Assembly: GCF_019599145.1 (NCBI RefSeq)
Contig: NZ_CP080647.1
Location: 3,844,001 to 3,908,000, forward strand
DNA from: Streptomyces akebiae
Lineage (GTDB): Bacteria > Actinomycetota > Actinomycetes > Streptomycetales > Streptomycetaceae
Direction of reading: 5' to 3'
DNA: 64,000 nt
Under the pieces are notes generated by a model. That model did no database searches. It was not told the DNA's origin and saw only the letters and a list, made by a program, of their open reading frames with translations. Both the position numbers and the translations under genes were made by a program. Positions 1 to 64,000 of the stretch are shown in pieces; positions within the stretch are counted from its first letter, which is position 1; each line of letters begins with the position of its first letter.

Positions 1-2202
1 CTGACGGTCCCTGAGGCGAGCCTTCAAGGGCGAGGACGAGCCGACCGTGTACTCGCCGAAGCTGACGCCGTCCTTGTGCTGGAGGGTGCCGGTGGTGTCG
101 CCGGGCGCGAAGCCGCGGCGGGTGATCGAGTTCAGCCAGAGACCGGGGGACGAGTAGTACCAGTCGGCGGGGAAGGACTGGTGGAGCTCGTACGTGTCCA
201 CCTTGCCCAGGCCGGTCTGGCCCGCACGGGCCGCCTTCGTCGTCACCGAGTCGAGGCGCAGCTGCGTCCAGAAGGACGGGAAGGCCGGGCACAGCTTCGA
301 CGTCGACTTGCAGTTGAGGTTGCCGGGGGTGTCCCACCAGGGGCGGTACGCGCCCGGGTCGGAGGTCTTGGCGAAGTTCGCCGCGTCGCAGGCCGTGGCC
401 GACTTCAGACAGCGCTGTGCCACACCGAACTCGACGGTCGCGGACGGCTTGGTCAGGTCCGAGCGCATGCCGTACTCGATGGTCTTCGGGTAGGCGTAAC
501 GGTCGTACTGCTCGGGCGACTTGAACTTCTTCTTCACGGCGTAGTGGTTGGTCTCCTGCTTCCAGGTGACGACCAGCGTGTTGCCGTGCACGTCGACCAC
601 CTTGTCCAGGCCCCAGCGCCAGGCCTGCTTCTTGCCCGCTCCGCAGCGGGAGTCGGCGAAGGCGGTGGCGTGGCAGGGCTCGCCCGGGTGGTTGCCGAAG
701 ACGGGAACGGTGGAGACGGAATCGGTGTCGGCGTGGCCGCCGCCGACCTGGCTGAGGCCGTAGTAGTACTTCGTGCCGTCCGTGGTCGTGACGATCCAGT
801 ACTCACCGTTGTTGTCGCCGTTGGTGCCGCCGACGCGGTGCTCGATCCGGGTGCCGTCGTCGCTCTCGGAGCGGTAGAGCTCGGTGTCTGTCTCCGGGTT
901 GCTGCCGGAGGCGGCGTCCCGCACCAGCTCGGTCGTCTTGCCGCCCAGGGTCATCACCGCGTTGTGCGACACCCAGCACAGGTCGGATGTCTTGTCCTTC
1001 TTGGCGGTGTTGTTGGGGGTGCCGGACTTCATCTTCTTGCGGTCGTCCTGGCAGGCGCGGTAACGGCGCTCGATGTGGCCCGCGTCGTAGTCCCAGCCCT
1101 CGCCGATCCAGGAGGCCTGGGGAGAGGCGACGGCGGTACGGCCGTCCACGCTCTGGGAGTTGTAGGTGAACTCGATGTTCGGAGCCGGGCCGGCGGGGGC
1201 CGCCGGAACCGTAAGCGGGTACGTCCAGGTGAACGCGCCCGACGAACCGCCCGCCGACCACTTGCCGCTGGAGGCCAGCGGCGTGGCCTTGAACGTGCCG
1301 CCGGCACCGCCGCCGGAGTCGACCGCCCCGACGACGGCCGAGTCGCCGGTCGCGGCGACCGGAGTGACCCCCGCGCCCGAAGTGCGGTAGGCCGCCTGGG
1401 CGATCGACGGTCCGTCGCTCGGCGTCGTCTTCGCCGGAGCCGGGGTGCCGGTGACGGTACCGTCCGCCGCCGTGTCGACCGTGGCGGTGATCGACTGGGA
1501 CTGGACGTCGTTGGTCGTCTCCAGTTCCTCGTACTCCTGGCAAGCCTCGTCGTCGGGCGTGGTCAGGTAGCACTCGGGAAACTGGACGAAGCGCAGGCGA
1601 GAGGCCCAGTCGGCGCCGTAGAGGTTCTTGAACTTCGCGTAGTCGAGCTTGACCGCGATCGGCACGGATCCGGAGGCCGGCGCCTGTACCTTCACGACCG
1701 TGCCGTCGACGCCCTGCGACACGGCGGCCGCGCGGTCGTAGACCTGCACCTGCCAGGTACCGGTGGGGGCGGCCTGTTCCGGAGCCTGGCCGAGGCTGAC
1801 GGGAAGGTTCGCGACGGGGGTCAGGGCGACCTGTCGGGTGACCGTGGTCGTACGGGCCGACGCCGGGGTCGTGCTCGCGGACGACCCGAAGTCGACCGCC
1901 CCCGTGCCCGCGGCCGGTGTGGTGACCGTGCCCGTCGGGGCCTGCTGCTGGTCCGGGGGGACATCGACCTTCAGCGTCTCCAGGTCGGGCTCGGAGGTTG
2001 CCCCGGCGACGGTCTCCTCTTGGTCGAGGGTCTCCAGATCGAGGGTCTCGCGGCCCTTCTCGGCGGTGGCCGGGTCGGGTGGCAACGCGAACGACTGCGC
2101 CGGTAGAAGGCCTACGAGCAGTGCCGCCCCGAGAGTGGGCACCAGGGCTGCGCGCACCCGGCGTAGCCGACGCGAGCGGACAGGCAAGAAGCGACCGAAC
2201 AC
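1..2202 (-). CDS. RHS/YD-family secreted protein, N-terminal part (3' end outside window)
   Basis: The reading frame runs from GTG at 2202 off the left edge, giving 734 codons with no stop. The start has a run of G about 8 nt upstream and is followed by a basic stretch and a hydrophobic core ending near 'LLPAQSFALP', a Sec-type signal peptide. The next part (ALPPDPATAEKGRETLDLE, then the motifs PVSLGQAPEQ and YGADWASRLRFVQFPEC) is the N-terminal region I know from very large actinobacterial RHS/YD-repeat proteins. Those usually end in an RHS core, often with a HINT or toxin domain, but that part is not visible here. The gene diverges from another large secreted protein at 2688. The family is fairly sure; a toxin function is only inference. 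Confidence 0.8.
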   Translation of the reverse strand, partial: MFGRFLPVRSRRLRRVRAALVPTLGAALLVGLLPAQSFALPPDPATAEKGRETLDLETLDQEETVAGATSEPDLETLKVDVPPDQQQAPTGTVTTPAAGTGAVDFGSSASTTPASARTTTVTRQVALTPVANLPVSLGQAPEQAAPTGTWQVQVYDRAAAVSQGVDGTVVKVQAPASGSVPIAVKLDYAKFKNLYGADWASRLRFVQFPECYLTTPDDEACQEYEELETTNDVQSQSITATVDTAADGTVTGTPAPAKTTPSDGPSIAQAAYRTSGAGVTPVAATGDSAVVGAVDSGGGAGGTFKATPLASSGKWSAGGSSGAFTWTYPLTVPAAPAGPAPNIEFTYNSQSVDGRTAVASPQASWIGEGWDYDAGHIERRYRACQDDRKKMKSGTPNNTAKKDKTSDLCWVSHNAVMTLGGKTTELVRDAASGSNPETDTELYRSESDDGTRIEHRVGGTNGDNNGEYWIVTTTDGTKYYYGLSQVGGGHADTDSVSTVPVFGNHPGEPCHATAFADSRCGAGKKQAWRWGLDKVVDVHGNTLVVTWKQETNHYAVKKKFKSPEQYDRYAYPKTIEYGMRSDLTKPSATVEFGVAQRCLKSATACDAANFAKTSDPGAYRPWWDTPGNLNCKSTSKLCPAFPSFWTQLRLDSVTTKAARAGQTGLGKVDTYELHQSFPADWYYSSPGLWLNSITRRGFAPGDTTGTLQHKDGVSFGEYTVGSSSPLKARLRDRQ

Positions 2203-2687
2203 GGCGAGGTCCCCCCGGACCATTCGAGGCGGGACCAGGAACGGACCACGCGTGATGGCGTATCAAATGCGGGAGATTCTGTGTCGGCCTTGTGGAGTTC
2301 CGCTAGATCGTCTGTGTGGATGTGATGATCGCCACGGTACGTAGCACATCGTAACGGTAGGTGAAGTCCCAATCTTCATTTACCTGAGGTACCGGAATCC
2401 GTCACCTGTCTGCCATGAAGCACGCAATTCACCGGCTCCCTTCGCAAATGCGCATCTATACAGGGTAGTTAAGGCGCGATCTGCTGCCCTATATCCCAAT
2501 ACGGCACGCCCATAAAGCAGTTACGGGCTTCAGCTTTCAACCTCCTTTACGCGTCCCTGCCTTGTCCGACTCAATCAATCCCCTCCGCTCGCGAAGCGTG
2601 ACGACAGCCCTCTGTTGAGCCATCATCGGCTGGCCCGGCCGAGCTCTGTCCCGCGCCGGTTCCAAGGGGGGAAGGGGAACTCGCCCG
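2203..2687. other. Divergent promoter region, no gene seen
   Basis: This 485-bp gap lies between two divergent secreted-protein genes. It is clearly richer in A+T than its surroundings, especially 2270-2530, as expected for a double promoter region. Around 2361-2387 there is an imperfect dyad (AGGTGAAG facing CTTCATTTACCT). No convincing -35/-10 pair or small ORF was found. Confidence 0.5.
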
Positions 2688-5600
2688 ATGACGCGCAAGG
2701 AACGGAACCGGCGTCGCGTGCCCGGCGGACGGACGACCGCCGCCGTACTCACCACGGTGCTCGCGGCCACCGGCATCACGTTCGTCGGACTGGGCCTCGA
2801 CGAACCCGGTTCACGTGGCAAGTCGACCGACAGCCGGAAGGCGAAGCCGGTCACCGAAGCCGCCGCGCTCACGCGGGCCACGAAGACCGGGAAGTCCGTC
2901 GAGGTCACGGCACTGCGCACCACGCGGTCCACCACCTGGGCGCGCCCCGACGGCAAGATGGCCAAGAAGCTCTACGCCTCTCCCATCCGGGCCAAGGTGG
3001 ATGGTGAGTGGAAGGACATCGACTACGACCTCCACCGCACCGACAAGGGCTGGGAACCGAAGGCCACCAACACCGAGATGGTGTTCTCGGCCGGTTCCGG
3101 GGCGACGCGCGACGGCGAGCAGCGCGCCTCCCGGTCCACCGTGCACCGGGTCTCCCTGCTCAAGGGACTCAAAGCGGCTGCCGCCGAGTCGAGCACCCTC
3201 GTCACCCTCACCGTCGACGGCCACGACATCCACCTCACCTGGCCCGGCGCGGTACCCGCACCGATCATCGACGGCTCCCGCGCCCTGTACCCGGAGATCT
3301 TCCCGGGTGCCGACCTGGTCCTCACGGCCGACGACGACGGCTTCGCGCAGTTGCTCGTCCTCAAGAACCGGCAGGCCGCGGCCGACCCGCGCGCCAAGCA
3401 GCTCACCTACGGGATCACTTCGGCGGACCTGTCGTTCCGGCTGAACCCGGTCACGGGAATCCTCGCCGCCGAGGACGCGGACGGGGAGGAGGTCGCGCTG
3501 TCGCCGACACCGCTGATGTGGGACAGCAGCGGCACTCCGGCGGTCACCGACGGCTCGGTCGGCGCCTCCGCGCAGCCGACCAACGAGGAGAGCCCGGACC
3601 CCGTCGACTCCTCCAGCCCCACGCCGAGCGACGAGGCGACTCCCACCGAGGAAGAACTCGTCGAGACGGACGAGCAGATCGACCCGGACCCCGAAGAGCT
3701 CCCGGTCGCCACCGACGGCCCCGCGCCCACCCCTTCGGCCTCCCCGCCACCGTCCGCGCCGGCCGAGCCGACGCCCGAACCCACCCGGACCGGCTCGGCC
3801 GCCACCCTCAGCCTGCCCGGTCTCGACGGCCCCTCCCCCGACTCGCGCGGCGAGCTGGTCGAGGCCGACCTGTCCGGAGCGGACTGGCTCCTCACTCCCG
3901 ACCAGGACTTCCTCCGCGACTCGGCCACCACGTACCCGGTCTTCATCGACCCGTCGGTCACGAAGGACATCCAGGACTGGACCACCGCGTACAGCCGGCA
4001 CCCCAACGCCACGTTCTACAACGGCCGGGGCTTCAACAAGGGCGGTACGCACGAGGCCCGGGTCGGCTTCGAGTCGGACACCTGGGGCACCTCGCGCTCG
4101 TACTTCAACATGGACTTCGACAAGGACCTCAAGGGCACGAAGATCGAGTCGGCAACGCTGTACATGCTGGAGACGTACTCATGGTCATGCAGTGCCCGCT
4201 CGATGAGCGTGCACCTCACCGGCAAGGTCAACGGACGCACCAACTGGAAGAACGCGCCGAAGCTGCACGACGGCAACAAGATCACCACCAAGAGCTTCGC
4301 GCACGGCTACAAGTCCGGTTGCCGGGACGCGTGGGAAGGCTTCAACGTCCGTAAGGCGGCACAGAAGAAGGCTGACGAAGGCCGGGACACCATCACGTTC
4401 GGAATGCGTGCCCGGGACGAGAACTCCCAGTACGCATGGAAGAAGTTCCAGGCCAACGGCCAACACCCGCCTGCGCTCGAACTCGTCTACAACCGCAAGC
4501 CCACCGCTCCCACCTCGCTCGACCTCAACCCAGACGCCAAGTGCACCACGACCCAGCCGTACGCCCGGATGGGATCGGGAAGTCTGACGTTCACCGCGAA
4601 GGCGTCCGACAAGGACAAGAACCTCGATTTCCTCGACTTCGACCTGTGGCCGCACGGCAAGTGGGCGACGACGGGTGATCTTCTCGGCGCGACCGGCAAA
4701 GTGTCCGTGGGATCGGACAAGGACACGGCGCTCAGGACGACGAAGGAGTTCTCCACCAGCAAACTGACCAACGGCACCCTCTACTCCTGGCGGGTCCGCG
4801 CCTGGGACGACGCGGAATCGTCCTCCCCCTTCTCCCCGGCCAGGACACCGTGCCGCTTCGTCCTCGACACGGCCGCGCCGAAGTCGCCCAAGGTCAGCTC
4901 CACCGACTTCCCCAATGCCGACAGCGACGAGAACGGCTTCGGCAGCGGCGCCGACGACTCGAAGTGGAGCACCAAGAAGTTCGGCACGGCAGGCACGTTC
5001 ACCGTGCGTGCGCTCAACACGGATGTCGTGCGGTACGAGTACGGGTTCAACGCGCCCAGCTATCCGTTCCATCTGGACCGGAAGGCCGGTACCGCGACCA
5101 CCGTCAGCGCGACGCTGACGAACGCCAAGCCGCCCACGGCCGGTCCCAACGTCCTGTACGTGCGGACCGTGGACAGCGCGGGCAACGTGTCGCAGCCCAC
5201 GAAGTACTTCTTCTACGTCAGCCCCCGCGACCAGGCCGACTCCCCCGGCGACTTCACCGGGGACAAGCTCCCGGACCTGATGGTCGTCACCGACGCGGGC
5301 AATCTGGCCCTCTACCCCTCCCAGGCCACCAACGACCTCGCGAAGGGCTCCGGCGACCTGGACTACTCGATGGCCGGTGCCTACCGGTCCAACCCGGCCA
5401 AGGATCCGAACGGCGACGATCTGCCGCCGTATGTCGCCGCGCCCTCGGGACACTTCAAGGGCGCTTTGATCACCCACAACGGGGACATCTACGGCGGTGA
5501 CGGTCTCCAGGACCTGGTGGTGCGCGTCGGCGGCAAACTCTGGGTGTATCCCGGCGACGGCTACGGCGCCGTCAACATCGACAAGCGCGCGGAGATCCTG

Positions 5601-6161
5601 CTGCCCGACGGGGCTCCCAGCCCGGCCTCGCTGACGCAGATCGTGTCCACAGGTGACGCCACCGGCGACGGCCGTACCGACTTCTTCGCCACCGCGGGCG
5701 ACGAACTCTGGGCTTTCACCGGCTACCACGGCGCCACCATCGACCAGGCGATCCGCCTGTCGGGCTCCGCCTGGATCGAGCGCGACATCGTCACCGTCCT
5801 GGACATCACCGGCGACGGTGTGACGGACATGGTGTACCGCACGGATGTCCACGCCCAGCTCATGCTCCGCAAGGGCAAGGCGGCGAGCGGCGGTGGCACC
5901 GACCTGGACTCCCTGTCCTCCGGCGCCGACTCCTCCGGCGGCATCAACCTCGAGTACGGTTCCGCCGGCTGGTCCAACGCCAACATCCCGCTGCTGATCG
6001 GGACCCCGGACGCGAACGGGGACACAGTTCCCGACATCTGGACGGTGCGTTCCGACGGTTCGGTCCGCTTCTACGCCGGGGGCAAGTCGGTCCTGGCGGG
6101 CGCGGGTACGGAGATCGTGGCTCCCGCGAGCTACTGGAAGACCCGGATCGCCATCGGCTGA
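2688..6161 (+). CDS. Large secreted DNRLRE-like / FG-GAP repeat protein
   Basis: The product has 1157 residues. ATG 2688 follows GGAAGGGGAA, and residues 1-35 form a basic then hydrophobic signal peptide. An N-terminal globular region (about 45-270) leads into an acidic Ser/Pro/Thr-rich linker (about 285-385). The middle part (about 415-605) resembles the DNRLRE/carbohydrate-binding type modules of streptomycete surface proteins and has a pair of Cys around 505-550. A fibronectin-like stretch follows. The C-terminal third has at least four FG-GAP/integrin-type calcium loops of the form D-x-T/N-G-D-x-x-x-D, near residues 854, 989, 1038 and 1107. This suggests an extracellular beta-propeller. 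It diverges from the RHS-type gene and may act with it; ligand unknown. Confidence 0.75.
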   Translation: MTRKERNRRRVPGGRTTAAVLTTVLAATGITFVGLGLDEPGSRGKSTDSRKAKPVTEAAALTRATKTGKSVEVTALRTTRSTTWARPDGKMAKKLYASPIRAKVDGEWKDIDYDLHRTDKGWEPKATNTEMVFSAGSGATRDGEQRASRSTVHRVSLLKGLKAAAAESSTLVTLTVDGHDIHLTWPGAVPAPIIDGSRALYPEIFPGADLVLTADDDGFAQLLVLKNRQAAADPRAKQLTYGITSADLSFRLNPVTGILAAEDADGEEVALSPTPLMWDSSGTPAVTDGSVGASAQPTNEESPDPVDSSSPTPSDEATPTEEELVETDEQIDPDPEELPVATDGPAPTPSASPPPSAPAEPTPEPTRTGSAATLSLPGLDGPSPDSRGELVEADLSGADWLLTPDQDFLRDSATTYPVFIDPSVTKDIQDWTTAYSRHPNATFYNGRGFNKGGTHEARVGFESDTWGTSRSYFNMDFDKDLKGTKIESATLYMLETYSWSCSARSMSVHLTGKVNGRTNWKNAPKLHDGNKITTKSFAHGYKSGCRDAWEGFNVRKAAQKKADEGRDTITFGMRARDENSQYAWKKFQANGQHPPALELVYNRKPTAPTSLDLNPDAKCTTTQPYARMGSGSLTFTAKASDKDKNLDFLDFDLWPHGKWATTGDLLGATGKVSVGSDKDTALRTTKEFSTSKLTNGTLYSWRVRAWDDAESSSPFSPARTPCRFVLDTAAPKSPKVSSTDFPNADSDENGFGSGADDSKWSTKKFGTAGTFTVRALNTDVVRYEYGFNAPSYPFHLDRKAGTATTVSATLTNAKPPTAGPNVLYVRTVDSAGNVSQPTKYFFYVSPRDQADSPGDFTGDKLPDLMVVTDAGNLALYPSQATNDLAKGSGDLDYSMAGAYRSNPAKDPNGDDLPPYVAAPSGHFKGALITHNGDIYGGDGLQDLVVRVGGKLWVYPGDGYGAVNIDKRAEILLPDGAPSPASLTQIVSTGDATGDGRTDFFATAGDELWAFTGYHGATIDQAIRLSGSAWIERDIVTVLDITGDGVTDMVYRTDVHAQLMLRKGKAASGGGTDLDSLSSGADSSGGINLEYGSAGWSNANIPLLIGTPDANGDTVPDIWTVRSDGSVRFYAGGKSVLAGAGTEIVAPASYWKTRIAIG

Positions 6162-6178
6162 CCGCAAGCACCGGGCGA

Positions 6179-6211
6179 GGGGCTCAGCGCGGGGCGACCC
6201 TGCTGAGCCCC
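6179..6211 (+). terminator. Hairpin terminator after the FG-GAP gene
   Basis: A perfect 10-bp stem (GGGGCTCAGC / GCTGAGCCCC) with a 13-nt G-rich loop begins 18 nt after the stop codon. Confidence 0.75.
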
Positions 6212-6295
6212 TTGCGACGTCAGGGCACCGCCGACCCCACGGCACGGGTGCTGTCGCTCCCACCGATACAGACCCCGGCGATCTAATCTGACGAC

Positions 6296-6706
6296 ATGTC
6301 AGACAATGAGTCGTACGACCTGCTCGGCTTCGACAACGTCCTGTTCCCCGTCGGCGACCTCGGCGAAGCCGTCTCCTTCTACGAGCGGGCCGGGTTCGAG
6401 GTGGCGTTCCGGCTGGACGAGGCCGGGATCGCGGGGCTGAAGGTCGGCAAGGAGACGCCCGGGCTGCTGCTGCGGGTGGAGGAGGAGTTGCGGCAGCGGC
6501 CGCCCGCGTGGGCGTCCGCGCGGGTGTGGCTGGAGGTGCCCGACGCGCGGGCCGCAGCCCGGGCCCTCGCGGCCGCGGGAGTGCCGCCGCTCGACGCTCC
6601 GTTCTCCGTCGCCACCGGGTGGACCGTCGAGTTCGCGGATCCCTGGGGGAACGTCATCGGACTCACGGACTACGGCAAGCGGCCGGAGCTGGCCCGCACC
6701 GGATGA
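6296..6706 (+). CDS. VOC (glyoxalase/bleomycin resistance fold) protein
   Basis: A 136-residue single-domain protein. The pattern 'VLFPVGDLGEAVSFYERAGFEV' at the N-terminus and 'FADPWGNVIGLTDY' near the C-terminus are the two beta-alpha-beta-beta-beta half motifs of the vicinal oxygen chelate superfamily. The C-terminal half keeps the usual D-P-x-G-N before the last strand. Substrate cannot be told from sequence; such proteins include dioxygenases, isomerases and antibiotic-binding proteins. It stands alone between a terminator and the TetR-controlled operon. Confidence 0.85.
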   Translation: MSDNESYDLLGFDNVLFPVGDLGEAVSFYERAGFEVAFRLDEAGIAGLKVGKETPGLLLRVEEELRQRPPAWASARVWLEVPDARAAARALAAAGVPPLDAPFSVATGWTVEFADPWGNVIGLTDYGKRPELARTG

Positions 6707-6751
6707 TCGGTTGATCGACTGGTCGGTCGGCCAGCGGGGTCGACTGATCGG

Positions 6752-6810
6752 TTGAACGTGTTCAAAAACAGCGCTACAGTCTCCCCCAGAACGCTTTGAA
6801 CGCGTTCAAA
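6752..6810 (+). promoter_or_regulatory. Promoter with twin TetR-type operators
   Basis: A -35 box TTGAAC (6752-6757) and a -10 box TACAGT (6775-6780) are separated by exactly 17 bp. Two related palindromes sit on it: TTGAACGTGTTCAA (6752-6765, two central mismatches) covers the -35, and the perfect TTTGAACGCGTTCAAA (6795-6810) lies just past the expected transcription start. A TetR regulator is the third gene of the operon, so autorepression is the natural reading. Confidence 0.75.
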
Positions 6811-6832
6811 AATGCCACTAAGGGGTGGGGAC

Positions 6833-7240
6833 ATGGATCTCACGGTCGTCGCGTACGTCGTCTATTCACTGGTCAGCGTGGGGCTGACGGTGTGGGTGGC
6901 ACGGACGCTGAGCAGGAACGGGCGGATCTTCCTATCGGACGTGCTGCGGGGGAACGAGACGCTCGCGGACGCGGTGAACCATCTCCTGGTGGTCGGGTTC
7001 TACCTCGTGAACCTGGGCTTCGTGGCGCTGTATCTGAACGCCGACAGCGCCATCACCAGCCCACGTGAGGTGTTCGAGGCGGTCTCGGCGAAGCTCGGCG
7101 TGGTGCTGCTCGTGCTCGGGGCGCTGCACCTGGGGAACGTGTTCGTGCTGAACAGGTTCCGGCGGCGGGGCGTCATGGAACGGGAGCAGCTGCCGCCGGT
7201 CGCACCGCAGGGCTGGGTCGCTCCGACCGGGCGCGTGTGA
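6833..7240 (+). CDS. Small integral membrane protein
   Basis: A 135-residue protein with about three hydrophobic segments (residues 3-22, 43-63, 79-105) and a basic, proline-rich tail. I chose ATG 6833 over the in-frame ATG 6812 because AGGGGTGGGG ends 2 nt before it and because 6812 would start inside the operator. It is the first gene of an operon with a DCC-family thiol oxidoreductase and a TetR regulator; the stop overlaps the next start. I do not recognise a named family. The context suggests an envelope redox or stress role, which is inference. Confidence 0.75.
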   Translation: MDLTVVAYVVYSLVSVGLTVWVARTLSRNGRIFLSDVLRGNETLADAVNHLLVVGFYLVNLGFVALYLNADSAITSPREVFEAVSAKLGVVLLVLGALHLGNVFVLNRFRRRGVMEREQLPPVAPQGWVAPTGRV

Positions 7241-7755
7241 GCGCCGCGGCCGGGCCGGCCGCCGTGGACCGGGGCGCCGAGCGCGTCCCGGTCCACGGGC
7301 TCACCGTCCTGTACGACGCCGGGTGCGGGCTGTGCGCCTTTCTGCGGGAGTGGCTGGGAAAGCAGCGGCAGTTGGTTCCGCTGAGCTTCGTGGCAGCGGG
7401 TTCGGAGGAGGCACGGCGGCTGTTTCCGTCGCTCGATCACGGGGCGACGCTGGAGGAGATCACGATCGTGGGGGACGGTGGGCAGGTGTACCGGGGCTCC
7501 GCCGCCTGGATCGTGTGTCTGTGGGCGCTGCGCGAGCACCGGCCGCTCGCGCACCGGCTGAGCACCCCGGCGGGGGCCCGGCTCGCGCGCACCGCCGTAC
7601 TCACCGCCGCGAAGTGGCGGGGCGCCCACCGGCAGCCCGGCTCGGGCTGCGGGAGCGGCGGGGCCGAGCTGACGGGATGGGCGTACGACCGGCGGTACGG
7701 GTGGGTGTACCGGCCTCCCGGTGCCTGCGACACCGGTACCCGCCCGACTCGTTAG
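7237..7755 (+). CDS. DCC-family (DUF393) thiol-disulfide oxidoreductase-like protein
   Basis: GTG 7237 overlaps the upstream stop as GTGA, so translation is coupled. Near residue 28 is the family signature 'VLYDAGCGLCAFLREWL', the D-x-x-C-x-x-C motif of the thioredoxin-like DCC proteins. A second conserved part, 'GSAAWIVCLWAL', follows near residue 90. The length of 172 residues is normal, with a short charged C-terminal extension. Partners and substrate are unknown. It is expressed with a membrane protein and a TetR regulator. Confidence 0.85.
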   Translation: MSAAAGPAAVDRGAERVPVHGLTVLYDAGCGLCAFLREWLGKQRQLVPLSFVAAGSEEARRLFPSLDHGATLEEITIVGDGGQVYRGSAAWIVCLWALREHRPLAHRLSTPAGARLARTAVLTAAKWRGAHRQPGSGCGSGGAELTGWAYDRRYGWVYRPPGACDTGTRPTR

Positions 7756-7764
7756 GCTCTGCCC

Positions 7765-8574
7765 GTGCCCGCAGCGAACGACAGCCCGAGCCCAGAGCCC
7801 CTTGACGACCAGCTCGACGCGGGGGCCGACGGCCCCGGGGACGGCACGGGGCAACCCGGCCCCCGGGGCACCGCCAAGTCCGAGCAGACCCGCGCGCTGA
7901 TCCTGGAGACCGCGCTGCGGCTCTTCCAGGAGCGCGGGTACGACAAGACGACGATGCGGGCCATCGCGAAGGAGGCCGGGGTCTCCGTCGGCAACGCGTA
8001 CTACTACTTCGCCGGCAAGGAGCACCTGATCCAGGGGTTCTACGACCGGATCGGCGCGGAGCACCTGGCGGCGGTGGGCCCCGTGCTCGCGCGGGAGACG
8101 GAGTTGGAGGCGCGGATCGCCGGGGTGCTGAAGGCGTGGCTGGACGTGGCGGAGCCGTACCACGAGTTCGCGGCGCAGTTCTTCAAGAACGCGGCCGATC
8201 CGGACAGCCCCCTCAGCCCCTTCTCCCCCGAGTCGCAAGGGCCGCGCGAGGAGTCCATCGCCATCCACCGCGAGGTGCTCGCCGGGTCCAGGGCCAAGGT
8301 CCCGGACGAACTCCGGGACGTTCTCCCCGAGCTGATGTGGCTCTCCCTGATGGGGCTCGTCATGTACTGGGTCTTCGACCGGAGCGAGGGGCGCGCCCGC
8401 AGCTACCGGCTGGCCGAGCGGGGGGCCCGGCTGACCACCCGGGGCGTCTCGCTGGCACGGTTCCGGGCACTGCGTCCGCTGGTCCGCGAGGTGCACGAGT
8501 TGTTCACGGACTTCTTGCCGGGGATGACCAAGGTACTGCCGGATCCGGGGGTCAAGGGGCGGACTGCGGAGTGA
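7765..8574 (+). CDS. TetR/AcrR-family transcriptional regulator
   Basis: The product has 269 residues starting at GTG 7765, 9 nt after the oxidoreductase stop. Residues about 35-85 carry the typical N-terminal helix-turn-helix (TRALILETALRLFQERGYDK, then 'AIAKEAGVSVGNAYYYFAGKE'). The first 35 residues are an acidic, disordered-looking extension. The C-terminal ligand domain is divergent. It probably binds the two TTGAAC-N2-GTTCAA palindromes at the head of its own operon; one of these overlaps the -35 box. Confidence 0.92.
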   Translation: MPAANDSPSPEPLDDQLDAGADGPGDGTGQPGPRGTAKSEQTRALILETALRLFQERGYDKTTMRAIAKEAGVSVGNAYYYFAGKEHLIQGFYDRIGAEHLAAVGPVLARETELEARIAGVLKAWLDVAEPYHEFAAQFFKNAADPDSPLSPFSPESQGPREESIAIHREVLAGSRAKVPDELRDVLPELMWLSLMGLVMYWVFDRSEGRARSYRLAERGARLTTRGVSLARFRALRPLVREVHELFTDFLPGMTKVLPDPGVKGRTAE

Positions 8575-8664
8575 TCACTTTCGGGTGAACGGGCTCGAAC
8601 GGGACACCTGTCTCCGCTCCTGCCTACGATGATGACCTCGACACCAGCCCACAGGAGGCAAGTG

Positions 8665-9273
8665 ATGTCCGCAGCACTTGTTGAGCGGCCCCACGGCGAG
8701 CATCCGCTCATTGCTGAGGCGAACAGGCTCATGGAGCGCCTTCCGGGGTACCGCGTCGAGATCATCGGAGGCCAGATCCTCGTGTCCCCGCCCCCGGACG
8801 GCCCGCACGGCGTGGTCCTGACCGACCTCATGGTGCCCTTCCTCTCGGCCGGTCTGCACAGCGTGGAGTCAAAGGTCGTTCAGGGCATCGGCCTCTGGCT
8901 GCCCTCCGGCGCCGAGGACTACGCGATCCCCGATCTCGCCCTGGTGGACGCCGACTACGGGGACCATCTGATCGAGAACAACTGCTACGACCCCGTCTGC
9001 TTCCGTCTGGTCCTGGAAGTCACCTCCAGCAATCACCGAGCTGACCTGCGCACCAAGGTCAAGGCCTACGCCGGGGCCAAGATCCCGGTCTATGTGATCG
9101 TCGACCGCAGGCACCAACGCCTCCACGTGCTCACCGACCCCGCCGGGGACGAGTACGAGAACCATCGCCCGCATTCCCCCGGCGAGATCGTCGCCCTGCC
9201 CGCCTCCATCGGCACCGACGTCTCCCTGGATGTCACCGCAATCCTCAGGGCCGGGCAGTCACCGGCTAATTGA
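8665..9273 (+). CDS. Uma2 family (DUF820) endonuclease-fold protein
   Basis: A 202-residue protein. ATG 8665 is chosen because AGGAGG lies 8 nt upstream. The family marks are 'YRVEIIGGQILVSPPPDGPHG', then 'AIPDLALVD', 'LVLEVTS' and a later Lys in 'RTKVKAYAGAKIPVYVIVD'. These fit the PD-(D/E)xK-type core of Uma2. The family is greatly expanded in Streptomyces and cyanobacteria and its job is unknown. The stop overlaps the converging MMPL gene by 8 bp. Confidence 0.9.
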   Translation: MSAALVERPHGEHPLIAEANRLMERLPGYRVEIIGGQILVSPPPDGPHGVVLTDLMVPFLSAGLHSVESKVVQGIGLWLPSGAEDYAIPDLALVDADYGDHLIENNCYDPVCFRLVLEVTSSNHRADLRTKVKAYAGAKIPVYVIVDRRHQRLHVLTDPAGDEYENHRPHSPGEIVALPASIGTDVSLDVTAILRAGQSPAN

Positions 9274-11698
9274 CCACATCCACCTCCCCCTCGGCCGCCC
9301 CCACCGGCTCCACGTCACACACCAGCGGCCCCTCCCCCACGACCACCTGACGCGCGCGTGCGGGGTACCCCGGTGAGGTGGTCGCCAGCAGATACGGCCC
9401 CGGGCCCGGCACGGCGACGATGTACGAACCGTCCGCGAGGGACGTCACCCGGTCCAGCTCCCGCCCGCCGCGCGACAGCAGCGTCACCTCCACTCCCGCC
9501 AGCGCATCCCCGTCCGCCGTGCGGACGAAGCCGTGGATCACGGAAGCGGGACCGTCCGGGGATGAAACCGCCGGTGCCTCCTCCCGCGGCTCCACCGCCA
9601 GATGCGGCAACCGCCTCTCCAGCCCGGCAGGCAGCCACCAGTTCGCCCTGCCCAGCAGATGCATCGCGGCCGGCACCAGCGCCGTACGGAGGACGAAGGC
9701 GTCCAGGGCGACGGCGGCGGCCAGGCCGATGCCGGCCATCGCGGCCTCCAGTTCGCCGCTCAGGACGAACGCGCTGAAGACGCACATCATGATCAGGGCC
9801 GCGCAGTTGATGACCCGGCTGGTCTCGGCGAGGCCGACGCGGACGGCACGGGCGTTGTCCTTGGTGTGGACCCACTCCTCGTGCATCCGGCTGACCAGGA
9901 AGACCTGGTAGTCCATGGAGAGCCCGAAGAGGAGCGAGAGCATGATGACCGGGAGGAACGCGGCGATCGGGCCCTCCTTGCCGACGCCGAGCAGTTCCGT
10001 TCCCCAGCCCCACTGGAAGATCGCCACCAGCACACCGAAGGACGCGGCCGCCGCGACGAGGTTCATCAGCGCGGCCGTCAGGGGCACGACCAGGGAGCGG
10101 AAGGCGACCAGCAGGAGCAGGAAGCCCAGCGCGATGATCGTCGCGATGAAGTACGGAAGGCGGTCGCCCGTCACCGACGCGAAGTCCTTCGACACCGCCG
10201 TCACTCCGCCCACGTGGGCCTCGGCCCCGGACGCCGGGATGACGTTCTCGCGCAGCCGGTCGATGAGCCGGTCCGTCTCCTCGGCCTGCGGGGACGTCGT
10301 CGGGACGACCTGGATCACCGTGACGCCGTTCGTGGGCGGGACGGCGGCCACCTGGGCGACCCCCTCGGTGGACTCGATGCGCGAGACCAGCCCCTCGGCG
10401 TCGGTTCCGTCCACGACCACCTGGAGGGGGCCGTTGAAGCCGGGACCGAAGCCCTCCGCCAGCAGGTCGTAGGCCTGCCGGGTGGTCGTGGTGTCACGGT
10501 GGTTGCCCTGGTCGGAGGTGCCGAGGCGGATCGACAGGACGGGGATCGCGAGGACCAGCATGACGACGAGGGCGAGCACGGCGGTGGAGCGCGGGCGCCG
10601 CTGCACGTACGCCGACCAGCGGGCCGCGAGGCCGCTCGTCAGCTCGGGCACGGGACCGGTGACCGCGAGGCGCCGGCGCTCACGGCGGCTGAGGACGCGC
10701 GGGCCCAGGACCCCGAGGAGCGCCGGCAGCAGGGTGACGGCGGCCAGCACGCTCAGCACCACCGTCAGCGAGGTCGCGATGACGACGCCGTCCAGGAAGC
10801 GGAGGTTCATCACCAGCATCCCGGCGAGCGCGATGCAGACCGTGCCGCCCGCGAACAGCACCGCGCGGCCGGAGGTGTTGAGGGCGGTGACCGCGGCCTC
10901 CTCCGGCTTCATGCCGCGCAGGATGCCGCGCCGGTGCCGGGTGACGATGAACAGGGCGTAGTCGATGCCGACGCCGAGGCCGATGAGCGAGCCCAGCAGT
11001 GGGGCGACGTCAGGGATGTCGGTGGCGTGGCTGAGCAGGGCCGTGGCCATCAGGCCGGTGCCGACCGCGGCGACGGCGACGACGATCGGCAGCAGCATCG
11101 CGAAGAACGAGCCGAAGGCGAGGAAGAGGACGACCGCCGCCGCCAGGATGCCGACCGCCTCGGACGTGCCCTGGGATGCCTCCTGGTCCCGTGCGACGGC
11201 CTGGCCGCCCAACTCGACCTGGAGACCGTCGCGTTCGGCGCCCTGCGCGGTCTCGATGACATCGTCGAGCAGGGCCTTGGGGACGGAGTTCGCCTGCTCG
11301 GTGAAGGTCACCTGCGCGTAGGCGATGGTGCCGTCCCGGCTGACGCCCGCGCCGCCGCCGGCCCGGTCGCCTTCGTCGTACGGGCTGGTGACGTCCCCGA
11401 CGCCCGCCATCCGGCCGATCTCCGCCAGCGCGGGTTCGATCCGGGAGCGTACGGAGTCGTCGTCCACCGACCCCTCGTCCACCTTCCACACCACCGTGTC
11501 GGTGTCGCCCGCGCGCTCGGGGAAGGCCTTGTCCATCAGGTCGTACGCGTGCTTGGAGTCCGTGTCCGGGAGGGAGAAGACATTCGCGTAGTCCGTGCCC
11601 GCGCTCGTGCCGGCGAAGCCGACGCCGAACACGGTCCCCACCCACAGCAACAGGACCACCAGCCGGTGCCGATAGCACCAGCGCGCCAAGGTCGCCAC
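9266..11698 (-). CDS. MMPL/RND family transporter with C-terminal carboxypeptidase-regulatory-like domain
   Basis: The product has 810 residues from GTG 11698, which has AAGGAGAG 6 nt upstream; a longer frame to 11761 lacks a good site. It has the RND layout: TM1, a periplasmic loop, six TM segments, TM7, a second loop and more TM segments. The conserved stretches 'GLGVGIDYALFIVTRHRRG' and 'LLFGLSMDYQVFLVSRMHEEW' carry the Asp-Tyr pairs used in proton relay. It is likely an exporter of lipid or another hydrophobic substrate. After the last TM segment comes an unusual domain of about 90 residues (from about 715) with the transthyretin-like pattern 'GFVRTADGDALAGVEVTLL'. Divergent from the response regulator at 11866. 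Confidence 0.9.
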   Translation of the reverse strand: MATLARWCYRHRLVVLLLWVGTVFGVGFAGTSAGTDYANVFSLPDTDSKHAYDLMDKAFPERAGDTDTVVWKVDEGSVDDDSVRSRIEPALAEIGRMAGVGDVTSPYDEGDRAGGGAGVSRDGTIAYAQVTFTEQANSVPKALLDDVIETAQGAERDGLQVELGGQAVARDQEASQGTSEAVGILAAAVVLFLAFGSFFAMLLPIVVAVAAVGTGLMATALLSHATDIPDVAPLLGSLIGLGVGIDYALFIVTRHRRGILRGMKPEEAAVTALNTSGRAVLFAGGTVCIALAGMLVMNLRFLDGVVIATSLTVVLSVLAAVTLLPALLGVLGPRVLSRRERRRLAVTGPVPELTSGLAARWSAYVQRRPRSTAVLALVVMLVLAIPVLSIRLGTSDQGNHRDTTTTRQAYDLLAEGFGPGFNGPLQVVVDGTDAEGLVSRIESTEGVAQVAAVPPTNGVTVIQVVPTTSPQAEETDRLIDRLRENVIPASGAEAHVGGVTAVSKDFASVTGDRLPYFIATIIALGFLLLLVAFRSLVVPLTAALMNLVAAAASFGVLVAIFQWGWGTELLGVGKEGPIAAFLPVIMLSLLFGLSMDYQVFLVSRMHEEWVHTKDNARAVRVGLAETSRVINCAALIMMCVFSAFVLSGELEAAMAGIGLAAAVALDAFVLRTALVPAAMHLLGRANWWLPAGLERRLPHLAVEPREEAPAVSSPDGPASVIHGFVRTADGDALAGVEVTLLSRGGRELDRVTSLADGSYIVAVPGPGPYLLATTSPGYPARARQVVVGEGPLVCDVEPVGAAEGEVDVVN

Positions 11699-11865
11699 GT
11701 TCAACTCTCCTTGTCCGACGGTCGATTGGTCGTCGATCGGTCCCCCAGGTCCTGGCATCACCCTCGACCGCGGCGAGGGCCGGGCGACATGGCCGGGCCG
11801 GGACTCTCAAGGAACTCCAAGGCGGAGCGGCTGCCTCCGGGAACTCCCGTGCGGATACTGAGGAC

Positions 11866-12600
11866 ATGACCGGAACCGAGCGAGCGACCCCCGACCACAA
11901 GCGGGCGACCTCCGGCCACGAGGGGGCGACCGTGCTCGTCGTCGAGGACGAGCCGAGCATCGCGGACGTCCTCACCATCGCCCTGCGCTACCACCGCTTC
12001 GAGGTGATGACGGCCGGTACGGTCCGTGACGCGCTCACGCTCGCCGAGCGCACCCGACCCGACGCGGCACTGCTGGACGTGATGCTCCCGGACGGGGACG
12101 GCCGTGCCCTCGGCCGTGAACTGCGCGCCCGACGACCCGAGTTGGCGCTCGTCTTCCTGACCGCCCGGGACGCGCCCGCCGAGATCGTGGGCGCCCTCGG
12201 CTTCGGCGACGACTACATCACCAAGCCGTTCGACATCGAGGTGGTCGTCGCCCGCCTCTCCGCCGTGCTGCGCCGGACCAGGCGCGCCGACGTGCTCCCC
12301 CAGCGCCCGCCGCTGCGCTACGGCGACCTGGAGCTGGACGAGACGACGTACTCGGTGTGCCGCGCGGGCCGCACGGTGGAGCTGACGCCCACGGAGTACG
12401 CCCTGCTGCGGTTCCTGGTGCGCAACGGCGGCCGGGTCGTGCCCAAGGAGCAACTCCTGCGCCATGTGTGGCAGTACGAGCACACGCCGGCCGAGTCGAC
12501 CGTCGTCGAGACCTACATCAGCTATCTGCGGCGCAAGCTGGACACGCTCGGCCCACCGGTGATCACCACGCGGCGGGGCGTCGGATACGGGCTGGCATGA
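11866..12600 (+). CDS. OmpR-family response regulator
   Basis: The product has 244 residues. The receiver domain (about 23-135) has the acidic pair in 'VVEDEPS', the phospho-acceptor Asp in 'DAALLDVMLPDGDG', Thr in 'FLTARDA' and Lys in 'YITKPFD'. The C-terminal winged helix (about 150-244) ends in 'YISYLRRKLD' and 'TTRRGVGYGLA', typical of OmpR/PhoB. The start is uncertain: ATG 11866 has a cramped GAGG, and GTG 11932, directly before 'LVVEDEPS', has GGGGG upstream and would remove a repetitive RATPDHK/RATSGHE extension. The kinase gene starts inside its stop codon. The divergent MMPL transporter is a plausible target. Confidence 0.93.
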   Translation: MTGTERATPDHKRATSGHEGATVLVVEDEPSIADVLTIALRYHRFEVMTAGTVRDALTLAERTRPDAALLDVMLPDGDGRALGRELRARRPELALVFLTARDAPAEIVGALGFGDDYITKPFDIEVVVARLSAVLRRTRRADVLPQRPPLRYGDLELDETTYSVCRAGRTVELTPTEYALLRFLVRNGGRVVPKEQLLRHVWQYEHTPAESTVVETYISYLRRKLDTLGPPVITTRRGVGYGLA

Positions 12601-14165
12601 CGCGTCCCGGGAGGCTCCGCAGACCGTGTCGGCGGCACGGCCTGTACTCCCTGCGCGCCAAGCTCACGCTCGCGAACGTCGTCCTCCTCGCCGTGGGGGT
12701 CGTCACGGCCACCGCGTTCAGCGCGATGGGCATGCGCCTGTATCTGCTCGACAGTGTCGACCGGGAGCTGATGACGACCCGCGACTCGATCGGGGCCGCC
12801 GCCATCGGCATGGAGCAGATCGACGCGCTCAGCTCTCTGGTCGCCCTCAGTAACCGCACGTCCGGCGGGGCCACGGCCGACGGCGCCGACTCCCTCGTCC
12901 AGGGAGCCGTCTTCACCGCGCTGGACGACGGGGGCGAGCCGCTGACCATCGCCGGATTCCCACCCTCCGAGGAACAGCGCGCCCTCGCCGCGGCAGTGGG
13001 CGACCCGGCCGCCCTCCTCGCGGACGACGAGCCGTACGACGTCGACGTGGCGGGCGCCCCGCATCGCGTCACGGCGGCCCGGATGGACGACGGCACGACC
13101 GTCCTCCTCGCCACCTCCACCGCCTCGCTGCACGACGTCATCGCCAAGGCCCTCAAGCTGGACTTCGCCGTCGGCGGTCTGCTGCTGGCGACACTCGCCT
13201 GTCTGACCCTGTTCGGTGTGCGCCGCCGGATGCGGCCGCTGGAGGACATGGTCGAGACCTCGTCGGCGATCGCCGAGGGCGACCTCACCCGCCGCGTCCC
13301 CTCCAGCAGGGAGACCACCCTGGAGGTCGAACAGCTGCGGCTCGCTCTCAACTCCATGCTCCAGCAGGTCGAGACGGCCCACCACACCCGTGAACGCAGC
13401 GCCGCCCAGCTGCGCCGCTTCGTCGGCGACGCCTCCCACGAGCTGCGTACGCCCCTGGCCGCGATCCGCGGCTACCTCCAGCTGTACGACAAGGGCATGC
13501 TCACCGACCCCGACGAGCGCCGGCGTGCCTGGGACCGGATGAACAACGAGGTCGACCGGATGGGCCGCCTCGTCGACGAGCTGCTCACCCTCGCCCGTCT
13601 CGACCAGCGCCCCGAACTGCGCCTCAGGAACGTCGACCTCGCCCGTCTGGTCCGCGACGCCGCCGCCGACCTCCGCGCCCAGCAGCCCGACCGCCCGGTC
13701 AGCGTCCGCGCGGACGGCACCCTTCTCGTGCGGGCGGACGAGTCGGGCCTCCGCCAGCTCCTGGGCAACCTCGTGAGCAACGTCCGCACGCATACGCCGG
13801 CGGACGTGCCGGTGCGGCTCGGGGTGGAGTGCGCGGCCGAGGCCGTACGTCTGTACGTGGCGGACGAGGGGCCCGGTCTGTCGCAGGGGGACGCGGCCAG
13901 GATCTTCGACCGCTTCTTCCGGGCGGGGGGAGCCGCCGGCAGCGGCCTGGGCATGGCCATCGTGCAGGGGGTGGTGGAGGCTCACGAGGGCGAGGTCTCG
14001 GTGTGCACGGCCCCGGGTGATGGCCTGAAAGTGACGGTCACCCTCCCACCAGCGCCCAGACCGTCTTCCCGTGCCGTCCCCGGCTCCACACCCCCCAGGC
14101 CGCGGCGAGGTGCTCCACGAGGCGCAGCCCCCGCCCTGTCTCCTCCCAGTCCCCCACCTCCCTGA
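12597..14165 (+). CDS. Sensor histidine kinase (HAMP, HisKA, HATPase)
   Basis: The product has 522 residues from ATG 12597, which overlaps the regulator stop as ATGA. It has a TM segment near residues 25-47, an extracytoplasmic sensor loop of about 130 residues, and a second TM at about 182-205. A HAMP linker follows, then the H-box 'FVGDASHELRTPLAAIRGYL', the N-box 'LLGNLVSNVRTHTPA', and the G-boxes 'VADEGPGL' and 'GSGLGMAIV'. The N-box is slightly degenerate (SNVRTHT where SNAxKYT is usual). The last 45 residues are Pro/Arg/Ser-rich and read across the opposite-strand ATPase gene, so they may be a non-conserved read-through tail. Confidence 0.93.
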   Translation: MTRPGRLRRPCRRHGLYSLRAKLTLANVVLLAVGVVTATAFSAMGMRLYLLDSVDRELMTTRDSIGAAAIGMEQIDALSSLVALSNRTSGGATADGADSLVQGAVFTALDDGGEPLTIAGFPPSEEQRALAAAVGDPAALLADDEPYDVDVAGAPHRVTAARMDDGTTVLLATSTASLHDVIAKALKLDFAVGGLLLATLACLTLFGVRRRMRPLEDMVETSSAIAEGDLTRRVPSSRETTLEVEQLRLALNSMLQQVETAHHTRERSAAQLRRFVGDASHELRTPLAAIRGYLQLYDKGMLTDPDERRRAWDRMNNEVDRMGRLVDELLTLARLDQRPELRLRNVDLARLVRDAAADLRAQQPDRPVSVRADGTLLVRADESGLRQLLGNLVSNVRTHTPADVPVRLGVECAAEAVRLYVADEGPGLSQGDAARIFDRFFRAGGAAGSGLGMAIVQGVVEAHEGEVSVCTAPGDGLKVTVTLPPAPRPSSRAVPGSTPPRPRRGAPRGAAPALSPPSPPPP

Positions 14166-14433
14166 TCCGGGGCACGGCCGTGCCCTCGTCGGACACCTCG
14201 ACCAGGCAGGAGCCGTCCGCCAGCGCGGTCACGGCGACCTCGAACTCCCGCTCCAGCAAGGGGCCGTGACGTACGACGTTGCTCGCTAGCTCGGAGACGA
14301 CGAGGACGATGTCCTCCAGGGCCGCGGAGCCCTCCTTGTGCCCCCAGTCGACCAGATGTTCCCGTACGCGTCGCCGGGCGAGCCCCACCGACGCCGGATG
14401 ACGGGGCAGCCGGAAGGAGTTGCGTCTCAACAC
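14038..14433 (-). CDS. RsbW-like ATP-binding protein (anti-sigma kinase type)
   Basis: A 131-residue protein from GTG 14433 with GAGGAG upstream. It is a lone HATPase_c domain: N-box 'DIVLVVSELASNVVRHG', G1 box 'VEVSDEGTAVP' and G2 box 'TGRGLRLVEHLAAAWG'. Streptomyces carries dozens of these single-domain kinases, some acting on anti-anti-sigma proteins, most without known partners. No anti-anti-sigma or sigma gene lies next to it. Its 3' end overlaps the converging histidine kinase gene by 128 bp. Confidence 0.88.
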   Translation of the reverse strand: MLRRNSFRLPRHPASVGLARRRVREHLVDWGHKEGSAALEDIVLVVSELASNVVRHGPLLEREFEVAVTALADGSCLVEVSDEGTAVPRIREVGDWEETGRGLRLVEHLAAAWGVWSRGRHGKTVWALVGG

Positions 14434-14550
14434 GTTTGCTCCTCACCCCGGACACGCCCCCGACACAGAACGATGCGTGGGGCGGGCACGCCGTGTCACT
14501 CCCGCGAACGTCCGGCCCGCGACTTCGCGTCAGCTGTCACGCGGCGTCTG

Positions 14551-16104
14551 TCATATCCAATCCAGCCGCCACAGCCGGAAGATGCCGGTCCCGTCGGACA
14601 GGTACTGCGCCCCGCCGACGTCCTCGCTGCTGAGCACGTACTCCTTGCGCTGCCACAGCGGGATCAACGGCACGTCCTGGGCCACGACCTCCTGGAGCTC
14701 CTTGAAGTCCGTCGCGGCCCGGCTGCGGTCCGCGTAGCGCTGGCTGTCCTTGATCAGCCGGTCGGCCTGCCCGCTGCTGTAGCCGTTCTTGAGGGAGCCG
14801 CCGGTGCCGACGAGGGGCCCGCTGAAGGTGTCGGGGTCGGGGTAGTCGGCGACCCAGCCCACCCCGTACGCGTCCAACTTGCCCTCGGCGTACCGCTTCT
14901 GGAAGGCGGTCCACTCGTACGCCTTGGTCGTCACGTAGAACAGCCCGCTCGCCTCCAGCTGCTCCTTCAGCTCGGCGGCCTCGGCGGCGGCCGAGCCACT
15001 GCCCTCGGCGTAGCCGAAGGTGAAGCGCACGGGCATGGCGACACCGGCCTCGTCGAGCAGCTTGCGGGCCCGCTGCGGGTCGGGCCGGGGGTTGGCGTCG
15101 AAGAACGAGGTCGTGTGCCCCGTGAGGCCGGCCGGGATGAGCGAGTACAGGGGCTCGGTGGTGCCCTGGTAGACCTCGGCGACCAGCTTCTCGCGGTTGA
15201 TCAGCGCGGCCAGCGCCTGCCGCACCCGGCGGTCGTGGAACGGCGAGTCCGCCCGCACGTCGAGGACCAGGTTGCGGGTCTCGGTGCTGTCCGCCTCGGT
15301 GACCCGCTGGTCGAGGTCGCTGGGCGAGAGGGCGGCGAGCGTCGCGGGGGGCAGCGTGCGCGTGGCGACGTCGACCTGACGCGCCTTCCACGCCTTCTGG
15401 AGCGCCGCCGAGTCCGCGTAGTAGCGCATGAGGACCGGGCTGCGGGCGCCCTCGGCGACGCCCTGGTAGTCGTCGTCGGGTGTGAGGCGGGCCTGTCCGT
15501 CCGTGTACGACGTCAGGGTGTAGGGGCCGGTGCCGTCGGCGCCGCCGTCCGTACGCAGCCGGTTCACGGGGTACTTGGTCCGGTCCACGATCGCTCCGGC
15601 GCCGGTGGCCACCTTGAACGGGAAGGTGGCGTCCGGCGAGGACAGGCGGAAGGTGACGGACAGCCCGTCCGCGCTGACCGACCGGAGGGTGTCGAGCAAC
15701 GCGGCAGGCCCGACGTCGGAGTTGACGCGCTTGACCCGGTCGAAGGAGTACTTGACGTCCTTCCCGGTGACCTCGCGTCCGCTGGGGAACCGCAGGCCCG
15801 ACCGCAGGGTGCAGCGGTAGACGGTGAGCGCGTCGCCGAGGAACTCGCAGCTGCGCGCGGCGTCCGGCACGGGCGCGGCGGCGCCCGGTTCGAAGGTCAG
15901 CAGCGACTGGAACACGTTGTTGAACAGGGCCCAGGATCCTGCGTCGTAGGCTCCGGCCGGGTCCAGCGAGGTGACCTTGTCGGTCGTGCCGACGACGATC
16001 GTCCCGTCCCCGTCCCGCTGGGTCGGCAGCAGCTGCCAGCCACCGATCGCCGCGATCGCCACCACCAGCAGCGACGCGAGAATCCGCAAGCGAACCGACC
16101 GCAT
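14551..16104 (-). CDS. Family 5 extracellular solute-binding protein (peptide ABC transporter type)
   Basis: The product has 517 residues from ATG 16104, preceded by GGAAGGGG; in-frame codons up to 16170 lack a site. An N-terminal hydrophobic segment 'ILASLLVVAIAAIGGWQLL' lacks a lipobox Cys, so it is a membrane-anchored or secreted form. The conserved opening 'TDKVTSLDPAGAYDAGSWAL', the block 'GKDVKYSFDRV' and the C-terminal 'VPLIPLWQRKEYVLS' are typical of OppA/DppA-like proteins. No permease or ATPase genes are nearby, so it is an orphan binding protein that may serve a remote transporter or act as a sensor. Confidence 0.92.
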   Translation of the reverse strand: MRSVRLRILASLLVVAIAAIGGWQLLPTQRDGDGTIVVGTTDKVTSLDPAGAYDAGSWALFNNVFQSLLTFEPGAAAPVPDAARSCEFLGDALTVYRCTLRSGLRFPSGREVTGKDVKYSFDRVKRVNSDVGPAALLDTLRSVSADGLSVTFRLSSPDATFPFKVATGAGAIVDRTKYPVNRLRTDGGADGTGPYTLTSYTDGQARLTPDDDYQGVAEGARSPVLMRYYADSAALQKAWKARQVDVATRTLPPATLAALSPSDLDQRVTEADSTETRNLVLDVRADSPFHDRRVRQALAALINREKLVAEVYQGTTEPLYSLIPAGLTGHTTSFFDANPRPDPQRARKLLDEAGVAMPVRFTFGYAEGSGSAAAEAAELKEQLEASGLFYVTTKAYEWTAFQKRYAEGKLDAYGVGWVADYPDPDTFSGPLVGTGGSLKNGYSSGQADRLIKDSQRYADRSRAATDFKELQEVVAQDVPLIPLWQRKEYVLSSEDVGGAQYLSDGTGIFRLWRLDWI

Positions 16105-16258
16105 CGGCGCCCCTTCCAAGGACCCCACCCGGCCCACTACGCACAGTGGTTCCGCGGTGGCGCGGATCACCTAACCACAGTCGCCTGTGTTGGCGGAAGA
16201 CAGGTTTTGTTGAGTTGAGAAAGAACTCGGTAAGTGCGCCACCACGATGTGTCCGAAA

Positions 16259-16283
16259 GGCTCCCGCACCGGCGGCGGGAGCC
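16259..16283 (-). terminator. Hairpin terminator of the metallophosphoesterase operon
   Basis: A 9-bp perfect stem GGCTCCCGC / GCGGGAGCC with a 7-nt loop begins 15 bp past the stop at 16298. Confidence 0.7.
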
Positions 16284-16297
16284 CTCCTGACGGGCCG

Positions 16298-17617
16298 TCA
16301 CGCCTGCTTGGAGGCCAGCTCCACCACGGTGATGTCGGACGGCGCCCCGACCCGCACCGGCGGTCCCCAGGCGCCCGCGCCGCGGGTCACGTAGAGCTGG
16401 GTGTCGCCGTAGCGCTCCAGGCCCGCGAGAGTGGGGTTCGCGGCCTGGGCGACATAGGTCATGGGCCACATCTGTCCGCCGTGGGTGTGTCCGGAGAGCT
16501 GCAGGTCGACGCCGTGGTCGACGGCGTCGTGGATCTGGACGGGCTGGTGGGCCATGAGCACCACGGCCCGCGAGGTGTCCCGGTCGCCGAGCGCCTTGGC
16601 GAAGTCGGGGCCCTGGCCCTCGTCCTCGCCCGCGATGTCGTTCACCCCGGCGAGGTCGAGGTACGGCAGTTCGCGGCGCGCGTTCTCCAGCGGCGTCAGG
16701 CCCAGTCGGCGCACCTCCTCGACCCACTGCTCGGCACCGGAGATGTACTCGTGGTTGCCGGTGACGAAGTAGCTGCCGTGGCGTGCCTTCAGTCCGGCGA
16801 GCGGTGCCGCCGCCGGCCCGAGGTCCGCCACGTCGCCGTCGACCAGGTCGCCGACCACCGCGATCAGGTCGGGCTGCGTCGAGTTGATCGTGTCGACGAC
16901 CTTCTGCGCGAAGCCGCGGCCCAGCATCGGCGAGAGGTGGATGTCGCTGACCACCGCGATCCGGAAACCGTGCGCGGCGCGAGGCAGCTTCGCCAGCGGC
17001 ACGGTGATCCGCTTGAGCCTGGGTCCGCGTACGACGCCGTAGGTCCCGTAGCCGACCGTGCCCACGGCCGCGGCGGCGACGGCCCCGCCCACCACCCGGG
17101 AGACGAAGAGACGGCGGGAGGGGTCGGCCGAGGGCGCGGGGGTGGTGGGGCCCGACGGCTCCGTCGGGCGGGGTGGGGCCGGCTGTCCGGGCTCGGCGGC
17201 CTCCGTGGACTCGGCCGGGTGTGCGGGCTGCGCGCCCGCCGGGACGGGTTCCGGCTCGCGCACCACGCGCTCCGGCTCCGGCTGCGGCTCCGGGGCGCGC
17301 CGCGCCACCAGGCGGCGCAGAACAGGTCGCAGGAGCTCCCCCACCAGAAGGGCGAGGAACAGATACAGCGCGAGGGCGAGCCACATGAAGCCCGGCCAGG
17401 TCAGCGTCTGCTGCAGCCAGAAGGGCGCGCCGGTGCGTTCGGCGGCGAAGCCGGCGACCATCAGCACCGGTCCCGCGATGAACACCGCGGTGCCCACCCG
17501 TCTGGCCAGGCCCGGTCCGCGGGTCGTGTCGCGCACCAGGCGACGCCACGCGTACCAGTGCAGGGCCCCGAAGAGGGCCAGCACCAGCAGGAGCACCAGC
17601 ACGAAGACGACGGTCAT
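16298..17617 (-). CDS. Membrane-anchored metallophosphoesterase (YkuE-like)
   Basis: The product has 439 residues. The first about 125 hold four hydrophobic segments, followed by a Pro/Glu-rich linker and a short TM with a twin-Arg-like 'SRRLFVSRVV'. The C-terminal calcineurin-like domain has all metal-binding blocks: 'VVSDIHLS', 'VVGDLVDGD', 'VTGNHEY', 'LMAHQP' and 'LSGHTHGGQ'. Related YkuE proteins are phosphodiesterases that act outside or at the membrane; the substrate here is unknown. ATG 17617 shares its A with the stop of the upstream small membrane protein (TGATG), so the two are coupled. Confidence 0.92.
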   Translation of the reverse strand: MTVVFVLVLLLVLALFGALHWYAWRRLVRDTTRGPGLARRVGTAVFIAGPVLMVAGFAAERTGAPFWLQQTLTWPGFMWLALALYLFLALLVGELLRPVLRRLVARRAPEPQPEPERVVREPEPVPAGAQPAHPAESTEAAEPGQPAPPRPTEPSGPTTPAPSADPSRRLFVSRVVGGAVAAAAVGTVGYGTYGVVRGPRLKRITVPLAKLPRAAHGFRIAVVSDIHLSPMLGRGFAQKVVDTINSTQPDLIAVVGDLVDGDVADLGPAAAPLAGLKARHGSYFVTGNHEYISGAEQWVEEVRRLGLTPLENARRELPYLDLAGVNDIAGEDEGQGPDFAKALGDRDTSRAVVLMAHQPVQIHDAVDHGVDLQLSGHTHGGQMWPMTYVAQAANPTLAGLERYGDTQLYVTRGAGAWGPPVRVGAPSDITVVELASKQA

Positions 17618-17874
17618 CACGTGGCACTCCCGGTCTCGGCCCGGCGAAGGGCGCGCACCCCGCGCAACCCGATGACCCCGATGGCCGTCCCCAGAGCAAA
17701 GGAGACGACGGCGAGCGTCAGATGCACCCAGAAGTACGCCGTGGGATCACCCGCGTCGTCGAACGCGAGCCCGCTGCCGTCCTTCCAGAGATTTTTGACG
17801 AAAGTGATCCAGATGACCCAGCTCCACACCCCGAAGGCGAGCAGGAACCAGGAGAGGGGGCGGCTGAGCTTCAT
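17617..17874 (-). CDS. SCO4848-type small membrane protein
   Basis: An 85-residue protein with two TM segments (about 5-25 and 45-70) joined by a short extracytoplasmic loop with 'KNLWKDGSGLAFDD'. ATG 17874 was chosen because the protein sequence I remember for this Streptomyces family begins 'MKLSRPLSWFLLAFGVWSW'. It has no known function. It is translationally coupled to the metallophosphoesterase and diverges from the D-Ala-D-Ala carboxypeptidase, which hints at an envelope role. Confidence 0.85.
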   Translation of the reverse strand: MKLSRPLSWFLLAFGVWSWVIWITFVKNLWKDGSGLAFDDAGDPTAYFWVHLTLAVVSFALGTAIGVIGLRGVRALRRAETGSAT

Positions 17875-18001
17875 GCGTTCAGTATCGCCGCCGACCGTCC
17901 GGGTATCGCGCCGGGGTGCGTGCGGGGGCGTGAGCAGCAGTGAGAGCGCCACGGGGCGCTCCGGTGGGATTTACCGGTCGGAGCCATGTACTTTCTCGAT
18001 C

Positions 18002-19300
18002 GTGCCCGCCTCCAAGAAGACCGTCAGGCGCCCCCTGTCGATCACCTCAGCCACCCTGCTGTCCCTCTCCCTGGCCTCGGCTCCGATGCTGACGGCCGGC
18101 CCGGCCTTCGCGGCCAAGCCGTCACCGAGTTCGAGCGCCTCGCCGTCCGCGACTCCCCCGGCGACGATGTCGACCGTCGGCGGCGAGCTGTTGGGCAGGC
18201 CGGGCACCCAGGCAAGTCTCGGCAGCGACGCGCCCGTGGTCCCCAAGGGCATCAGCGCCCGCTCCTGGATCGTCGCCGACGCCGAGTCGGGCGAGGTGCT
18301 GGCCGCGCACAACGCGCACTGGCGGCTGGCCCCCGCGAGCACGCTGAAGATGCTGTTCGCGGACACGCTGCTGCCGAAGTTCAACAAGGACGACGAGCAC
18401 AAGGTCGCGCCCGAGGATCTGGCGGGTGTCGGCTCTGGCTCCAGCATGGTCGGCATAAAGGAGGACGAGACGTACACCGTCCACGACCTGTGGCTCGGAG
18501 TCTTCCTTCGCTCCGGCAACGACGCGGTGCACGTCCTGTCGGCCATGAACGGCGGGGTGAAGCAGACCGTCGCGGACATGAACGCGCACGCCGAGGAGCT
18601 CCAGGCCCTGGACACGCACGCGGTCAGCCCGGACGGGTACGACGCCAAGGGGCAGGTGTCGTCCGCCTACGACCTGACGCTGATCGCCAGGTCAGGGCTG
18701 CAGAAGAAGGACTTCCGGGAGTACTGCTCCACCGTGCGGGCGAAATTCCCGGGCGAGACGAAGAAGGGCAAGAACGGCAAGAAGAGCCGTTCCTCCTTCG
18801 AGATCCAGAACACCAACCGGCTGCTCACCGGGGACAGCGGCCTCGACTCCTACCAGGGCATCGCGGGTGTGAAGAACGGCAACACCACGAACGCGGGCGC
18901 CACGTTCACCGGGGTCGCCGAGCGCGACGGCCGGGTCCTCCTCGTCACCGTCATGCATCCGGAGAAGGACGAGCACAACCAGGTGTACAAGGAGACCGCG
19001 AGCCTCTTCGACTGGGGTTTCAAGGCGGCGGGCAAGGTGACGCCGGTGGGTGAGCTGGTGCCGCCCAAGAGCGCGGACACCTCCGGCGGGGATGCCGACG
19101 AGCCGAGTGCGCAGCCGGGGGCCACGGCGTCGGCGTCCGCCTCCGGCGGGGCGGGCGGGAAGTCGGTCGCCGCACGTGCCTCCGGCGGGGGCGGCGGGGT
19201 CGGCGTCGCTCTCGGGATCATGGGCGGCGTGTTGGTGCTGTTGGCCGGAGGGGTGTTCCTGGTGAATCGGAAGTGGCCGTTGCGGGGGAAGAAGCAGTAG
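18002..19300 (+). CDS. D-alanyl-D-alanine carboxypeptidase (serine-type PBP, S11 family)
   Basis: The product has 432 residues from GTG 18002, with no better start downstream of the divergent gene. The signal peptide ends near 'AGPAFAAKP'. The penicillin-binding triad is Ser113-x-x-Lys116 ('APASTLKML'), Ser171-Gly-Asn173 ('RSGNDA') and Lys291-Asn-Gly ('GVKNGNTT'). The last is a KNG variant of the usual KTG. The enzyme trims the terminal D-Ala of peptidoglycan stem peptides. A Ser/Ala-rich linker and a C-terminal TM segment (about 402-425) with a basic tail anchor it to the membrane with the catalytic domain outside. Confidence 0.93.
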   Translation: MPASKKTVRRPLSITSATLLSLSLASAPMLTAGPAFAAKPSPSSSASPSATPPATMSTVGGELLGRPGTQASLGSDAPVVPKGISARSWIVADAESGEVLAAHNAHWRLAPASTLKMLFADTLLPKFNKDDEHKVAPEDLAGVGSGSSMVGIKEDETYTVHDLWLGVFLRSGNDAVHVLSAMNGGVKQTVADMNAHAEELQALDTHAVSPDGYDAKGQVSSAYDLTLIARSGLQKKDFREYCSTVRAKFPGETKKGKNGKKSRSSFEIQNTNRLLTGDSGLDSYQGIAGVKNGNTTNAGATFTGVAERDGRVLLVTVMHPEKDEHNQVYKETASLFDWGFKAAGKVTPVGELVPPKSADTSGGDADEPSAQPGATASASASGGAGGKSVAARASGGGGGVGVALGIMGGVLVLLAGGVFLVNRKWPLRGKKQ

Positions 19301-19323
19301 GGCCGGGAGCGTCTGCGGGTTCT

Positions 19324-19341
19324 CGCCGGACGCGTCCGGCG
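19324..19341. terminator. Bidirectional hairpin between converging genes
   Basis: CGCCGGACGCGTCCGGCG is an 18-bp perfect palindrome. It lies 24 bp after the carboxypeptidase stop and also faces the converging YihY gene. Confidence 0.55.
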
Positions 19342-19385
19342 GTTGTCGCCGGACCCGGGGCGCGCGCGGGCGCGTCATGGCTGGT

Positions 19386-19407
19386 CGCGCCGTTCCCCGC
19401 GCCCCTT
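19386..19407 (-). repeat. Dispersed 22-bp intergenic repeat, copy 1
   Basis: The sequence is identical, on the opposite strand, to 24486-24507 (core GGGGCGCGGGGAACGGCGCG). Copies of this motif are common after genes in Streptomyces. This one touches the stop codon of the YihY gene. Confidence 0.7.
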
Positions 19408-20266
19408 ACGAGGCGCTCTCCTTGCTGCCCTCCGCGGTCCAGGCCGCGCAGTACAGCAGGAGCTTGGTGGTGAAGTTGATCCAGAGCAGCAGGGCGATGG
19501 GGACCCCGAAGGCGCCGTACATGCTCTTGGAGGCGACGCCCTGGATGTAGCCGCTGAGCAGGAGCTTGAGGAGTTCGAAGCCGACGGCTCCTATGAGGGC
19601 GGCCACGACGAGACGGCGGCGGGGCGGCTGGACGCCGGGGAGCAGGGTGAGGACGTAGAGGAGGAGCAGGAAGTCGGCGAGCACGGCGACCGCGAACGCG
19701 GCGAGGCGCAGGAGGATGCCGCCCCAGCCGTCGCGGTCGATGCCGAGCTGGTCGGCGAACCGGCCGACGGCCCAGGAGGCGGCGGCGGAAGCGGCCAGGG
19801 AGACGAGCACCGCGCCGCCGAGACCGAACAGGAGGCCCGCGTCCTTGCCCTTGGCGAGGACGGGGTTCTCGTCGGGGTCCTCCTTCTCCCAGACCGCGCG
19901 CAGACAGCCGCGCATCTCACCGACCCAGCCGATGCCGGTGAACAGCAGCAGCGCGCCGGCGATGATCCCGACCGTGCCGGCGTTGTCGACGAGGCCGGCG
20001 ATGTCGAGCTGGTCGGAGATGCCGGGCACCTGCTCGCTGAGCCGGTCCTCCAGCTCCTGCTGCTGGTCCTTGCCGAGGGTCGCCGCGACGATGGCCGCCG
20101 CCACGGTCAGCAGCGGGAACAGCGCGAGAAAGCTGATGAACGTCATCGCCGCGGCCAGCCGGGTCCATTTCACCCGCTCCAGCCGCTCGTACGACCGCCA
20201 CGCGTGCGTGGTCATCAGACGCTCCACCCAAGGACCCACCCCGGGAAGCTTTTTCAGCCAGTCCAT
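19406..20266 (-). CDS. YihY/virulence factor BrkB family membrane protein
   Basis: The product has 286 residues from ATG 20266 ('MDWLKKLPGVGPWVERLM'). The family signature 'RLAAAMTFISFLALFPLL' sits near residue 38. Six TM segments follow, with 'GVASKSMYGAFGVPIALLLW' near the C-terminus. Although once called ribonuclease BN, the family is an inner-membrane protein of unknown function, possibly a transporter. The shadow in other frames is not coding. It converges on the carboxypeptidase gene and lies 101 bp downstream of the DPPR synthase gene. Confidence 0.9.
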   Translation of the reverse strand: MDWLKKLPGVGPWVERLMTTHAWRSYERLERVKWTRLAAAMTFISFLALFPLLTVAAAIVAATLGKDQQQELEDRLSEQVPGISDQLDIAGLVDNAGTVGIIAGALLLFTGIGWVGEMRGCLRAVWEKEDPDENPVLAKGKDAGLLFGLGGAVLVSLAASAAASWAVGRFADQLGIDRDGWGGILLRLAAFAVAVLADFLLLLYVLTLLPGVQPPRRRLVVAALIGAVGFELLKLLLSGYIQGVASKSMYGAFGVPIALLLWINFTTKLLLYCAAWTAEGSKESAS

Positions 20267-20367
20267 GATCCGAACTCTGCCCCAGTCGTCGACACCCGAT
20301 ACCGGGTACCCCCACACCGGTCCACGGATCCCCTCCTTACGTCACCGCCCCCGGCGCCGCCACCGGT

Positions 20368-21354
20368 TCACCAGTCCGCGACCGCCAGCCCGTACATCGT
20401 CAGCCACACGACGCCGATGAGGGTGAGGGCACGGTCGCGCAGGATGACGTCCTCGGGCTCGCCGGCGGTGCCCCGGTCGGCGAAGACGGCGTAGCGGAGG
20501 ACGGCCAGAACGAAGGCGATCATGGAGAGTTGCCGCCAGGGCAGCACGCCGGTGGTGGGCACGCCGCCCTCTTCCAGAGCCCAGAGGCAGTAGCCGAGCA
20601 CCGCGACGCCGGCGGCCAACTGCCAGACGAAGCGGAGGTATCCGGCGGTGTACTCGGTGAGCAGGGCCCGAGTGGCGCCCGCCCGGTCGGCCAGTTGCAC
20701 GGCCTCCGAGTACCGCTTGGCGGCGACCATGAACAGCGCGCCGAACCCGGTGGTGATCAGGAACCAGCGTGAGAGGGGGATGCCCAGCGCGAGCCCGCCA
20801 ATCATCGCCCGCATCAGGAACCCGGCGGTGACGACCGCCAGATCGACGACCAGGACGTGCTTGAGGCTGACGCAGTAGGCGAGTTGGAGGCCGAGGTACG
20901 CCGTCAGCAGCGCGGCGGTGTACGGCGAGCAGAGCCAGGCGGCGGCGAGCGGCGCGAGCACGGCCAGGGCGATCCCGACTCCGTACGCGACCGGCACGGG
21001 CACCTGCCCGGCGGCGACCGGGCGGTGCCGCTTGACGGGGTGCGCGCGGTCCGCGTCGGCGTCCCGGGCGTCGTTGACGAGGTACACGGCGGCGGCGCAG
21101 GCCGTGAAGAGGGCGAAGACGAGGGGGAGTTGGACGAGCGCGCGAGGAGTGAAGAGCTCCCCGGCCGCCGCGGGCGCGGCGACGACGAGGGTGTTCTTGA
21201 TCCATTGCCGGGGACGGGTCGTCCGCAGAAGCCCGCGGACGAGGCCGGCCTTCTGGGGCGCCTGGCCGGAAATCGTCCGGCGCTCCACGACCACGGCGCG
21301 CCCTGCCACCGTGCGCTCAGCCCCCGTGCGCCCTGCCACCGTGCGCTCAGCCAT
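20368..21354 (-). CDS. Decaprenyl-phosphate phosphoribosyltransferase (DPPR synthase, UbiA family)
   Basis: The product has 328 residues and resembles mycobacterial UbiA (Rv3806c). It would transfer 5-phosphoribose from PRPP to decaprenyl phosphate at the membrane, the first step of decaprenylphosphoryl-arabinose synthesis. It begins with a repetitive 'ERTVAGR' stretch, then 'LRTTRPRQWIKNTLV' and the Mg-binding motif 'YLVNDARDADADRAHPVKR' near residue 90. About nine TM segments follow. The gene is overlapped by 8 bp by the upstream PAP2 gene and is opposite dprE1/dprE2, so the pathway is complete here. Confidence 0.9.
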   Translation of the reverse strand: MAERTVAGRTGAERTVAGRAVVVERRTISGQAPQKAGLVRGLLRTTRPRQWIKNTLVVAAPAAAGELFTPRALVQLPLVFALFTACAAAVYLVNDARDADADRAHPVKRHRPVAAGQVPVPVAYGVGIALAVLAPLAAAWLCSPYTAALLTAYLGLQLAYCVSLKHVLVVDLAVVTAGFLMRAMIGGLALGIPLSRWFLITTGFGALFMVAAKRYSEAVQLADRAGATRALLTEYTAGYLRFVWQLAAGVAVLGYCLWALEEGGVPTTGVLPWRQLSMIAFVLAVLRYAVFADRGTAGEPEDVILRDRALTLIGVVWLTMYGLAVADW

Positions 21355-21889
21355 CGCCGCTCACCACCCAGCGTGCGCCCAGCCGTGCCGTGAGCGCCCC
21401 GAGGACCACGCCCGCCGCCACGTCCGACGGATAGTGCACGCCGACGACGAGCCGGGAGAGACACATCGCGGCGGCGAGCGGTGCGGCGGCGGACAGCAAC
21501 AGTGGGGCGCCCAGGGCTCCGTGGGCCACGACGGCGACCGCTGCCGCCGCCGAACTCGCGTGCGAGCTGGGGAAGGAGTGCCGTCCGACCGTGCGGACCA
21601 GGGGCTCGACGTGGGCGGGGCGCGGCCGTCGTACGACGCGCTTGACGCCCATGCTGGCCAGATGCGCCCCGGCGGTCAGCGCCGTGCCGCGCAGCCACAC
21701 GCGACGCCGCTCCCGGTCGACGGCGGCACCCGCCAGTCCGGCCGCGAGCCACAGCAGCCCGTGCTCCCCCACCCGGGACAGCCCACGGGCGGCGCGCGCG
21801 ACTCGAGGGTCGGCACCACGGGCGTGCAGCGCGGAGAGCAGCCGCCGGTCCAGTCCCCGCACACCCTCGACGACGTCAACTTCATCCAT
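21347..21889 (-). CDS. PAP2-type phosphatase, probable DPPR phosphatase
   Basis: A 180-residue membrane protein with all three phosphatase motifs: 'VKRVVRRPRP', 'SFPSSHASS' and 'SRLVVGVHYPSD'. In Mycobacterium the neighbour of the DPPR synthase (Rv3807c) is a PAP2 protein thought to remove the 5-phosphate of decaprenylphosphoryl-5-phosphoribose. The same pairing here, with an 8-bp overlap into the synthase, supports that role. Four TM segments are visible. It diverges from dprE1 with a 143-bp gap. Confidence 0.9.
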   Translation of the reverse strand: MDEVDVVEGVRGLDRRLLSALHARGADPRVARAARGLSRVGEHGLLWLAAGLAGAAVDRERRRVWLRGTALTAGAHLASMGVKRVVRRPRPAHVEPLVRTVGRHSFPSSHASSAAAAVAVVAHGALGAPLLLSAAAPLAAAMCLSRLVVGVHYPSDVAAGVVLGALTARLGARWVVSGDG

Positions 21890-22032
21890 GCGACGCCACT
21901 CTTCTAGGTGACCGGCCCAGAGCTACGGCAATTTTGGCCGACATCCCACTAATCACCCATTTCGGTGAGGCGGCAGAGCGGCCGTGCCGAAGCGCCCGGA
22001 TCCTCCGCATACGCGGCGATACGGTCGCGAGC

Positions 22033-23655
22033 ATGCCAGCCGACGCCGTCCCGACCTCCCCGGCTCCCCCGCCCGCCGGCCCACGCCGCCCCGCCTCCGC
22101 CTCCGCCCCGGCCTCCGCCTCCGTCCCGTCCTCCGCTCCCGTCACGGTCACCGGTTGGGGCCGCACCGCCCCGTCAGCCGCCCGGCTGTTCCGCCCGCGG
22201 ACGTACGAGGAGGCCGCGGCCGCCGTACGGGCGTGCGGGGCGCACGGGGCGCGGGGCGGGATCGCCCGGGGGCTGGGGCGGGCGTACGGCGACGCGGCGC
22301 AGAACGCGGGCGGCGCCGTCCTCGACATGACCGGCCTCGACCGCGTCCACGCCATCGACGCGGACGGCGGCACCGTGCTGTGCGACGCGGGCGTCTCGCT
22401 GCACCGGCTGATGGAGGTCCTGCTCCCCCTGGGCTGGTTCGTGCCGGTGACCCCGGGGACCCGTCAGGTGACCGTCGGGGGCGCCATCGCGGCCGACATC
22501 CACGGCAAGAACCACCATGTCTCCGGGTCGTTCGCCCGCCATGTCCTGTCCCTCGAACTGCTCACGGCCGACGGCGGGATCCGCACGGTCGTCCCCGGCA
22601 CCCCGCTCTTCGACGCCACGGCCGGCGGCATGGGCCTCACCGGCGTCATCCTCACCGCGACCGTCCGCCTGCTCCCCGTCGAGACGTCCTGGATGTCCGT
22701 CGACACCGAACGTGCGCGCGACCTCGACGACCTCCTCGCCCGCCTGACGGCCACGGACCGCTACTACCGCTATTCGGTCGCCTGGATCGACCTGCTCGCC
22801 AGGGGCGCCGCGACGGGCCGGGCGGTGCTCACGCGCGGCGACCACGCGCCCCTGGACGCGCTGGAGGCGCTGCCGCGCCGGAACGGGCAGCGGCCGTCGC
22901 CGAGGACAGGGGCGGCGGCATCGCCGGGGACACCGCCGTCGGGATCGCTGTGGACACCGCCCTCTGGATCGCCGTGGAGAGCGTCCACGCGCGTGCGCGC
23001 GGGCCGTTCTTCGTTCGGTGAGGCGTTCCGGTTCCGGAGGGACATGCTCGCCAGTCCCTTGGAATTCCGCACCCCCAGCCTCCCGGCCGCTCCCTCCTTC
23101 GTCCCCGACGGTCTTCTCGGCCGCACGGCCATGGGGCTCTTCAACGAGTTCTGGTACCGCCGGGCACCCCGGGCCCGCACCGACGAACTCCAGCGGCTCT
23201 CCACCTTCTTCCACCCCCTCGACGGGGTCCCGCACTGGAACCGGATCTACGGCCGGTCCGGCTTCGTCCAGTACCAGTTCGTCGTCGGACACGGCCGGGA
23301 GGAGGCCCTGCGCCGGATCGTGGACCGGATCTCCGCGCGCCGCTGCCCGTCCTTCCTCGCCGTCCTGAAGCGGTTCGGCGAGGGCGACCCCGGCTGGCTG
23401 TCCTTCCCGATGCCCGGCTGGACCCTCGCCCTGGACATCCCGGCGAGCCTGCCCGGTCTCGGCGCCTTCCTGGACTCGCTCGACGAGGAGGTCGCGGCGG
23501 CGGGCGGCCGCGTCTACCTGGCGAAGGACGCCCGTCTACGGCCCGAGCTGCTGGCCTCGATGTATCCGAGGCTCCCCGAGTTCCGCGCACTGCGCGGGGA
23601 GTTGGACCCGGGCGGGGTCTTCGTGTCGGACCTGGCCCGCCGCCTCGGCCTGTGA
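22033..23655 (+). CDS. dprE1: Decaprenylphosphoryl-beta-D-ribose 2'-oxidase
   Basis: The product has 540 residues from ATG 22033; the first about 45 residues are Ala/Pro/Ser repeats. It is an FAD-linked oxidase of the VAO type: 'GIARGLGRAYGDAAQNAGG' and 'GTRQVTVGGAIAADIHGKNH' are nearly identical to M. tuberculosis DprE1. It oxidises DPR to the 2-keto form. The active-site Lys (K418 in Mtb) is Lys498. The residue matching Cys387, the covalent target of benzothiazinones, is Ala466 ('PGWTLALD'). A Pro/Ser/Thr-rich stretch at about 295-335 is an insertion relative to the mycobacterial protein. dprE2 follows 55 bp downstream. Confidence 0.92.
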   Translation: MPADAVPTSPAPPPAGPRRPASASAPASASVPSSAPVTVTGWGRTAPSAARLFRPRTYEEAAAAVRACGAHGARGGIARGLGRAYGDAAQNAGGAVLDMTGLDRVHAIDADGGTVLCDAGVSLHRLMEVLLPLGWFVPVTPGTRQVTVGGAIAADIHGKNHHVSGSFARHVLSLELLTADGGIRTVVPGTPLFDATAGGMGLTGVILTATVRLLPVETSWMSVDTERARDLDDLLARLTATDRYYRYSVAWIDLLARGAATGRAVLTRGDHAPLDALEALPRRNGQRPSPRTGAAASPGTPPSGSLWTPPSGSPWRASTRVRAGRSSFGEAFRFRRDMLASPLEFRTPSLPAAPSFVPDGLLGRTAMGLFNEFWYRRAPRARTDELQRLSTFFHPLDGVPHWNRIYGRSGFVQYQFVVGHGREEALRRIVDRISARRCPSFLAVLKRFGEGDPGWLSFPMPGWTLALDIPASLPGLGAFLDSLDEEVAAAGGRVYLAKDARLRPELLASMYPRLPEFRALRGELDPGGVFVSDLARRLGL

Positions 23656-23710
23656 GCGCCGGGCCCCCGAGCTCGGTGCACACCTCTGTCCCCCACACCC
23701 AGGAGCTGTC

Positions 23711-24466
23711 ATGAAGGACGCCTTCGGCACCCCCCAGTCCCTGCTGATCCTCGGCGGTACGTCGGACATCGCACTCGCCACGGCACGCCGTCTGATCGCC
23801 CGCCGCACCCGCACGGTCTGGCTGGCGGGGCGCCCGTCGCAGGCCCTGGAGAACGCGGCCACCCATCTGCGCGGCCTCGGCGCGGAGACCCACACCATCA
23901 CCTTCGACGCGCTCGACCCCGATTCCCACGAGGCGGTCCTCGGCAAGGTCTTCGCCGAGGGCGACATCGACATGGTCCTCCTCGCCTTCGGCGTCCTCGG
24001 CGACCAGGCGAACGACGAACGCGACCCGGTGTCCGCCGCGCGCGTCGCGCAGACGAACTACACCGGTGCCGTCTCGTCCGCCCTGGTCTGCGCGCGGGCG
24101 CTCCAGGCGCAGGGCCACGGCTCCCTGGTCGTCCTGTCCTCCGTCGCCGCCGAGCGGGCCCGCCGCTCCAACTTCATCTACGGCTCCAGCAAGGCCGGCC
24201 TCGACACCTTCACCCAGGGCCTCGGCGACGCCCTCCACGGCACCGGCGCCCACGTCATGCTCGTCCGCCCCGGCTTCGTCCGCACGAGCATGACGGCGGG
24301 CCGCCCGGAAAGCCCCTTCGCCACGACCCCGGAGGCCGTGGCCGTCGCCATCGAACTGGGTCTGCGCCGCCGCTCGGAGACGGTCTGGGTCCCGGGTTCA
24401 CTGCGCCTGGTGATGGCAGCGCTGAGGCACGTACCGAGGGCGGTGTTCCGCCGCCTGCCGCTGTAG
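23711..24466 (+). CDS. dprE2: Decaprenylphosphoryl-2-keto-beta-D-erythro-pentose reductase
   Basis: A 251-residue short-chain dehydrogenase with AGGAGC 4 nt before ATG. The NAD(P) site is 'LLILGGTSDIALATARRL', the catalytic Ser is in 'VVLSSVAAERAR', and the Tyr/Lys pair is in 'FIYGSSKAGLD'. It reduces the DprE1 product to decaprenylphosphoryl-arabinose. Length and sequence match the mycobacterial DprE2 type. It follows dprE1 in the same operon; the terminator is 10 bp past its stop. Confidence 0.93.
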   Translation: MKDAFGTPQSLLILGGTSDIALATARRLIARRTRTVWLAGRPSQALENAATHLRGLGAETHTITFDALDPDSHEAVLGKVFAEGDIDMVLLAFGVLGDQANDERDPVSAARVAQTNYTGAVSSALVCARALQAQGHGSLVVLSSVAAERARRSNFIYGSSKAGLDTFTQGLGDALHGTGAHVMLVRPGFVRTSMTAGRPESPFATTPEAVAVAIELGLRRRSETVWVPGSLRLVMAALRHVPRAVFRRLPL

Positions 24467-24476
24467 GGCGCGTCCT

Positions 24477-24494
24477 GCGCCCCGAAAGGGGCGC
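24477..24494 (+). terminator. Hairpin terminator after dprE2
   Basis: The 7-bp stem GCGCCCC / GGGGCGC closes a GAAA tetraloop, 10 bp after the stop. Confidence 0.65.
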
Positions 24495-24507
24495 GGGGAA
24501 CGGCGCG
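24486..24507 (+). repeat. Dispersed 22-bp intergenic repeat, copy 2
   Basis: Identical in opposite orientation to 19386-19407. It overlaps the 3' half of the dprE2 terminator. Confidence 0.7.
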
Positions 24508-24580
24508 AACACCCCCGCCGACCCGCGGCCGCGAAGACCGCTCGCCACCCCTCCCGGAGCGCTCCGGTCCGACTCACCCG

Positions 24581-24628
24581 GCGGCCGACGTCACCGCGTC
24601 GGCAACCCCGCGGCCGACGTCACCGCGT
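24581..24628. repeat. 19-bp direct repeat over the end of the ligT-like gene
   Basis: GCGGCCGACGTCACCGCGT occurs at 24581-24599 and 24610-24628. The second copy contains the stop codon of the converging gene at 24620, the first lies just outside it, so the gene's last bases have been duplicated. Confidence 0.8.
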
Positions 24629-25201
24629 GGGAAGCGTCGTGTCACCGACCGGCGCCCCCGCCTGGGGCGGCACCACGGATCCACCGAACGCGAACTCCCG
24701 CAGCTTGCGCCAGACCCCGTCGGAACCCTGCTCGTAGAGCGCGAACCCGGTGCAGGGCCACTGCGCCTCGTACCCGGCGAGCTCCTCGAACGCCCGGTCC
24801 ATCGCCTCCTCGGCGATGCCGTGCGCCACGGTGACATGCGGGTGGTACGGAAAGTTCAACTCGCGTGCCACGGGCCCCGAGGCGTCCCGGACCTGCGTCT
24901 GCAACCAGGTGCAGGCCTCGGCCCCCTCGACGACCCGCACGTACACGACGGGCGACAGCGGGCGGAAGGTGCCCGTGCCGGACAGCCGCATCGGGAAGGG
25001 CCGCCCGGCCGCCGCGACCTCACCGAGGTGCTGCTCGACCGCCGGGAGGTCGGCGTCCTCGACCTCGGTCGGCGGCAGCAGCGTGACATGGGTGGGGATG
25101 CCGTGAGCCGCGGCGTCGCCGAAGCCCGCGCGCCGCTCCTGGAGCTGGCTGCCGTGGGGCTCCGGGACCGCGATCGACACACCGATCGTTACGGTCCCCA
25201 C
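24620..25201 (-). CDS. 2'-5' RNA ligase / cyclic phosphodiesterase family protein (LigT-like)
   Basis: The product has 193 residues. GTG 25201 is chosen because AGGAG lies 5 nt upstream; an in-frame start at 25252 lacks a site and would run into the repeats before it. The two His motifs of the 2H phosphoesterase superfamily are 'THVTLLPP' (near residue 37) and 'HPHVTVAHG' (near residue 122). The family includes cyclic phosphodiesterases and RNA ligases; the physiological substrate in Streptomyces is unknown. It lies alone on this strand between dprE2 and trpS. Confidence 0.85.
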   Translation of the reverse strand: MGTVTIGVSIAVPEPHGSQLQERRAGFGDAAAHGIPTHVTLLPPTEVEDADLPAVEQHLGEVAAAGRPFPMRLSGTGTFRPLSPVVYVRVVEGAEACTWLQTQVRDASGPVARELNFPYHPHVTVAHGIAEEAMDRAFEELAGYEAQWPCTGFALYEQGSDGVWRKLREFAFGGSVVPPQAGAPVGDTTLPTR

Positions 25202-25248
25202 GTCGTCTCCTGTCGTCGTGTCATGCGAGTTGTCGTAGTCCTTGTCAG

Positions 25249-25345
25249 CCACGGCCCGTCGTACCTGTCGTCGTACCTGTCATCGGTCGTACGGACTGTC
25301 GGTCGTACCGGCTGTCGGTCGTACCGGCTATCGACTGTACGGCCA
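25249..25345. repeat. Short degenerate repeats upstream of the LigT-like gene
   Basis: Units such as GTCGTACCTGTC and GGTCGTACCGGCTGTC recur six or so times, including two nearly identical 16-bp units in tandem. They lie in the leader or promoter side of the LigT-like gene. Confidence 0.6.
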
Positions 25346-25443
25346 CGGCGGTCCTCCGGGCAGGCGCAGCGGGAGTGATGTGCGGCGCTGTCGGTGGTGC
25401 GACGGGTGGTGCGGGAGGCGCTCGGGGGCAGAGGTGGTGCGGC

Positions 25444-27164
<1,721 letters not shown>

Positions 27165-27181
<17 letters not shown>

Positions 27182-28172
27182 GCCGGGCGGGGACAAGGTG
27201 TGGGGGCCGGGCGAGGAGCGGGGTCGAGGCGAGGTGGGGGGTCGAGGACGGTCGGGGGACGGCGGGGACACGGAGAGTGAGGGGCGTGACGCCCGGTTGC
27301 CCGGGGAGCTGCGGGCGCTCGGGCGGGCGCTGGACCGGCCGGGGAGCGACGGCGACGAAACCATGGTCGAGCGGGTTCTCCAGCAGATACTCGCCGAGCG
27401 GGTGCCGACGCCGGTGGCCGAGCCGCCGGGGGCCGGTGAGCGGCTGCGGGCGGTGCGCCGGTGGGTCCGGACGCGGTGGCGCGTGCTGATCGCCGCGCTG
27501 TGCGGGCTGCTCACGGCCTTCGTCCTCACCCCTCCGGTGCGGGCGGCGGTGGCCGACTGGTTCCACTTCGGCGGGGTCGAGGTGCGGTACGACCCGTCGG
27601 CGACGCCTTCGCCGGGCGCGAGGGTGCCCGGCTGCCCGGAGCCGGTCTCGCTCGCCGAGGCCGGGCGGCGGGCGGGGTTCGTTCCGCTCGTGCCGGGCTC
27701 GCTGGGCACTCCGGACGCGGTGTCCGTGGCCCGTGCGCCGAAGGACCGCTTCGTGATCACCCTCTGTTGGGACGAGAGGGGAGGGACCGTCCGGCTCGAC
27801 GAGTACGCGGCCCGGCTGGCACCCGAGTACGGCAAGACCGTGGCGGGCGAGCAGGCCGTCGAGTGGGTCGAGCTGGCAGGGGGCGCGCACGACGCGCTGT
27901 GGTTCCCCGAGCCGCACCTGCTGCGCTTCTGGATGACCTCCGAGGACGGCTCCCGCCTCACCCGCTCCGAACGCACGGCCGGGCCCACCCTGCTGTGGGT
28001 CCACGACGACGCGTTCACGCTGCGGCTGGAGGGCGTGGAGTCGAAGACGCGGGCGCGGGAGATCGCGGACTCGTTGGACTCGTTGGACTCGTTGGACTCG
28101 TCGGACTCATCGGGCTCATCGGGCTCGTCGGGCTCGTCGGGCTCGTCGGACCGATCGGTCCCGTCGGACTGA
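27165..28172 (+). CDS. Membrane protein next to sigma factor, possible anti-sigma factor
   Basis: The product has up to 335 residues (GTG 27165; GTG 27174 is equally possible). It overlaps the sigma gene by 17 bp. The first about 100 residues are charged and Gly-rich, one TM segment sits at about 107-127 ('VLIAALCGLLTAFVL'), and an outer domain of about 170 residues follows. The topology (cytoplasmic N-terminus, one TM, outer sensor) and the coupling fit an anti-sigma factor, but no zinc-binding HxxxCxxC motif is seen, so the role is inferred. The tail is a low-complexity run of DSL, DSS and GSS triplets encoded by 9-bp repeats. Confidence 0.7.
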
Positions 28173-28201
28173 TCGGTCCCGTCGGACTGATCGGTCCCGT
28201 C
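28068..28201 (+). repeat. 9-bp and 18-bp tandem repeats at the end of the membrane protein gene
   Basis: Nine 9-bp units (consensus GACTCGTTG / GGCTCGTCG) at 28068-28148 encode the DSL/DSS/GSS tail. They run into three 18-bp units of GGACYGATCGGTCCCGTC (28148-28201), one of which supplies the TGA stop. Copy number changes would lengthen or shorten the tail without a frameshift. Confidence 0.85.
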
Positions 28202-28290
28202 CGGGTGGGAACCCCGGCGGTTCGAGCGGTGTACCAGGAATGACACCGCGAGTGCGGGAGGGCCGCACCGGGATCGATCGGGGGTGTCGG

Positions 28291-29058
28291 ATGCGTGGAC
28301 TGCGACAACTGGCGGCGGCGGTGGGCGCGTTGCTGACGGCGTGGGTCCTGGTGCTGCTGGGGGCTCCGCCTTCGGCGGCGGGCGGACCGACCAGCGTGCT
28401 GCTGGTCTCTCCGACCAGCCAGCGGACGGCTTCGCTGTACGGCACACGGGAGGAGTACGGCGATCTGGAGAGTTTCCTCGCCCCCGCGGGCGGCGAGCTC
28501 GACCGGAGCCGGGAGGAGGCGCCGGAATGGGGTCGGGAGGAGATAGCGGGAGAGCGGATCGGCGACATGGTCAGCGTGACGTGGATGCTCCACGACGTGA
28601 CGCCGTGGCGGCTGGACCGGGTCTACACAGCCGCGCCGGACACCAAGGACATCTGGATCCATACGACGCTCATCACCGGTGAGGAGGTCCTGGGCGCTCC
28701 GGGTGCCGGCGTCTGGCACCGGGCGAAGCAGCCGGACCAGCTACGAAGGCTTCTCACCGGCCTGGAGATCCTGGGCGCGACCCCGGGTGATCCTGGCCCC
28801 GGAGCCCTGGTGCGGGACGAGCCGTCGGCGGGCCACGCGACGGGCGGGACCGCGGCCGGCTCCGCCGGGACGGCCGCCGATGTCAGGGCCGCGACGGACG
28901 CACCGGGTGCGGCCGACCGCGCCCACTGGGCGATACCCGCCCTGGCGCTGGGCCTGCTCCTCGGCTCCGGCGGTGCCACGCTCCTCCTGCGCCGCGCGGC
29001 GGGCCGGAACGGGTCCGGGCCGCCGCGGGAGCCCCGTCAGGAGCTGCTGGACGCCTGA
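28291..29058 (+). CDS. Secreted, C-terminally anchored membrane protein of the sigma operon
   Basis: The product has 255 residues. ATG 28291 follows GGGGGTGTCGG. It has a signal peptide ('MRGLRQLAAAVGALLTAWVL'), an outer domain of about 150 residues beginning 'GGPTSVLLVSPTSQRTASLY', an Ala/Gly/Thr-rich spacer and a TM near 215-235 with a basic tail. I do not recognise the family. It is the third gene after the sigma factor and the putative anti-sigma protein, so it may feed a surface signal to that system. It converges on glyA 30 bp away. Confidence 0.75.
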   Translation: MRGLRQLAAAVGALLTAWVLVLLGAPPSAAGGPTSVLLVSPTSQRTASLYGTREEYGDLESFLAPAGGELDRSREEAPEWGREEIAGERIGDMVSVTWMLHDVTPWRLDRVYTAAPDTKDIWIHTTLITGEEVLGAPGAGVWHRAKQPDQLRRLLTGLEILGATPGDPGPGALVRDEPSAGHATGGTAAGSAGTAADVRAATDAPGAADRAHWAIPALALGLLLGSGGATLLLRRAAGRNGSGPPREPRQELLDA

Positions 29059-29088
29059 GCGACAACGGTCGGGAGTCGGTCGGCCGGG

Positions 29089-30537
29089 TCAGCCGAGGTC
29101 GATCTCCGGGTACAGCGGGAAGCCGGCGACGAGGTCGGTGGCACGACGGGAGATCTCGTCGGCGACCTTCGCGTCGAGGACGTGCTGGGCCTTGGAGGGG
29201 GCGCCCGACTTGGTGGTGCCGGCCTCGGTGGTGGTGAGGACGCGGTCGATGAGGCCGGCGACCTCGTCCATCTCGGCGGTGCCCAGCCCCCGCGTCGTCA
29301 GCGCGGGCGTGCCGATGCGGATGCCGGAGGTGTACCAGGCGCCGTTCGGGTCGGCCGGGATGGCGTTGCGGTTGGTGACGATGCCGGAGTCGAGCAGCGC
29401 GGCCTCGGCCTGGCGGCCGGTGAGACCGTAGGAGGTGGCGACGTCGATCAGGTTGAGGTGGTTGTCGGTGCCGCCGGTGACCAGGGTGGCACCACGGCGC
29501 ATCAGGCCCTCGGCGAGGGCGCGGGAGTTGTCGACGATGCGCTGGGCGTAGTCCTGGAAGGCGGGCTGACGGGCCTCGGCGAGGGCGACGGCTTTGGCAG
29601 CCATGACGTGCGGCAGGGGGCCGCCGAGGACCATCGGGCAGCCCCGGTCGACCTGGTCCTTGAGGGAGTCGTCGCACAGGACCGTGCCGCCGCGCGGGCC
29701 GCGCAGCGACTTGTGGGTGGTCGTGGTGACGATCTGGGCGTGCGGTACGGGGTCGAAGTCGCCGGTGAGGACCTTGCCGGCGACGAGGCCCGCGAAGTGC
29801 GCCATGTCCACCATGAGCGTGGCGCCGACCTCGTCGGCGATCTCGCGCATGATCCGGAAGTTCACCAGACGGGGGTAGGCGGAGTACCCGGCGACGATGA
29901 TCAGCGGCTTGAAGTCACGAGCGGAGGTGCGCAGGGCCTCGTAGTCGATGAGGCCGGTGGCGGGGTCGGTGCCGTAGGAGCGCTGGTCGAACATCTTGCC
30001 GGAGATGTTCGGGCGGAAGCCGTGGGTGAGGTGGCCGCCGGCGTCCAGGGACATGCCGAGCATGCGCTGGTTGCCGAAGGCCTGGCGGAGTTCGGCCCAG
30101 TCGGCGTCGGAGAGGTCGTTGACCTGGCGGGCGCCGGCCTTCTCCAGGAAGGGGACCTCGACGCGGTCGGCGAGGACGGACCAGAAGGCGACCAGGTTGG
30201 CGTCGATGCCGGAGTGCGGCTGGACGTAGGCGTGGCGGGCGCCGAAGAGTTCCTTGGCGTGCTCGGCGGCGAGGGACTCGACGGTGTCGACGTTGCGGCA
30301 GCCAGCGTAGAAGCGGCGGCCGACGGTGCCCTCGGCGTACTTGTCGCTGAACCAGTTGCCCATGGCCAGGAGGGTGGCCGGGGAGGCGTAGTTCTCGGAG
30401 GCGATCAGCTTGAGCATCTCGCGCTGGTCGGTGACCTCCTGGCCGATGGCGTCGGCCACCCGCGGCTCGACGGCGCGGATCACATCGAGGGCGGCACGGA
30501 AGGCGGTGGACTCGGGGGAGAGGGGCTCGGCTGACAT
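29089..30537 (-). CDS. glyA: Serine hydroxymethyltransferase
   Basis: The product has 482 residues. It converts serine and THF to glycine and 5,10-methylene-THF using PLP. The conserved N-terminal block '[17 protein letters not shown]', the PLP-Lys motif '[15 protein letters not shown]' and '[10 protein letters not shown]' are all present. It is about 60 residues longer than E. coli GlyA, with an extra segment around residues 165-205 as in other actinobacterial long forms. CCGGAGG lies 5 nt before ATG. A ZTP riboswitch lies in its leader, so expression should rise when 10-formyl-THF is low. Confidence 0.96.
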
Positions 30538-30572
30538 GGGGACCTCCGGACGTTGCGTTCAGCGTTCACGGT

Positions 30573-30662
30573 ACGGCCCAGGCGCACGGCACTCATCTTC
30601 CCCGGGCCGCTCCCCGATGGTCCGTCCCATCCCAGCGCGCCAGTCACGACCCACCGCTCACC
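30573..30662 (-). ncRNA. ZTP (pfl) riboswitch in the glyA leader
   Basis: Read on the minus strand, the leader has the two hallmark blocks of the pfl/ZTP aptamer in the right order. The first is GGGTCGTGACTGGCG, then a hairpin and GGGGAGCGGCCC; a linker follows, and then GTGCGCCTGGGC. These form the P1/P2 half and the P3 pseudoknot partner of the known structure. The ligand is ZTP/ZMP (AICAR), which builds up when 10-formyl-THF is short. The aptamer ends about 36 nt before the glyA start. I see no clear intrinsic terminator in that gap, so control of translation is more likely. Confidence 0.93.
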
Positions 30663-30727
30663 CTATCGGGCGGGCGGGCGCGGTGGGCCGCGAGGTCCAC
30701 CATTCGAACGACGGGAGGAGTGGGGTG

Positions 30728-31912
30728 TCAGACGATCACATGCGGGAGGAAGCGTGCGTACTCGTCCGTGACCAGGCCCGAGGACTCTCGGATGCCGAGG
30801 CCCGCGGACTCGTTCTCGACGACCCAGGCGCCGAGGACGACGTGGTTGTCGTCGAAGGTGGGCAGGGGGGCCAACTCCTGGTAGCAGCACGGCTCTTCGC
30901 GGAGTGCGGGGGCGGTGCCCGGGTCATGGAGGGTGACACCGGCGCCCTCGCGGCCCAGGAGTGGTTTGGCGACGTAGCCGGTGGTGGCGGCCAGTTCGCG
31001 GGGGCCGTCGAGATAGGCGGGGAGGAGGTTGGGGTGGCCGGGGTACAGCTCCCAGAGGACGGCGAGGAGGGCCTTGTTGCTGAGGAGCATCTTCCAGGCG
31101 GGCTCGATCCACATCGTGGTCCCGGTGCCGCCGCCGTTGTCGAGGGTGGCGAGGACATGGGAGGCGAAGCGGTCGGTGGTGAGCCACTCCCAGGGGTACA
31201 GCTTGAAGATGCTGCGGATGAAGCGGAGCTTCTTGTCGACGAAGCGTTCGGAGAGGCGGTCCCAGCCGATGTCCTCCATGGAGATCCAGTCGGTGGCGAG
31301 CCCGGCCTGTTCTGCGGTCTCCTTCAGATAGGCGACCGTCATCAGGTCCTCGCCGAGTTCGTCGCCGGCGGAGTGCGCGAAGTAGAGGGGGCTGCCCGGC
31401 GGCAGGAGGGGGGACTGCTTCTTCCAGGCATCGATGAGGCGCTCGTGGAGGGAGTTCCACTGGTCGGCGCCCGGGAAGCGTTCCTCCATCCAGAACCACT
31501 GAGGGCTGGCCGCCTCGACGAGCGAGGTCGGGGTGTCGGCGTTGTACTCCAGCATCTTGGCCGGGCCGGTCCCGTCGTAGCGGAGGTCGAAGCGGCCGTA
31601 GAGGGACGGCAGTTCGGCCCGTCGGCGCCACGCCTCGGCGACGAGGCCGGCGAGACGCGGGTCGGTGATGCCGAGATCGGCGAAGCGGTCCTCGGCCACG
31701 ATGTGCTCGGCGGCGGCGAGGCACATGCCGTGCAGTTCCTCGACGACCTCCTCCAGCGCCTCGACCTCGGGGAGCGAGAAGACGTAGTACGCGCTCTCGT
31801 CCCAGTAGGGGCGCAGGGAACCGTCGGGGTGGCGGGTCAGCGGGTAGATGAGCCCCTGTTCCTCGACGGTCTCCTGCCAGCCGGGCCGGGGTTCGATGGT
31901 GCGGCGTTCCAT
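30728..31912 (-). CDS. Glutathionylspermidine synthase-like ATP-grasp protein (YgiC type)
   Basis: The product has 394 residues. It matches the C-terminal synthetase domain of glutathionylspermidine synthase as a stand-alone protein: '[20 protein letters not shown]', '[14 protein letters not shown]' and '[20 protein letters not shown]' are the ATP-grasp landmarks, with '[14 protein letters not shown]' as the ATP-binding loop. Actinobacteria lack glutathionylspermidine, so another substrate is likely. It lies 21 bp downstream of a small lipoprotein gene, the same pairing as E. coli ygiB-ygiC. Confidence 0.9.
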
Positions 31913-31933
31913 GGTGTCGTCTCGTCCGCCGGG

Positions 31934-32323
31934 TCAGCCGCCGCCGGAACCGGAGCCGTCGCCGTCGCCCGAGCAGCCGAAGCCGTCCCGGTCGACGGCG
32001 TCGCTGCGGCTGAAGGTGCCGTAGTCGGCGCGGCCGCCGCTGACGTCCGCGTCGTAGTACCAGGCGGCGTCGACCGAGCCGGTCTGGCTGCGGTTGCCGC
32101 TGCTGTTGCTCTTGCGGTTCTTGCCGTACGACGACGAGGAGCTGGAGCTCGAGTTGCAGTTCTTGTCGGCGATGATCTTGTAGCCGTTGGCGTAGTCGTA
32201 GCTGTCGCGGTCCACGCAGCGGCGGTCCGGATCGGAACCGCAGGAGGTCAGGGCCGCCGCGACGACGCCCATCCCACCGAGGACGACCGTGCTGGACCGC
32301 AGCCGCCTGCGCTGTTCTCCCAT
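31934..32323 (-). CDS. Small lipoprotein, YgiB/DUF1190-like
   Basis: A 129-residue protein with a signal peptide and lipobox 'AALTSC' (lipid Cys about residue 28). The mature part is Ser/Asn/Asp/Gly-rich with '[17 protein letters not shown]', a run of Ser residues, 'YYDADVSGG' and a final '[16 protein letters not shown]'. In E. coli the DUF1190 lipoprotein YgiB is paired with the ATP-grasp protein YgiC, and the same order with a 21-bp gap is seen here. The family match is by context and pattern, not by clear similarity. Confidence 0.7.
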
Positions 32324-32474
32324 GTGTGCTCCCCCGTAGGGCTCGTGAGCCCCGCCGTGCCGGGGCCGGTTCGCGATGCGGTACGCGAGAACCGGCCGCC
32401 GTCTTATGTGCGCTTTATCGGCGCTCAGACTAGTGATCGACTACCGGAGAGGGCCAGCCGGGTGCGCAGGGCGG

Positions 32475-32582
32475 CTAGGGGGCTTCTGATGGATCTCCGT
32501 GGAAGAAGGAGCGGCGTTCGGTGCGTGCTCTCGGCGTGCCGGGCGTCGCGACGCCGCGGAGATCCATCAGAAGCCCCTCTAG
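32475..32582. mobile_element. CTAG-bounded 108-bp palindromic element, possible MITE or hairpin
   Basis: Two inverted arms of about 25 bp (left ending GCTTCTGATGGATCTCCG, right its reverse complement) flank a 57-bp GC-rich centre. Both ends carry CTAG. The right CTAG holds the stop codon of the WYL gene. It could be a small inverted-repeat element with a 4-bp target duplication, or a strong terminator. Confidence 0.5.
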
Positions 32583-33664
32583 GGGTGGGGGATCGCCGCC
32601 AGCGAGCGGGCGGCTTGGGCGCGCAGGGTGTCGGCGAGTTCGGGTGGGGCCGATGTGTCCAGAGTGAAGTCGGCGTCCACCGAAGTGATCATCCAGGCGA
32701 GGTCGCGCGGCGTCTCGGCGCCCAGGTGCAGCAGACAGCGGTCGTCGTCGAGGGGTTCGAGCACTCCCATGCCGGGCCAGAGCCGGTCACCGACCGACGC
32801 AGCCGACTCGTGCAGGGTGACGGTGGCCCGGAAGGGCCAGGCCCTGGACGAGAGACGGTGCGCGAGATAGGTCGCCGCGTCGCCGTGGGGAAGTGCGCGC
32901 GGGACGAAGCGTGGTCCGGTCGGTGTGCGCGGCACGAGGCGGTCGACCCGGAAGGTGCGCCAGTCCGCGCGGTCCATGTCCCAGGCGACGAGATACCAGT
33001 GCCGGTCGAAGCTGACGAGCCTGTGCGGCTCGACGGTGCGGACGCGGGGGGTGGCTCGAGGCTGGGTGGGGCCGGGCCGGGTCGAGGTGGAGGAGACGGG
33101 ATCGGGATCGGGATCGGAATCGGGGGTGGAGGGTTCAGGAGCGCCGGGATCGGGGGTGGAGGGGTGCGGGCTGGTGTAGTGGAAGCGAAGGCGTTCGTGG
33201 CGGCGGCAGGCTTCGGCGATGGCCATGAGGGTGTCCGGCGAGACCTTGGGGGCCGGAATCGCTCCCGCTCGGTCGGTGGCGTGGTGCAGGGTCGTCACCC
33301 GGTGCCGCAGCCGGGACGGCAGCACTTGCTCCAGTTTGGTGAGGGCGCGCAGCGCGGCCTCCTCGATGCCGGTGACCGTGCCCTCGGCGGCGGTGCGCAG
33401 TCCCACCACGACCGCCACGGCTTCCTCGTCGTCGAGCAGCAGGGGCGGCAGGCTCGCGCCGACGCCGAGCCGGTAACCGGCGGCGCCCCGGGCGGCGTGC
33501 ACGGGGTAGCCGAGGTCGCGCAGTCGCTCGATGTCCCGGCGCAGGGTGCGTCGGCTGACGCCGAGCTGCTCGGCGAGTTCGGCGCCGGAGCGGTCGCGGT
33601 CACGGTGGGTCTGCAGCAGGGCGAGCAGTTTCAGCAGTCGCCCGGAGGTCTCCAGCATGGTCAT
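32579..33664 (-). CDS. WYL-domain transcriptional regulator (DeoR-type HTH)
   Basis: The product has 361 residues from ATG 33664, or 359 from ATG 33658. The N-terminal helix-turn-helix is '[20 protein letters not shown]'. The WYL domain holds '[20 protein letters not shown]' followed by 'FRVDRL'. A Pro/Ser/Asp-rich insert lies between them (about 180-210). WYL proteins sense nucleic acid or small ligands. It shares a 57-bp divergent gap with an epoxide hydrolase gene, its likely target. Confidence 0.9.
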
Positions 33665-33721
33665 GAGGGTGCCGCAGAGTTAGGACCGAGGGTGACCCAA
33701 CTGGTTCGTAGCGTCGGAGCC

Positions 33722-34999
33722 ATGACGAAGCCGACACCCGATGTCCGTCCCCTGCCCACCCCCTACCCCCGCCCGCACTCCGAGCCCACACCCAGGCCGT
33801 TCCGGATCGCGATCCCGCAGGACCGTATCGACGATCTGCGCAGACGGCTGGCCGACACCCGCTGGCCCGACGAACTGCCCGGTGTGGGGTGGAGTCGGGG
33901 CGTGCCGACGGGCTATCTGAAGGACCTCGCCGAGTACTGGCGCACCGGCTTCGACTGGCGGGCGCAGGAGGCGGCGGTCAACGCGTACGACCAGTACACG
34001 GCGGAGGTCGACGGGCAGAATGTGCACTTCCTGCATGTGCGGTCGCCGGAGGCGGGCGCCACGCCGTTGCTGCTGCTGCACGGCTGGCCGGGCTCGGTGG
34101 TGGATTTCCTGGACGTCATCGGGCCGTTGTCCGATCCCCGGGCGCACGGCGGGGATCCGGGCGACGCGTTTCACCTGGTCATCCCGTCGCTGCCGGGCTT
34201 CGGACTCTCCACGCCGCTGGCCGGGCCCGGGATGGACACGGCCCGGATGGCCACGGTGTTCACGGGATTGATGTCCCGTCTGGGGTACGAGCGGTACGGG
34301 GTCCAGGGATACGACACCGGCTCGTGGATCGCGCCGGAGATGGGGAAGCAGACGCCGGAGCGGGTGGTCGGGGTCCACGTCAACGGCATGATCGCCTTCC
34401 CCGTGGGGGCGGACGGTGAGATGGACGGCCTCAGCAAGGTCGAGCAGCGGCGCTGGCAGACCATGCAGAACTTCAACGACGGCTATCTCCAGTGCAATTC
34501 CAAACGTCCGCAGACGGTGGCGTACGGACTCACGGACTCCCCCGTGGGGCAACTGGCCTGGATCGTGGAGAAGTTCAAGGAACTCACGGACCCCGAGGAG
34601 GGGCTGCCGGAGGACAGCGTCGACCGGGACCGGATGCTGACGAACGTCTCGCTGTACTGGTTCACCGGCACGGCCGCCTCGGCCGCGCAGATCTACTACG
34701 AGGAGATCTCCGCAAGTTCCTGGGGCGGCGCCGAGGGCTCGTGGGGCGGCGCGGAAGGTTCCTGGGGCGAGACCGAGGCTTGGGACAAGGCGGAGGGCTG
34801 GGGCGAGACCGGTGGAGGCGCGAAGGTACCCACCGCCGTGCTGGTCTCGGCGCGAGATGTGACGGTCCGGCGCTGGGCCGCGCGGGACCACGACATCGTT
34901 CGGTGGACCGAACTCGAACTCGGGGGCCACTTCCTCGCCCTGGAGGCCCCGGAGGCGCTCGTCGCGGACCTGCGGGAGTTCTTCCGCGAGCTGCGGTGA
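33722..34999 (+). CDS. Epoxide hydrolase, EHN-type alpha/beta hydrolase
   Basis: The product has 425 residues from ATG 33722; the reading frame is open far upstream but no site or homology supports an earlier start. An N-terminal epoxide hydrolase domain '[20 protein letters not shown]' is followed by the alpha/beta core: oxyanion motif 'LLHGWPGS', nucleophile Asp198 in 'GYDTGSW' and catalytic His in '[11 protein letters not shown]'. It would open epoxides to diols. An odd 34-residue Trp/Gly/Glu insert with three SWGGAEG-type repeats lies at about 337-370, before the last catalytic strand. Confidence 0.9.
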
Positions 35000-35023
35000 A
35001 GGGACCGAAGCGCACCGACGGCG

Positions 35024-35055
35024 TCGACATCCCGCATTCCCTTGACTAAAGTCAA
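35024..35055 (+). promoter_or_regulatory. Promoter and palindromic operator of the MarR-GNAT gene, leaderless
   Basis: -35 TCGACA (35024-35029), a 17-bp spacer and -10 TAAAGT (35047-35052) put the transcript start at or next to the ATG at 35062. No ribosome binding site is present, which fits a leaderless mRNA. TTGACTAAAGTCAA (35042-35055), a palindrome with 6-bp arms, covers the -10 box, as expected for autorepression by the encoded MarR domain. Confidence 0.65.
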
Positions 35056-35061
35056 AGAAAT

Positions 35062-36009
35062 ATGGAGACCCGGCACGAGGGACAGTCCGCACCGGTGGCC
35101 GCGCGGGACGTACGGAGCCTGCGGCGGTTCAACCGGTACTTCACGCGCCGTATCGGGGCGCTGGACGATCACTACCTCGGGCAGGACCGGCCGCTCGGCG
35201 AGGCCCGGCTGCTCTTCGAGATCGGCGAGTCCAACCGGGGCCGCGAGGGCACCGCGCTGCGGGAGCTGCGGACCCGACTCGGGCTGGACGCCGGGTATCT
35301 GAGCCGGATGGTCAAGGCGTTGGAGGGTCAGGGGCTGGTCCGGGTCGGGGTGGACGGCGAGGACAGCCGGGTGCGGGTCGCCGCGCTGACACCGGCGGGG
35401 CGGTCCGAGGTCGCCGAGCAGAACCGGCGGGCCGACGCCCTGGCCGAGGGGCTGCTGCGCGGGCTGACTCCGGCGCAGCGGGGCGAGTTGACCGATGCGC
35501 TGGGTGCCGCGCGGCGGCTGCTGCGGCTCGCCGCGATCCGGGTCGAGGCCGTGGACGGCGGCTCGGCCGTCGCCCGCGCCTGCCTGGACGCCTACGCCGC
35601 CGACATCGACCAGCGGTTCCCCGAGGGGTACGACCCGGCCACCCTCGTGCCGTCCCATGAGGTCTCGGGGGACTCGGGGGCCTTCCTCGTCGCCTACGAG
35701 GAGGAGTTGGCCGTGGGGTGCGGGGCGCTGCGCACGCTCGACGCCGGGGCGCGGGTCGGGGAGATCAAGCACGTGTGGGTGCATCCCGACGCGCGACGAC
35801 TCGGGCTCGCCCGACGGCTGCTCGGCGAGTTGGAGCGGGAGGCCGCCGAGCGCGGTCTCGGCGTCGTACGGCTCGATACGCATGCCGCGTTGACGGAGGC
35901 GCAGGCGATGTACCGGGCGTGCGGTTACACGGAGATCCCCCGGTACAACGACGACGTGTACGGGGCTCACTTCTTCGAGAAGAGGCTCCCGCCGGCCCGC
36001 CGACCGTGA
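35062..36009 (+). CDS. MarR regulator fused to GNAT acetyltransferase
   Basis: The product has 315 residues. Residues about 15-150 form a MarR winged helix ('LRELRTRLGLDAGYLSRMVKALEGQGLVRV'-type layout, with 'DSRVRVAALTPAGR'). Residues about 165-310 form a GNAT domain with 'HVWVHPDARRLGLARRLLGE' (CoA loop) and 'MYRACGYTEIPRYN' at the end. This fusion is widespread in actinobacteria; the acetylation substrate is not known. It is probably controlled by its own DNA-binding half. Confidence 0.93.
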   Translation: METRHEGQSAPVAARDVRSLRRFNRYFTRRIGALDDHYLGQDRPLGEARLLFEIGESNRGREGTALRELRTRLGLDAGYLSRMVKALEGQGLVRVGVDGEDSRVRVAALTPAGRSEVAEQNRRADALAEGLLRGLTPAQRGELTDALGAARRLLRLAAIRVEAVDGGSAVARACLDAYAADIDQRFPEGYDPATLVPSHEVSGDSGAFLVAYEEELAVGCGALRTLDAGARVGEIKHVWVHPDARRLGLARRLLGELEREAAERGLGVVRLDTHAALTEAQAMYRACGYTEIPRYNDDVYGAHFFEKRLPPARRP

Positions 36010-36059
36010 CGCGCCCGCGCTACCGCTACCGCCCCCGCTACCGCCCCCGCTCCGCACGC

Positions 36060-36410
36060 CCTGGCCTCGCAGGGCGCCCCTTCGAGGTCGTCCGCCGCTT
36101 CGACGGCGACGGCGATCTGGGCGCCCGCCAGGTCATCGACCACCGCTTCCGCACGGCCGCCGACCAGATCCACGGCGTCCGCCTCAGCGCCCCCGAGTCG
36201 ACCCCGAGTCCTCTGCCTACGCACGTCATGAGAACGCCGAGGCCGGCAAGGGGGACGGGATGACGCGCAGGGACCCGCACCAAGGACGCCGGGTGGGCGC
36301 GCCGTCCGGACGGCGCGGTCCGGTCCCAGCCGGAGGGCACGAGGACGGTGAAGCCCGCCGGGTCGTCCGACGGCGCGGACGGCGCCCCCGGCTACGTACG
36401 CTCCGGTGAC
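36060..36410 (+). pseudogene. Decayed gene fragment with frameshift
   Basis: From about 36075 the frame FEVVRRFDGDGDLGARQVID has the strong third-position G/C bias of a real Streptomyces gene. The bias shifts to another frame near 36198-36200 ('DPESSAYARHENAEAGKG'). No start with a ribosome site precedes it. It looks like a remnant broken by a frameshift. I do not recognise the parent family. Confidence 0.35.
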
Positions 36411-36449
36411 GAGGGGACGGCGGCACGGACGAGGGCGCCAACGGGGGTG

Positions 36450-36596
36450 AGGACGGGAGCGACTCGCTGATCTGGAAGAGCTGGCGGACCCGGCGGCCGT
36501 CCGGAGACTCGTACGTCACGACCGGGGGCTTGCCGGCCGCTGCCTTCGCGGTGTCCGACTGCTTCGGGGTGGCCGGGGCAGTGGCCCCGTCGTCCT
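36450..36596 (-). pseudogene. Second gene fragment on the opposite strand
   Basis: On the minus strand, about 45 codons ('KQSDTAKAAAGKPPVVTYES' then 'PDGRRVRQLFQISESLP') have coding-like third-position bias. The bias then changes to another frame ('VLTPVGALVRAAVP'). This is a remnant with no complete domain; the family is unknown. Confidence 0.3.
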
Positions 36597-36650
36597 GGGG
36601 CCCGCCGCCGAGAGGGAAGGCGGGAGTGTGGAGGGGCGAGCATGCCGACA

Positions 36651-36682
36651 GGCCCCGTCCTGGTCGAAACCGGGACGGGGCC
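36651..36682 (-). terminator. Terminator of mdh
   Basis: The stem GGCCCCGTCC / GGACGGGGCC (10 bp) around a 12-nt loop lies 42 bp after the mdh stop. Confidence 0.75.
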
Positions 36683-36724
36683 TGCTGGGGAAGGCTAAGG
36701 GGACGTCGCCCCCGGGAGGGCTGC

Positions 36725-37807
<1,083 letters not shown>

Positions 37808-37898
37808 TCAGGCTACCGCGCATCCGGGATCCCGGACGGCCGGGGTTCATGTGGCCCAGCCCACAAGTCGCGCTGCGGGGAGGACCACACGAAAGAGG

Positions 37899-37938
37899 CG
37901 GCCGCCCGGTCCGGGGGGGGGTGGGACCGAGGCGGCCG
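37899..37938 (-). terminator. Long hairpin downstream of the XRE/DUF2690 gene
   Basis: The arms are CGGCCGCC plus CGGTCC, and GGACCG plus GGCGGCCG with one bulged A, giving 14 paired bases around a G-rich loop. It sits about 265 bp after that gene's stop. Confidence 0.55.
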
Positions 37939-38203
37939 CCTGTGGGGTGCCGGGCCGGGAGGCGGTGCATGTCTCCCGGAGGGGCCGGACTCCCGTGGGG
38001 GTACTCTCCGCCTGCCCCGGAGTTCGGCGGGCATTCCACTTACGCCGTGATTACTTTTCCGGTAGGGGTCATGACTGAACGTGACCTGTCCGGGGGGGTG
38101 GTGGGGCTGATCGCCGGAGGGTGGGGCCGGTCGCGCGATCTCCGCCCCGGGCCGCGCGTCCTGCCGGGTCCCACGCGGCCCTCCCGGGCCTAGCCGACCG
38201 CTG

Positions 38204-39595
38204 TCACGTGCAGCCCTTCTGCCCCGACGCCAGCGTCGCGCACGCCGTGGCCTCGCCCGCGTCCTTGACGGCGACCATCTGCGTGTAGGCGATGTTGTCC
38301 CCGGCGGCCTCGATGGCGGCGGTCTGCTTGGCCTTTCCGACCGCGACCTGGACCTCGTCGCCCTGGGTGGCGCCGGTGATGCGCGCCCAGGCGGCCTGGC
38401 AGGCCTTGCTGTAGCGGACCTCGACCCGGGTCGCGCCGATCGTGACCTCGTCGGTGGTCCGGACGAGGTTGCCGATGCACCCCATGGTCTCGGGGTCCTT
38501 GCCGTCGCAGGCCTTGCCGCTGCACTTCACGCCGGCCGGCAGGTCGGGGTTCGCGCCGATCGAGGTCGACGGTGAGGTCGGCGGCTTGTCCCCCGCCTGG
38601 TCCTTGCCGTCACCGTTGGTGAGGAGGAACGCCGCCGCGATCACGACGAGCGCGCCGACGGCTCCGGCGAGGAACATCGTCACGCGCCGCCTCGGCTGGG
38701 AGTCGCCGCCGTCGGGACGGCCGCCGCCGCTCGGAGGCGGCCCGAAGACACCGGCGGGACCTGCGGCGGCACCGGCGGCCTGGGCACCACCGGAACCCGA
38801 GGCGCCGGCCGGGATCCGGGACGACGCCGACGACGCCGACGACGCCGAGGCGGACCCTGAGGCAGCCCCGGACGAGACCGACGACCCTCGCCCTCCGACC
38901 AGGCCCGACGGCGAGGACGCCGAGGACGAGGAGGCCGACGGGGAGGGCGGGGACGACGACGGCGTGGCTCCCCAGCTGATGCGCGACGCGCCCCCGGCGA
39001 CCGCCCCGGCCCCGCCGATTCCGCCGTACGGCGACGCGGAGGAGGACACGGAGGGGGAGGAGGGAGCGGACGGCGACGAGGTGGACGGCGCGTTCGAACC
39101 CCCGTACGGCGAGCGCGGAACGCGGTCGCTCGGGGAGCGCGGCTGCGGCGGGACGGTCGGCGAGACGCCGGCCGGACCCGCCACGCCCGGAATCGCGGTG
39201 GCGCTGCGGCCCGCTCGGCCGTTCCCCCCTCCGCCCTTGACGGTGGACTGGCCCCCCGTCTCGCCGAGAGCCGCGCGGGCCTGCGAGATACGGATCGCTT
39301 CCATGGTCATGTCGTGGCGCATCTCCGAACGGCTCCAGGCACGCTCGGCCAGCTCCCACATGGTGGCCAGATGGACGGGATCGGTACCGGTCACCTCGGC
39401 CAACGCGACGATCGCGCCTTTCGGCGCGAGCAGTCTGCCGTTGAGATACCGCTCCCAGGACGTCTTGCTGTAGCCCGTGCGGTCGGCCACCGCTGCGATG
39501 CTCAGCCCACTGCGGTCGACGAGCCGGCGGAGCTGGCCCGCGAACTCCCTGACCTGTGGATCGAGTTCATCCGGCAAGGCCCTCCAACGAGGCAT
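38204..39595 (-). CDS. XRE-type HTH membrane protein with C-terminal DUF2690 domain
   Basis: The product has 463 residues from ATG 39595, with a purine-rich AGGGGAAG upstream. Residues 1-90 form a helix-turn-helix ('LSIAAVADRTGYSKTSWERYL'). Residues about 125-310 are a Ser/Ala/Gly/Pro linker. A TM follows ('MFLAGAVGALVVIAAAFLL', about 325-343), then an outer DUF2690 domain with four Cys ('KCSGKACDGKDPETMGC' and the pair after it). This inside-out layout suggests a membrane-bound sensor that binds DNA directly. A smaller relative lies at 40788. Confidence 0.85.
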   Translation of the reverse strand: MPRWRALPDELDPQVREFAGQLRRLVDRSGLSIAAVADRTGYSKTSWERYLNGRLLAPKGAIVALAEVTGTDPVHLATMWELAERAWSRSEMRHDMTMEAIRISQARAALGETGGQSTVKGGGGNGRAGRSATAIPGVAGPAGVSPTVPPQPRSPSDRVPRSPYGGSNAPSTSSPSAPSSPSVSSSASPYGGIGGAGAVAGGASRISWGATPSSSPPSPSASSSSASSPSGLVGGRGSSVSSGAASGSASASSASSASSRIPAGASGSGGAQAAGAAAGPAGVFGPPPSGGGRPDGGDSQPRRRVTMFLAGAVGALVVIAAAFLLTNGDGKDQAGDKPPTSPSTSIGANPDLPAGVKCSGKACDGKDPETMGCIGNLVRTTDEVTIGATRVEVRYSKACQAAWARITGATQGDEVQVAVGKAKQTAAIEAAGDNIAYTQMVAVKDAGEATACATLASGQKGCT

Positions 39596-40148
39596 TACTT
39601 CCCCCTCTTCCCCCCCGTACGTCTCTCCGTACGACCCGGGGCCCTCTCCGAAGCCCCGTTCTGGCCTACCCACTGGGATGCGCCCGGCAGGGATGCCAGT
39701 TCCGCGAAAAGGGGCGCGCAGGAGCATTTCGGACCTGCGCGTGCGCCGTCGCACGCCCCCCAACCGGTCTGTGGTCCAGTGTCCCACCGGCATCCCGGAT
39801 TTCCGGGCGGAATCGCAGGTCCAGACACGGGACGTCCCGGACCATCCCAAATGCCCACGTTAGCCCTGGTGTCGAGCGGGTCGGCCGCACATCCTCGAAC
39901 TTGTCAACACATCGACACAACGACCACACAGGCACAGTCACCCGAGTCGAACAGGGGCTCGTGCGCCTCGTACACACCGACGGGGAGCGTGTGCGTCAGT
40001 GAACGTCGACCGGCCGAACCGGCCGTCGGGCCGTCGGGCCGTCGGGCCGGCAGGTCGGCAGGCCGGCAGGCCGGCAGGTCAACGCGTCAGTGCGTCAGTG
40101 CGTTGACGCGTCAACGCTCAACAGGTCAACGGGGATCAGGGGGATCAC
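39596..40148. other. Divergent promoter region, with repeats at its right end
   Basis: This 553-bp gap separates the XRE/DUF2690 gene from a secreted protein gene. ORFs in it have random codon bias. Its right third holds the repeats described at 40019-40110. Confidence 0.5.
40019..40110. repeat. 8-bp tandem repeats upstream of the secreted protein gene
   Basis: CCGTCGGG occurs three times in a row and is followed by four copies of a CCGGCAGG-like unit, then GCGTCAGT twice and an inverted GCGTTGACGCGTCAACGC. The array ends about 38 bp before the ATG at 40149. Confidence 0.75.
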
Positions 40149-40682
40149 ATGCAACTCAAGGCCAGGCTGCTGCTCGCGGCCGTCGCCGTGACGGCCTCTG
40201 CCGGGCTCGCGCTCGGCACCGCCGCTCCGCTCGCCACGGCTGCCGAGCCGCACGTCGTCGACGGCTCCGGTGCCGCGTACAACGACTGGGGCGACGAGGG
40301 CACGCTGTCCGTCAACTCGCACTCCAAGAGCAACGCGACGCGGCTGTGGCAGAGCGTCCTGTACGCCGACGGCGCCAAGTGGAAGGACTCCAGCGGCAAT
40401 CTGCACACCTTCACCCAGTGGGACATCGACGGGATCTTCGGCTGGAAGACCCGCTCGGCGACCAAGTACTGGCAGGCACAGGAAGACCTGGAGGACGTCG
40501 ACGGGATCGTGGGCAAGGAGACCTTCGGTCAGGCCGACGGCTTCCTCGACGGGCCGTACGACGACGGCAAGGTGACGTACGCGGGCCTGTCGCACGAGGT
40601 GAACTTCAAGCGCCTCGACGGGGACTACTACGTCAGGATCGGCTCGAAGTGGAGGGTCGCCGCGTACGACTGGCGTGGCTGA
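40149..40682 (+). CDS. Secreted protein with peptidoglycan-binding-like fold
   Basis: The product has 177 residues. The signal peptide ends near 'APLATAAEPH'. The mature region contains 'WQSVLYADGAKW', 'FTQWDIDGIFGWKTRSATKYWQAQ' and 'DGIVGKETF', which match the PG_binding_1 pattern (V-D-G-x-x-G-x-x-T). A C-terminal half of about 60 residues may bind a ligand. It is likely an exported cell-wall-associated protein. It lies between two related XRE-type membrane regulators. Confidence 0.8.
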   Translation: MQLKARLLLAAVAVTASAGLALGTAAPLATAAEPHVVDGSGAAYNDWGDEGTLSVNSHSKSNATRLWQSVLYADGAKWKDSSGNLHTFTQWDIDGIFGWKTRSATKYWQAQEDLEDVDGIVGKETFGQADGFLDGPYDDGKVTYAGLSHEVNFKRLDGDYYVRIGSKWRVAAYDWRG

Positions 40683-40779
40683 GGGGCCGGTCGGCAACGG
40701 CCGGTGACGGCGCGTCCCGGCGGCTCGCGCGGGCGCCCCGACCGCCGATGACCGCCGATGACCGCCGATGGGGGCCGAT

Positions 40780-40809
40780 GGGGGCCGTCACGACAGGGTG
40801 ACGGCCCCC
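40780..40809. terminator. Bidirectional terminator
   Basis: A 12-bp perfect stem GGGGGCCGTCAC / GTGACGGCCCCC with a 6-nt loop overlaps the last codons of the minus-strand gene ending at 40788. Three tandem ACCGCCGATG units lie just before it. Confidence 0.8.
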
Positions 40810-41291
40810 ATCAGCGCGGCGGCGACGAGGATCAGGGTGATCAGGACGGCGAGGGCGGCGTACAGGGCGACGCGTCCGGGCGGACGAGGGGCCGGCTCGT
40901 CGGCGGGGGTGTCCCACCAGGGGAGCGTGGGGTCGTCCTCGTACACCTCCGCGGCGTTCTCCGCCCGCTCCCCCGCCGCTCCGGGGTCGGACGGCTGGGA
41001 CGGCGGGACCGTCTGGGGGGCCGGGCGCGGCCAGGCCCGCAGGGCCAGTTCCCGGAGCGCCCCGAACCGTTCGGCGTCCTCCCCGGCGACCCGGCACAGG
41101 GCCACGACCGCCTGCCGGGGCGGGGGCTGCGTGCCGTTGAGGTACCGCTGCCAGGAGGACTTGCTGTACGCGGTGCGCGCGCCGAGCGCGACGAGGCTCA
41201 GTCCCGTGCGGTCCTTCAGCAGGCGTAGCTGCTCGACGAAATGCTGTACCTCCGGGGGGAGTTCGTCCGGCAGCGGCTGCCAGGCGCTCAT
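40788..41291 (-). CDS. XRE-type HTH protein with C-terminal transmembrane anchor
   Basis: The product has 167 residues. ATG 41291 has GGAGG 7 nt upstream. The N-terminal 75 residues are close to the HTH of the gene at 38204: 'PLPDELPPEVQHFVEQLR', then 'YSKSSWQRYLNG'. The end has one TM ('LYAALAVLITLILVAAALM') with almost nothing outside, so the DUF2690 part of its relative is missing. Probably a membrane-tethered DNA-binding protein. Confidence 0.85.
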   Translation of the reverse strand: MSAWQPLPDELPPEVQHFVEQLRLLKDRTGLSLVALGARTAYSKSSWQRYLNGTQPPPRQAVVALCRVAGEDAERFGALRELALRAWPRPAPQTVPPSQPSDPGAAGERAENAAEVYEDDPTLPWWDTPADEPAPRPPGRVALYAALAVLITLILVAAALMGAVTLS

Positions 41292-41713
41292 CGGGCTGCC
41301 TCCTCGGCTCAAGGGCGGGTCTGAGCAGGTGACGACGGTCGCGGGTGCACCGGTTCCCACCAGTACGGGCGTCGGAGCTGTGGCGTTCGAACAGTGCGCC
41401 GGGGTGTCCCGGAGTGGTGTGGAGTGACGTGGGTGGCCTGGTGAGGCGAAGCGAAGAGCATGACGAGGGGCGCGTGACATCGGCCCCGCGCGCCGGTGAT
41501 GTCATGCCGGGATGACGTCCGGGTGCCGTCGCCGTGGCCCGATGCGGACACCTTGGCGGAATGGTCACTTCCGTGCCACAGCGGCCTGACAGGTGTTGAA
41601 CAGGGCGTTCGCCGTGCAGGAACGTGGAACGCGACGGCGGTCCGTCCTTACTCGGGGGAGGGGACGGACCGCCGTCGCACTCTGTCGGTGGCGGGGGGCG
41701 AGGCGGGACGGCC
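41292..41713. other. Gap upstream of the small XRE gene
   Basis: No gene is seen in this 422-bp region. It contains the long terminator at 41631-41678 and, nearer 41291, the promoter region of the XRE gene. Confidence 0.5.
41631..41678 (-). terminator. Terminator of the folD-DUF3017 operon
   Basis: A 17-bp perfect stem GCGACGGCGGTCCGTCC / GGACGGACCGCCGTCGC around a 14-nt loop lies 36 bp after the stop at 41714. Confidence 0.85.
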
Positions 41714-42619
41714 TCAGCCCGCCTCCTCGTCGCCCACCGTGAAGTGCAGCGTGTCCTTGAGGAACGGGATCTCCAGCAACGGCCTGGGCTGGGCCATCAG
41801 CGCGAGCAGCACGATGGTGGTGCCGAGCACGATGTACGTGGCCATGTCGGTGAAACGGGAGCGGACGGCGAGCATGCCGACGTCCCGGACGGCCCAGCGC
41901 AGCGCGGCGCCGGCGAGCAGCGCGACGCCGATCAGGATGGTGCCGACCCGGAACGCGTCCAGCGCGGTGAGCAGCAGCCCGAGGCCCACGGTGCTCAGCA
42001 CGGCGAGGATCGGCCACTGCCGGACGGGGGCGGGCGCCTCACGCGGCGCGGCGCGGCCACCGCCCTCGGGCCGGGCGGTGTCCTTGGTGAACATCGGGAA
42101 CCGCCGGGTACCGCGCACGGGCTTCCCGTCGGCATCGGGCACGCTGATGTGATCCCGCACCTCGATCTCGTCAGCGGCTCCGCCCGGCTCGCCGGCACCG
42201 TCAGCCTCGGCCGGCTTGTCCGCGTCGGCCGGCTTGTCCGCGTCGGCCGGCTTGTCCGCGTCGGTCGCCTTGGCCGCGTCGGCCGCTTCCGGGGCGCCGG
42301 CAGCCTCGGCCGGCTTGTTCGCCTCAGCCGACCCGTCCGACTCCACAACGCCGTCAGCCTCGGTGGCCTCGGCCGCCCCCTCCGCCGCAGCCGACCCGGC
42401 GGTTTCAGCGGTCCCAGCGGTCCCAGTCGTCCTCGACATCTGTGCCCTCTCCGACGTCGCCGCCCCGTCGTTCGTGCCCGGCCGCTCCGGCGCGGCGGCT
42501 TCGCGCGGTGTCTTCCCGGGCCCGCCACCGGCCGACGCCCCGAGCCGTTCGGCCCGGTCGGGGGCCCTCGGCGGCCCCGGCGGTTCCGATGTCCCCTCGG
42601 CCCTGCCGTCAGCCGACAC
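41714..42619 (-). CDS. DUF3017 membrane protein
   Basis: The product has 301 residues from GTG 42619, which overlaps the folD stop by 11 nt. The N-terminal about 180 residues are Ala/Asp/Glu/Pro-rich and disordered. They include a tandem 'ADKPAD' repeat encoded by 18-bp units near 42205-42262. The C-terminal DUF3017 domain has three TM segments ('[19 protein letters not shown]', '[17 protein letters not shown]', '[18 protein letters not shown]'). Its place after folD is conserved in Streptomyces; the function is unknown. Confidence 0.9.
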
Positions 42620-43463
42620 TGCGCTCCGCCGCCTCGACCACATTGACGAGCAACTGGGCGCGGGTCATGGGCCCGACACCCCCGGGGTTGGGGGAGATCC
42701 AGCCGGCGACCTCGGCGACGCCGGGGTGGACGTCCCCGACGATCTTGCCCTCGGCGGAGCGGGAGACACCGACGTCGAGGACGGCGGCGCCCGGCTTCAC
42801 GTCCTCGGGCCGGACGAGGTGGGCCGAGCCGGCCGCCGCGACGATGATGTCGGCGCGCTTGAGGTGCGCGGCCAGGTCACGCGTGCCGGTGTGGCACTGC
42901 GTCACCGTCGCGTTCTCGCTGCGCCGGGTCAGGAGCAGCGGCATCGGGCGGCCGATGGTGACACCGCGCCCGACGACCACGACCTCGGCGCCCTTGATCT
43001 CGACGCCGTACTGACGGAGCAGGGTGAGGACACCGTTCGGGGTGCAGGGCAGCGGCGCGGGCTCGTTCAGGACGAGGCGCCCGAGGTTCATCGGGTGCAG
43101 GCCGTCAGCGTCCTTGTCGGGGTCCATCAGTTCGAGGATGCGGTTCTCGTCGATGCCCTTGGGAAGCGGCAGCTGCACGATGTATCCGGTGCACGCGGGG
43201 TCCTCGTTGAGTTCCCGCACCGCCGCCTCGATCTCCTCCTGCGTGGCGGTCGCGGGCAGTTCACGCTGGATGGAGGCGATGCCGACCTGCGCACAGTCGC
43301 GGTGCTTGCCCGCCACGTACTTCTGGCTGCCGGGGTCGTCCCCGACCAGGATCGTGCCGAGTCCGGGCGTGACGCCCTTCTCCTTCAGCACCGCCACGCG
43401 GGTGGTCAGATCGGACTTGATCGCGGCTGCGGTGGCCTTGCCATCGAGAATCTGGGCGCTCAT
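42609..43463 (-). CDS. folD: Methylene-THF dehydrogenase / methenyl-THF cyclohydrolase
   Basis: The product has 284 residues from ATG 43463. It converts 5,10-methylene-THF to 10-formyl-THF, needed by PurN and PurH in the same window. Landmarks: '[20 protein letters not shown]' with the catalytic Lys, '[10 protein letters not shown]', 'DVDG'-type 'KDADGLHP', the nucleotide loop '[12 protein letters not shown]' and the end motif 'PGGVGPMT'. The leader has a hairpin (GTGACCGG...CCGGTCAT) but no ZTP aptamer. Confidence 0.97.
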
Positions 43464-43746
43464 GGCCCCAATCTTCGCGGATGACCGGCGCCGGGTTCCA
43501 ATCCGGTCACCAGGCGGACGCCTTCCGACCCGCGGCGAGGCGGATCGTCGTCCGTGTCGGACAAGATCGGACGTGTTGCACTTGCACAACACCCGGTGAT
43601 TCTCCCTGGACATCCGGGCGGGCATATAAAACGATTGGGACACAGTGCCGCGGGCACTGCCGGGGGGCGTGACCACTTCACAGCGCAGGGCATTCCTCCG
43701 AACCGTGCCGCGCGTCCCCGCACCAGGCAACGGAGGAAACCCCGAC

Positions 43747-44325
43747 ATGAGCTTCGGCGACCCGAACAACCCGTACGGCCAGCCCCAGCAGCAGCCGCCC
43801 GCCCAGGGTTACGGCTACCCGCAGCAGAACCAGCCCCAGCAGCCGGGGTACGGCTACCCGGCCGCCCCGCCGGTCTCCCAGGGCTACGGCGGCTACCCGG
43901 GCGCGCCCGAGACCATGCCCAGCACGGTGAACGCGGCCCGCATCATGCTCTGGGTCATCGTCGGCCTCCAGGTCGTCGGCGTGCTGCTGTACGGCATCGG
44001 CGCGATCGGTGTGGCGGCGGCCAGCGACAGCACCGAGGACCCGGCTCTCGCGGAGGCGCTGGGGAACATCCCCACCGGCCAGATGGTGGCGATCGCCGTC
44101 TTCGCGGTGGCCTGGCTCGTCTACGCGATCATGCTGGCCGTGAAGTTCAAGTCCGGCGGCAGCGGCGTACGCGTCGCCGCGCTGGTCTTCGGCATCATCA
44201 CGGCCGTCCTGGGCATCTTCCCGTTCTTCCTGATCGGTCTGGTCCACCTGGTGCTGGGCATCCTGATAGCCGTCTTCGTCGGCAACGCGGCAGGCAAGGC
44301 GTGGTTCAACCGCCCGCGCTACTGA
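43747..44325 (+). CDS. Membrane protein with Pro/Gln/Tyr-rich N-terminus
   Basis: The product has 192 residues from ATG 43747, with GGAGGAAA 8 nt upstream. The first about 58 residues are GYGYPQQ-like repeats. Four hydrophobic segments follow (about 66-90, 115-135, 145-165, 168-185). It belongs to a large class of streptomycete membrane proteins with such cytoplasmic tails. The function is unknown. It diverges from folD. Confidence 0.8.
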
Positions 44326-44340
44326 GCCGCCGAGCACAGC

Positions 44341-44376
44341 GAAGGGCCGTACCCCGCAGGAGGGGCACGGCCCTTC
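44341..44376. terminator. Bidirectional terminator
   Basis: The 10-bp stem GAAGGGCCGT / ACGGCCCTTC around a 16-nt loop lies between converging genes, 15 bp and 7 bp from their stops. Confidence 0.8.
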
Positions 44377-44383
44377 GGCGCGT

Positions 44384-44743
44384 TCACGCCAGACAGGCGC
44401 CGGGCCCCGGCCGGGGCCCCACGGTGTTCACGGAGCTGTCCCAGGTCTGCGTCCCGCCCGGCGGGAGTCCATAGCTGAGACCACCGGTCACGCAGTAGGT
44501 GACCCGGGTCATGTTGGTTACCTCGGTGACTCGCAGAGCCGGGTTGAACGTGGCCCGCTCGCCCTCCTTCACCAGGACCGGCTGGGTGCCCAGCAGCGGC
44601 TGGAGACACACGTACCCGGTCGGGCAGAGCACCACGGCCTCGTCCTCGGCGGCCGCCGCGCCGCCGACCCCCGTACCGAGCGCCATCGCGAGCACCGCCC
44701 CGAGGGAGACGACCCGGCGTAGCCGACTCGACCTGTTCCGCAT
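44384..44743 (-). CDS. Small secreted Cys-containing protein
   Basis: The product has 119 residues. ATG 44743 follows AGGGGGTCAGTC. A signal peptide ends near 'GGAAAAEDEA'. The mature part of about 80 residues has four Cys ('VLCPTGYVCLQPLLG', 'VTYCVTGG' and the final 'GACLA'), likely two disulfides. The opening C-P-x-G-x-V-C-L recalls peptidase inhibitor family I36, but the match is weak. Confidence 0.7.
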   Translation of the reverse strand: MRNRSSRLRRVVSLGAVLAMALGTGVGGAAAAEDEAVVLCPTGYVCLQPLLGTQPVLVKEGERATFNPALRVTEVTNMTRVTYCVTGGLSYGLPPGGTQTWDSSVNTVGPRPGPGACLA

Positions 44744-44998
44744 GACTGACCCCCTGAGTCCCGAGCGATTGGGCCGGCCCCTCGACCCTCGCAGCGGAAC
44801 GCCCGCCTCTGCACCGGGGTATCGGCCATTCCGCGTGGCGCTGCCGCAGGTGCAACGAGAGGGCTGACTTCTTTGAACAGCCATGACCCTCTATGACTCG
44901 TTCTCCTTCGGAAACGTCGTAGACGCCGGACCTGTGATGCTTCCCTCCCCGGCCCGTACCCTGACGCGTCCATGCCTGCCTCGGGGGAGGAACCAGTC

Positions 44999-45575
44999 AT
45001 GCACAGCACCATCGTCGTGACCGCGGACGGAGTGCGTCCGGGCGAACAGATCCGACTCGCGCCCGGCGAGTCCCTGCCCTTCGGCCGTACGGAACGGCCG
45101 GGCACCCCGCACCTCCGTACCGGTGCCGAAGGGGTATCGCGTCGGCGCCCGGGAGATCCGTGAGCCGCTTGGCTCCGGGGCCTTCGGCACGGTGTACGCC
45201 GCGAGGCGCACGGAACCGGTCGAGGGACTGCCCGCCGAGGCCGCCCTGAAGTTCCACCCCACCAGCACCCGTACTCCGCGCCAACTGCGTCGCCTCCAGG
45301 AACTCGCCGAGCACGAGAAGGAGTTGCTGCTCCGGCTGCGCCGTCCGCGCCTCATCCGCATGTACGAGACGCTCACCGTGGACGACCCGTCGGACCCGCT
45401 GCTCGACGGCGCCTCCGTCCTCGTACTGGAACGCGCCGAGGGCTCCCTCGACCAGTTCATCGACCAACTGGCCGCACGGGCACGGGGACAGCGTGCCCCG
45501 CACACCGCGTCGTCCCTGCTCCGCCGGGTCGAGACGGCGGCCGCCACCTGGGGGGCGCTGCGCGGCACGACATAG
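44999..45575 (+). pseudogene. Truncated FHA/protein kinase gene
   Basis: A strong GGGGGAGGAA site precedes ATG 44999, which opens a 54-codon frame resembling the start of an FHA-like domain ('PGEQIRLAPGESLPFGR') and ends at 45163. Overlapping it in another frame from about 45123 is the N-lobe of a Ser/Thr kinase: glycine loop 'LGSGAFGTVYAAR', Lys in 'AALKFHP', and 'LIRMYETLTVDDPSDP'. The frame stops at 45575 without an HRD or DFG motif. So the kinase has lost its C-lobe and the two halves are out of frame: a decayed gene. A natural short protein from 45123 is possible but would be catalytically dead. Confidence 0.6.
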
Positions 45576-45603
45576 CGAGCGGCCCACTGCTGACGCGTAC
45601 GAC

Positions 45604-45636
45604 GCGGGGCCCGTCGGTATGTCCGACGGGCCCCGC
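45604..45636 (-). terminator. Terminator of purN-purH
   Basis: A 14-bp perfect stem GCGGGGCCCGTCGG / CCGACGGGCCCCGC with loop TATGT lies about 90 bp past the purH stop. Confidence 0.8.
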
Positions 45637-45654
45637 GCCCCGCACTCTCGACGA

Positions 45655-45719
45655 GCGGCTCAACCGAGTGGCTCAACCGAGCGGCTCGGTGGAGCGGCTC
45701 GGTTGAGCGGCTCCGCCAG
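45655..45719. repeat. Five 13-bp tandem units after purH
   Basis: The units are GCGGCTCAACCGA, GTGGCTCAACCGA, GCGGCTCGGTGGA, GCGGCTCGGTTGA and GCGGCTCCGCCAG. Because the second half of the unit is partly self-complementary between copies, units 2 and 4 can also form a GCTCAACCGAGC / GCTCGGTTGAGC hairpin. Confidence 0.85.
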
Positions 45720-45724
45720 GCCGC

Positions 45725-47287
45725 TCAGTGGAAGAAGTGCCGCGTCCCCGTGAAGTACATCGTGATGCCGGCCTTCTGCGCGGCCTCGACGACCAGCTCG
45801 TCACGCACCGAACCGCCGGGCTGGACGATGGCCTTGACGCCTGCCGCAGCCAGGACGTCGATGTTGTCCGGGAAGGGGAAGAAGGCGTCGGAGGCGACGT
45901 ACGAGCCCCGCGCGCGCTCGGCACCGGCCCGCTCCACCGCCAGCTTGCAGGAGTCCACGCGGTTGACCTGTCCCATGCCGACGCCCACCGACGCGCCGTC
46001 CTTGGCGAGCAGGATGGCGTTGGACTTCACCGCGCGGCAGGCCTTCCAGGCGAACGCCAGCTCGGCCAGCTCGTCGGCGGAGAGGGCGTCACCGGTGGCG
46101 AGGGTCCAGTTCGCCGGGTCGTCCCCGTCGGCCTGGAGACGGTCGGTCACCTGGAGCAGCGCACCGCCGTCGACGGGCTTGAGCTCCACCGGCGCGGCGG
46201 GCGCGCCCGGCGCCTTGAGCACCCGGATGTTCTTCTTCTTGGCGAGGGCCTCCAGGGCCCCCTCCTCGTAGTCGGGCGCGACGATGACCTCGGTGAAGAT
46301 CTCCGCGACCTGCTCCGCCATCTCCTTGCTGACCGGCCGGTTGACGGCGATCACACCGCCGAACGCGGACAGCGGGTCACAGGCGTGCGCCTTGCGGTGG
46401 GCCTCGGCGACATCGGCACCGACCGCGATACCGCACGGGTTGGCGTGCTTGATGATCGCGACGGCCGGCTCGTCGTGGTCGTACGCGGCACGGCGCGCGG
46501 CGTCCGTGTCGGTGTAGTTGTTGTACGACATCTCCTTGCCGTGCAGCTGCTCGGCCTCGGCGAGACCGCCGGTCCCGGAGACGTACAGCGCGGCGGGCTG
46601 GTGCGGGTTCTCGCCGTAGCGCAGGGTGTGCGCGCGCTCCCAGGTGGCCCCGAGGAAGTCGGGGAACTGCGAGTCGTCGGCGGGCGCGTAGGACGACGCG
46701 AACCAGGAGGCCACGGCCACGTCGTACGCGGCCGTGTGCTGGAAGGCCTCGGCCGCGAGCCGCTTGCGGGTGGTGAGGTCGAACCCGCCGTCCTTGACCG
46801 CCACGAGGACGTCCGCGTAGCGGGCGGGGCTGGTGACGACCGCGACGGAGGGGTGGTTCTTGGCGGCGGCGCGGACCATCGAGGGGCCGCCGATGTCGAT
46901 CTGCTCGACGCACTCGTCGGGGGTGGCGCCGGAGGCGACGGTCTCCCGGAACGGGTAGAGGTTCACGACGACGAGGTCGAAGGGCTCGACCCCCAGCTCG
47001 GCGAGCTGGCGCTGGTGGTCCTCCAGCCGGAGGTCGGCGAGGATGCCCGCGTGGACCTTGGGGTGCAGGGTCTTGACCCGGCCGTCCAGGCACTCGGGGA
47101 AGCCGGTGAGCTCCTCGACCTTGGTGACGGGGACGCCGGCTGCGGCGATCTTCGCGGCCGTGGAGCCGGTGGAGACGAGCTCGACACCGGCCTCGTGCAG
47201 CCCGCGCGCGAGCTCCTCGAGCCCGGTCTTGTCGTAGACGCTGACGAGCGCCCGGCGAAGGGGCCGCTTGTTGATGTCGGCGGTCAC
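45725..47287 (-). CDS. purH: Bifunctional AICAR transformylase / IMP cyclohydrolase
   Basis: The product has 520 residues from GTG 47287, overlapping the purN stop as GTGA. The N-terminal cyclohydrolase domain has '[20 protein letters not shown]' and 'STGSTAAKI'. The transformylase domain has '[14 protein letters not shown]', '[10 protein letters not shown]' with '[13 protein letters not shown]', and the end '[13 protein letters not shown]'. It performs the last two steps of IMP synthesis and uses 10-formyl-THF. Its substrate AICAR (ZMP) is the ligand class of the riboswitch on glyA. Confidence 0.97.
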
Positions 47288-47913
47288 TGAATAACTACCT
47301 TTCGTCCCTCAATGCGATAGCCGTTGCGGGCGAGCCGCCCCACGACATCGACGAGCAGCCTTCGCTCGACTTCCTTGATGCGCTCGTGCAGAGCACTCTC
47401 GTCGTCCTCGTCCCGGACCTCCACCACGCCCTGCGCGATGATCGGTCCGGTGTCGACGCCGTCGTCGACGAAGTGGACGGTGCAGCCGGTGACCCGGGCG
47501 CCGTAGGCGAGCGCGTCCCGCACTCCGTGAGCCCCCGGGAAACTGGGAAGGAGAGCCGGGTGCGTGTTGACGAACCGACCGCCGAACCGCGCCAGGAACT
47601 CCTTCCCCACGATCTTCATGAACCCGGCGGAGACGACGAGATCGGGCTCGTACGCGGCGACGGCCTCGGCGAGCGCCGCGTCCCACTCGTCACGCGTCGC
47701 GTGGTCCTTGACCCGGCAGACGAAGGTCGGCAGCCCGGCGCGCTCGGCGCGGGCGAGTCCCTCGATTCCGCCGCGGTCGGCTCCGACGGCCACGATCTCG
47801 GCGCCGTAGGCCTCGACGCCGGTCGTCGCGATGGCGTCCAGCAGCGCCTGGAGGTTGGTGCCGGATCCGGAGACCAGCACGACGAGGCGCTTGGCCACGG
47901 GCTTGGCGGCCAC
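47284..47913 (-). CDS. purN: Phosphoribosylglycinamide formyltransferase
   Basis: The product has 209 residues from GTG 47913; AAAGGG is the likely ribosome site. The formyl-THF-dependent GAR transformylase shows '[19 protein letters not shown]', '[16 protein letters not shown]' and '[16 protein letters not shown]' (catalytic Asn, His and Asp). It is the first gene of purN-purH. An in-frame extension to 48039 would only translate a tandem repeat. Six 9-bp repeats lie in its leader. Confidence 0.96.
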
Positions 47914-47924
47914 GGTGGGGCCCT

Positions 47925-47978
47925 TTCTACGGGTTCTACGGGTTCTACGGGTTCTACGGGTTCTACGGGTTCTACGGG
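47925..47978 (-). repeat. Six 9-bp tandem repeats in the purN leader
   Basis: TTCTACGGG (CCCGTAGAA on the purN strand) is repeated six times without a change. The array ends 11 bp upstream of the GTG start and borders the ribosome site. Confidence 0.95.
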
Positions 47979-48312
47979 GACGTTCGGGTCCGCCGACGGC
48001 GCCGGTGCATGCGGTGCACCTGCGCGCTTGTGCATTCATACGAATGCTTCGCGTCCCCCAATACGGGGAAGTCTACGAAGCGGCCGACCGTCAGCAACGA
48101 TACCGGCACATCGGGCGGCCCCCGTGGGACGGGGGCGTGGCCGGGAGGTAGCGTCTGCCAGGAGTGGGCTCGGGAACGCGGTCGGTGTGCGGGGCGTTCA
48201 CGGAGTGACAGCTCATGCCCTACCAGTAGATTTCACCGCCGAGATCAGGCTCTACCGCCCGACTTCATCGATGACTCATCGCCGTACTCACCAAGGGGAA
48301 GACGCACTCCTG

Positions 48313-49107
48313 ATGCCGGACCGCAGCCTCCGCCTTTCTTCGCTCCTGCTGCGCGAGCGGAGTTCCTCGCCCACGCCTCCGCGCGAGAGCGAGGACACCC
48401 CCGAGCAGCCCGGGCAGTCCGGGCGGGGCCAGGGCTCAGGCTCTTCGGACGACAATCCGTTCGCGCCGCCGCCCGAGGACGCGCCCGACCGGCCGTGGCA
48501 GCCGCGCCGACCCGACGGCCGGGGTTCCAGTGACGGAGCGGGGCGCGGTGGTGGTCACTCGCCGTGGGGCAGTCAGTGGAGCAACCGGCAGCCCGGCCGC
48601 TCGTCCGGCGGACACTTCGGTGAGCGTCCCGGTGGCCAGGGCGGACCGGGTGGACCCGGCGGTTCCGGCCAGGGCCCCGAGGGCGGGCCGGGCAGCGGTC
48701 TGCGCTGGGACCCGACGGACCCCGCCCAGCGCCACGCGCGGTATTCGCTGCTCTGCGGCATGTGGGCGTTCTTCTTCGCGCTCTTCGCCTGGCCGTACGT
48801 GGCCCTGCTGCTCGGTTCGCTGGCCGTGTACTGGGCCGTCAGCGCGCTCCGTGCCAAGCCGGCCACACCGGACCCGTCCCGGCCGGCGGCGCCCGAGCCG
48901 AGCGGTCGCCCGCAGCGGACGGCGGCCATCAGCGGCCTGGTGACCTCCACGATCGCGCTCGCGATCGTCGCCATCACCTTCACGGCGCAGTTCGTCTACC
49001 GCGACTACTACACCTGCGTCGACGACTCCCTCACCACGGTCTCCGCCAAGTCCTGCAAGGACCTCCTCCCGGAGGGCCCGCTGCGGGACGTGCTGGGCGC
49101 GCAGTAG
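48313..49107 (+). CDS. Membrane protein with Gly/Pro-rich N-terminal tail
   Basis: The product has 264 residues from ATG 48313, though the ribosome site is poor (AAGGGGAAG 15 nt away), so the start is open. About 125 residues of Ser/Gly/Pro-rich tail are followed by two TM segments ('WAFFFALFAWPYVALLLGSL' and 'GLVTSTIALAIVAITFTAQF') and a final extracytoplasmic tail with two Cys ('YYTCVDDSL', 'SAKSCKDLLP'). This is a DUF4190-like arrangement. Function unknown. Confidence 0.75.
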   Translation: MPDRSLRLSSLLLRERSSSPTPPRESEDTPEQPGQSGRGQGSGSSDDNPFAPPPEDAPDRPWQPRRPDGRGSSDGAGRGGGHSPWGSQWSNRQPGRSSGGHFGERPGGQGGPGGPGGSGQGPEGGPGSGLRWDPTDPAQRHARYSLLCGMWAFFFALFAWPYVALLLGSLAVYWAVSALRAKPATPDPSRPAAPEPSGRPQRTAAISGLVTSTIALAIVAITFTAQFVYRDYYTCVDDSLTTVSAKSCKDLLPEGPLRDVLGAQ

Positions 49108-49175
49108 CCGCTGGTCCGGCACCGGCTCGACGCCCGTCAGACAGACCGCCGGGCGCAGCGGCCAACGCCCCGAAG

Positions 49176-49203
49176 GCGCCGCCTGATCACAGGCGGCGCC
49201 TCC
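49176..49203. terminator. Bidirectional terminator
   Basis: A 12-bp perfect stem AGGCGCCGCCTG / CAGGCGGCGCCT with loop ATCA, between converging genes ending at 49107 and 49210. Confidence 0.85.
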
Positions 49204-49209
49204 CCTTTG

Positions 49210-51225
49210 TCAGAGCACTTCCCCGGGACGGTTCTCGGCACCGGAGTCGAGCCCCGGCGGGCCCTCGGGCGAGGCAGCGAAAGCGGAACCGTCATCGGAA
49301 CCGTTCGCCGCGCTTCCGCCCGCCACCGCCTCGGATGACGAGCCGGTCCCGGGTTCACGGCCGGGGCTTACATCAGGGCCGGGGCTTGGTGGTGGGCTGA
49401 AGCGGGCCGTGGGGCGAGCACCTTCGGCTCGGGCCGTCAACACCTCGCGCAGTGCCGCCCAACGGGCTTCGCGGGAAGCCGGGTCCCAGACGGGCGGGAC
49501 CGCAGAGGCGGCTGATTTGTGGGCGTACGGGTCGAGGGCGTCGTACGGCGTGGCGGCGTCGGAACCGGAGTCGCGATCGGCATCGGGACCGGAGTCGGCA
49601 CCGGCACCGGAGTCGGCACCGGCACCGGCACCGGCGGAAGCGTTCAGGGCGGCGGTGGACGTGGCAGCGGTGGACGTGGCAGCGGTGGAGGGCCGTTCAG
49701 GCGCAGGCACCCCCACCGTCCTCACCCGCCCGGTCTCGATCCCCGGCACCCCCGCCGCAGTCGTCCGAGCGGCCCCCCTGGCCCCCGGCACTCCCGCCGC
49801 CGTTCGCCGGCCGGTCGTCGGTTCGGCAGCCGGGGTCTTCCGGTCCCGCATGCGTACCCGTACCCAGCGTGCCGCCAGCGCGACCGGGATCCCCACCGCG
49901 CCCACCCAGGCGCCCGCCGCGCCGCCCGCCCGCCACCCCACGGGGCCGAATTCGGTGAGCGCGGCGACGCCGAGGGAGCCGCCGGCGAGGTGGGTGAGGA
50001 CGGCGAAGACGGCGGCGGACAGAAGCGCGGCGAAGAGAGCCGCGGCGGCCGTACGCCGCGCGGTCCACGGCGCCGAGCGGTCGGCGGCGGCCCGCGCCGC
50101 GATGAACCACCCGACCGTCACTCCCGCGGCGAGGGGCACCAGCCCCACCACCCAGTACGCCGGCGCACCCCCACCCGCGGGAACAGCGGCGAGCAACGGG
50201 AAGGACGGCAGGAACCCGACGGGAGCCGCCGCGCTCAGTGGCGCGACGGTGTGCCCGGCGCTCAGCACGAAGCCGGGGCCGAGCGCGTAAGCCGCCCCCC
50301 AGAGCGCCGCGTTCGGGACAAGGGCGACACAGAGCAGCAGGACGGCGAACCGCCCGGACAGCCCTTCGGTGAGCTGCAGGAAGGACTCTCGGGTCGCCGC
50401 TCCGTGCCAGACCAGGGACACCGCCACCAGCAGGGCGCCCCCACCGGTCAGCACGAGTACACCTGCCACGGCAGCTCGTCCGGCGGCGGCCGTCAGCTGC
50501 CGCCGTCCTTGCGTCCGCCGGGCACCCCCGAGGAGCGCGGGTAGGGGCAGCCGGGAGCGCCCGCGCGCCGCCCACACCCCCGTGCCCGCCGCGAGCGCCG
50601 CGAGCAGTGGTACGCAGAGCGCGGCCCACAGCCACGACGGGCGCAGCACTCCCCCGGAGGCGTACAGCGTGACCACCGCGCCGACGGTCGCGTATCCGAT
50701 GACGAGTCCGGCCCAGGTCGCACGGGCGCTCACCCCGGAGCCGTCCCCCGCGTGGTCGCGGGCCGAACGGTGCAGCAGCACCACCGGCAGCGCGAGCAGG
50801 AGGAGCGGGACGAGACCGACCGGGGCGGGCGCACCGGAGAGGGTGTCGGTGCGGACGAGTTCGACGCCGTGGGAGAGCAGCCACAGGGCCGCCGCCACAT
50901 GCAGTGCCCCGCCGGGCCCGCTGTCCGGGTACGGCGAACTGATCCAGAGCACGGTCACGAGCGCGGTGAACACCGCACATCCGAGGCCCGCCGCGAGGGC
51001 TCCGCCCAGCACCCCGGAGACGAGCTTGGACGACCGGCGGCGCGCCCTCCGCAGCAACGGCGACAAGGGGGACCGCGGCGACGACGAGTACAGGGAGGCC
51101 GTCGCCGCGCCCTGCCGCATGGGCACCCCGGGTGCCGTGGAGGATGCCGTCCAGCCGTGGTCGGTGGGGTGGGCCGGCCCCGCCGTCGGGTCGTTCGGGT
51201 CGGTCGCATGCGTCACGTCGGCCAT
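49210..51225 (-). CDS. DUF6350 / PerM-type cell division membrane protein
   Basis: The product has 671 residues. About ten TM segments span residues about 70-455, with '[20 protein letters not shown]' as the most conserved loop of this family. The last about 200 residues are Ala/Ser/Asp/Thr-rich and disordered, with short ATSTAA repeats. Mycobacterial PerM of this family stabilises divisome components. The position next to purN is conserved in actinobacteria. Its promoter faces the sigma-like gene. Confidence 0.85.
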
Positions 51226-51351
51226 GCTCCCAACGACACGCGCTTTACCGGCGTAACAGACGTTTCCTGCACGTGTCGCCCAATATGTGCTTATGTGTTT
51301 TTTCGCGCGAAGGTTGGTCCAACGGAGGTCGCTACGGCGGGAGGCGATCCA

Positions 51352-52341
51352 GTGACCGCGCCCGGGGCCGGGCCCGGAACCGGAACCGGAACCGGAACCG
51401 GAAAGGGAACCAGGAGTGGAGCCGCGGCTTCCGGCGAACCGCCGGTCCCGAGCGGGACCGAGTGGTACCAGCAGCCCCTGGGCACGGAGCCCGACTCGGG
51501 CCCCGACACCGACGATCCGGCCTCAGCCCCGGCCCCACCACGCCTGACACCCGCCCAGGCCTTCGACGCGCTCTACGCGTACTGCGCCCCCACCCTTGTA
51601 CAGCAGACCTATCTGCTCACCGGGCAGCGTCGGCTCGCGCGTGAGGCCGTGGAGCGCGCCTTCCAGCTCGCCTGGCACCGCTGGCCGGAGGTGGCGGTCG
51701 ACCGCGACCCGGCGGGCTGGGTGCGGGCGGCGGCCCACGACTACGCCCTCTCCCCCTGGCGCCGTCTGGACCCCCGCGCCTTCCAGCACCGCGAACCACC
51801 GCCGGCCGACCCCACCGGCCGAGCCCTGCTGACCGCACTCCTGGAACTGCCACCCCCGTACCGCCGGACCCTGCTCCTCTACGACGGCGTGGGCCTCGAC
51901 CTGCCCGACACTGCCGCCGAGACGGAGGCCAGCACACCCGCCGCCGCGGGCCGCCTCCTCTACGCCCGCGCGACCGTCACCGCACGCCTCCCCCAGGCAG
52001 TGGCCCCCGACGACCTCAACCGCCTCCTCGCCGCGCTCCCGTCCGACGTCCGCCCCGGTCCGACCAAGCCGCTCGCCCTCCGCACTCGGGCCGACCTGCG
52101 CGCCCGGCGCTGGATCCACGCCGCGATCGCCTTCACCACCCTGCTCCTCACCACCACGGCCCTCACCCTCCACACCGCCCCCGACCACTACGAGCCCCCG
52201 GTCCCCCCGGGCACCCCGGTCCAGGGCATCCCCCCGAGAGCGGCCCCGGGCCCCCTGTCCAAGACCGAACAGAAACTCCGGGCCAAGCTCAGATCGGAAG
52301 CGACCGCCGGTCCGGAGCGCCTGCACCCGGAAGCCCACTGA
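51352..52341 (+). CDS. Sigma-70-like protein with membrane anchor
   Basis: The product has 329 residues; GTG 51352 follows GGGAGG by 7 nt. An earlier in-frame GTG at 51295 is possible. A Gly/Thr/Pro tail (about 1-65, partly from a GGAACC hexamer repeat) is followed by a sigma region 2-like part ('[20 protein letters not shown]' to '[12 protein letters not shown]') and a weak region 4-like part ('[20 protein letters not shown]'). Then comes a TM ('[17 protein letters not shown]'-like, about 262-280) and a short outer tail. The DNA-recognition helix is not convincing, so it may not work as a real sigma factor. Confidence 0.75.
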
Positions 52342-52383
52342 GCGGCGACGCCGCCGAACCGGTCGCCCGCCCCGGGTACGCCA

Positions 52384-52421
52384 GTGGGCCCGTACCCCCT
52401 GAACAGGGGATACGGGCCCAC
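52384..52421. terminator. Bidirectional terminator at the end of sucD
   Basis: The stem GTGGGCCCGTA-CCCC / GGGG-A-TACGGGCCCAC has 15 pairs and one bulge around a 7-nt loop. It lies between the sigma-like gene and sucD. Confidence 0.85.
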
Positions 52422-52444
52422 AAAAGGCTCAGCCGAGCTGAAGA

Positions 52445-53329
52445 TCAGCCGTTGAGGATCTCGCGCGCGAGCTTCGCCGTCTCGGTGGGCGTCTTGCCGA
52501 CCTTGACGCCGGCGGCCTCCAGGGCCTCCTTCTTGGCGGCGGCCGTACCGGAGGACCCGGACACGATGGCGCCGGCGTGACCCATGGTCTTGCCCTCGGG
52601 GGCGGTGAACCCGGCGACGTAACCGACGACCGGCTTCTTCACGTTGGCCTTGATGAAGTCGGCGGCACGCTCCTCCGCGTCGCCACCGATCTCACCGATC
52701 ATCACGATCAGGTCGGTGTCGGGGTCGGCCTCGAACGCGGCGAGCGCGTCGATGTGCGTCGTACCGATGACCGGGTCGCCACCGATACCGACGGCCGAGG
52801 AGAAGCCGATGTCACGGAGCTCGTACATCATCTGGTACGTCAGCGTGCCGGACTTCGAGACCAGACCGATGCGGCCCGGCTTGGTGATGTCACCGGGGAT
52901 GATGCCGGCGTTCGACTGACCGGGAGTGATCAGACCCGGGCAGTTCGGGCCGATGATCCGGGTCTTGTTGCCCTTGGTCCCGGCGTACGCGTAGAACGCG
53001 GCCGAGTCGTGGACCGCGATGCCCTCGGTGATGACGACCGCGAGCGGGATCTCGGCGTCGATGGCCTCGACGACGGCGGCCTTGGCGAAGGCCGGCGGTA
53101 CGAAGAGGACGGACACGTTCGCGCCCGTCTTCTCGATCGCCTCGGCGACGGTGCCGAAGACCGGGATCTCGGTGCCGTCGACGTCGACGGACGTGCCCGC
53201 CTTGCGGGGGTTCACGCCACCGACGATGTTCGTGCCGTCGGCCAGCATGAGCCTGGTGTGCTTCATGCCCGTGGCACCGGTCATGCCCTGGACGATGACC
53301 TTGGAGTCCTTGTTGAGGAAGATAGCCAT
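52445..53329 (-). CDS. sucD: Succinate-CoA ligase, alpha subunit
   Basis: The product has 294 residues. It binds CoA and carries the phospho-His in '[16 protein letters not shown]'. Other landmarks are '[18 protein letters not shown]', '[16 protein letters not shown]' and '[16 protein letters not shown]'. With SucC it makes succinate and ATP or GTP from succinyl-CoA. It lies 21 bp downstream of sucC with AGGGACGAGGGA in the gap. Confidence 0.97.
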
Positions 53330-53350
53330 GGCTGTTCTGTCCCTCGTCCC

Positions 53351-54529
53351 TTACTTCGCAGCCGCGAGCTCGGCGGCCTTGTCGGCCGCGCCGTCCATGG
53401 TGTCCACGCGCTGCACCAGCGGGTGGTTGGCGTCGGAGAGGATCTTGCGACCCAGCTCGGCGTTGTTGCCGTCCAGACGGACGACGAGGGGCTTGGTGAC
53501 TTCCTCGCCCTTGTCCTTGAGCAGCTGCAGCGCCTGCACGATGCCGTTGGCGACCTCGTCACAGGCGGTGATGCCACCGAAGACGTTGACGAAGACGGAC
53601 TTGACGTCCGGGTCGCCGAGGATGATCTCCAGGCCGTTCGCCATGACGGCGGCGGAGGCGCCACCGCCGATGTCGAGGAAGTTGGCGGGCTTGACGCCAC
53701 CGTGCGCCTCACCGGCGTACGCGACGACGTCCAGGGTGCTCATCACGAGACCCGCGCCGTTGCCGATGATGCCGACCTCACCGTCGAGCTTGACGTAGTT
53801 GAGGTTCTTCTCCTTGGCCGCGGCCTCGAGGGGGTTCGCGGCGGCGTGGTCGACGAGCTCCTCGTGGTCGGGGTGGCGGAAGTCCGCGTTCTCGTCCAGG
53901 GAGACCTTGCCGTCGAGGGCGAGGACATCGCCGGAGGCGACCTTCGCCAGCGGGTTGACCTCGACGAGGAGGGCGTCCTCCTCGATGAAGGTCTTCCACA
54001 GGGTGACGAGGATGTCGGCGACCTTGTCGGCGACCTCGGCCGGGAAGTTCGCGGCCTCGACGATCCCGCGCGCGACCTCGGGGGTCACACCCACGTTGGC
54101 GTCGATGGGCGTCTTGGCGACGGCCTCGGGGCGGGTGGCCGCCACCTCCTCGATCTCCATGCCGCCCTCGACGGAGGCGATGGAGAGGAAGGTGCGGTTG
54201 GTGCGGTCGAGGAGGTAGGAGACGTAGTACTCCTCGACGATCTCCGGAGCGGTCTCGGCGATCATCACCTTGTGGACCGTGTGGCCCTTGATGTCCATCC
54301 CGAGGATGTCCGTCGAACGGGCGACGGCCTCGTCCGGGGTGGCGGCGAGCTTGACGCCGCCGGCCTTGCCTCGACCACCGACCTTCACCTGAGCCTTGAC
54401 GACGGACTTGCCGCCCAGCCGCTCGGTGATCTCGCGCGCCGCCTCAGGCGTGTCGATGACTTCACCGGCCAGCACCGGTACACCGTGCTTGGCGAAGAGG
54501 TCCCTCGCCTGGTACTCGAACAGGTCCAC
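53351..54529 (-). CDS. sucC: Succinate-CoA ligase, beta subunit
   Basis: The product has 392 residues from GTG 54529, with GGAAG 4 nt upstream. It is an ATP-grasp protein: '[20 protein letters not shown]', the nucleotide loop '[15 protein letters not shown]', '[20 protein letters not shown]' for metal binding and '[19 protein letters not shown]' near the end. It forms the nucleotide site for sucD. Confidence 0.97.
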
Positions 54530-54562
54530 GCGCTTCCGTCCCTATCAGTGATCGCGGTTCGT

Positions 54563-54591
54563 CTTATGCGTGGGCGTGCCGCGAAGGGCAA
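54563..54591 (-). promoter_or_regulatory. Predicted sucCD promoter
   Basis: On the minus strand, TTGCCC (54586-54591) and CATAAG (54563-54568) are 17 bp apart. Each matches consensus at four of six positions. The leader would be about 27 nt, long enough to hold the GGAAG site. Confidence 0.4.
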
Positions 54592-54764
54592 CGTGACGTC
54601 CGCCGAGAGTCACAAGAGAGGCGCACACGGTGTCCGAGCGCGCGGCATGTCCGTCTCGCAGGTTATCGCTGCTTCCGGGAGCCCCCTAAATCGCGGGTCA
54701 CACCTGAGCGGTGATACCTGTCACATGATGCCGCGCTCACTGGCACGGCGTGCCGCGCGTGCGG

Positions 54765-54798
54765 AACCTCACCGGACGGGGGTACGTCCGGTGAGGTT
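54765..54798 (-). terminator. 14-bp hairpin
   Basis: The perfect stem AACCTCACCGGACG / CGTCCGGTGAGGTT has a 6-nt loop. It stands about 345 bp past the end of the octapeptide-repeat gene and could end that transcript or that of an unseen RNA. Confidence 0.6.
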
Positions 54799-54949
54799 TC
54801 TAGAGGCCCTTCATCGACGTCGAAGGGCCCCCGACGGGCGATCTCCTCCCCAAAAGAGACCGACCGTCACCGCCCACGGCATCCGCCCGGACCGGGCCGA
54901 CGGCTTTCGGCCGTCCGGGGATCCGCCGGAGGGGCGGTCGACTGTGACC

Positions 54950-54974
54950 GCGTCCCCTACGGCGTAGGGGACGC
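54950..54974 (-). terminator. 11-bp hairpin with 3-nt loop
   Basis: The stem GCGTCCCCTAC / GTAGGGGACGC closes on GGC. It is the nearest hairpin (170 bp) to the stop of the gene ending at 55144. Confidence 0.55.
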
Positions 54975-55143
54975 GCGGTACGCGAAAGGGGGTCGGGGTG
55001 ACCTGAGGGCGGGAGGCGCGACCGATGACGCCGTTGTCCTCCCGTGCCCGCCGGTCCTCCGGGCCGCGGAGGGCCTCCGGAGGGCGGGCGGACGTGGTCG
55101 GCCCGCGCGGAGCTTCAGGTCTGGCGGGGTGGGGAGGTCGTCC

Positions 55144-56355
55144 CTAGCCGGGGAACTCGGGAACGTCCCGGTGCCGGTCCCGGGTCCCGCCCGCGGCGTC
55201 GGCCACGGGAGCGCCGGGCACGAGGCTCAGCGGTGCCGGGGGGAGAGCGGCGAGGGCGTGCGGCTCGGCGTGCCGCGGCCCGCCGTTGTCGACGGTGGAG
55301 TGCCGGCCGAGGGTGCCTGTCGGAAGGCCGTCCGGGTTCTGCCCCGCGGGCACACGCACGCCGGGCGCGCCCTCCGCATCCACGTCAGCGGCGGTCCGGT
55401 GAGGAGCCCTCACGCCCGCCGTGCCACCGACCTCGGCCTTGGGCCCGTACACGACGGAAGCCGGGCCGGTGGCCCGTCCGACGTCACGCCCGCCGTCATC
55501 CTCCGACGCCGGGCCCGGCCTCTCGGCGTCTGTCGACCCCGGCTCCTGCGGCGCCGCGCCGCCGGGCAGGGACTCCACCGGCAAGGTGGTCCACTCGGGC
55601 AGCTGCGGCAGCTCCGGCAACTGCGGAAGCCCCGGCACCCCGGGCAGCGACGGCAGGCTCCCCGGCGGCAGCTGCGACGTCACTCCGTCCAGCCCCTCGG
55701 CGACCGACTCCACAAGGTCCCCCACCGGCACCACGACACCCTCGGTGACGGGCACCACGACGCCCTCGGTGACGGGCCCGACAACACCCTCGGTGACCGG
55801 CCGCACGACCGATTCGGTGACCGGCCGCACGACATCCTCGACGACAGACTCCACGGCTCGCCCGGTAGCAGGGCGCACGACCTGCCCGCTCACGGGCCTT
55901 GCCGCTCGGTCGGTCACGGGTCGTACTGCTTGCCCGGCGACCGGCCGCACCACGTACTCCGTGACGGGCCGCACCACGTGCTCCGTGACGGGCCGTGAGA
56001 CGCGCTCCGTGACGGGCCGTGAGACGTGGTCGGTGACGGGCCGTGAGACGTGGTCGGTGACAGGCCGCGAATCGGGGTCGGAGGCCCGCCGCGGCAGTGA
56101 GTCGGTGACCGGCTGCACGGCGGTGTCGACGACCGGCCGTGCGGCCTGCTCGGTGACCGGCCGCACGACGTGTTGTGTGACGGCGGTCAGGAGAGGCTGC
56201 GTATCCGGTGACCCGTCCGCGGCGCTCGCCCGCTGCCCGCACAGAACGCCCAGCACGAACAGCCCGCCCACCAACAGCGCCACCCGCACCAGACGGCCCC
56301 CGGCGGCCCCGCGCAGGGCGGCACCGGCACCGTGAAGCGCGGTCGCTGGGGTCAC
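55144..56355 (-). CDS. Secreted protein with about 20 octapeptide VxRPVTEx repeats
   Basis: The product has 403 residues from GTG 56355, preceded by GGAGG at good distance. The signal peptide/TM ('LVRVALLVGGLFVLGVLC') is followed from about residue 58 to 210 by near-uniform 8-residue repeats of the type V-V-R-P-V-T-[DE]-[HRG]. Earlier copies have SRPVT and later ones GPVTE or VPVTE. A Pro/Leu-rich part ('LPSLPGVPGLPQLPEL') and an acidic, low-complexity C-terminal half follow. No known domain is recognised. The regular spacing suggests an extended surface or wall-spanning structure. It lies 230 bp downstream of the VWA gene on the same strand. Confidence 0.75.
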   Translation of the reverse strand: MTPATALHGAGAALRGAAGGRLVRVALLVGGLFVLGVLCGQRASAADGSPDTQPLLTAVTQHVVRPVTEQAARPVVDTAVQPVTDSLPRRASDPDSRPVTDHVSRPVTDHVSRPVTERVSRPVTEHVVRPVTEYVVRPVAGQAVRPVTDRAARPVSGQVVRPATGRAVESVVEDVVRPVTESVVRPVTEGVVGPVTEGVVVPVTEGVVVPVGDLVESVAEGLDGVTSQLPPGSLPSLPGVPGLPQLPELPQLPEWTTLPVESLPGGAAPQEPGSTDAERPGPASEDDGGRDVGRATGPASVVYGPKAEVGGTAGVRAPHRTAADVDAEGAPGVRVPAGQNPDGLPTGTLGRHSTVDNGGPRHAEPHALAALPPAPLSLVPGAPVADAAGGTRDRHRDVPEFPG

Positions 56356-56585
56356 GACGGGAAGATCCTCCGGTGCGGCGGAACGGCGGAGTACGGGGCG
56401 AAGATGCGCGAGATGCGAACACCCGTGTGAAGGCTGTGAAGTGTTGCAGATCCTCGCACGGGACGCCCGCCGTCGCGCAAGCCCCCTGTCACCGACGCGT
56501 TCTCATGTCCGCTTTTCAACCTCCCTTGTCCGGTTACCGCCTGCCGCGACGGTCGCGGCCACCGTCACACGCACCCGCTCCCGGC

Positions 56586-57752
56586 TCACACGCGGTCCGG
56601 TATCGGCAACGGCCGCTTCTCGATCGCCGCCGCCATCACCTCCGGGAAGAGGTCGGGCGTACAGGCGAACGCCGGTGCGCCGAGCGCCGCTAGGGCCGCC
56701 GCGTGCTCGCGGTCGTACGCCGGCGCGCCCTCGTCGGAGAGGGCGAGCAGAGTCACGAACTGCACCCCCGACGCCTTCATCGCCGCCACCCGCTTCAGCA
56801 TCTCGTCGCGGATGCCGCCCTCGTAGAGGTCGCTGATCAGCACGACCACGGTCTCCGCGGGCCGGGTGATCTGCGACTGGCAGTACGCCAGGGCCCTGTT
56901 GATGTCCGTGCCACCGCCGAGCTGGGTGCCGAAAAGGACGTCGACCGGATCGTCGAGCTGGTCGGTGAGGTCGACGACGGCCGTGTCGAAGACGACGAGC
57001 CGGGTGCTGATGGACCGCATGGAGGCCAGCACCGCCCCGAACACCGAGGCGTACACGACGGATGCCGCCATGGACCCCGACTGGTCGATGCAGAGGACGA
57101 CCTCCTTCTTCACCGACTGCGAGGCCCGGCCGTACCCGATGAGCCGCTCGGGTACCACGGTCCGGTACTCCGGCAGGTAGTTCTTGAGGTTGGCCGCGAT
57201 CGTGCGGTTCCAGTCGATGTCGTGGTGACGCGGCCGGTTGACGCGGGCGCTGCGGTCGAGGGCGCCGGTGAGGGTGGCCCGGGTGCGGGTCGCGAGCCGC
57301 TTCTCCAGGTCCTCGACGACCTTCCGCACGACGGCCCGCGCGGTCTCCTTCGTCGTCTCCGGCATGGCCTTGTTGAGGGAGAGGAGAGTGCCGACGAGGT
57401 GGACGTCGGCCTCGACCGCCTCCAGCATCTCCGGCTCCAGCAGCAGCGCGGACAGCCCGAGCCGGTCGATGGCGTCCCGCTGCATCACCTGGACGACGGA
57501 GGAGGGGAAGTACGTCCGGATGTCCCCCAACCACCGCGCCACGGACGGCGCCGACGCCCCGAGCCCCGCCGAACGGTTCTGCCCCGCCCCGGACTTCTCG
57601 CCCTTTCCGTACAGGGCGGCCAACGCCTGGTCCATCGCCGCGTCCCGTCCCCCGAGCGCGCACCCGGTGCCGTCCGCCGCCGCCCCACCCAGCACGAGCC
57701 GCCAACGCCGCAACCGCTCTGCGGCCACATCCACCTCGGACCCCGCCGTCAC
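56586..57752 (-). CDS. VWA-domain protein (CoxE-like) of the MoxR cluster
   Basis: The product has 388 residues. GTG 57752 overlaps the stop of a 52-codon ORF as GTGA, with GGGGGTG upstream. The N-terminal about 190 residues are helical. The VWA domain (about 205-385) keeps the MIDAS residues: 'VVLCIDQSGSMAAS' (DxSxS), Thr in 'GGGTDINRAL' and Asp in 'VVLISDLYEGG'. It probably binds a partner protein through Mg and works with the MoxR ATPase two genes upstream. MoxR-VWA pairs are known as chaperone-like remodelers; the client here is unknown. Confidence 0.92.
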   Translation of the reverse strand: MTAGSEVDVAAERLRRWRLVLGGAAADGTGCALGGRDAAMDQALAALYGKGEKSGAGQNRSAGLGASAPSVARWLGDIRTYFPSSVVQVMQRDAIDRLGLSALLLEPEMLEAVEADVHLVGTLLSLNKAMPETTKETARAVVRKVVEDLEKRLATRTRATLTGALDRSARVNRPRHHDIDWNRTIAANLKNYLPEYRTVVPERLIGYGRASQSVKKEVVLCIDQSGSMAASVVYASVFGAVLASMRSISTRLVVFDTAVVDLTDQLDDPVDVLFGTQLGGGTDINRALAYCQSQITRPAETVVVLISDLYEGGIRDEMLKRVAAMKASGVQFVTLLALSDEGAPAYDREHAAALAALGAPAFACTPDLFPEVMAAAIEKRPLPIPDRV

Positions 57753-57907
57753 CGGCGCACCCCCGTGCGGAACCGGACCCAGAGAGGCATCACCGTGACG
57801 GTCGTCGGACGGTCGCCCGAGTGTGGCCCTTCTCCGTGACCGAGCCCGTCCCCGCCGCCCATCGATCCGGCTGCCGGCCTCGGCTCGCGCAGTCCGTCAC
57901 TCGTCAT
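57749..57907 (-). CDS. 52-residue small ORF coupled on both sides
   Basis: ATG 57907 overlaps the stop of the DUF5682 gene (ATGA), and its TGA overlaps the start of the VWA gene (GTGA). The predicted peptide starts MTSDGLREPRPAAGSMGGGD and ends 'VMPLWVRFRTGVRR'. About 75% of third positions are G or C. It may be a real small protein, or a translated bridge that keeps ribosomes moving between the two large genes. No family is recognised. Confidence 0.45.
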   Translation of the reverse strand: MTSDGLREPRPAAGSMGGGDGLGHGEGPHSGDRPTTVTVMPLWVRFRTGVRR

Positions 57908-60477
57908 CGCGCCACCCCCACAAGGTCGTTGTCATCGGTCCGCTCCTGCTCGGCGTTCTCCCGGTCGACGTTCAGCCGGTCGACGTGATCTCCCCGAGTG
58001 CTGTCGCGGTCGTCCAGGCCCAGCAGCAGCCGGACCACCGGCAGCACGGCGTCGGCGCGGTCGCTGTCGAGTTCGTCGGCGAAACCCGGTATGCCCGCGC
58101 CGCCGGCCGTCGCGCTCGGTCGCCGGCCCGGCCCGCGCCGGACCAGCTCGCCGAGTGTGCGTCGCACCCCCGGCTCGTACGCCGAGAACGTCCGGCGCAG
58201 CAACGGCAGTACGTCCGTGAAGGCGTCCCCCGGCACGCCGGTGAGCCAGGCGTCCACCAGGCCAAGGAGCCGTTCGTCGTGGACGAGCAGCATTCCGCCG
58301 CCGGAGCCTCCGCCGACGAAGCCCTCGATCCAGGCCGCCGCGTCGGCGGGTGCCGTACCCGGCGAGAGCACGAGGCCCATGAGCCGGGCCGCCTCGTCCC
58401 GCGCCAACGCTCCTTCGTCCAGGAGGAGTCGTACGGCCCGCCCTCGAAGGACACCGGGCACTGTGTCCCGCACGGACAGGACGTGGAGCACCGAGTGCCA
58501 GCGGGGCCGTAGACCGTCGTCCCGTGCGGCCTGCTGCCCCGGCACGGTGTCGCCCAGGAGTCCCACGGCACCGTGCACGGCGTCGACATGGCGGCGCATC
58601 TCCTGGGCCGCCTCCGCGTCGAGCGCGGCGCACGCGGGCGGCAGTCCGACGAAGACGCGCTCCGCGAGTCCCGCGGCGACCTCGGCCAGCGCCCGGGTGT
58701 CGGTCGCGCGGACGTCGCCGTAGCGGAGGGAGCGGACGAGTGCCGGGAGCGCCTGGGCGAGGTGGCCGACGTCGGCGTCGAGGGCGGCACGGTCGGCGAG
58801 GACGCGCATCACCACGGGCAGGGCGTCCGGGAGTTCGGCGAGGAGGCATCGCTCGGCGAGGCCGGTGACGTCGGCGAGGGAGCCGGCCGTGACGGCGTCC
58901 GCCTCGGCCTTCGCGGTCGCCGCGGCGAGCACGGTGGTCCCCCACACCCCGGCTTCGGCGACGCGCACGGACAGTTCGGGCTCCCAGCGCAGCCGCCAGG
59001 TCTCCCGGAACGTGCCCGTGCTGCCACGCGAGGTCGTCGGCTCGCCCCAGGAGACGCCGAGCAGCCGCAGTCGGTGCAGCAGCCGGCTGCGCTCCGCGTC
59101 GTTCTCCTTCCGCAGGTCGAGCTCCAACTCCCGCTCCAGGGCCTCCGGCTTGAGCCTCAGCCGCCGCTGGAGCCGCGTGAGGTCCCGCTGCAACGGCACC
59201 GCCGGCGCGGACTCCGGCACCTCGCCCAGGACGTCTCCGACCACCAGCCGGTCCCGCACCAGCGACAGCGGTACGTCCGAGCCGTCGCACATCACCGCCC
59301 GTACGGCGTCAGTGGTCTCCGTCAGGCCGGGCAGTGGGCGCCCGCGCATCACGGCGAGCGTCTCGGCCAGCCGTACCGCCTCGATGACATGCGCGGAGGA
59401 GACGATCCGGTCCTCCTCCCGCAGCAGCCCGGCCACCTTGGTGAGCCAACGCTCCACGGGACGGTCGGGCGCGCCGAACAGGTGCCCGTACCAGCCCGGC
59501 GAGTCGATGCCCGCGCCGTAACCGCCGGCCCGGGCCAGCCGCCGGTTCGTCCACGGCACCCAGGTCATGTCGGCCTTGACCTTGGGCAGCCCCTTCAGCA
59601 GCGCCCGGTCGGCGGCCACGGTCCGCTTCTGCCGTAGCGCCGGCACATGCCAGGCCCCGCACACGACTGCCACACCGTCGTCCCCGAAGTCCTTCTGCGC
59701 GGCCCGGATCTGCAACCGCATGTACGCCTCGCGCACCAGGTCCCGATCGCGCCCACCGGTGCCGTACGCCTCCCGGAGCGCCCCCATGGCTTCCTCCAGC
59801 ACCGTGAACGGCGCGAAGACGTCCCCGCCCGTCCCCCGGTGCTCGACCACGTCCTCCCACCACCGCTCGGCGTCGTCGTACCCGGCGGCCTCGGCGAGCG
59901 CCGCGAGCGGGTCGCCCCGGAGCGGTTCCTCCTCCGGCGGCGGGGCCGACCCCTCCGGCTCGGCGTCCTCCTCGCGCTCCCGGACCAGCGAGTGCGCGGC
60001 CGGCAGGTCGATGAAGCGGGCCGGGACGCCGTGGGCCAGGGCCCAGCGAAGGGCCACCCACTCCGGGGAGAACTCGGCGAAGGGCCAGAAGGAGGACCGG
60101 CCGGGCTCGTCGACCGCGTGGGCGAGGAGCGCGACCGGGGGCCGCATGTCCTCGTCGGCCGCCAGCGGAATCAGCCCGTCCGCCTCCGGCGGCCCCTCGA
60201 TCAGCACCACCCGGGGCCGCGCCACGTCCAGCACGGCTCGCACCGCCCGGGCCGACCCCGGCCCGTGATGCCGCACTCCCAGCAACAGCGGGCCACCACC
60301 GCGCGCCCGGACCTCGCCCGCCCGTCGTTCGGCCTCCACCCGTGCCCCGCTTCGGCCCCCGTCCCCCATGTGACCACCCGCCTCCGCCCCGGTTGCCCGG
60401 TCCGCCCCCTTCGCCCTGTCCGCCCCGTCGGCCGGGACGCTCGCGCCGACAGCCGCTCCCTCCCCCCGCCCGCTCAC
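57904..60477 (-). CDS. DUF5682 protein of the MoxR cluster
   Basis: The product has 857 residues. GTG 60477 overlaps the MoxR stop as GTGA; codons further upstream lie inside the MoxR gene. After a charged tail, residues about 60-100 hold 'LLLGVRHHGPGSARAVRAVL' and 'VVLIEGPPEAD', and near residue 265 is 'AVVCGAWHVPALRQ'. Spaced His/Glu motifs of this kind recall the EreA/ChaN/TraB-like hydrolase superfamily, but this is my inference. The C-terminal 500 residues are largely helical with no named fold. It is always found, to my knowledge, with MoxR and VWA genes. Confidence 0.9.
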   Translation of the reverse strand: MSGRGEGAAVGASVPADGADRAKGADRATGAEAGGHMGDGGRSGARVEAERRAGEVRARGGGPLLLGVRHHGPGSARAVRAVLDVARPRVVLIEGPPEADGLIPLAADEDMRPPVALLAHAVDEPGRSSFWPFAEFSPEWVALRWALAHGVPARFIDLPAAHSLVREREEDAEPEGSAPPPEEEPLRGDPLAALAEAAGYDDAERWWEDVVEHRGTGGDVFAPFTVLEEAMGALREAYGTGGRDRDLVREAYMRLQIRAAQKDFGDDGVAVVCGAWHVPALRQKRTVAADRALLKGLPKVKADMTWVPWTNRRLARAGGYGAGIDSPGWYGHLFGAPDRPVERWLTKVAGLLREEDRIVSSAHVIEAVRLAETLAVMRGRPLPGLTETTDAVRAVMCDGSDVPLSLVRDRLVVGDVLGEVPESAPAVPLQRDLTRLQRRLRLKPEALERELELDLRKENDAERSRLLHRLRLLGVSWGEPTTSRGSTGTFRETWRLRWEPELSVRVAEAGVWGTTVLAAATAKAEADAVTAGSLADVTGLAERCLLAELPDALPVVMRVLADRAALDADVGHLAQALPALVRSLRYGDVRATDTRALAEVAAGLAERVFVGLPPACAALDAEAAQEMRRHVDAVHGAVGLLGDTVPGQQAARDDGLRPRWHSVLHVLSVRDTVPGVLRGRAVRLLLDEGALARDEAARLMGLVLSPGTAPADAAAWIEGFVGGGSGGGMLLVHDERLLGLVDAWLTGVPGDAFTDVLPLLRRTFSAYEPGVRRTLGELVRRGPGRRPSATAGGAGIPGFADELDSDRADAVLPVVRLLLGLDDRDSTRGDHVDRLNVDRENAEQERTDDNDLVGVAR

Positions 60478-61688
60478 ACGCTCACCTCCCGGCAGGCGCG
60501 GTAGAAGTCGGTCCAACCGTCACGTTCGCGGACGACGGCCTCCAGGTACTCCTGCCAGATGACGCGGTCGGCGGCGGGGTCGCGGACGACGGCGCCGAGG
60601 ATTCCGGCGGCGACGTCGGAGGGGCGCAGGACGCCGTCGCCGAAGTGCGCGGCCAGAGCGAGCCCGCCCGTGACGACGGAGATCGCCTCGGCGGTGGACA
60701 GCGTGCCGCTGGGCGACTTCAGCTTCGTCCGGCCGTCCGTCGTGACGCCGTCGCGCAGCTCACGGAAGACCGTGACGACACGGCGGATCTCGTCGACGCC
60801 GTCGGGCACGGCCGGCAGGTCGAGCGACCGGCCGATCTGGTCGACGCGGCGCGAGACGATGTCGACCTCGGCGTCGGCGCTCTCCGGCAACGGCAGCACC
60901 ACGGTGTTGAATCGGCGGCGCAGGGCGCTCGACAGGTCGTTCACGCCGCGGTCGCGGTCGTTGGCCGTGGCGATGAGGTTGAAGCCGCGGACGGCCTGCA
61001 CTTCCTGACCCAACTCCGGTATCGGCAGCGTCTTCTCGGACAGGATCGTGATCAGTGTGTCCTGGACGTCGGCCGGGATCCGGGTCAGCTCCTCGACGCG
61101 TGCCGTCATGCCCTCCGCCATGGCCCGCATGACGGGGCTGGGCACGAGGGCGTCGCGGCTCGGGCCGTGGGCGAGCAGTTGCGCGTAGTTCCAGCCGTAC
61201 CGGATCGCCTCCTCCGGTGTGCCCGCCGTGCCCTGCACGAGCAGCGTGGAGTCGCCGCTGACGGCCGCCGCCAGGTGTTCGGACACCCAGGTCTTGGCGG
61301 TGCCGGGCACGCCCAGCAGGAGCAGCGCGCGGTCGGTGGCGAGCGTGGTGACGGCCACCTCGACGATGCGGCGCGGTCCGACGTACTTCGGTGTGATCAC
61401 CGTGCCGTCCGGCAGCGTGCCGCCGAGCAGATAGGTGGCGACGGCCCACGGCGAGAGCTTCCAGCGGGCCGGCCTGGGCCGGTCGTCCTGGTCGGCCAGC
61501 GCGGCGAGTTCATGGGCGTAGGCGTGCTCGGCGTGCGCCCGCAGCACCTCGCCGTCCGGGCGGGTGTCCGGGCGGGTGTCCGGGTGCGCGTCCCCACGCG
61601 GGTCCGGGTGCGCGCTCGTGCGTGTGTTCGCGGGCGCGGACTGGTTGTGGCTCGGGTCGACAGTGGTCGTTCCAGCAGACGCAGGCAT
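60474..61688 (-). CDS. MoxR-family AAA+ ATPase
   Basis: The product has 404 residues from ATG 61688 with GAGGGGG 8 nt upstream. The tail (1-60) has PDTR repeats. The AAA+ core shows Walker A 'LLLLGVPGTAKTWVSEHL', the pre-sensor 'LIATANDRDRGVNDLSSALRRRF' with sensor 1 Asn and the Arg finger region, and a C-terminal lid with 'LSTAEAISVVTGGLALAAHF'. This is a divergent MoxR branch in which Walker A has Thr-Ala-Lys-Thr. It probably remodels proteins together with the VWA partner. First gene of a tightly coupled leftward operon. Confidence 0.93.
   Translation of the reverse strand: MPASAGTTTVDPSHNQSAPANTRTSAHPDPRGDAHPDTRPDTRPDGEVLRAHAEHAYAHELAALADQDDRPRPARWKLSPWAVATYLLGGTLPDGTVITPKYVGPRRIVEVAVTTLATDRALLLLGVPGTAKTWVSEHLAAAVSGDSTLLVQGTAGTPEEAIRYGWNYAQLLAHGPSRDALVPSPVMRAMAEGMTARVEELTRIPADVQDTLITILSEKTLPIPELGQEVQAVRGFNLIATANDRDRGVNDLSSALRRRFNTVVLPLPESADAEVDIVSRRVDQIGRSLDLPAVPDGVDEIRRVVTVFRELRDGVTTDGRTKLKSPSGTLSTAEAISVVTGGLALAAHFGDGVLRPSDVAAGILGAVVRDPAADRVIWQEYLEAVVRERDGWTDFYRACREVSV
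61555..61600. repeat. 12-bp repeats in the MoxR tail
   Basis: A GGGCGGGTGTCC-like unit is repeated about three times and encodes the PDTRPDTR stretch near the N-terminus of the ATPase. Confidence 0.7.
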
Positions 61689-61744
61689 GGCTGAGTCCCC
61701 CTCCAGCTCGGCCGGTTCGGATCTGCTGACCACACTGCACCACG

Positions 61745-61802
61745 CCACTGACAATCCAGTCTGACCTGGGGAAATTGGATCGCGCAAGCCAATTGTCAGT
61801 GG
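61745..61802. promoter_or_regulatory. Divergent promoter region with 11-bp inverted repeat
   Basis: CCACTGACAAT (61745-61755) and ATTGTCAGTGG (61792-61802) are perfect inverted copies 36 bp apart. On each strand the arm supplies CTGACA, and a GAAATT/AATTTC element follows after 17 bp, so the two arms may be the -35 regions of the two divergent promoters, sharing their -10 area. One regulator bound to both arms could control both operons at once. Confidence 0.6.
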
Positions 61803-61821
61803 TGGGATCTACCTTCAGAAC

Positions 61822-63198
61822 ATGACTCAGCAGGGGGTGCGCTGGACGGCTGAGCAGGTGCTGGCATTGGCACCTGACGCAGCGTCGCGCAAAGCCGGAA
61901 GCAAACTCGCCGTGGCCGGACCTTGGTCGGCGGCGGGTACTTCGGACGAGGGGACGGTGTGGGGACTATGCAAAGGCAGTGGAAGCAAGCCGTATCAGAC
62001 AGTGATCGACGTCGCGGACTCCACCGGGCCCGCCTACAAGTGCAGTTGTCCGAGCAGGAAGTTCCCGTGCAAGCATGCGCTGGGGCTGCTCCTGCTCTGG
62101 GCGGGCGACGACACCGCGGTGCCTCCTGGGCAGGCACCGGACTGGGCGCAGCAGTGGCTTGCCGGCCGCCGCTCGCGCGCAGCGGAGAGGACGACGAGGA
62201 CGGACGCGGCATCTGGGGCCACGTTCGCTGACCCCGAGGCAGCGCGTCGCCGGGCCGAGCGGCGCGCCGATCGGATCACCGCGGGCGCGGCGGAGCTCGA
62301 ACAGCGCCTGACCGACCTGTTCCGCGGCGGCCTGGCCGCCGCGGAACAGGCGGGATACGCGCTCTGGGAGGAGACGGCGGCCCGCATGGTCGACGCCCAG
62401 GCACCCGGACTGGCGGCTCGGGTGCGGGAGTTGGGTGCGATACCGGGCTCCGGCCCGGGCTGGCCGGTCCGCCTCCTGGAGGAGTGCGCCCTCCTCCATC
62501 TGCTGGACCAGGGCTGGCTGCGCCGCGAGGACCTCCCGGAGGGCCTCGCGGCCACGGTCCGCTCCCGGATCGGACTGTCCGGCTCCCCGGACGGCCCACC
62601 GGTCCGTGACCGCTGGCTCACTCTCGCCCAGTACGACACCTCCGACTCCCGCCTCACCACCCGCCGCATCTGGCTGTACGGCACCGGGTCGGGCCGTACG
62701 GCACTGCTCCTCTCCTATGGAGCCGCCGGCCGCGCGCCCGAGCTGTCGCTCCCGGTCGGGCTGGCCTTCGAGGCGGAGGTCGCGGCGTATCCGGGCGCGG
62801 GACAGCTGCGCGGGGCGCTCGGCGAGCGTTTCACCGCTCCCGAGCCGTCGTCCGTACGTCCAGGGGGCATCACCCCGTCCGAAGCGGCGGCCCGGTACGG
62901 CACGGCGCTCCAGGACGACCCCTGGCTCGACTCGTACCCGGTCACGCTCACCCGCGTCATACCCGCCCCGGACGGCGACTGCTGGCAACTGATCGACGCC
63001 GACAGTGATCTCGCCCTTCCTCTCACCTCTTCCGCCCGCTCCCGCCCCGGCCTCTGGCGCCTCGTCGCTCTCTCCGGCGGGGAACCCCTCACGGTCTTCG
63101 GCGAGTGCGGCCACCACGGCTTCACACCACTGACGGCATGGGCGGCCGAGCGCGAGGGCGCCCATGCACCCACCGGGCAGGCGGTGGCGCTGTGCTGA
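61822..63198 (+). CDS. SWIM zinc-finger protein
   Basis: The product has 458 residues. ATG 61822 has little Shine-Dalgarno and may be read from a short leader. The SWIM motif C-x-C-x(n)-C-x-H is in 'YKCSCPSRKFPCKHALGLLL' near residues 72-92. SWIM domains bind DNA or proteins. The remaining 350 residues contain helical and beta-rich parts with no named domain. It opens the rightward operon facing the MoxR operon and leads via a small ORF to the DUF5691 gene. Confidence 0.92.
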   Translation: MTQQGVRWTAEQVLALAPDAASRKAGSKLAVAGPWSAAGTSDEGTVWGLCKGSGSKPYQTVIDVADSTGPAYKCSCPSRKFPCKHALGLLLLWAGDDTAVPPGQAPDWAQQWLAGRRSRAAERTTRTDAASGATFADPEAARRRAERRADRITAGAAELEQRLTDLFRGGLAAAEQAGYALWEETAARMVDAQAPGLAARVRELGAIPGSGPGWPVRLLEECALLHLLDQGWLRREDLPEGLAATVRSRIGLSGSPDGPPVRDRWLTLAQYDTSDSRLTTRRIWLYGTGSGRTALLLSYGAAGRAPELSLPVGLAFEAEVAAYPGAGQLRGALGERFTAPEPSSVRPGGITPSEAAARYGTALQDDPWLDSYPVTLTRVIPAPDGDCWQLIDADSDLALPLTSSARSRPGLWRLVALSGGEPLTVFGECGHHGFTPLTAWAAEREGAHAPTGQAVALC

Positions 63199-63416
63199 GA
63201 CGAGACGACGACCGGCTGAACGACACCACGACGGCACACGGCAACGGCGGCTGCGGCTGCGGCTGCGGCTGCGGCTGCGGCGAGGTCAGCGGTCCGTCAC
63301 GGACGGCTGCCGCCGCCGCGTCCGGCCTCGCCGGTCAGCGGCCTCCCCTCTTCCTCGGCCCCTTCACACCCCTTCGGTTCCACCCGGCCGTCGTCGCACG
63401 GAAGGACCTCACATGA
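63192..63416 (+). CDS. 74-residue small ORF with (Gly-Cys)5 tract
   Basis: GTG 63192 overlaps the SWIM stop (GTGCTGA) and its TGA overlaps the DUF5691 start (ATGA), so it fills the whole 214-bp gap in phase. The peptide has a charged start (LRRDDDRLNDTTTAHG), five Gly-Cys pairs encoded by a GGCTGC repeat, an Ala-rich part and a final 'GPFTPLRFHPAVVARKDLT'. About 84% of third positions are G or C, which supports coding. The Cys array could bind metal. No known family. Confidence 0.5.
   Translation: MLRRDDDRLNDTTTAHGNGGCGCGCGCGCGEVSGPSRTAAAAASGLAGQRPPLFLGPFTPLRFHPAVVARKDLT
63246..63281 (+). repeat. GGCTGC hexamer repeat
   Basis: Five tandem copies of GGCTGC encode Gly-Cys pairs in the small ORF. 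Copy-number change by one unit would keep the reading frame. Confidence 0.9.
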
Positions 63417-64000
63417 CCGGCACCACAGGTGCTCCCTCGCCCACGGCGGCCGCGCCGGCGCTCTCCTGGGAGGACTTGGTCACCACCGCGTTGCTCGGGA
63501 CGGACCGGCGTACGCCGCCGGGGGCTGTGTCGGGCCGGGAGGCGCCGGTCGCGCTGTTGGACGCGGCGGCCGTGGCGACCGTCCGGCGGAGGGCGGGGAT
63601 ACGGCCGGTGCGGGCGGCGAAGCGGCCCGCACCGGTGGCGCCGGACCCGCGTCCCCCGCTGCCACCGGCCGCGACGCGGCGGCTGACGACGTTGCTGGCC
63701 GACCGGCCCGGCACCGGCGGTGGCCGCCGGGGCGCGGCACCCGACCTGATGGAACTGCTCCCCCAATGGCTGGCGCTGGCCAACGCACACGGTTACGCGG
63801 CACCTCCGGAGGTCCTGCCCGCCCTGCTGGACGCGGCACGCGGCCGTACGGATCTGCGTCCCGCCGTGCTGGCCTTCGCGGGCGCGCGGGCCCTGTGGCT
63901 GGCCCGGCTGAACCCCGACTGGCGCTTCGCTCTGCGCGCGGCCCCCGGCGGTGGCGCGGCGCTCCCCGGTCCGGACGAGCCCGAGCGGGCCCGACTGCTC
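63413..64000 (+). CDS. DUF5691 protein, N-terminal part (cut by window end)
   Basis: ATG 63413 has GGAAGGA 6 nt upstream; 196 codons are visible without a stop. The family opening 'LSWEDLVTTALLGTDRRTPP' is clear and is followed by 'LMELLPQWLALANAHGYAAP' and 'DWRFALRA'. Such proteins are usually around 500 residues, helical, and of unknown function. The family tends to lie next to SWIM and MoxR-VWA genes. It is coupled to the small ORF before it. Confidence 0.9.
   Translation, partial: MTGTTGAPSPTAAAPALSWEDLVTTALLGTDRRTPPGAVSGREAPVALLDAAAVATVRRRAGIRPVRAAKRPAPVAPDPRPPLPPAATRRLTTLLADRPGTGGGRRGAAPDLMELLPQWLALANAHGYAAPPEVLPALLDAARGRTDLRPAVLAFAGARALWLARLNPDWRFALRAAPGGGAALPGPDEPERARLL

Follow-up and report, generated by a model that had tools for sequence, protein, structure and literature searches.

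In E. coli K-12, yehL, yehM, yehP and yehQ adjoin one another on one strand and encode a MoxR ATPase (AAA_5), a DUF5682 protein (2.4e-98), a VWA protein (VWA_CoxE) and a SWIM zinc-finger protein. YehL is a named subfamily of the MoxR proteins (PMC3893208), and the pairing of an AAA+ MoxR protein with a VWA partner is also that of RavA-ViaA and CoxD-CoxE. Within one library of papers, a text search by name returned no mention of DUF5682, and never MoxR, VWA and SWIM zinc finger together; two papers there name at least two of yehL/M/P/Q, and four name YehL along with MoxR. We analysed a 64,000-nt stretch of the Streptomyces akebiae genome (the window) in which genes of the same four types stand side by side, accompanied by a fifth encoding a DUF5691 protein. 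A preliminary description of the locus had proposed an undescribed system; the conserved gene set stands, but "undescribed" was too strong because the E. coli set is of the same kind and YehL had already been named.

A Pfam scan confirmed all five genes, in the divergent arrangement originally described. On the complementary strand, the MoxR-type AAA+ ATPase occupies 60474..61688 (AAA_5, 127 bits, 5.2e-37); its reading frame is open from a TTG at 61787, the ATG at 61688 being the likelier start. The DUF5682 protein follows at 57904..60516 (PF18934, 1000.9 bits, 4.7e-301), with 870 aa if read from the TTG at 60516, its start being ambiguous between that codon and a GTG at 60477. The VWA_CoxE protein lies at 56586..57752 (PF05762, 207.6 bits, 2.1e-61). 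On the forward strand, the SWIM protein at 61822..63198 (PF04434, 25.1 bits; cut-off 19.6) is followed by the DUF5691 protein (PF18944), which starts at 63413 and continues past the window end at 64000 to about 65092; the part within the window scored 162 bits (4.5e-47). About 133 nt separate the MoxR ATG (61688, complement) from the SWIM ATG (61822). Junctions overlap by 4 nt at 57904-57907, 57749-57752 and 63413-63416, and by 7 nt at 63192-63198. The system had initially been drawn from 55144, which takes in a repeat-rich gene (55144-56355) without a Pfam match; we exclude that gene.

The individual proteins carry the motifs of their families. MoxR has the Walker A and arginine motifs of an AAA_5-type ATPase, Walker A as well as RRF being kept in all 24 loci (the window's own counted). 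The VWA protein has an intact MIDAS (DQSGS...GGGTD...SD) and scores above the PF05762 cut-off, as a CoxE-type protein should; against the NCBIfam ViaA model it reached 20.4 bits, the cut-off being 500. In the SWIM protein the motif CSCPSRKFPCKH spans residues 74-85, and the pattern CxCx(n)CxH is kept in all 21 loci compared, again including the window. Judged by eye, DUF5691 appears to have HEAT-like helical repeats.

Two small reading frames had also been proposed at the junctions, and they fared differently. The 52-codon ORF (57749..57907, complement) recurs at the same position and in the same frame, its C-terminus conserved as TTVxVxPLWxRxRTGVR, in 14 of 73 junctions among the matches listed (73 of 80 loci were measurable). 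Over its last 12 codons, in these 14 loci and the window, variation by codon position was 254/162/412, and synonymous changes (199:386) were commoner than in the other frames (85:447 and 66:492). Because third positions vary most and synonymous changes are more frequent in this frame than in the other two, this ORF is probably coding, as a small protein restricted to one lineage. The 74-codon Gly-Cys ORF (63192..63416, forward), a call of the preliminary description, found no support as a gene. Among 70 loci with both SWIM and DUF5691, tblastn gave low-scoring right-strand pieces at the junction in 10 (E 0.015-5.9), none of which contains the Gly-Cys run, and the length of the junction differs widely between loci, SWIM and DUF5691 being fused as one ORF in three of them.

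That the two operons belong together, as had been suggested, is borne out by co-occurrence, synteny and fusions. Loci were taken from the best 80 of at least 568 confirmed relatives, 79 of them titled Streptomyces and one Actinobacteria bacterium. DUF5682 was found in 146 and DUF5691 in 143 of 150 genomes of the genus and is thus, like its partner, near-core. In a check of whether the genes occur independently in most genomes, run across 149 actinobacterial genomes, they did not: both families were present in nine, and DUF5682 without DUF5691 in one more. Every DUF5682 locus in the neighbourhood survey has an adjoining MoxR gene, 11 of the 12 incomplete loci stop at contig ends, and in the loci inspected outside Streptomyces all five genes are co-directional. 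In a second class of loci, DUF4132 proteins replace DUF5691, and part of this class has a DUF5682-VWA fusion. No relation was detectable by hhalign between DUF5691 and DUF4132 (probability 0.1), nor between the SWIM proteins of the two groups outside the motif (probability 1.6). The second class includes E. coli yehLMPQ, and the system is therefore uncharacterised rather than unknown. From these sequence comparisons, the five genes almost certainly form one conserved system, found together across distant bacteria.

DUF5682 had been called enzyme-like, and the fold predicted for its N-terminal domain backs that description. An AlphaFold2 model of the full-length protein (pLDDT 85.6) has an N-terminal TIKI-type domain followed by a C-terminal alpha-solenoid. 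A Foldseek search with this model found nothing at E<=1e-3, its matches being for the most part solenoids and designed repeats; the domain (residues 68-393; 59338..60315, complement) was therefore modelled alone. The resulting model has the core fold of the TIKI superfamily: its ten best structural matches all belong to TIKI/TraB/Ere/ChaN, Foldseek's first five being TIKI. A profile search of PDB sequences with DUF5682 gave a single match (E 1.2), and for E. coli YbaP no relative in the PDB came under E 0.5. Canonical TraB (PF01963) was not found in this genome and was present in 1 of 149 genomes of the phylum. Across a 63-sequence alignment, R82, H83, H84, E107, R262, E263 and H290 are invariant; RH[HFL]xP and RExxM are kept in 23/23 loci, and the histidine of GxxH in 22 by pattern and in the remaining one by eye. 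A catalytic set of two His and two Glu is stated for RRSP and Ere (PMC6254334); compared with it by alignment, DUF5682 has two His and one Glu invariant, the second Glu not being evident. On the strength of the model, the N-terminal domain is very probably a previously unrecognised TIKI-fold relative; whether it would act as a hydrolase is evenly balanced.

A stress trigger had also been suggested, and the promoter region indicates that the stress is probably DNA damage. PafBC control is established in mycobacteria (PMC8223512, PMC6789036), and the RecA-NDp promoter has been reported for Streptomyces recA and SCO6735 (PMC5087735, PMC9411070). Using the motif TTGTCRGTG-N8-TAnnnT near a start codon, we found an exact match, the putative promoter TTGTCAGTG-N8-TACCTT (61793..61815, forward), 6 nt before the SWIM ATG. 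A similar element facing MoxR (61732..61754, complement) has one mismatch, its upstream part being exact and its -10 part reading CA, not TA. These two matches at <=1 mismatch in the window compare with a shuffle mean of 0.02. Counting only loci with both MoxR and SWIM, the exact site precedes SWIM in 62 of the 68 Streptomyces loci that could be measured among the matches listed, and a strict site was found in 6 of 8 further loci. Facing MoxR, TTGTCRGTG is kept in 64 and the full motif in none of the 68, again among the matches listed. No exact sites were found in the non-Streptomyces loci scanned (2-mismatch matches near some of these were left uncounted), and no convincing SOS box in the Proteobacterial loci. 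The whole genome has 26 such sites, as compared to 1 in the control. With the longest ORF within 300 nt assigned to each, they also precede recA, uvrB, ruvA and ung genes, and one lies before the genome's second DUF5682 locus; eight have no informative Pfam family downstream (seven none, one only a DUF). A Mrr-like and a GmrSD-like gene likewise follow such sites. The conservation of the motif makes it likely that the gene set is under DNA-damage control in Streptomyces.

We lean slightly towards reading MoxR, DUF5682, VWA, SWIM and DUF5691 as an AAA+ remodeller, induced by DNA damage, with a TIKI-type hydrolase coupled to it. Damage would activate PafBC and the gene set would be induced; SWIM-DUF5691, sometimes a single polypeptide, would serve as targeting and scaffold module; MoxR-VWA would spend ATP to remodel or pull apart a target complex, in which DUF5682 would cleave a peptide or ester bond. 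The most speculative step is the target, possibly a nucleoprotein, for example one in which a protein has stalled on DNA or become crosslinked to it, an identification that we regard as doubtful. Somewhat more doubtful still is a damage-induced, ATP-driven TIKI-family protease, in which MoxR-VWA would pass nucleoproteins picked by SWIM-DUF5691 to DUF5682; if true, it would be a bacterial counterpart, in logic, of the eukaryotic clearance of DNA-stuck proteins by AAA+ and protease.

The alternative that survives best, though we think it rather unlikely, is a dedicated maturation chaperone, in which MoxR-VWA would activate or insert a cofactor into one enzyme (cf. CoxD, NorQ, RavA-ViaA) and DUF5682 would be a client or non-catalytic adaptor. 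Such a role is described for studied MoxR proteins (PMC3893208), the VWA protein here is CoxE-type, and annotation ties DUF4132 and WGR proteins to molybdopterin or molybdate (PMC8533742); however, no recurring oxidoreductase or cofactor gene was seen by eye in seven annotated stretches, and the promoter is of the class that precedes DNA repair genes. Less probable again is a conflict or anti-phage system with DUF5682 as effector, like the MoxR-vWA ternary systems proposed for actinobacteria (PMC7159879). The promoter shared with the Mrr-like and GmrSD-like genes would suit it, as would the occurrence of relatives in the plasmid collection (31 records, some as large as a chromosome), but DUF5682 is near-core in the genus, PADLOC matched no anti-phage defence system and only its IetA ATPase models, weakly (best E 0.017), and relatives numbered 0 confirmed in viral contigs and one candidate match in phage records. 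A damage-induced remodeller whose TIKI-fold domain merely binds a ligand or partner, like ChaN, which binds haem, is improbable given the His, His and Glu invariant over 63 sequences and the motifs kept throughout the loci.

The preferred reading, a damage-induced remodeller coupled to a hydrolase, would give a long-mysterious gene set, of E. coli K-12 and (as DUF5682) of 146/150 genomes of the genus, its first testable role, together with predictions of an enzyme fold and of a trigger and with residues to test. To our knowledge, MoxR-VWA machines have not been tied to the DNA damage response before, and RavA-ViaA and CoxD-CoxE are not known to include any TIKI-fold, SWIM or DUF5691 component. 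The promoter result bears on the open question of a RecA/LexA-independent damage response in Streptomyces (PMC9380542).

Unlike the E. coli yeh set, the S. akebiae locus has SWIM on the opposite strand; E. coli has DUF4132 (yehI) and WGR (yehF) upstream where the Streptomyces class has DUF5691, and the two DUF5682 proteins are 26% identical. The MoxR-vWA ternary conflict systems (Kaur et al. 2020, PMC7159879), in whose main text SWIM, YehL and TraB are absent, share the MoxR-VWA core with added components, but the third component differs: no VMAP, iSTAND, FtsH or beta-propeller component was among the Pfam matches at E<=1 (196 aa of DUF5691 scanned), and MoxR had weak sub-cut-off matches to bpMoxR (22.6 bits, cut-off 27) and nSTAND3 (15.6, cut-off 27.2). 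With the RecA-NDp/PafBC regulon the SWIM side shares the exact promoter motif and the MoxR side is one mismatch off; its members as published in the papers cited (mycobacteria; Streptomyces recA, SCO6735) do not include this operon. Finally, the DUF5682 N-terminal domain has its predicted fold and His/Glu positions in common with the TIKI superfamily (TraB/PrgY, Ere, ChaN), and differs from it in the trailing alpha-solenoid, the adjoining MoxR gene and, in part of the second class, the fusion to VWA.

In the window (G000:C1:3844001-3908000, part of a 10.5-Mb genome), two gene units diverge from one short region, as the preliminary description had proposed: MoxR, DUF5682, a 52-codon ORF, and VWA_CoxE leftward, and SWIM and DUF5691 rightward, with start codons about 133 nt apart. 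The DUF5691 ORF extends 1.1 kb beyond the window end. The five-gene set was confirmed, but the repeat-rich gene at 55144-56355 (minus strand), which falls within the coordinates given earlier, was set outside the system; its product, tentatively a secreted or membrane protein, contains numerous imperfect RPVTExVV-type repeats and had no match in a Pfam scan. Of the two small ORFs proposed earlier, the 52-codon ORF was retained as probably coding (it carries a coding signature and was found at 14 of 73 junctions among the loci listed), while the Gly-Cys ORF was not, as a search at other loci yielded no convincing relative. Past the window, in the extended locus (L004), a B12-binding mutase-like gene (10273-10776, minus strand) convergent with DUF5691 and, farther out, a UvrD/PcrA-type helicase gene (14302-15999, minus strand) were recognized by eye.

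The predicted co-occurrence of DUF5682 and DUF5691 was borne out by a neighborhood survey. Among 149 actinobacterial genomes, each was found in 10 (DUF5691 above its cut-off in 9); they occurred together in 9, and DUF5682 occurred without DUF5691 in one. Within Streptomyces, DUF5682 was found in 146 and DUF5691 in 143 of 150 genomes, and both are therefore near-core in the genus. The full five-gene set was present in 68 of 80 Streptomyces-type loci among the matches listed; 11 of the 12 incomplete loci lie on contigs ending next to the missing genes, and at one locus (L048) VWA was not detected though 1.7 kb was free. Outside Streptomyces, the order SWIM-DUF5691-MoxR-DUF5682-VWA on a single strand was observed in Deinococcus, Rhizobium, Methylosinus, Methylobacterium, Nonomuraea, and Nocardia, and in two actinobacteria (L125 and L126); in three further actinobacteria (L127-L129) a DUF5691 relative was detected by Pfam profile only. 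In the plasmid operon of Methylosinus (L117), the VWA gene (12229-13364) may be broken, because it has matches in two frames and no annotation. A single gene encodes SWIM and DUF5691 in Hymenobacter. Judged from sequence, fusions link SWIM with DUF5691 (loci L115, L123, and L126) and DUF5682 with VWA (L005, L120, L131, and L134). The simplest reading is that the divergent arrangement would be a Streptomyces rearrangement of a single operon.

We take the RecA-NDp motif to be TTGTCRGTG-N8-TAnnnT. An exact copy ends 6 nt ahead of the SWIM ATG, and a second, RecA-NDp-like copy with one mismatch faces MoxR. Among the loci listed, the exact motif is directed toward SWIM in 62 of 68 measured (about 6-8 nt 5' of the start codon in 51 of the 62), as compared to zero throughout 200 rounds of mononucleotide shuffling; eight loci outside the 68, scanned separately, had a SWIM-side site in six. 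The upstream half of the MoxR-facing element is kept in 64 of the 68 loci listed, its conserved form is TTGTCAGTGGcGTGGTGCA (62 loci), and a canonical -10 was found in none of the 68. A site also lies close upstream in all six further Streptomyces-type DUF5682 loci examined, exact in L005, L132, L133, and L134; the L120 and L131 sites each have one mismatch.

Genome-wide, the RecA-NDp pattern gave 26 sites (L139-L164), versus 1 for the pattern read backwards. Among the products of ORFs after the other sites are RecA, UvrB, RuvA, uracil-DNA glycosylase, O6-methylguanine methyltransferase, and DnaX, along with two DEAD-box helicases, ribosomal S6, and Mrr-like and GmrSD-like proteins; sites also precede ABC transporter, glyoxalase-type, and SUKH-4 proteins, which have no repair link, and for 8 of the 26 a Pfam search of the downstream ORFs returned no informative family. 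A sigma factor gene is also among those following such sites. The role of RecA-NDp promoters in PafBC control, shown in mycobacteria, is taken from passages of PMC8223512 and PMC6789036, and sections of PMC5087735 and PMC9411070 report RecA-NDp promoters for Streptomyces recA and SCO6735. Counting against such control in Streptomyces, an excerpt of an S. venezuelae study states that an initial search suggested the mycobacterial PafBC motif was not conserved there (PMC9380542). The window genome contains an adjacent pair of WYL genes, as expected of pafBC and here considered candidate pafBC; the 26 sites constitute a candidate PafBC-type regulon.

A second class of gene sets, with DUF4132-type genes alongside MoxR, DUF5682, VWA, and SWIM, was seen in E. 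coli, Proteus, and second Streptomyces copies. The second DUF5682 locus of the window genome (L005, G000:C1:9542000-9560000) encodes a DUF4132 protein, MoxR, a DUF5682-VWA fusion, and a SWIM protein. L132, from a same-genus genome, has VWA ahead of MoxR and DUF5682, a third order and possibly a third architecture; an ORF with a Cys-rich CHH motif, noted by eye (4593-6605), precedes these genes directly after the exact RecA-NDp site. A Fusobacterium record holds MoxR, DUF5682, and VWA plus a SWIM gene. A putative 'phage' contig from human stool (L121, MT835988) encodes MoxR, DUF5682, and VWA and could be of bacterial origin.

About 36 nt ahead of SWIM in Deinococcus taeanensis lies an RDRM-like palindrome. 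An equally good one arose in 7 of 1000 shuffled regions, and in 0 of 200 shuffles when an assumed RDRM pattern was used; on the entire plasmid, the RDRM-like pattern had 7 matches versus 6 for the control. The palindrome is at most suggestive of a damage-response element. The proteobacterial loci scanned had no convincing SOS box, and the non-Streptomyces loci scanned had no exact RecA-NDp site.

The evidence supports a DNA-damage-induced MoxR-VWA remodeler, which would be coupled to a TIKI-fold protein (DUF5682) and a SWIM-DUF5691 module. We infer that this machine would cleave a substrate and that its target may be located on DNA. By membership tests, each part falls in known families; the assembly as a whole matched no characterized system among those compared or found. 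The E. coli yehL-yehM-yehP-yehQ genes, with their DUF4132-type gene(s), belong to the second class. According to portions of PMC8533742, the mitomycin-induced DdrO targets of D. radiodurans include one protein of WGR type and one of DUF4132 type; the likeness is by protein type, such types occurring in or beside the second class.
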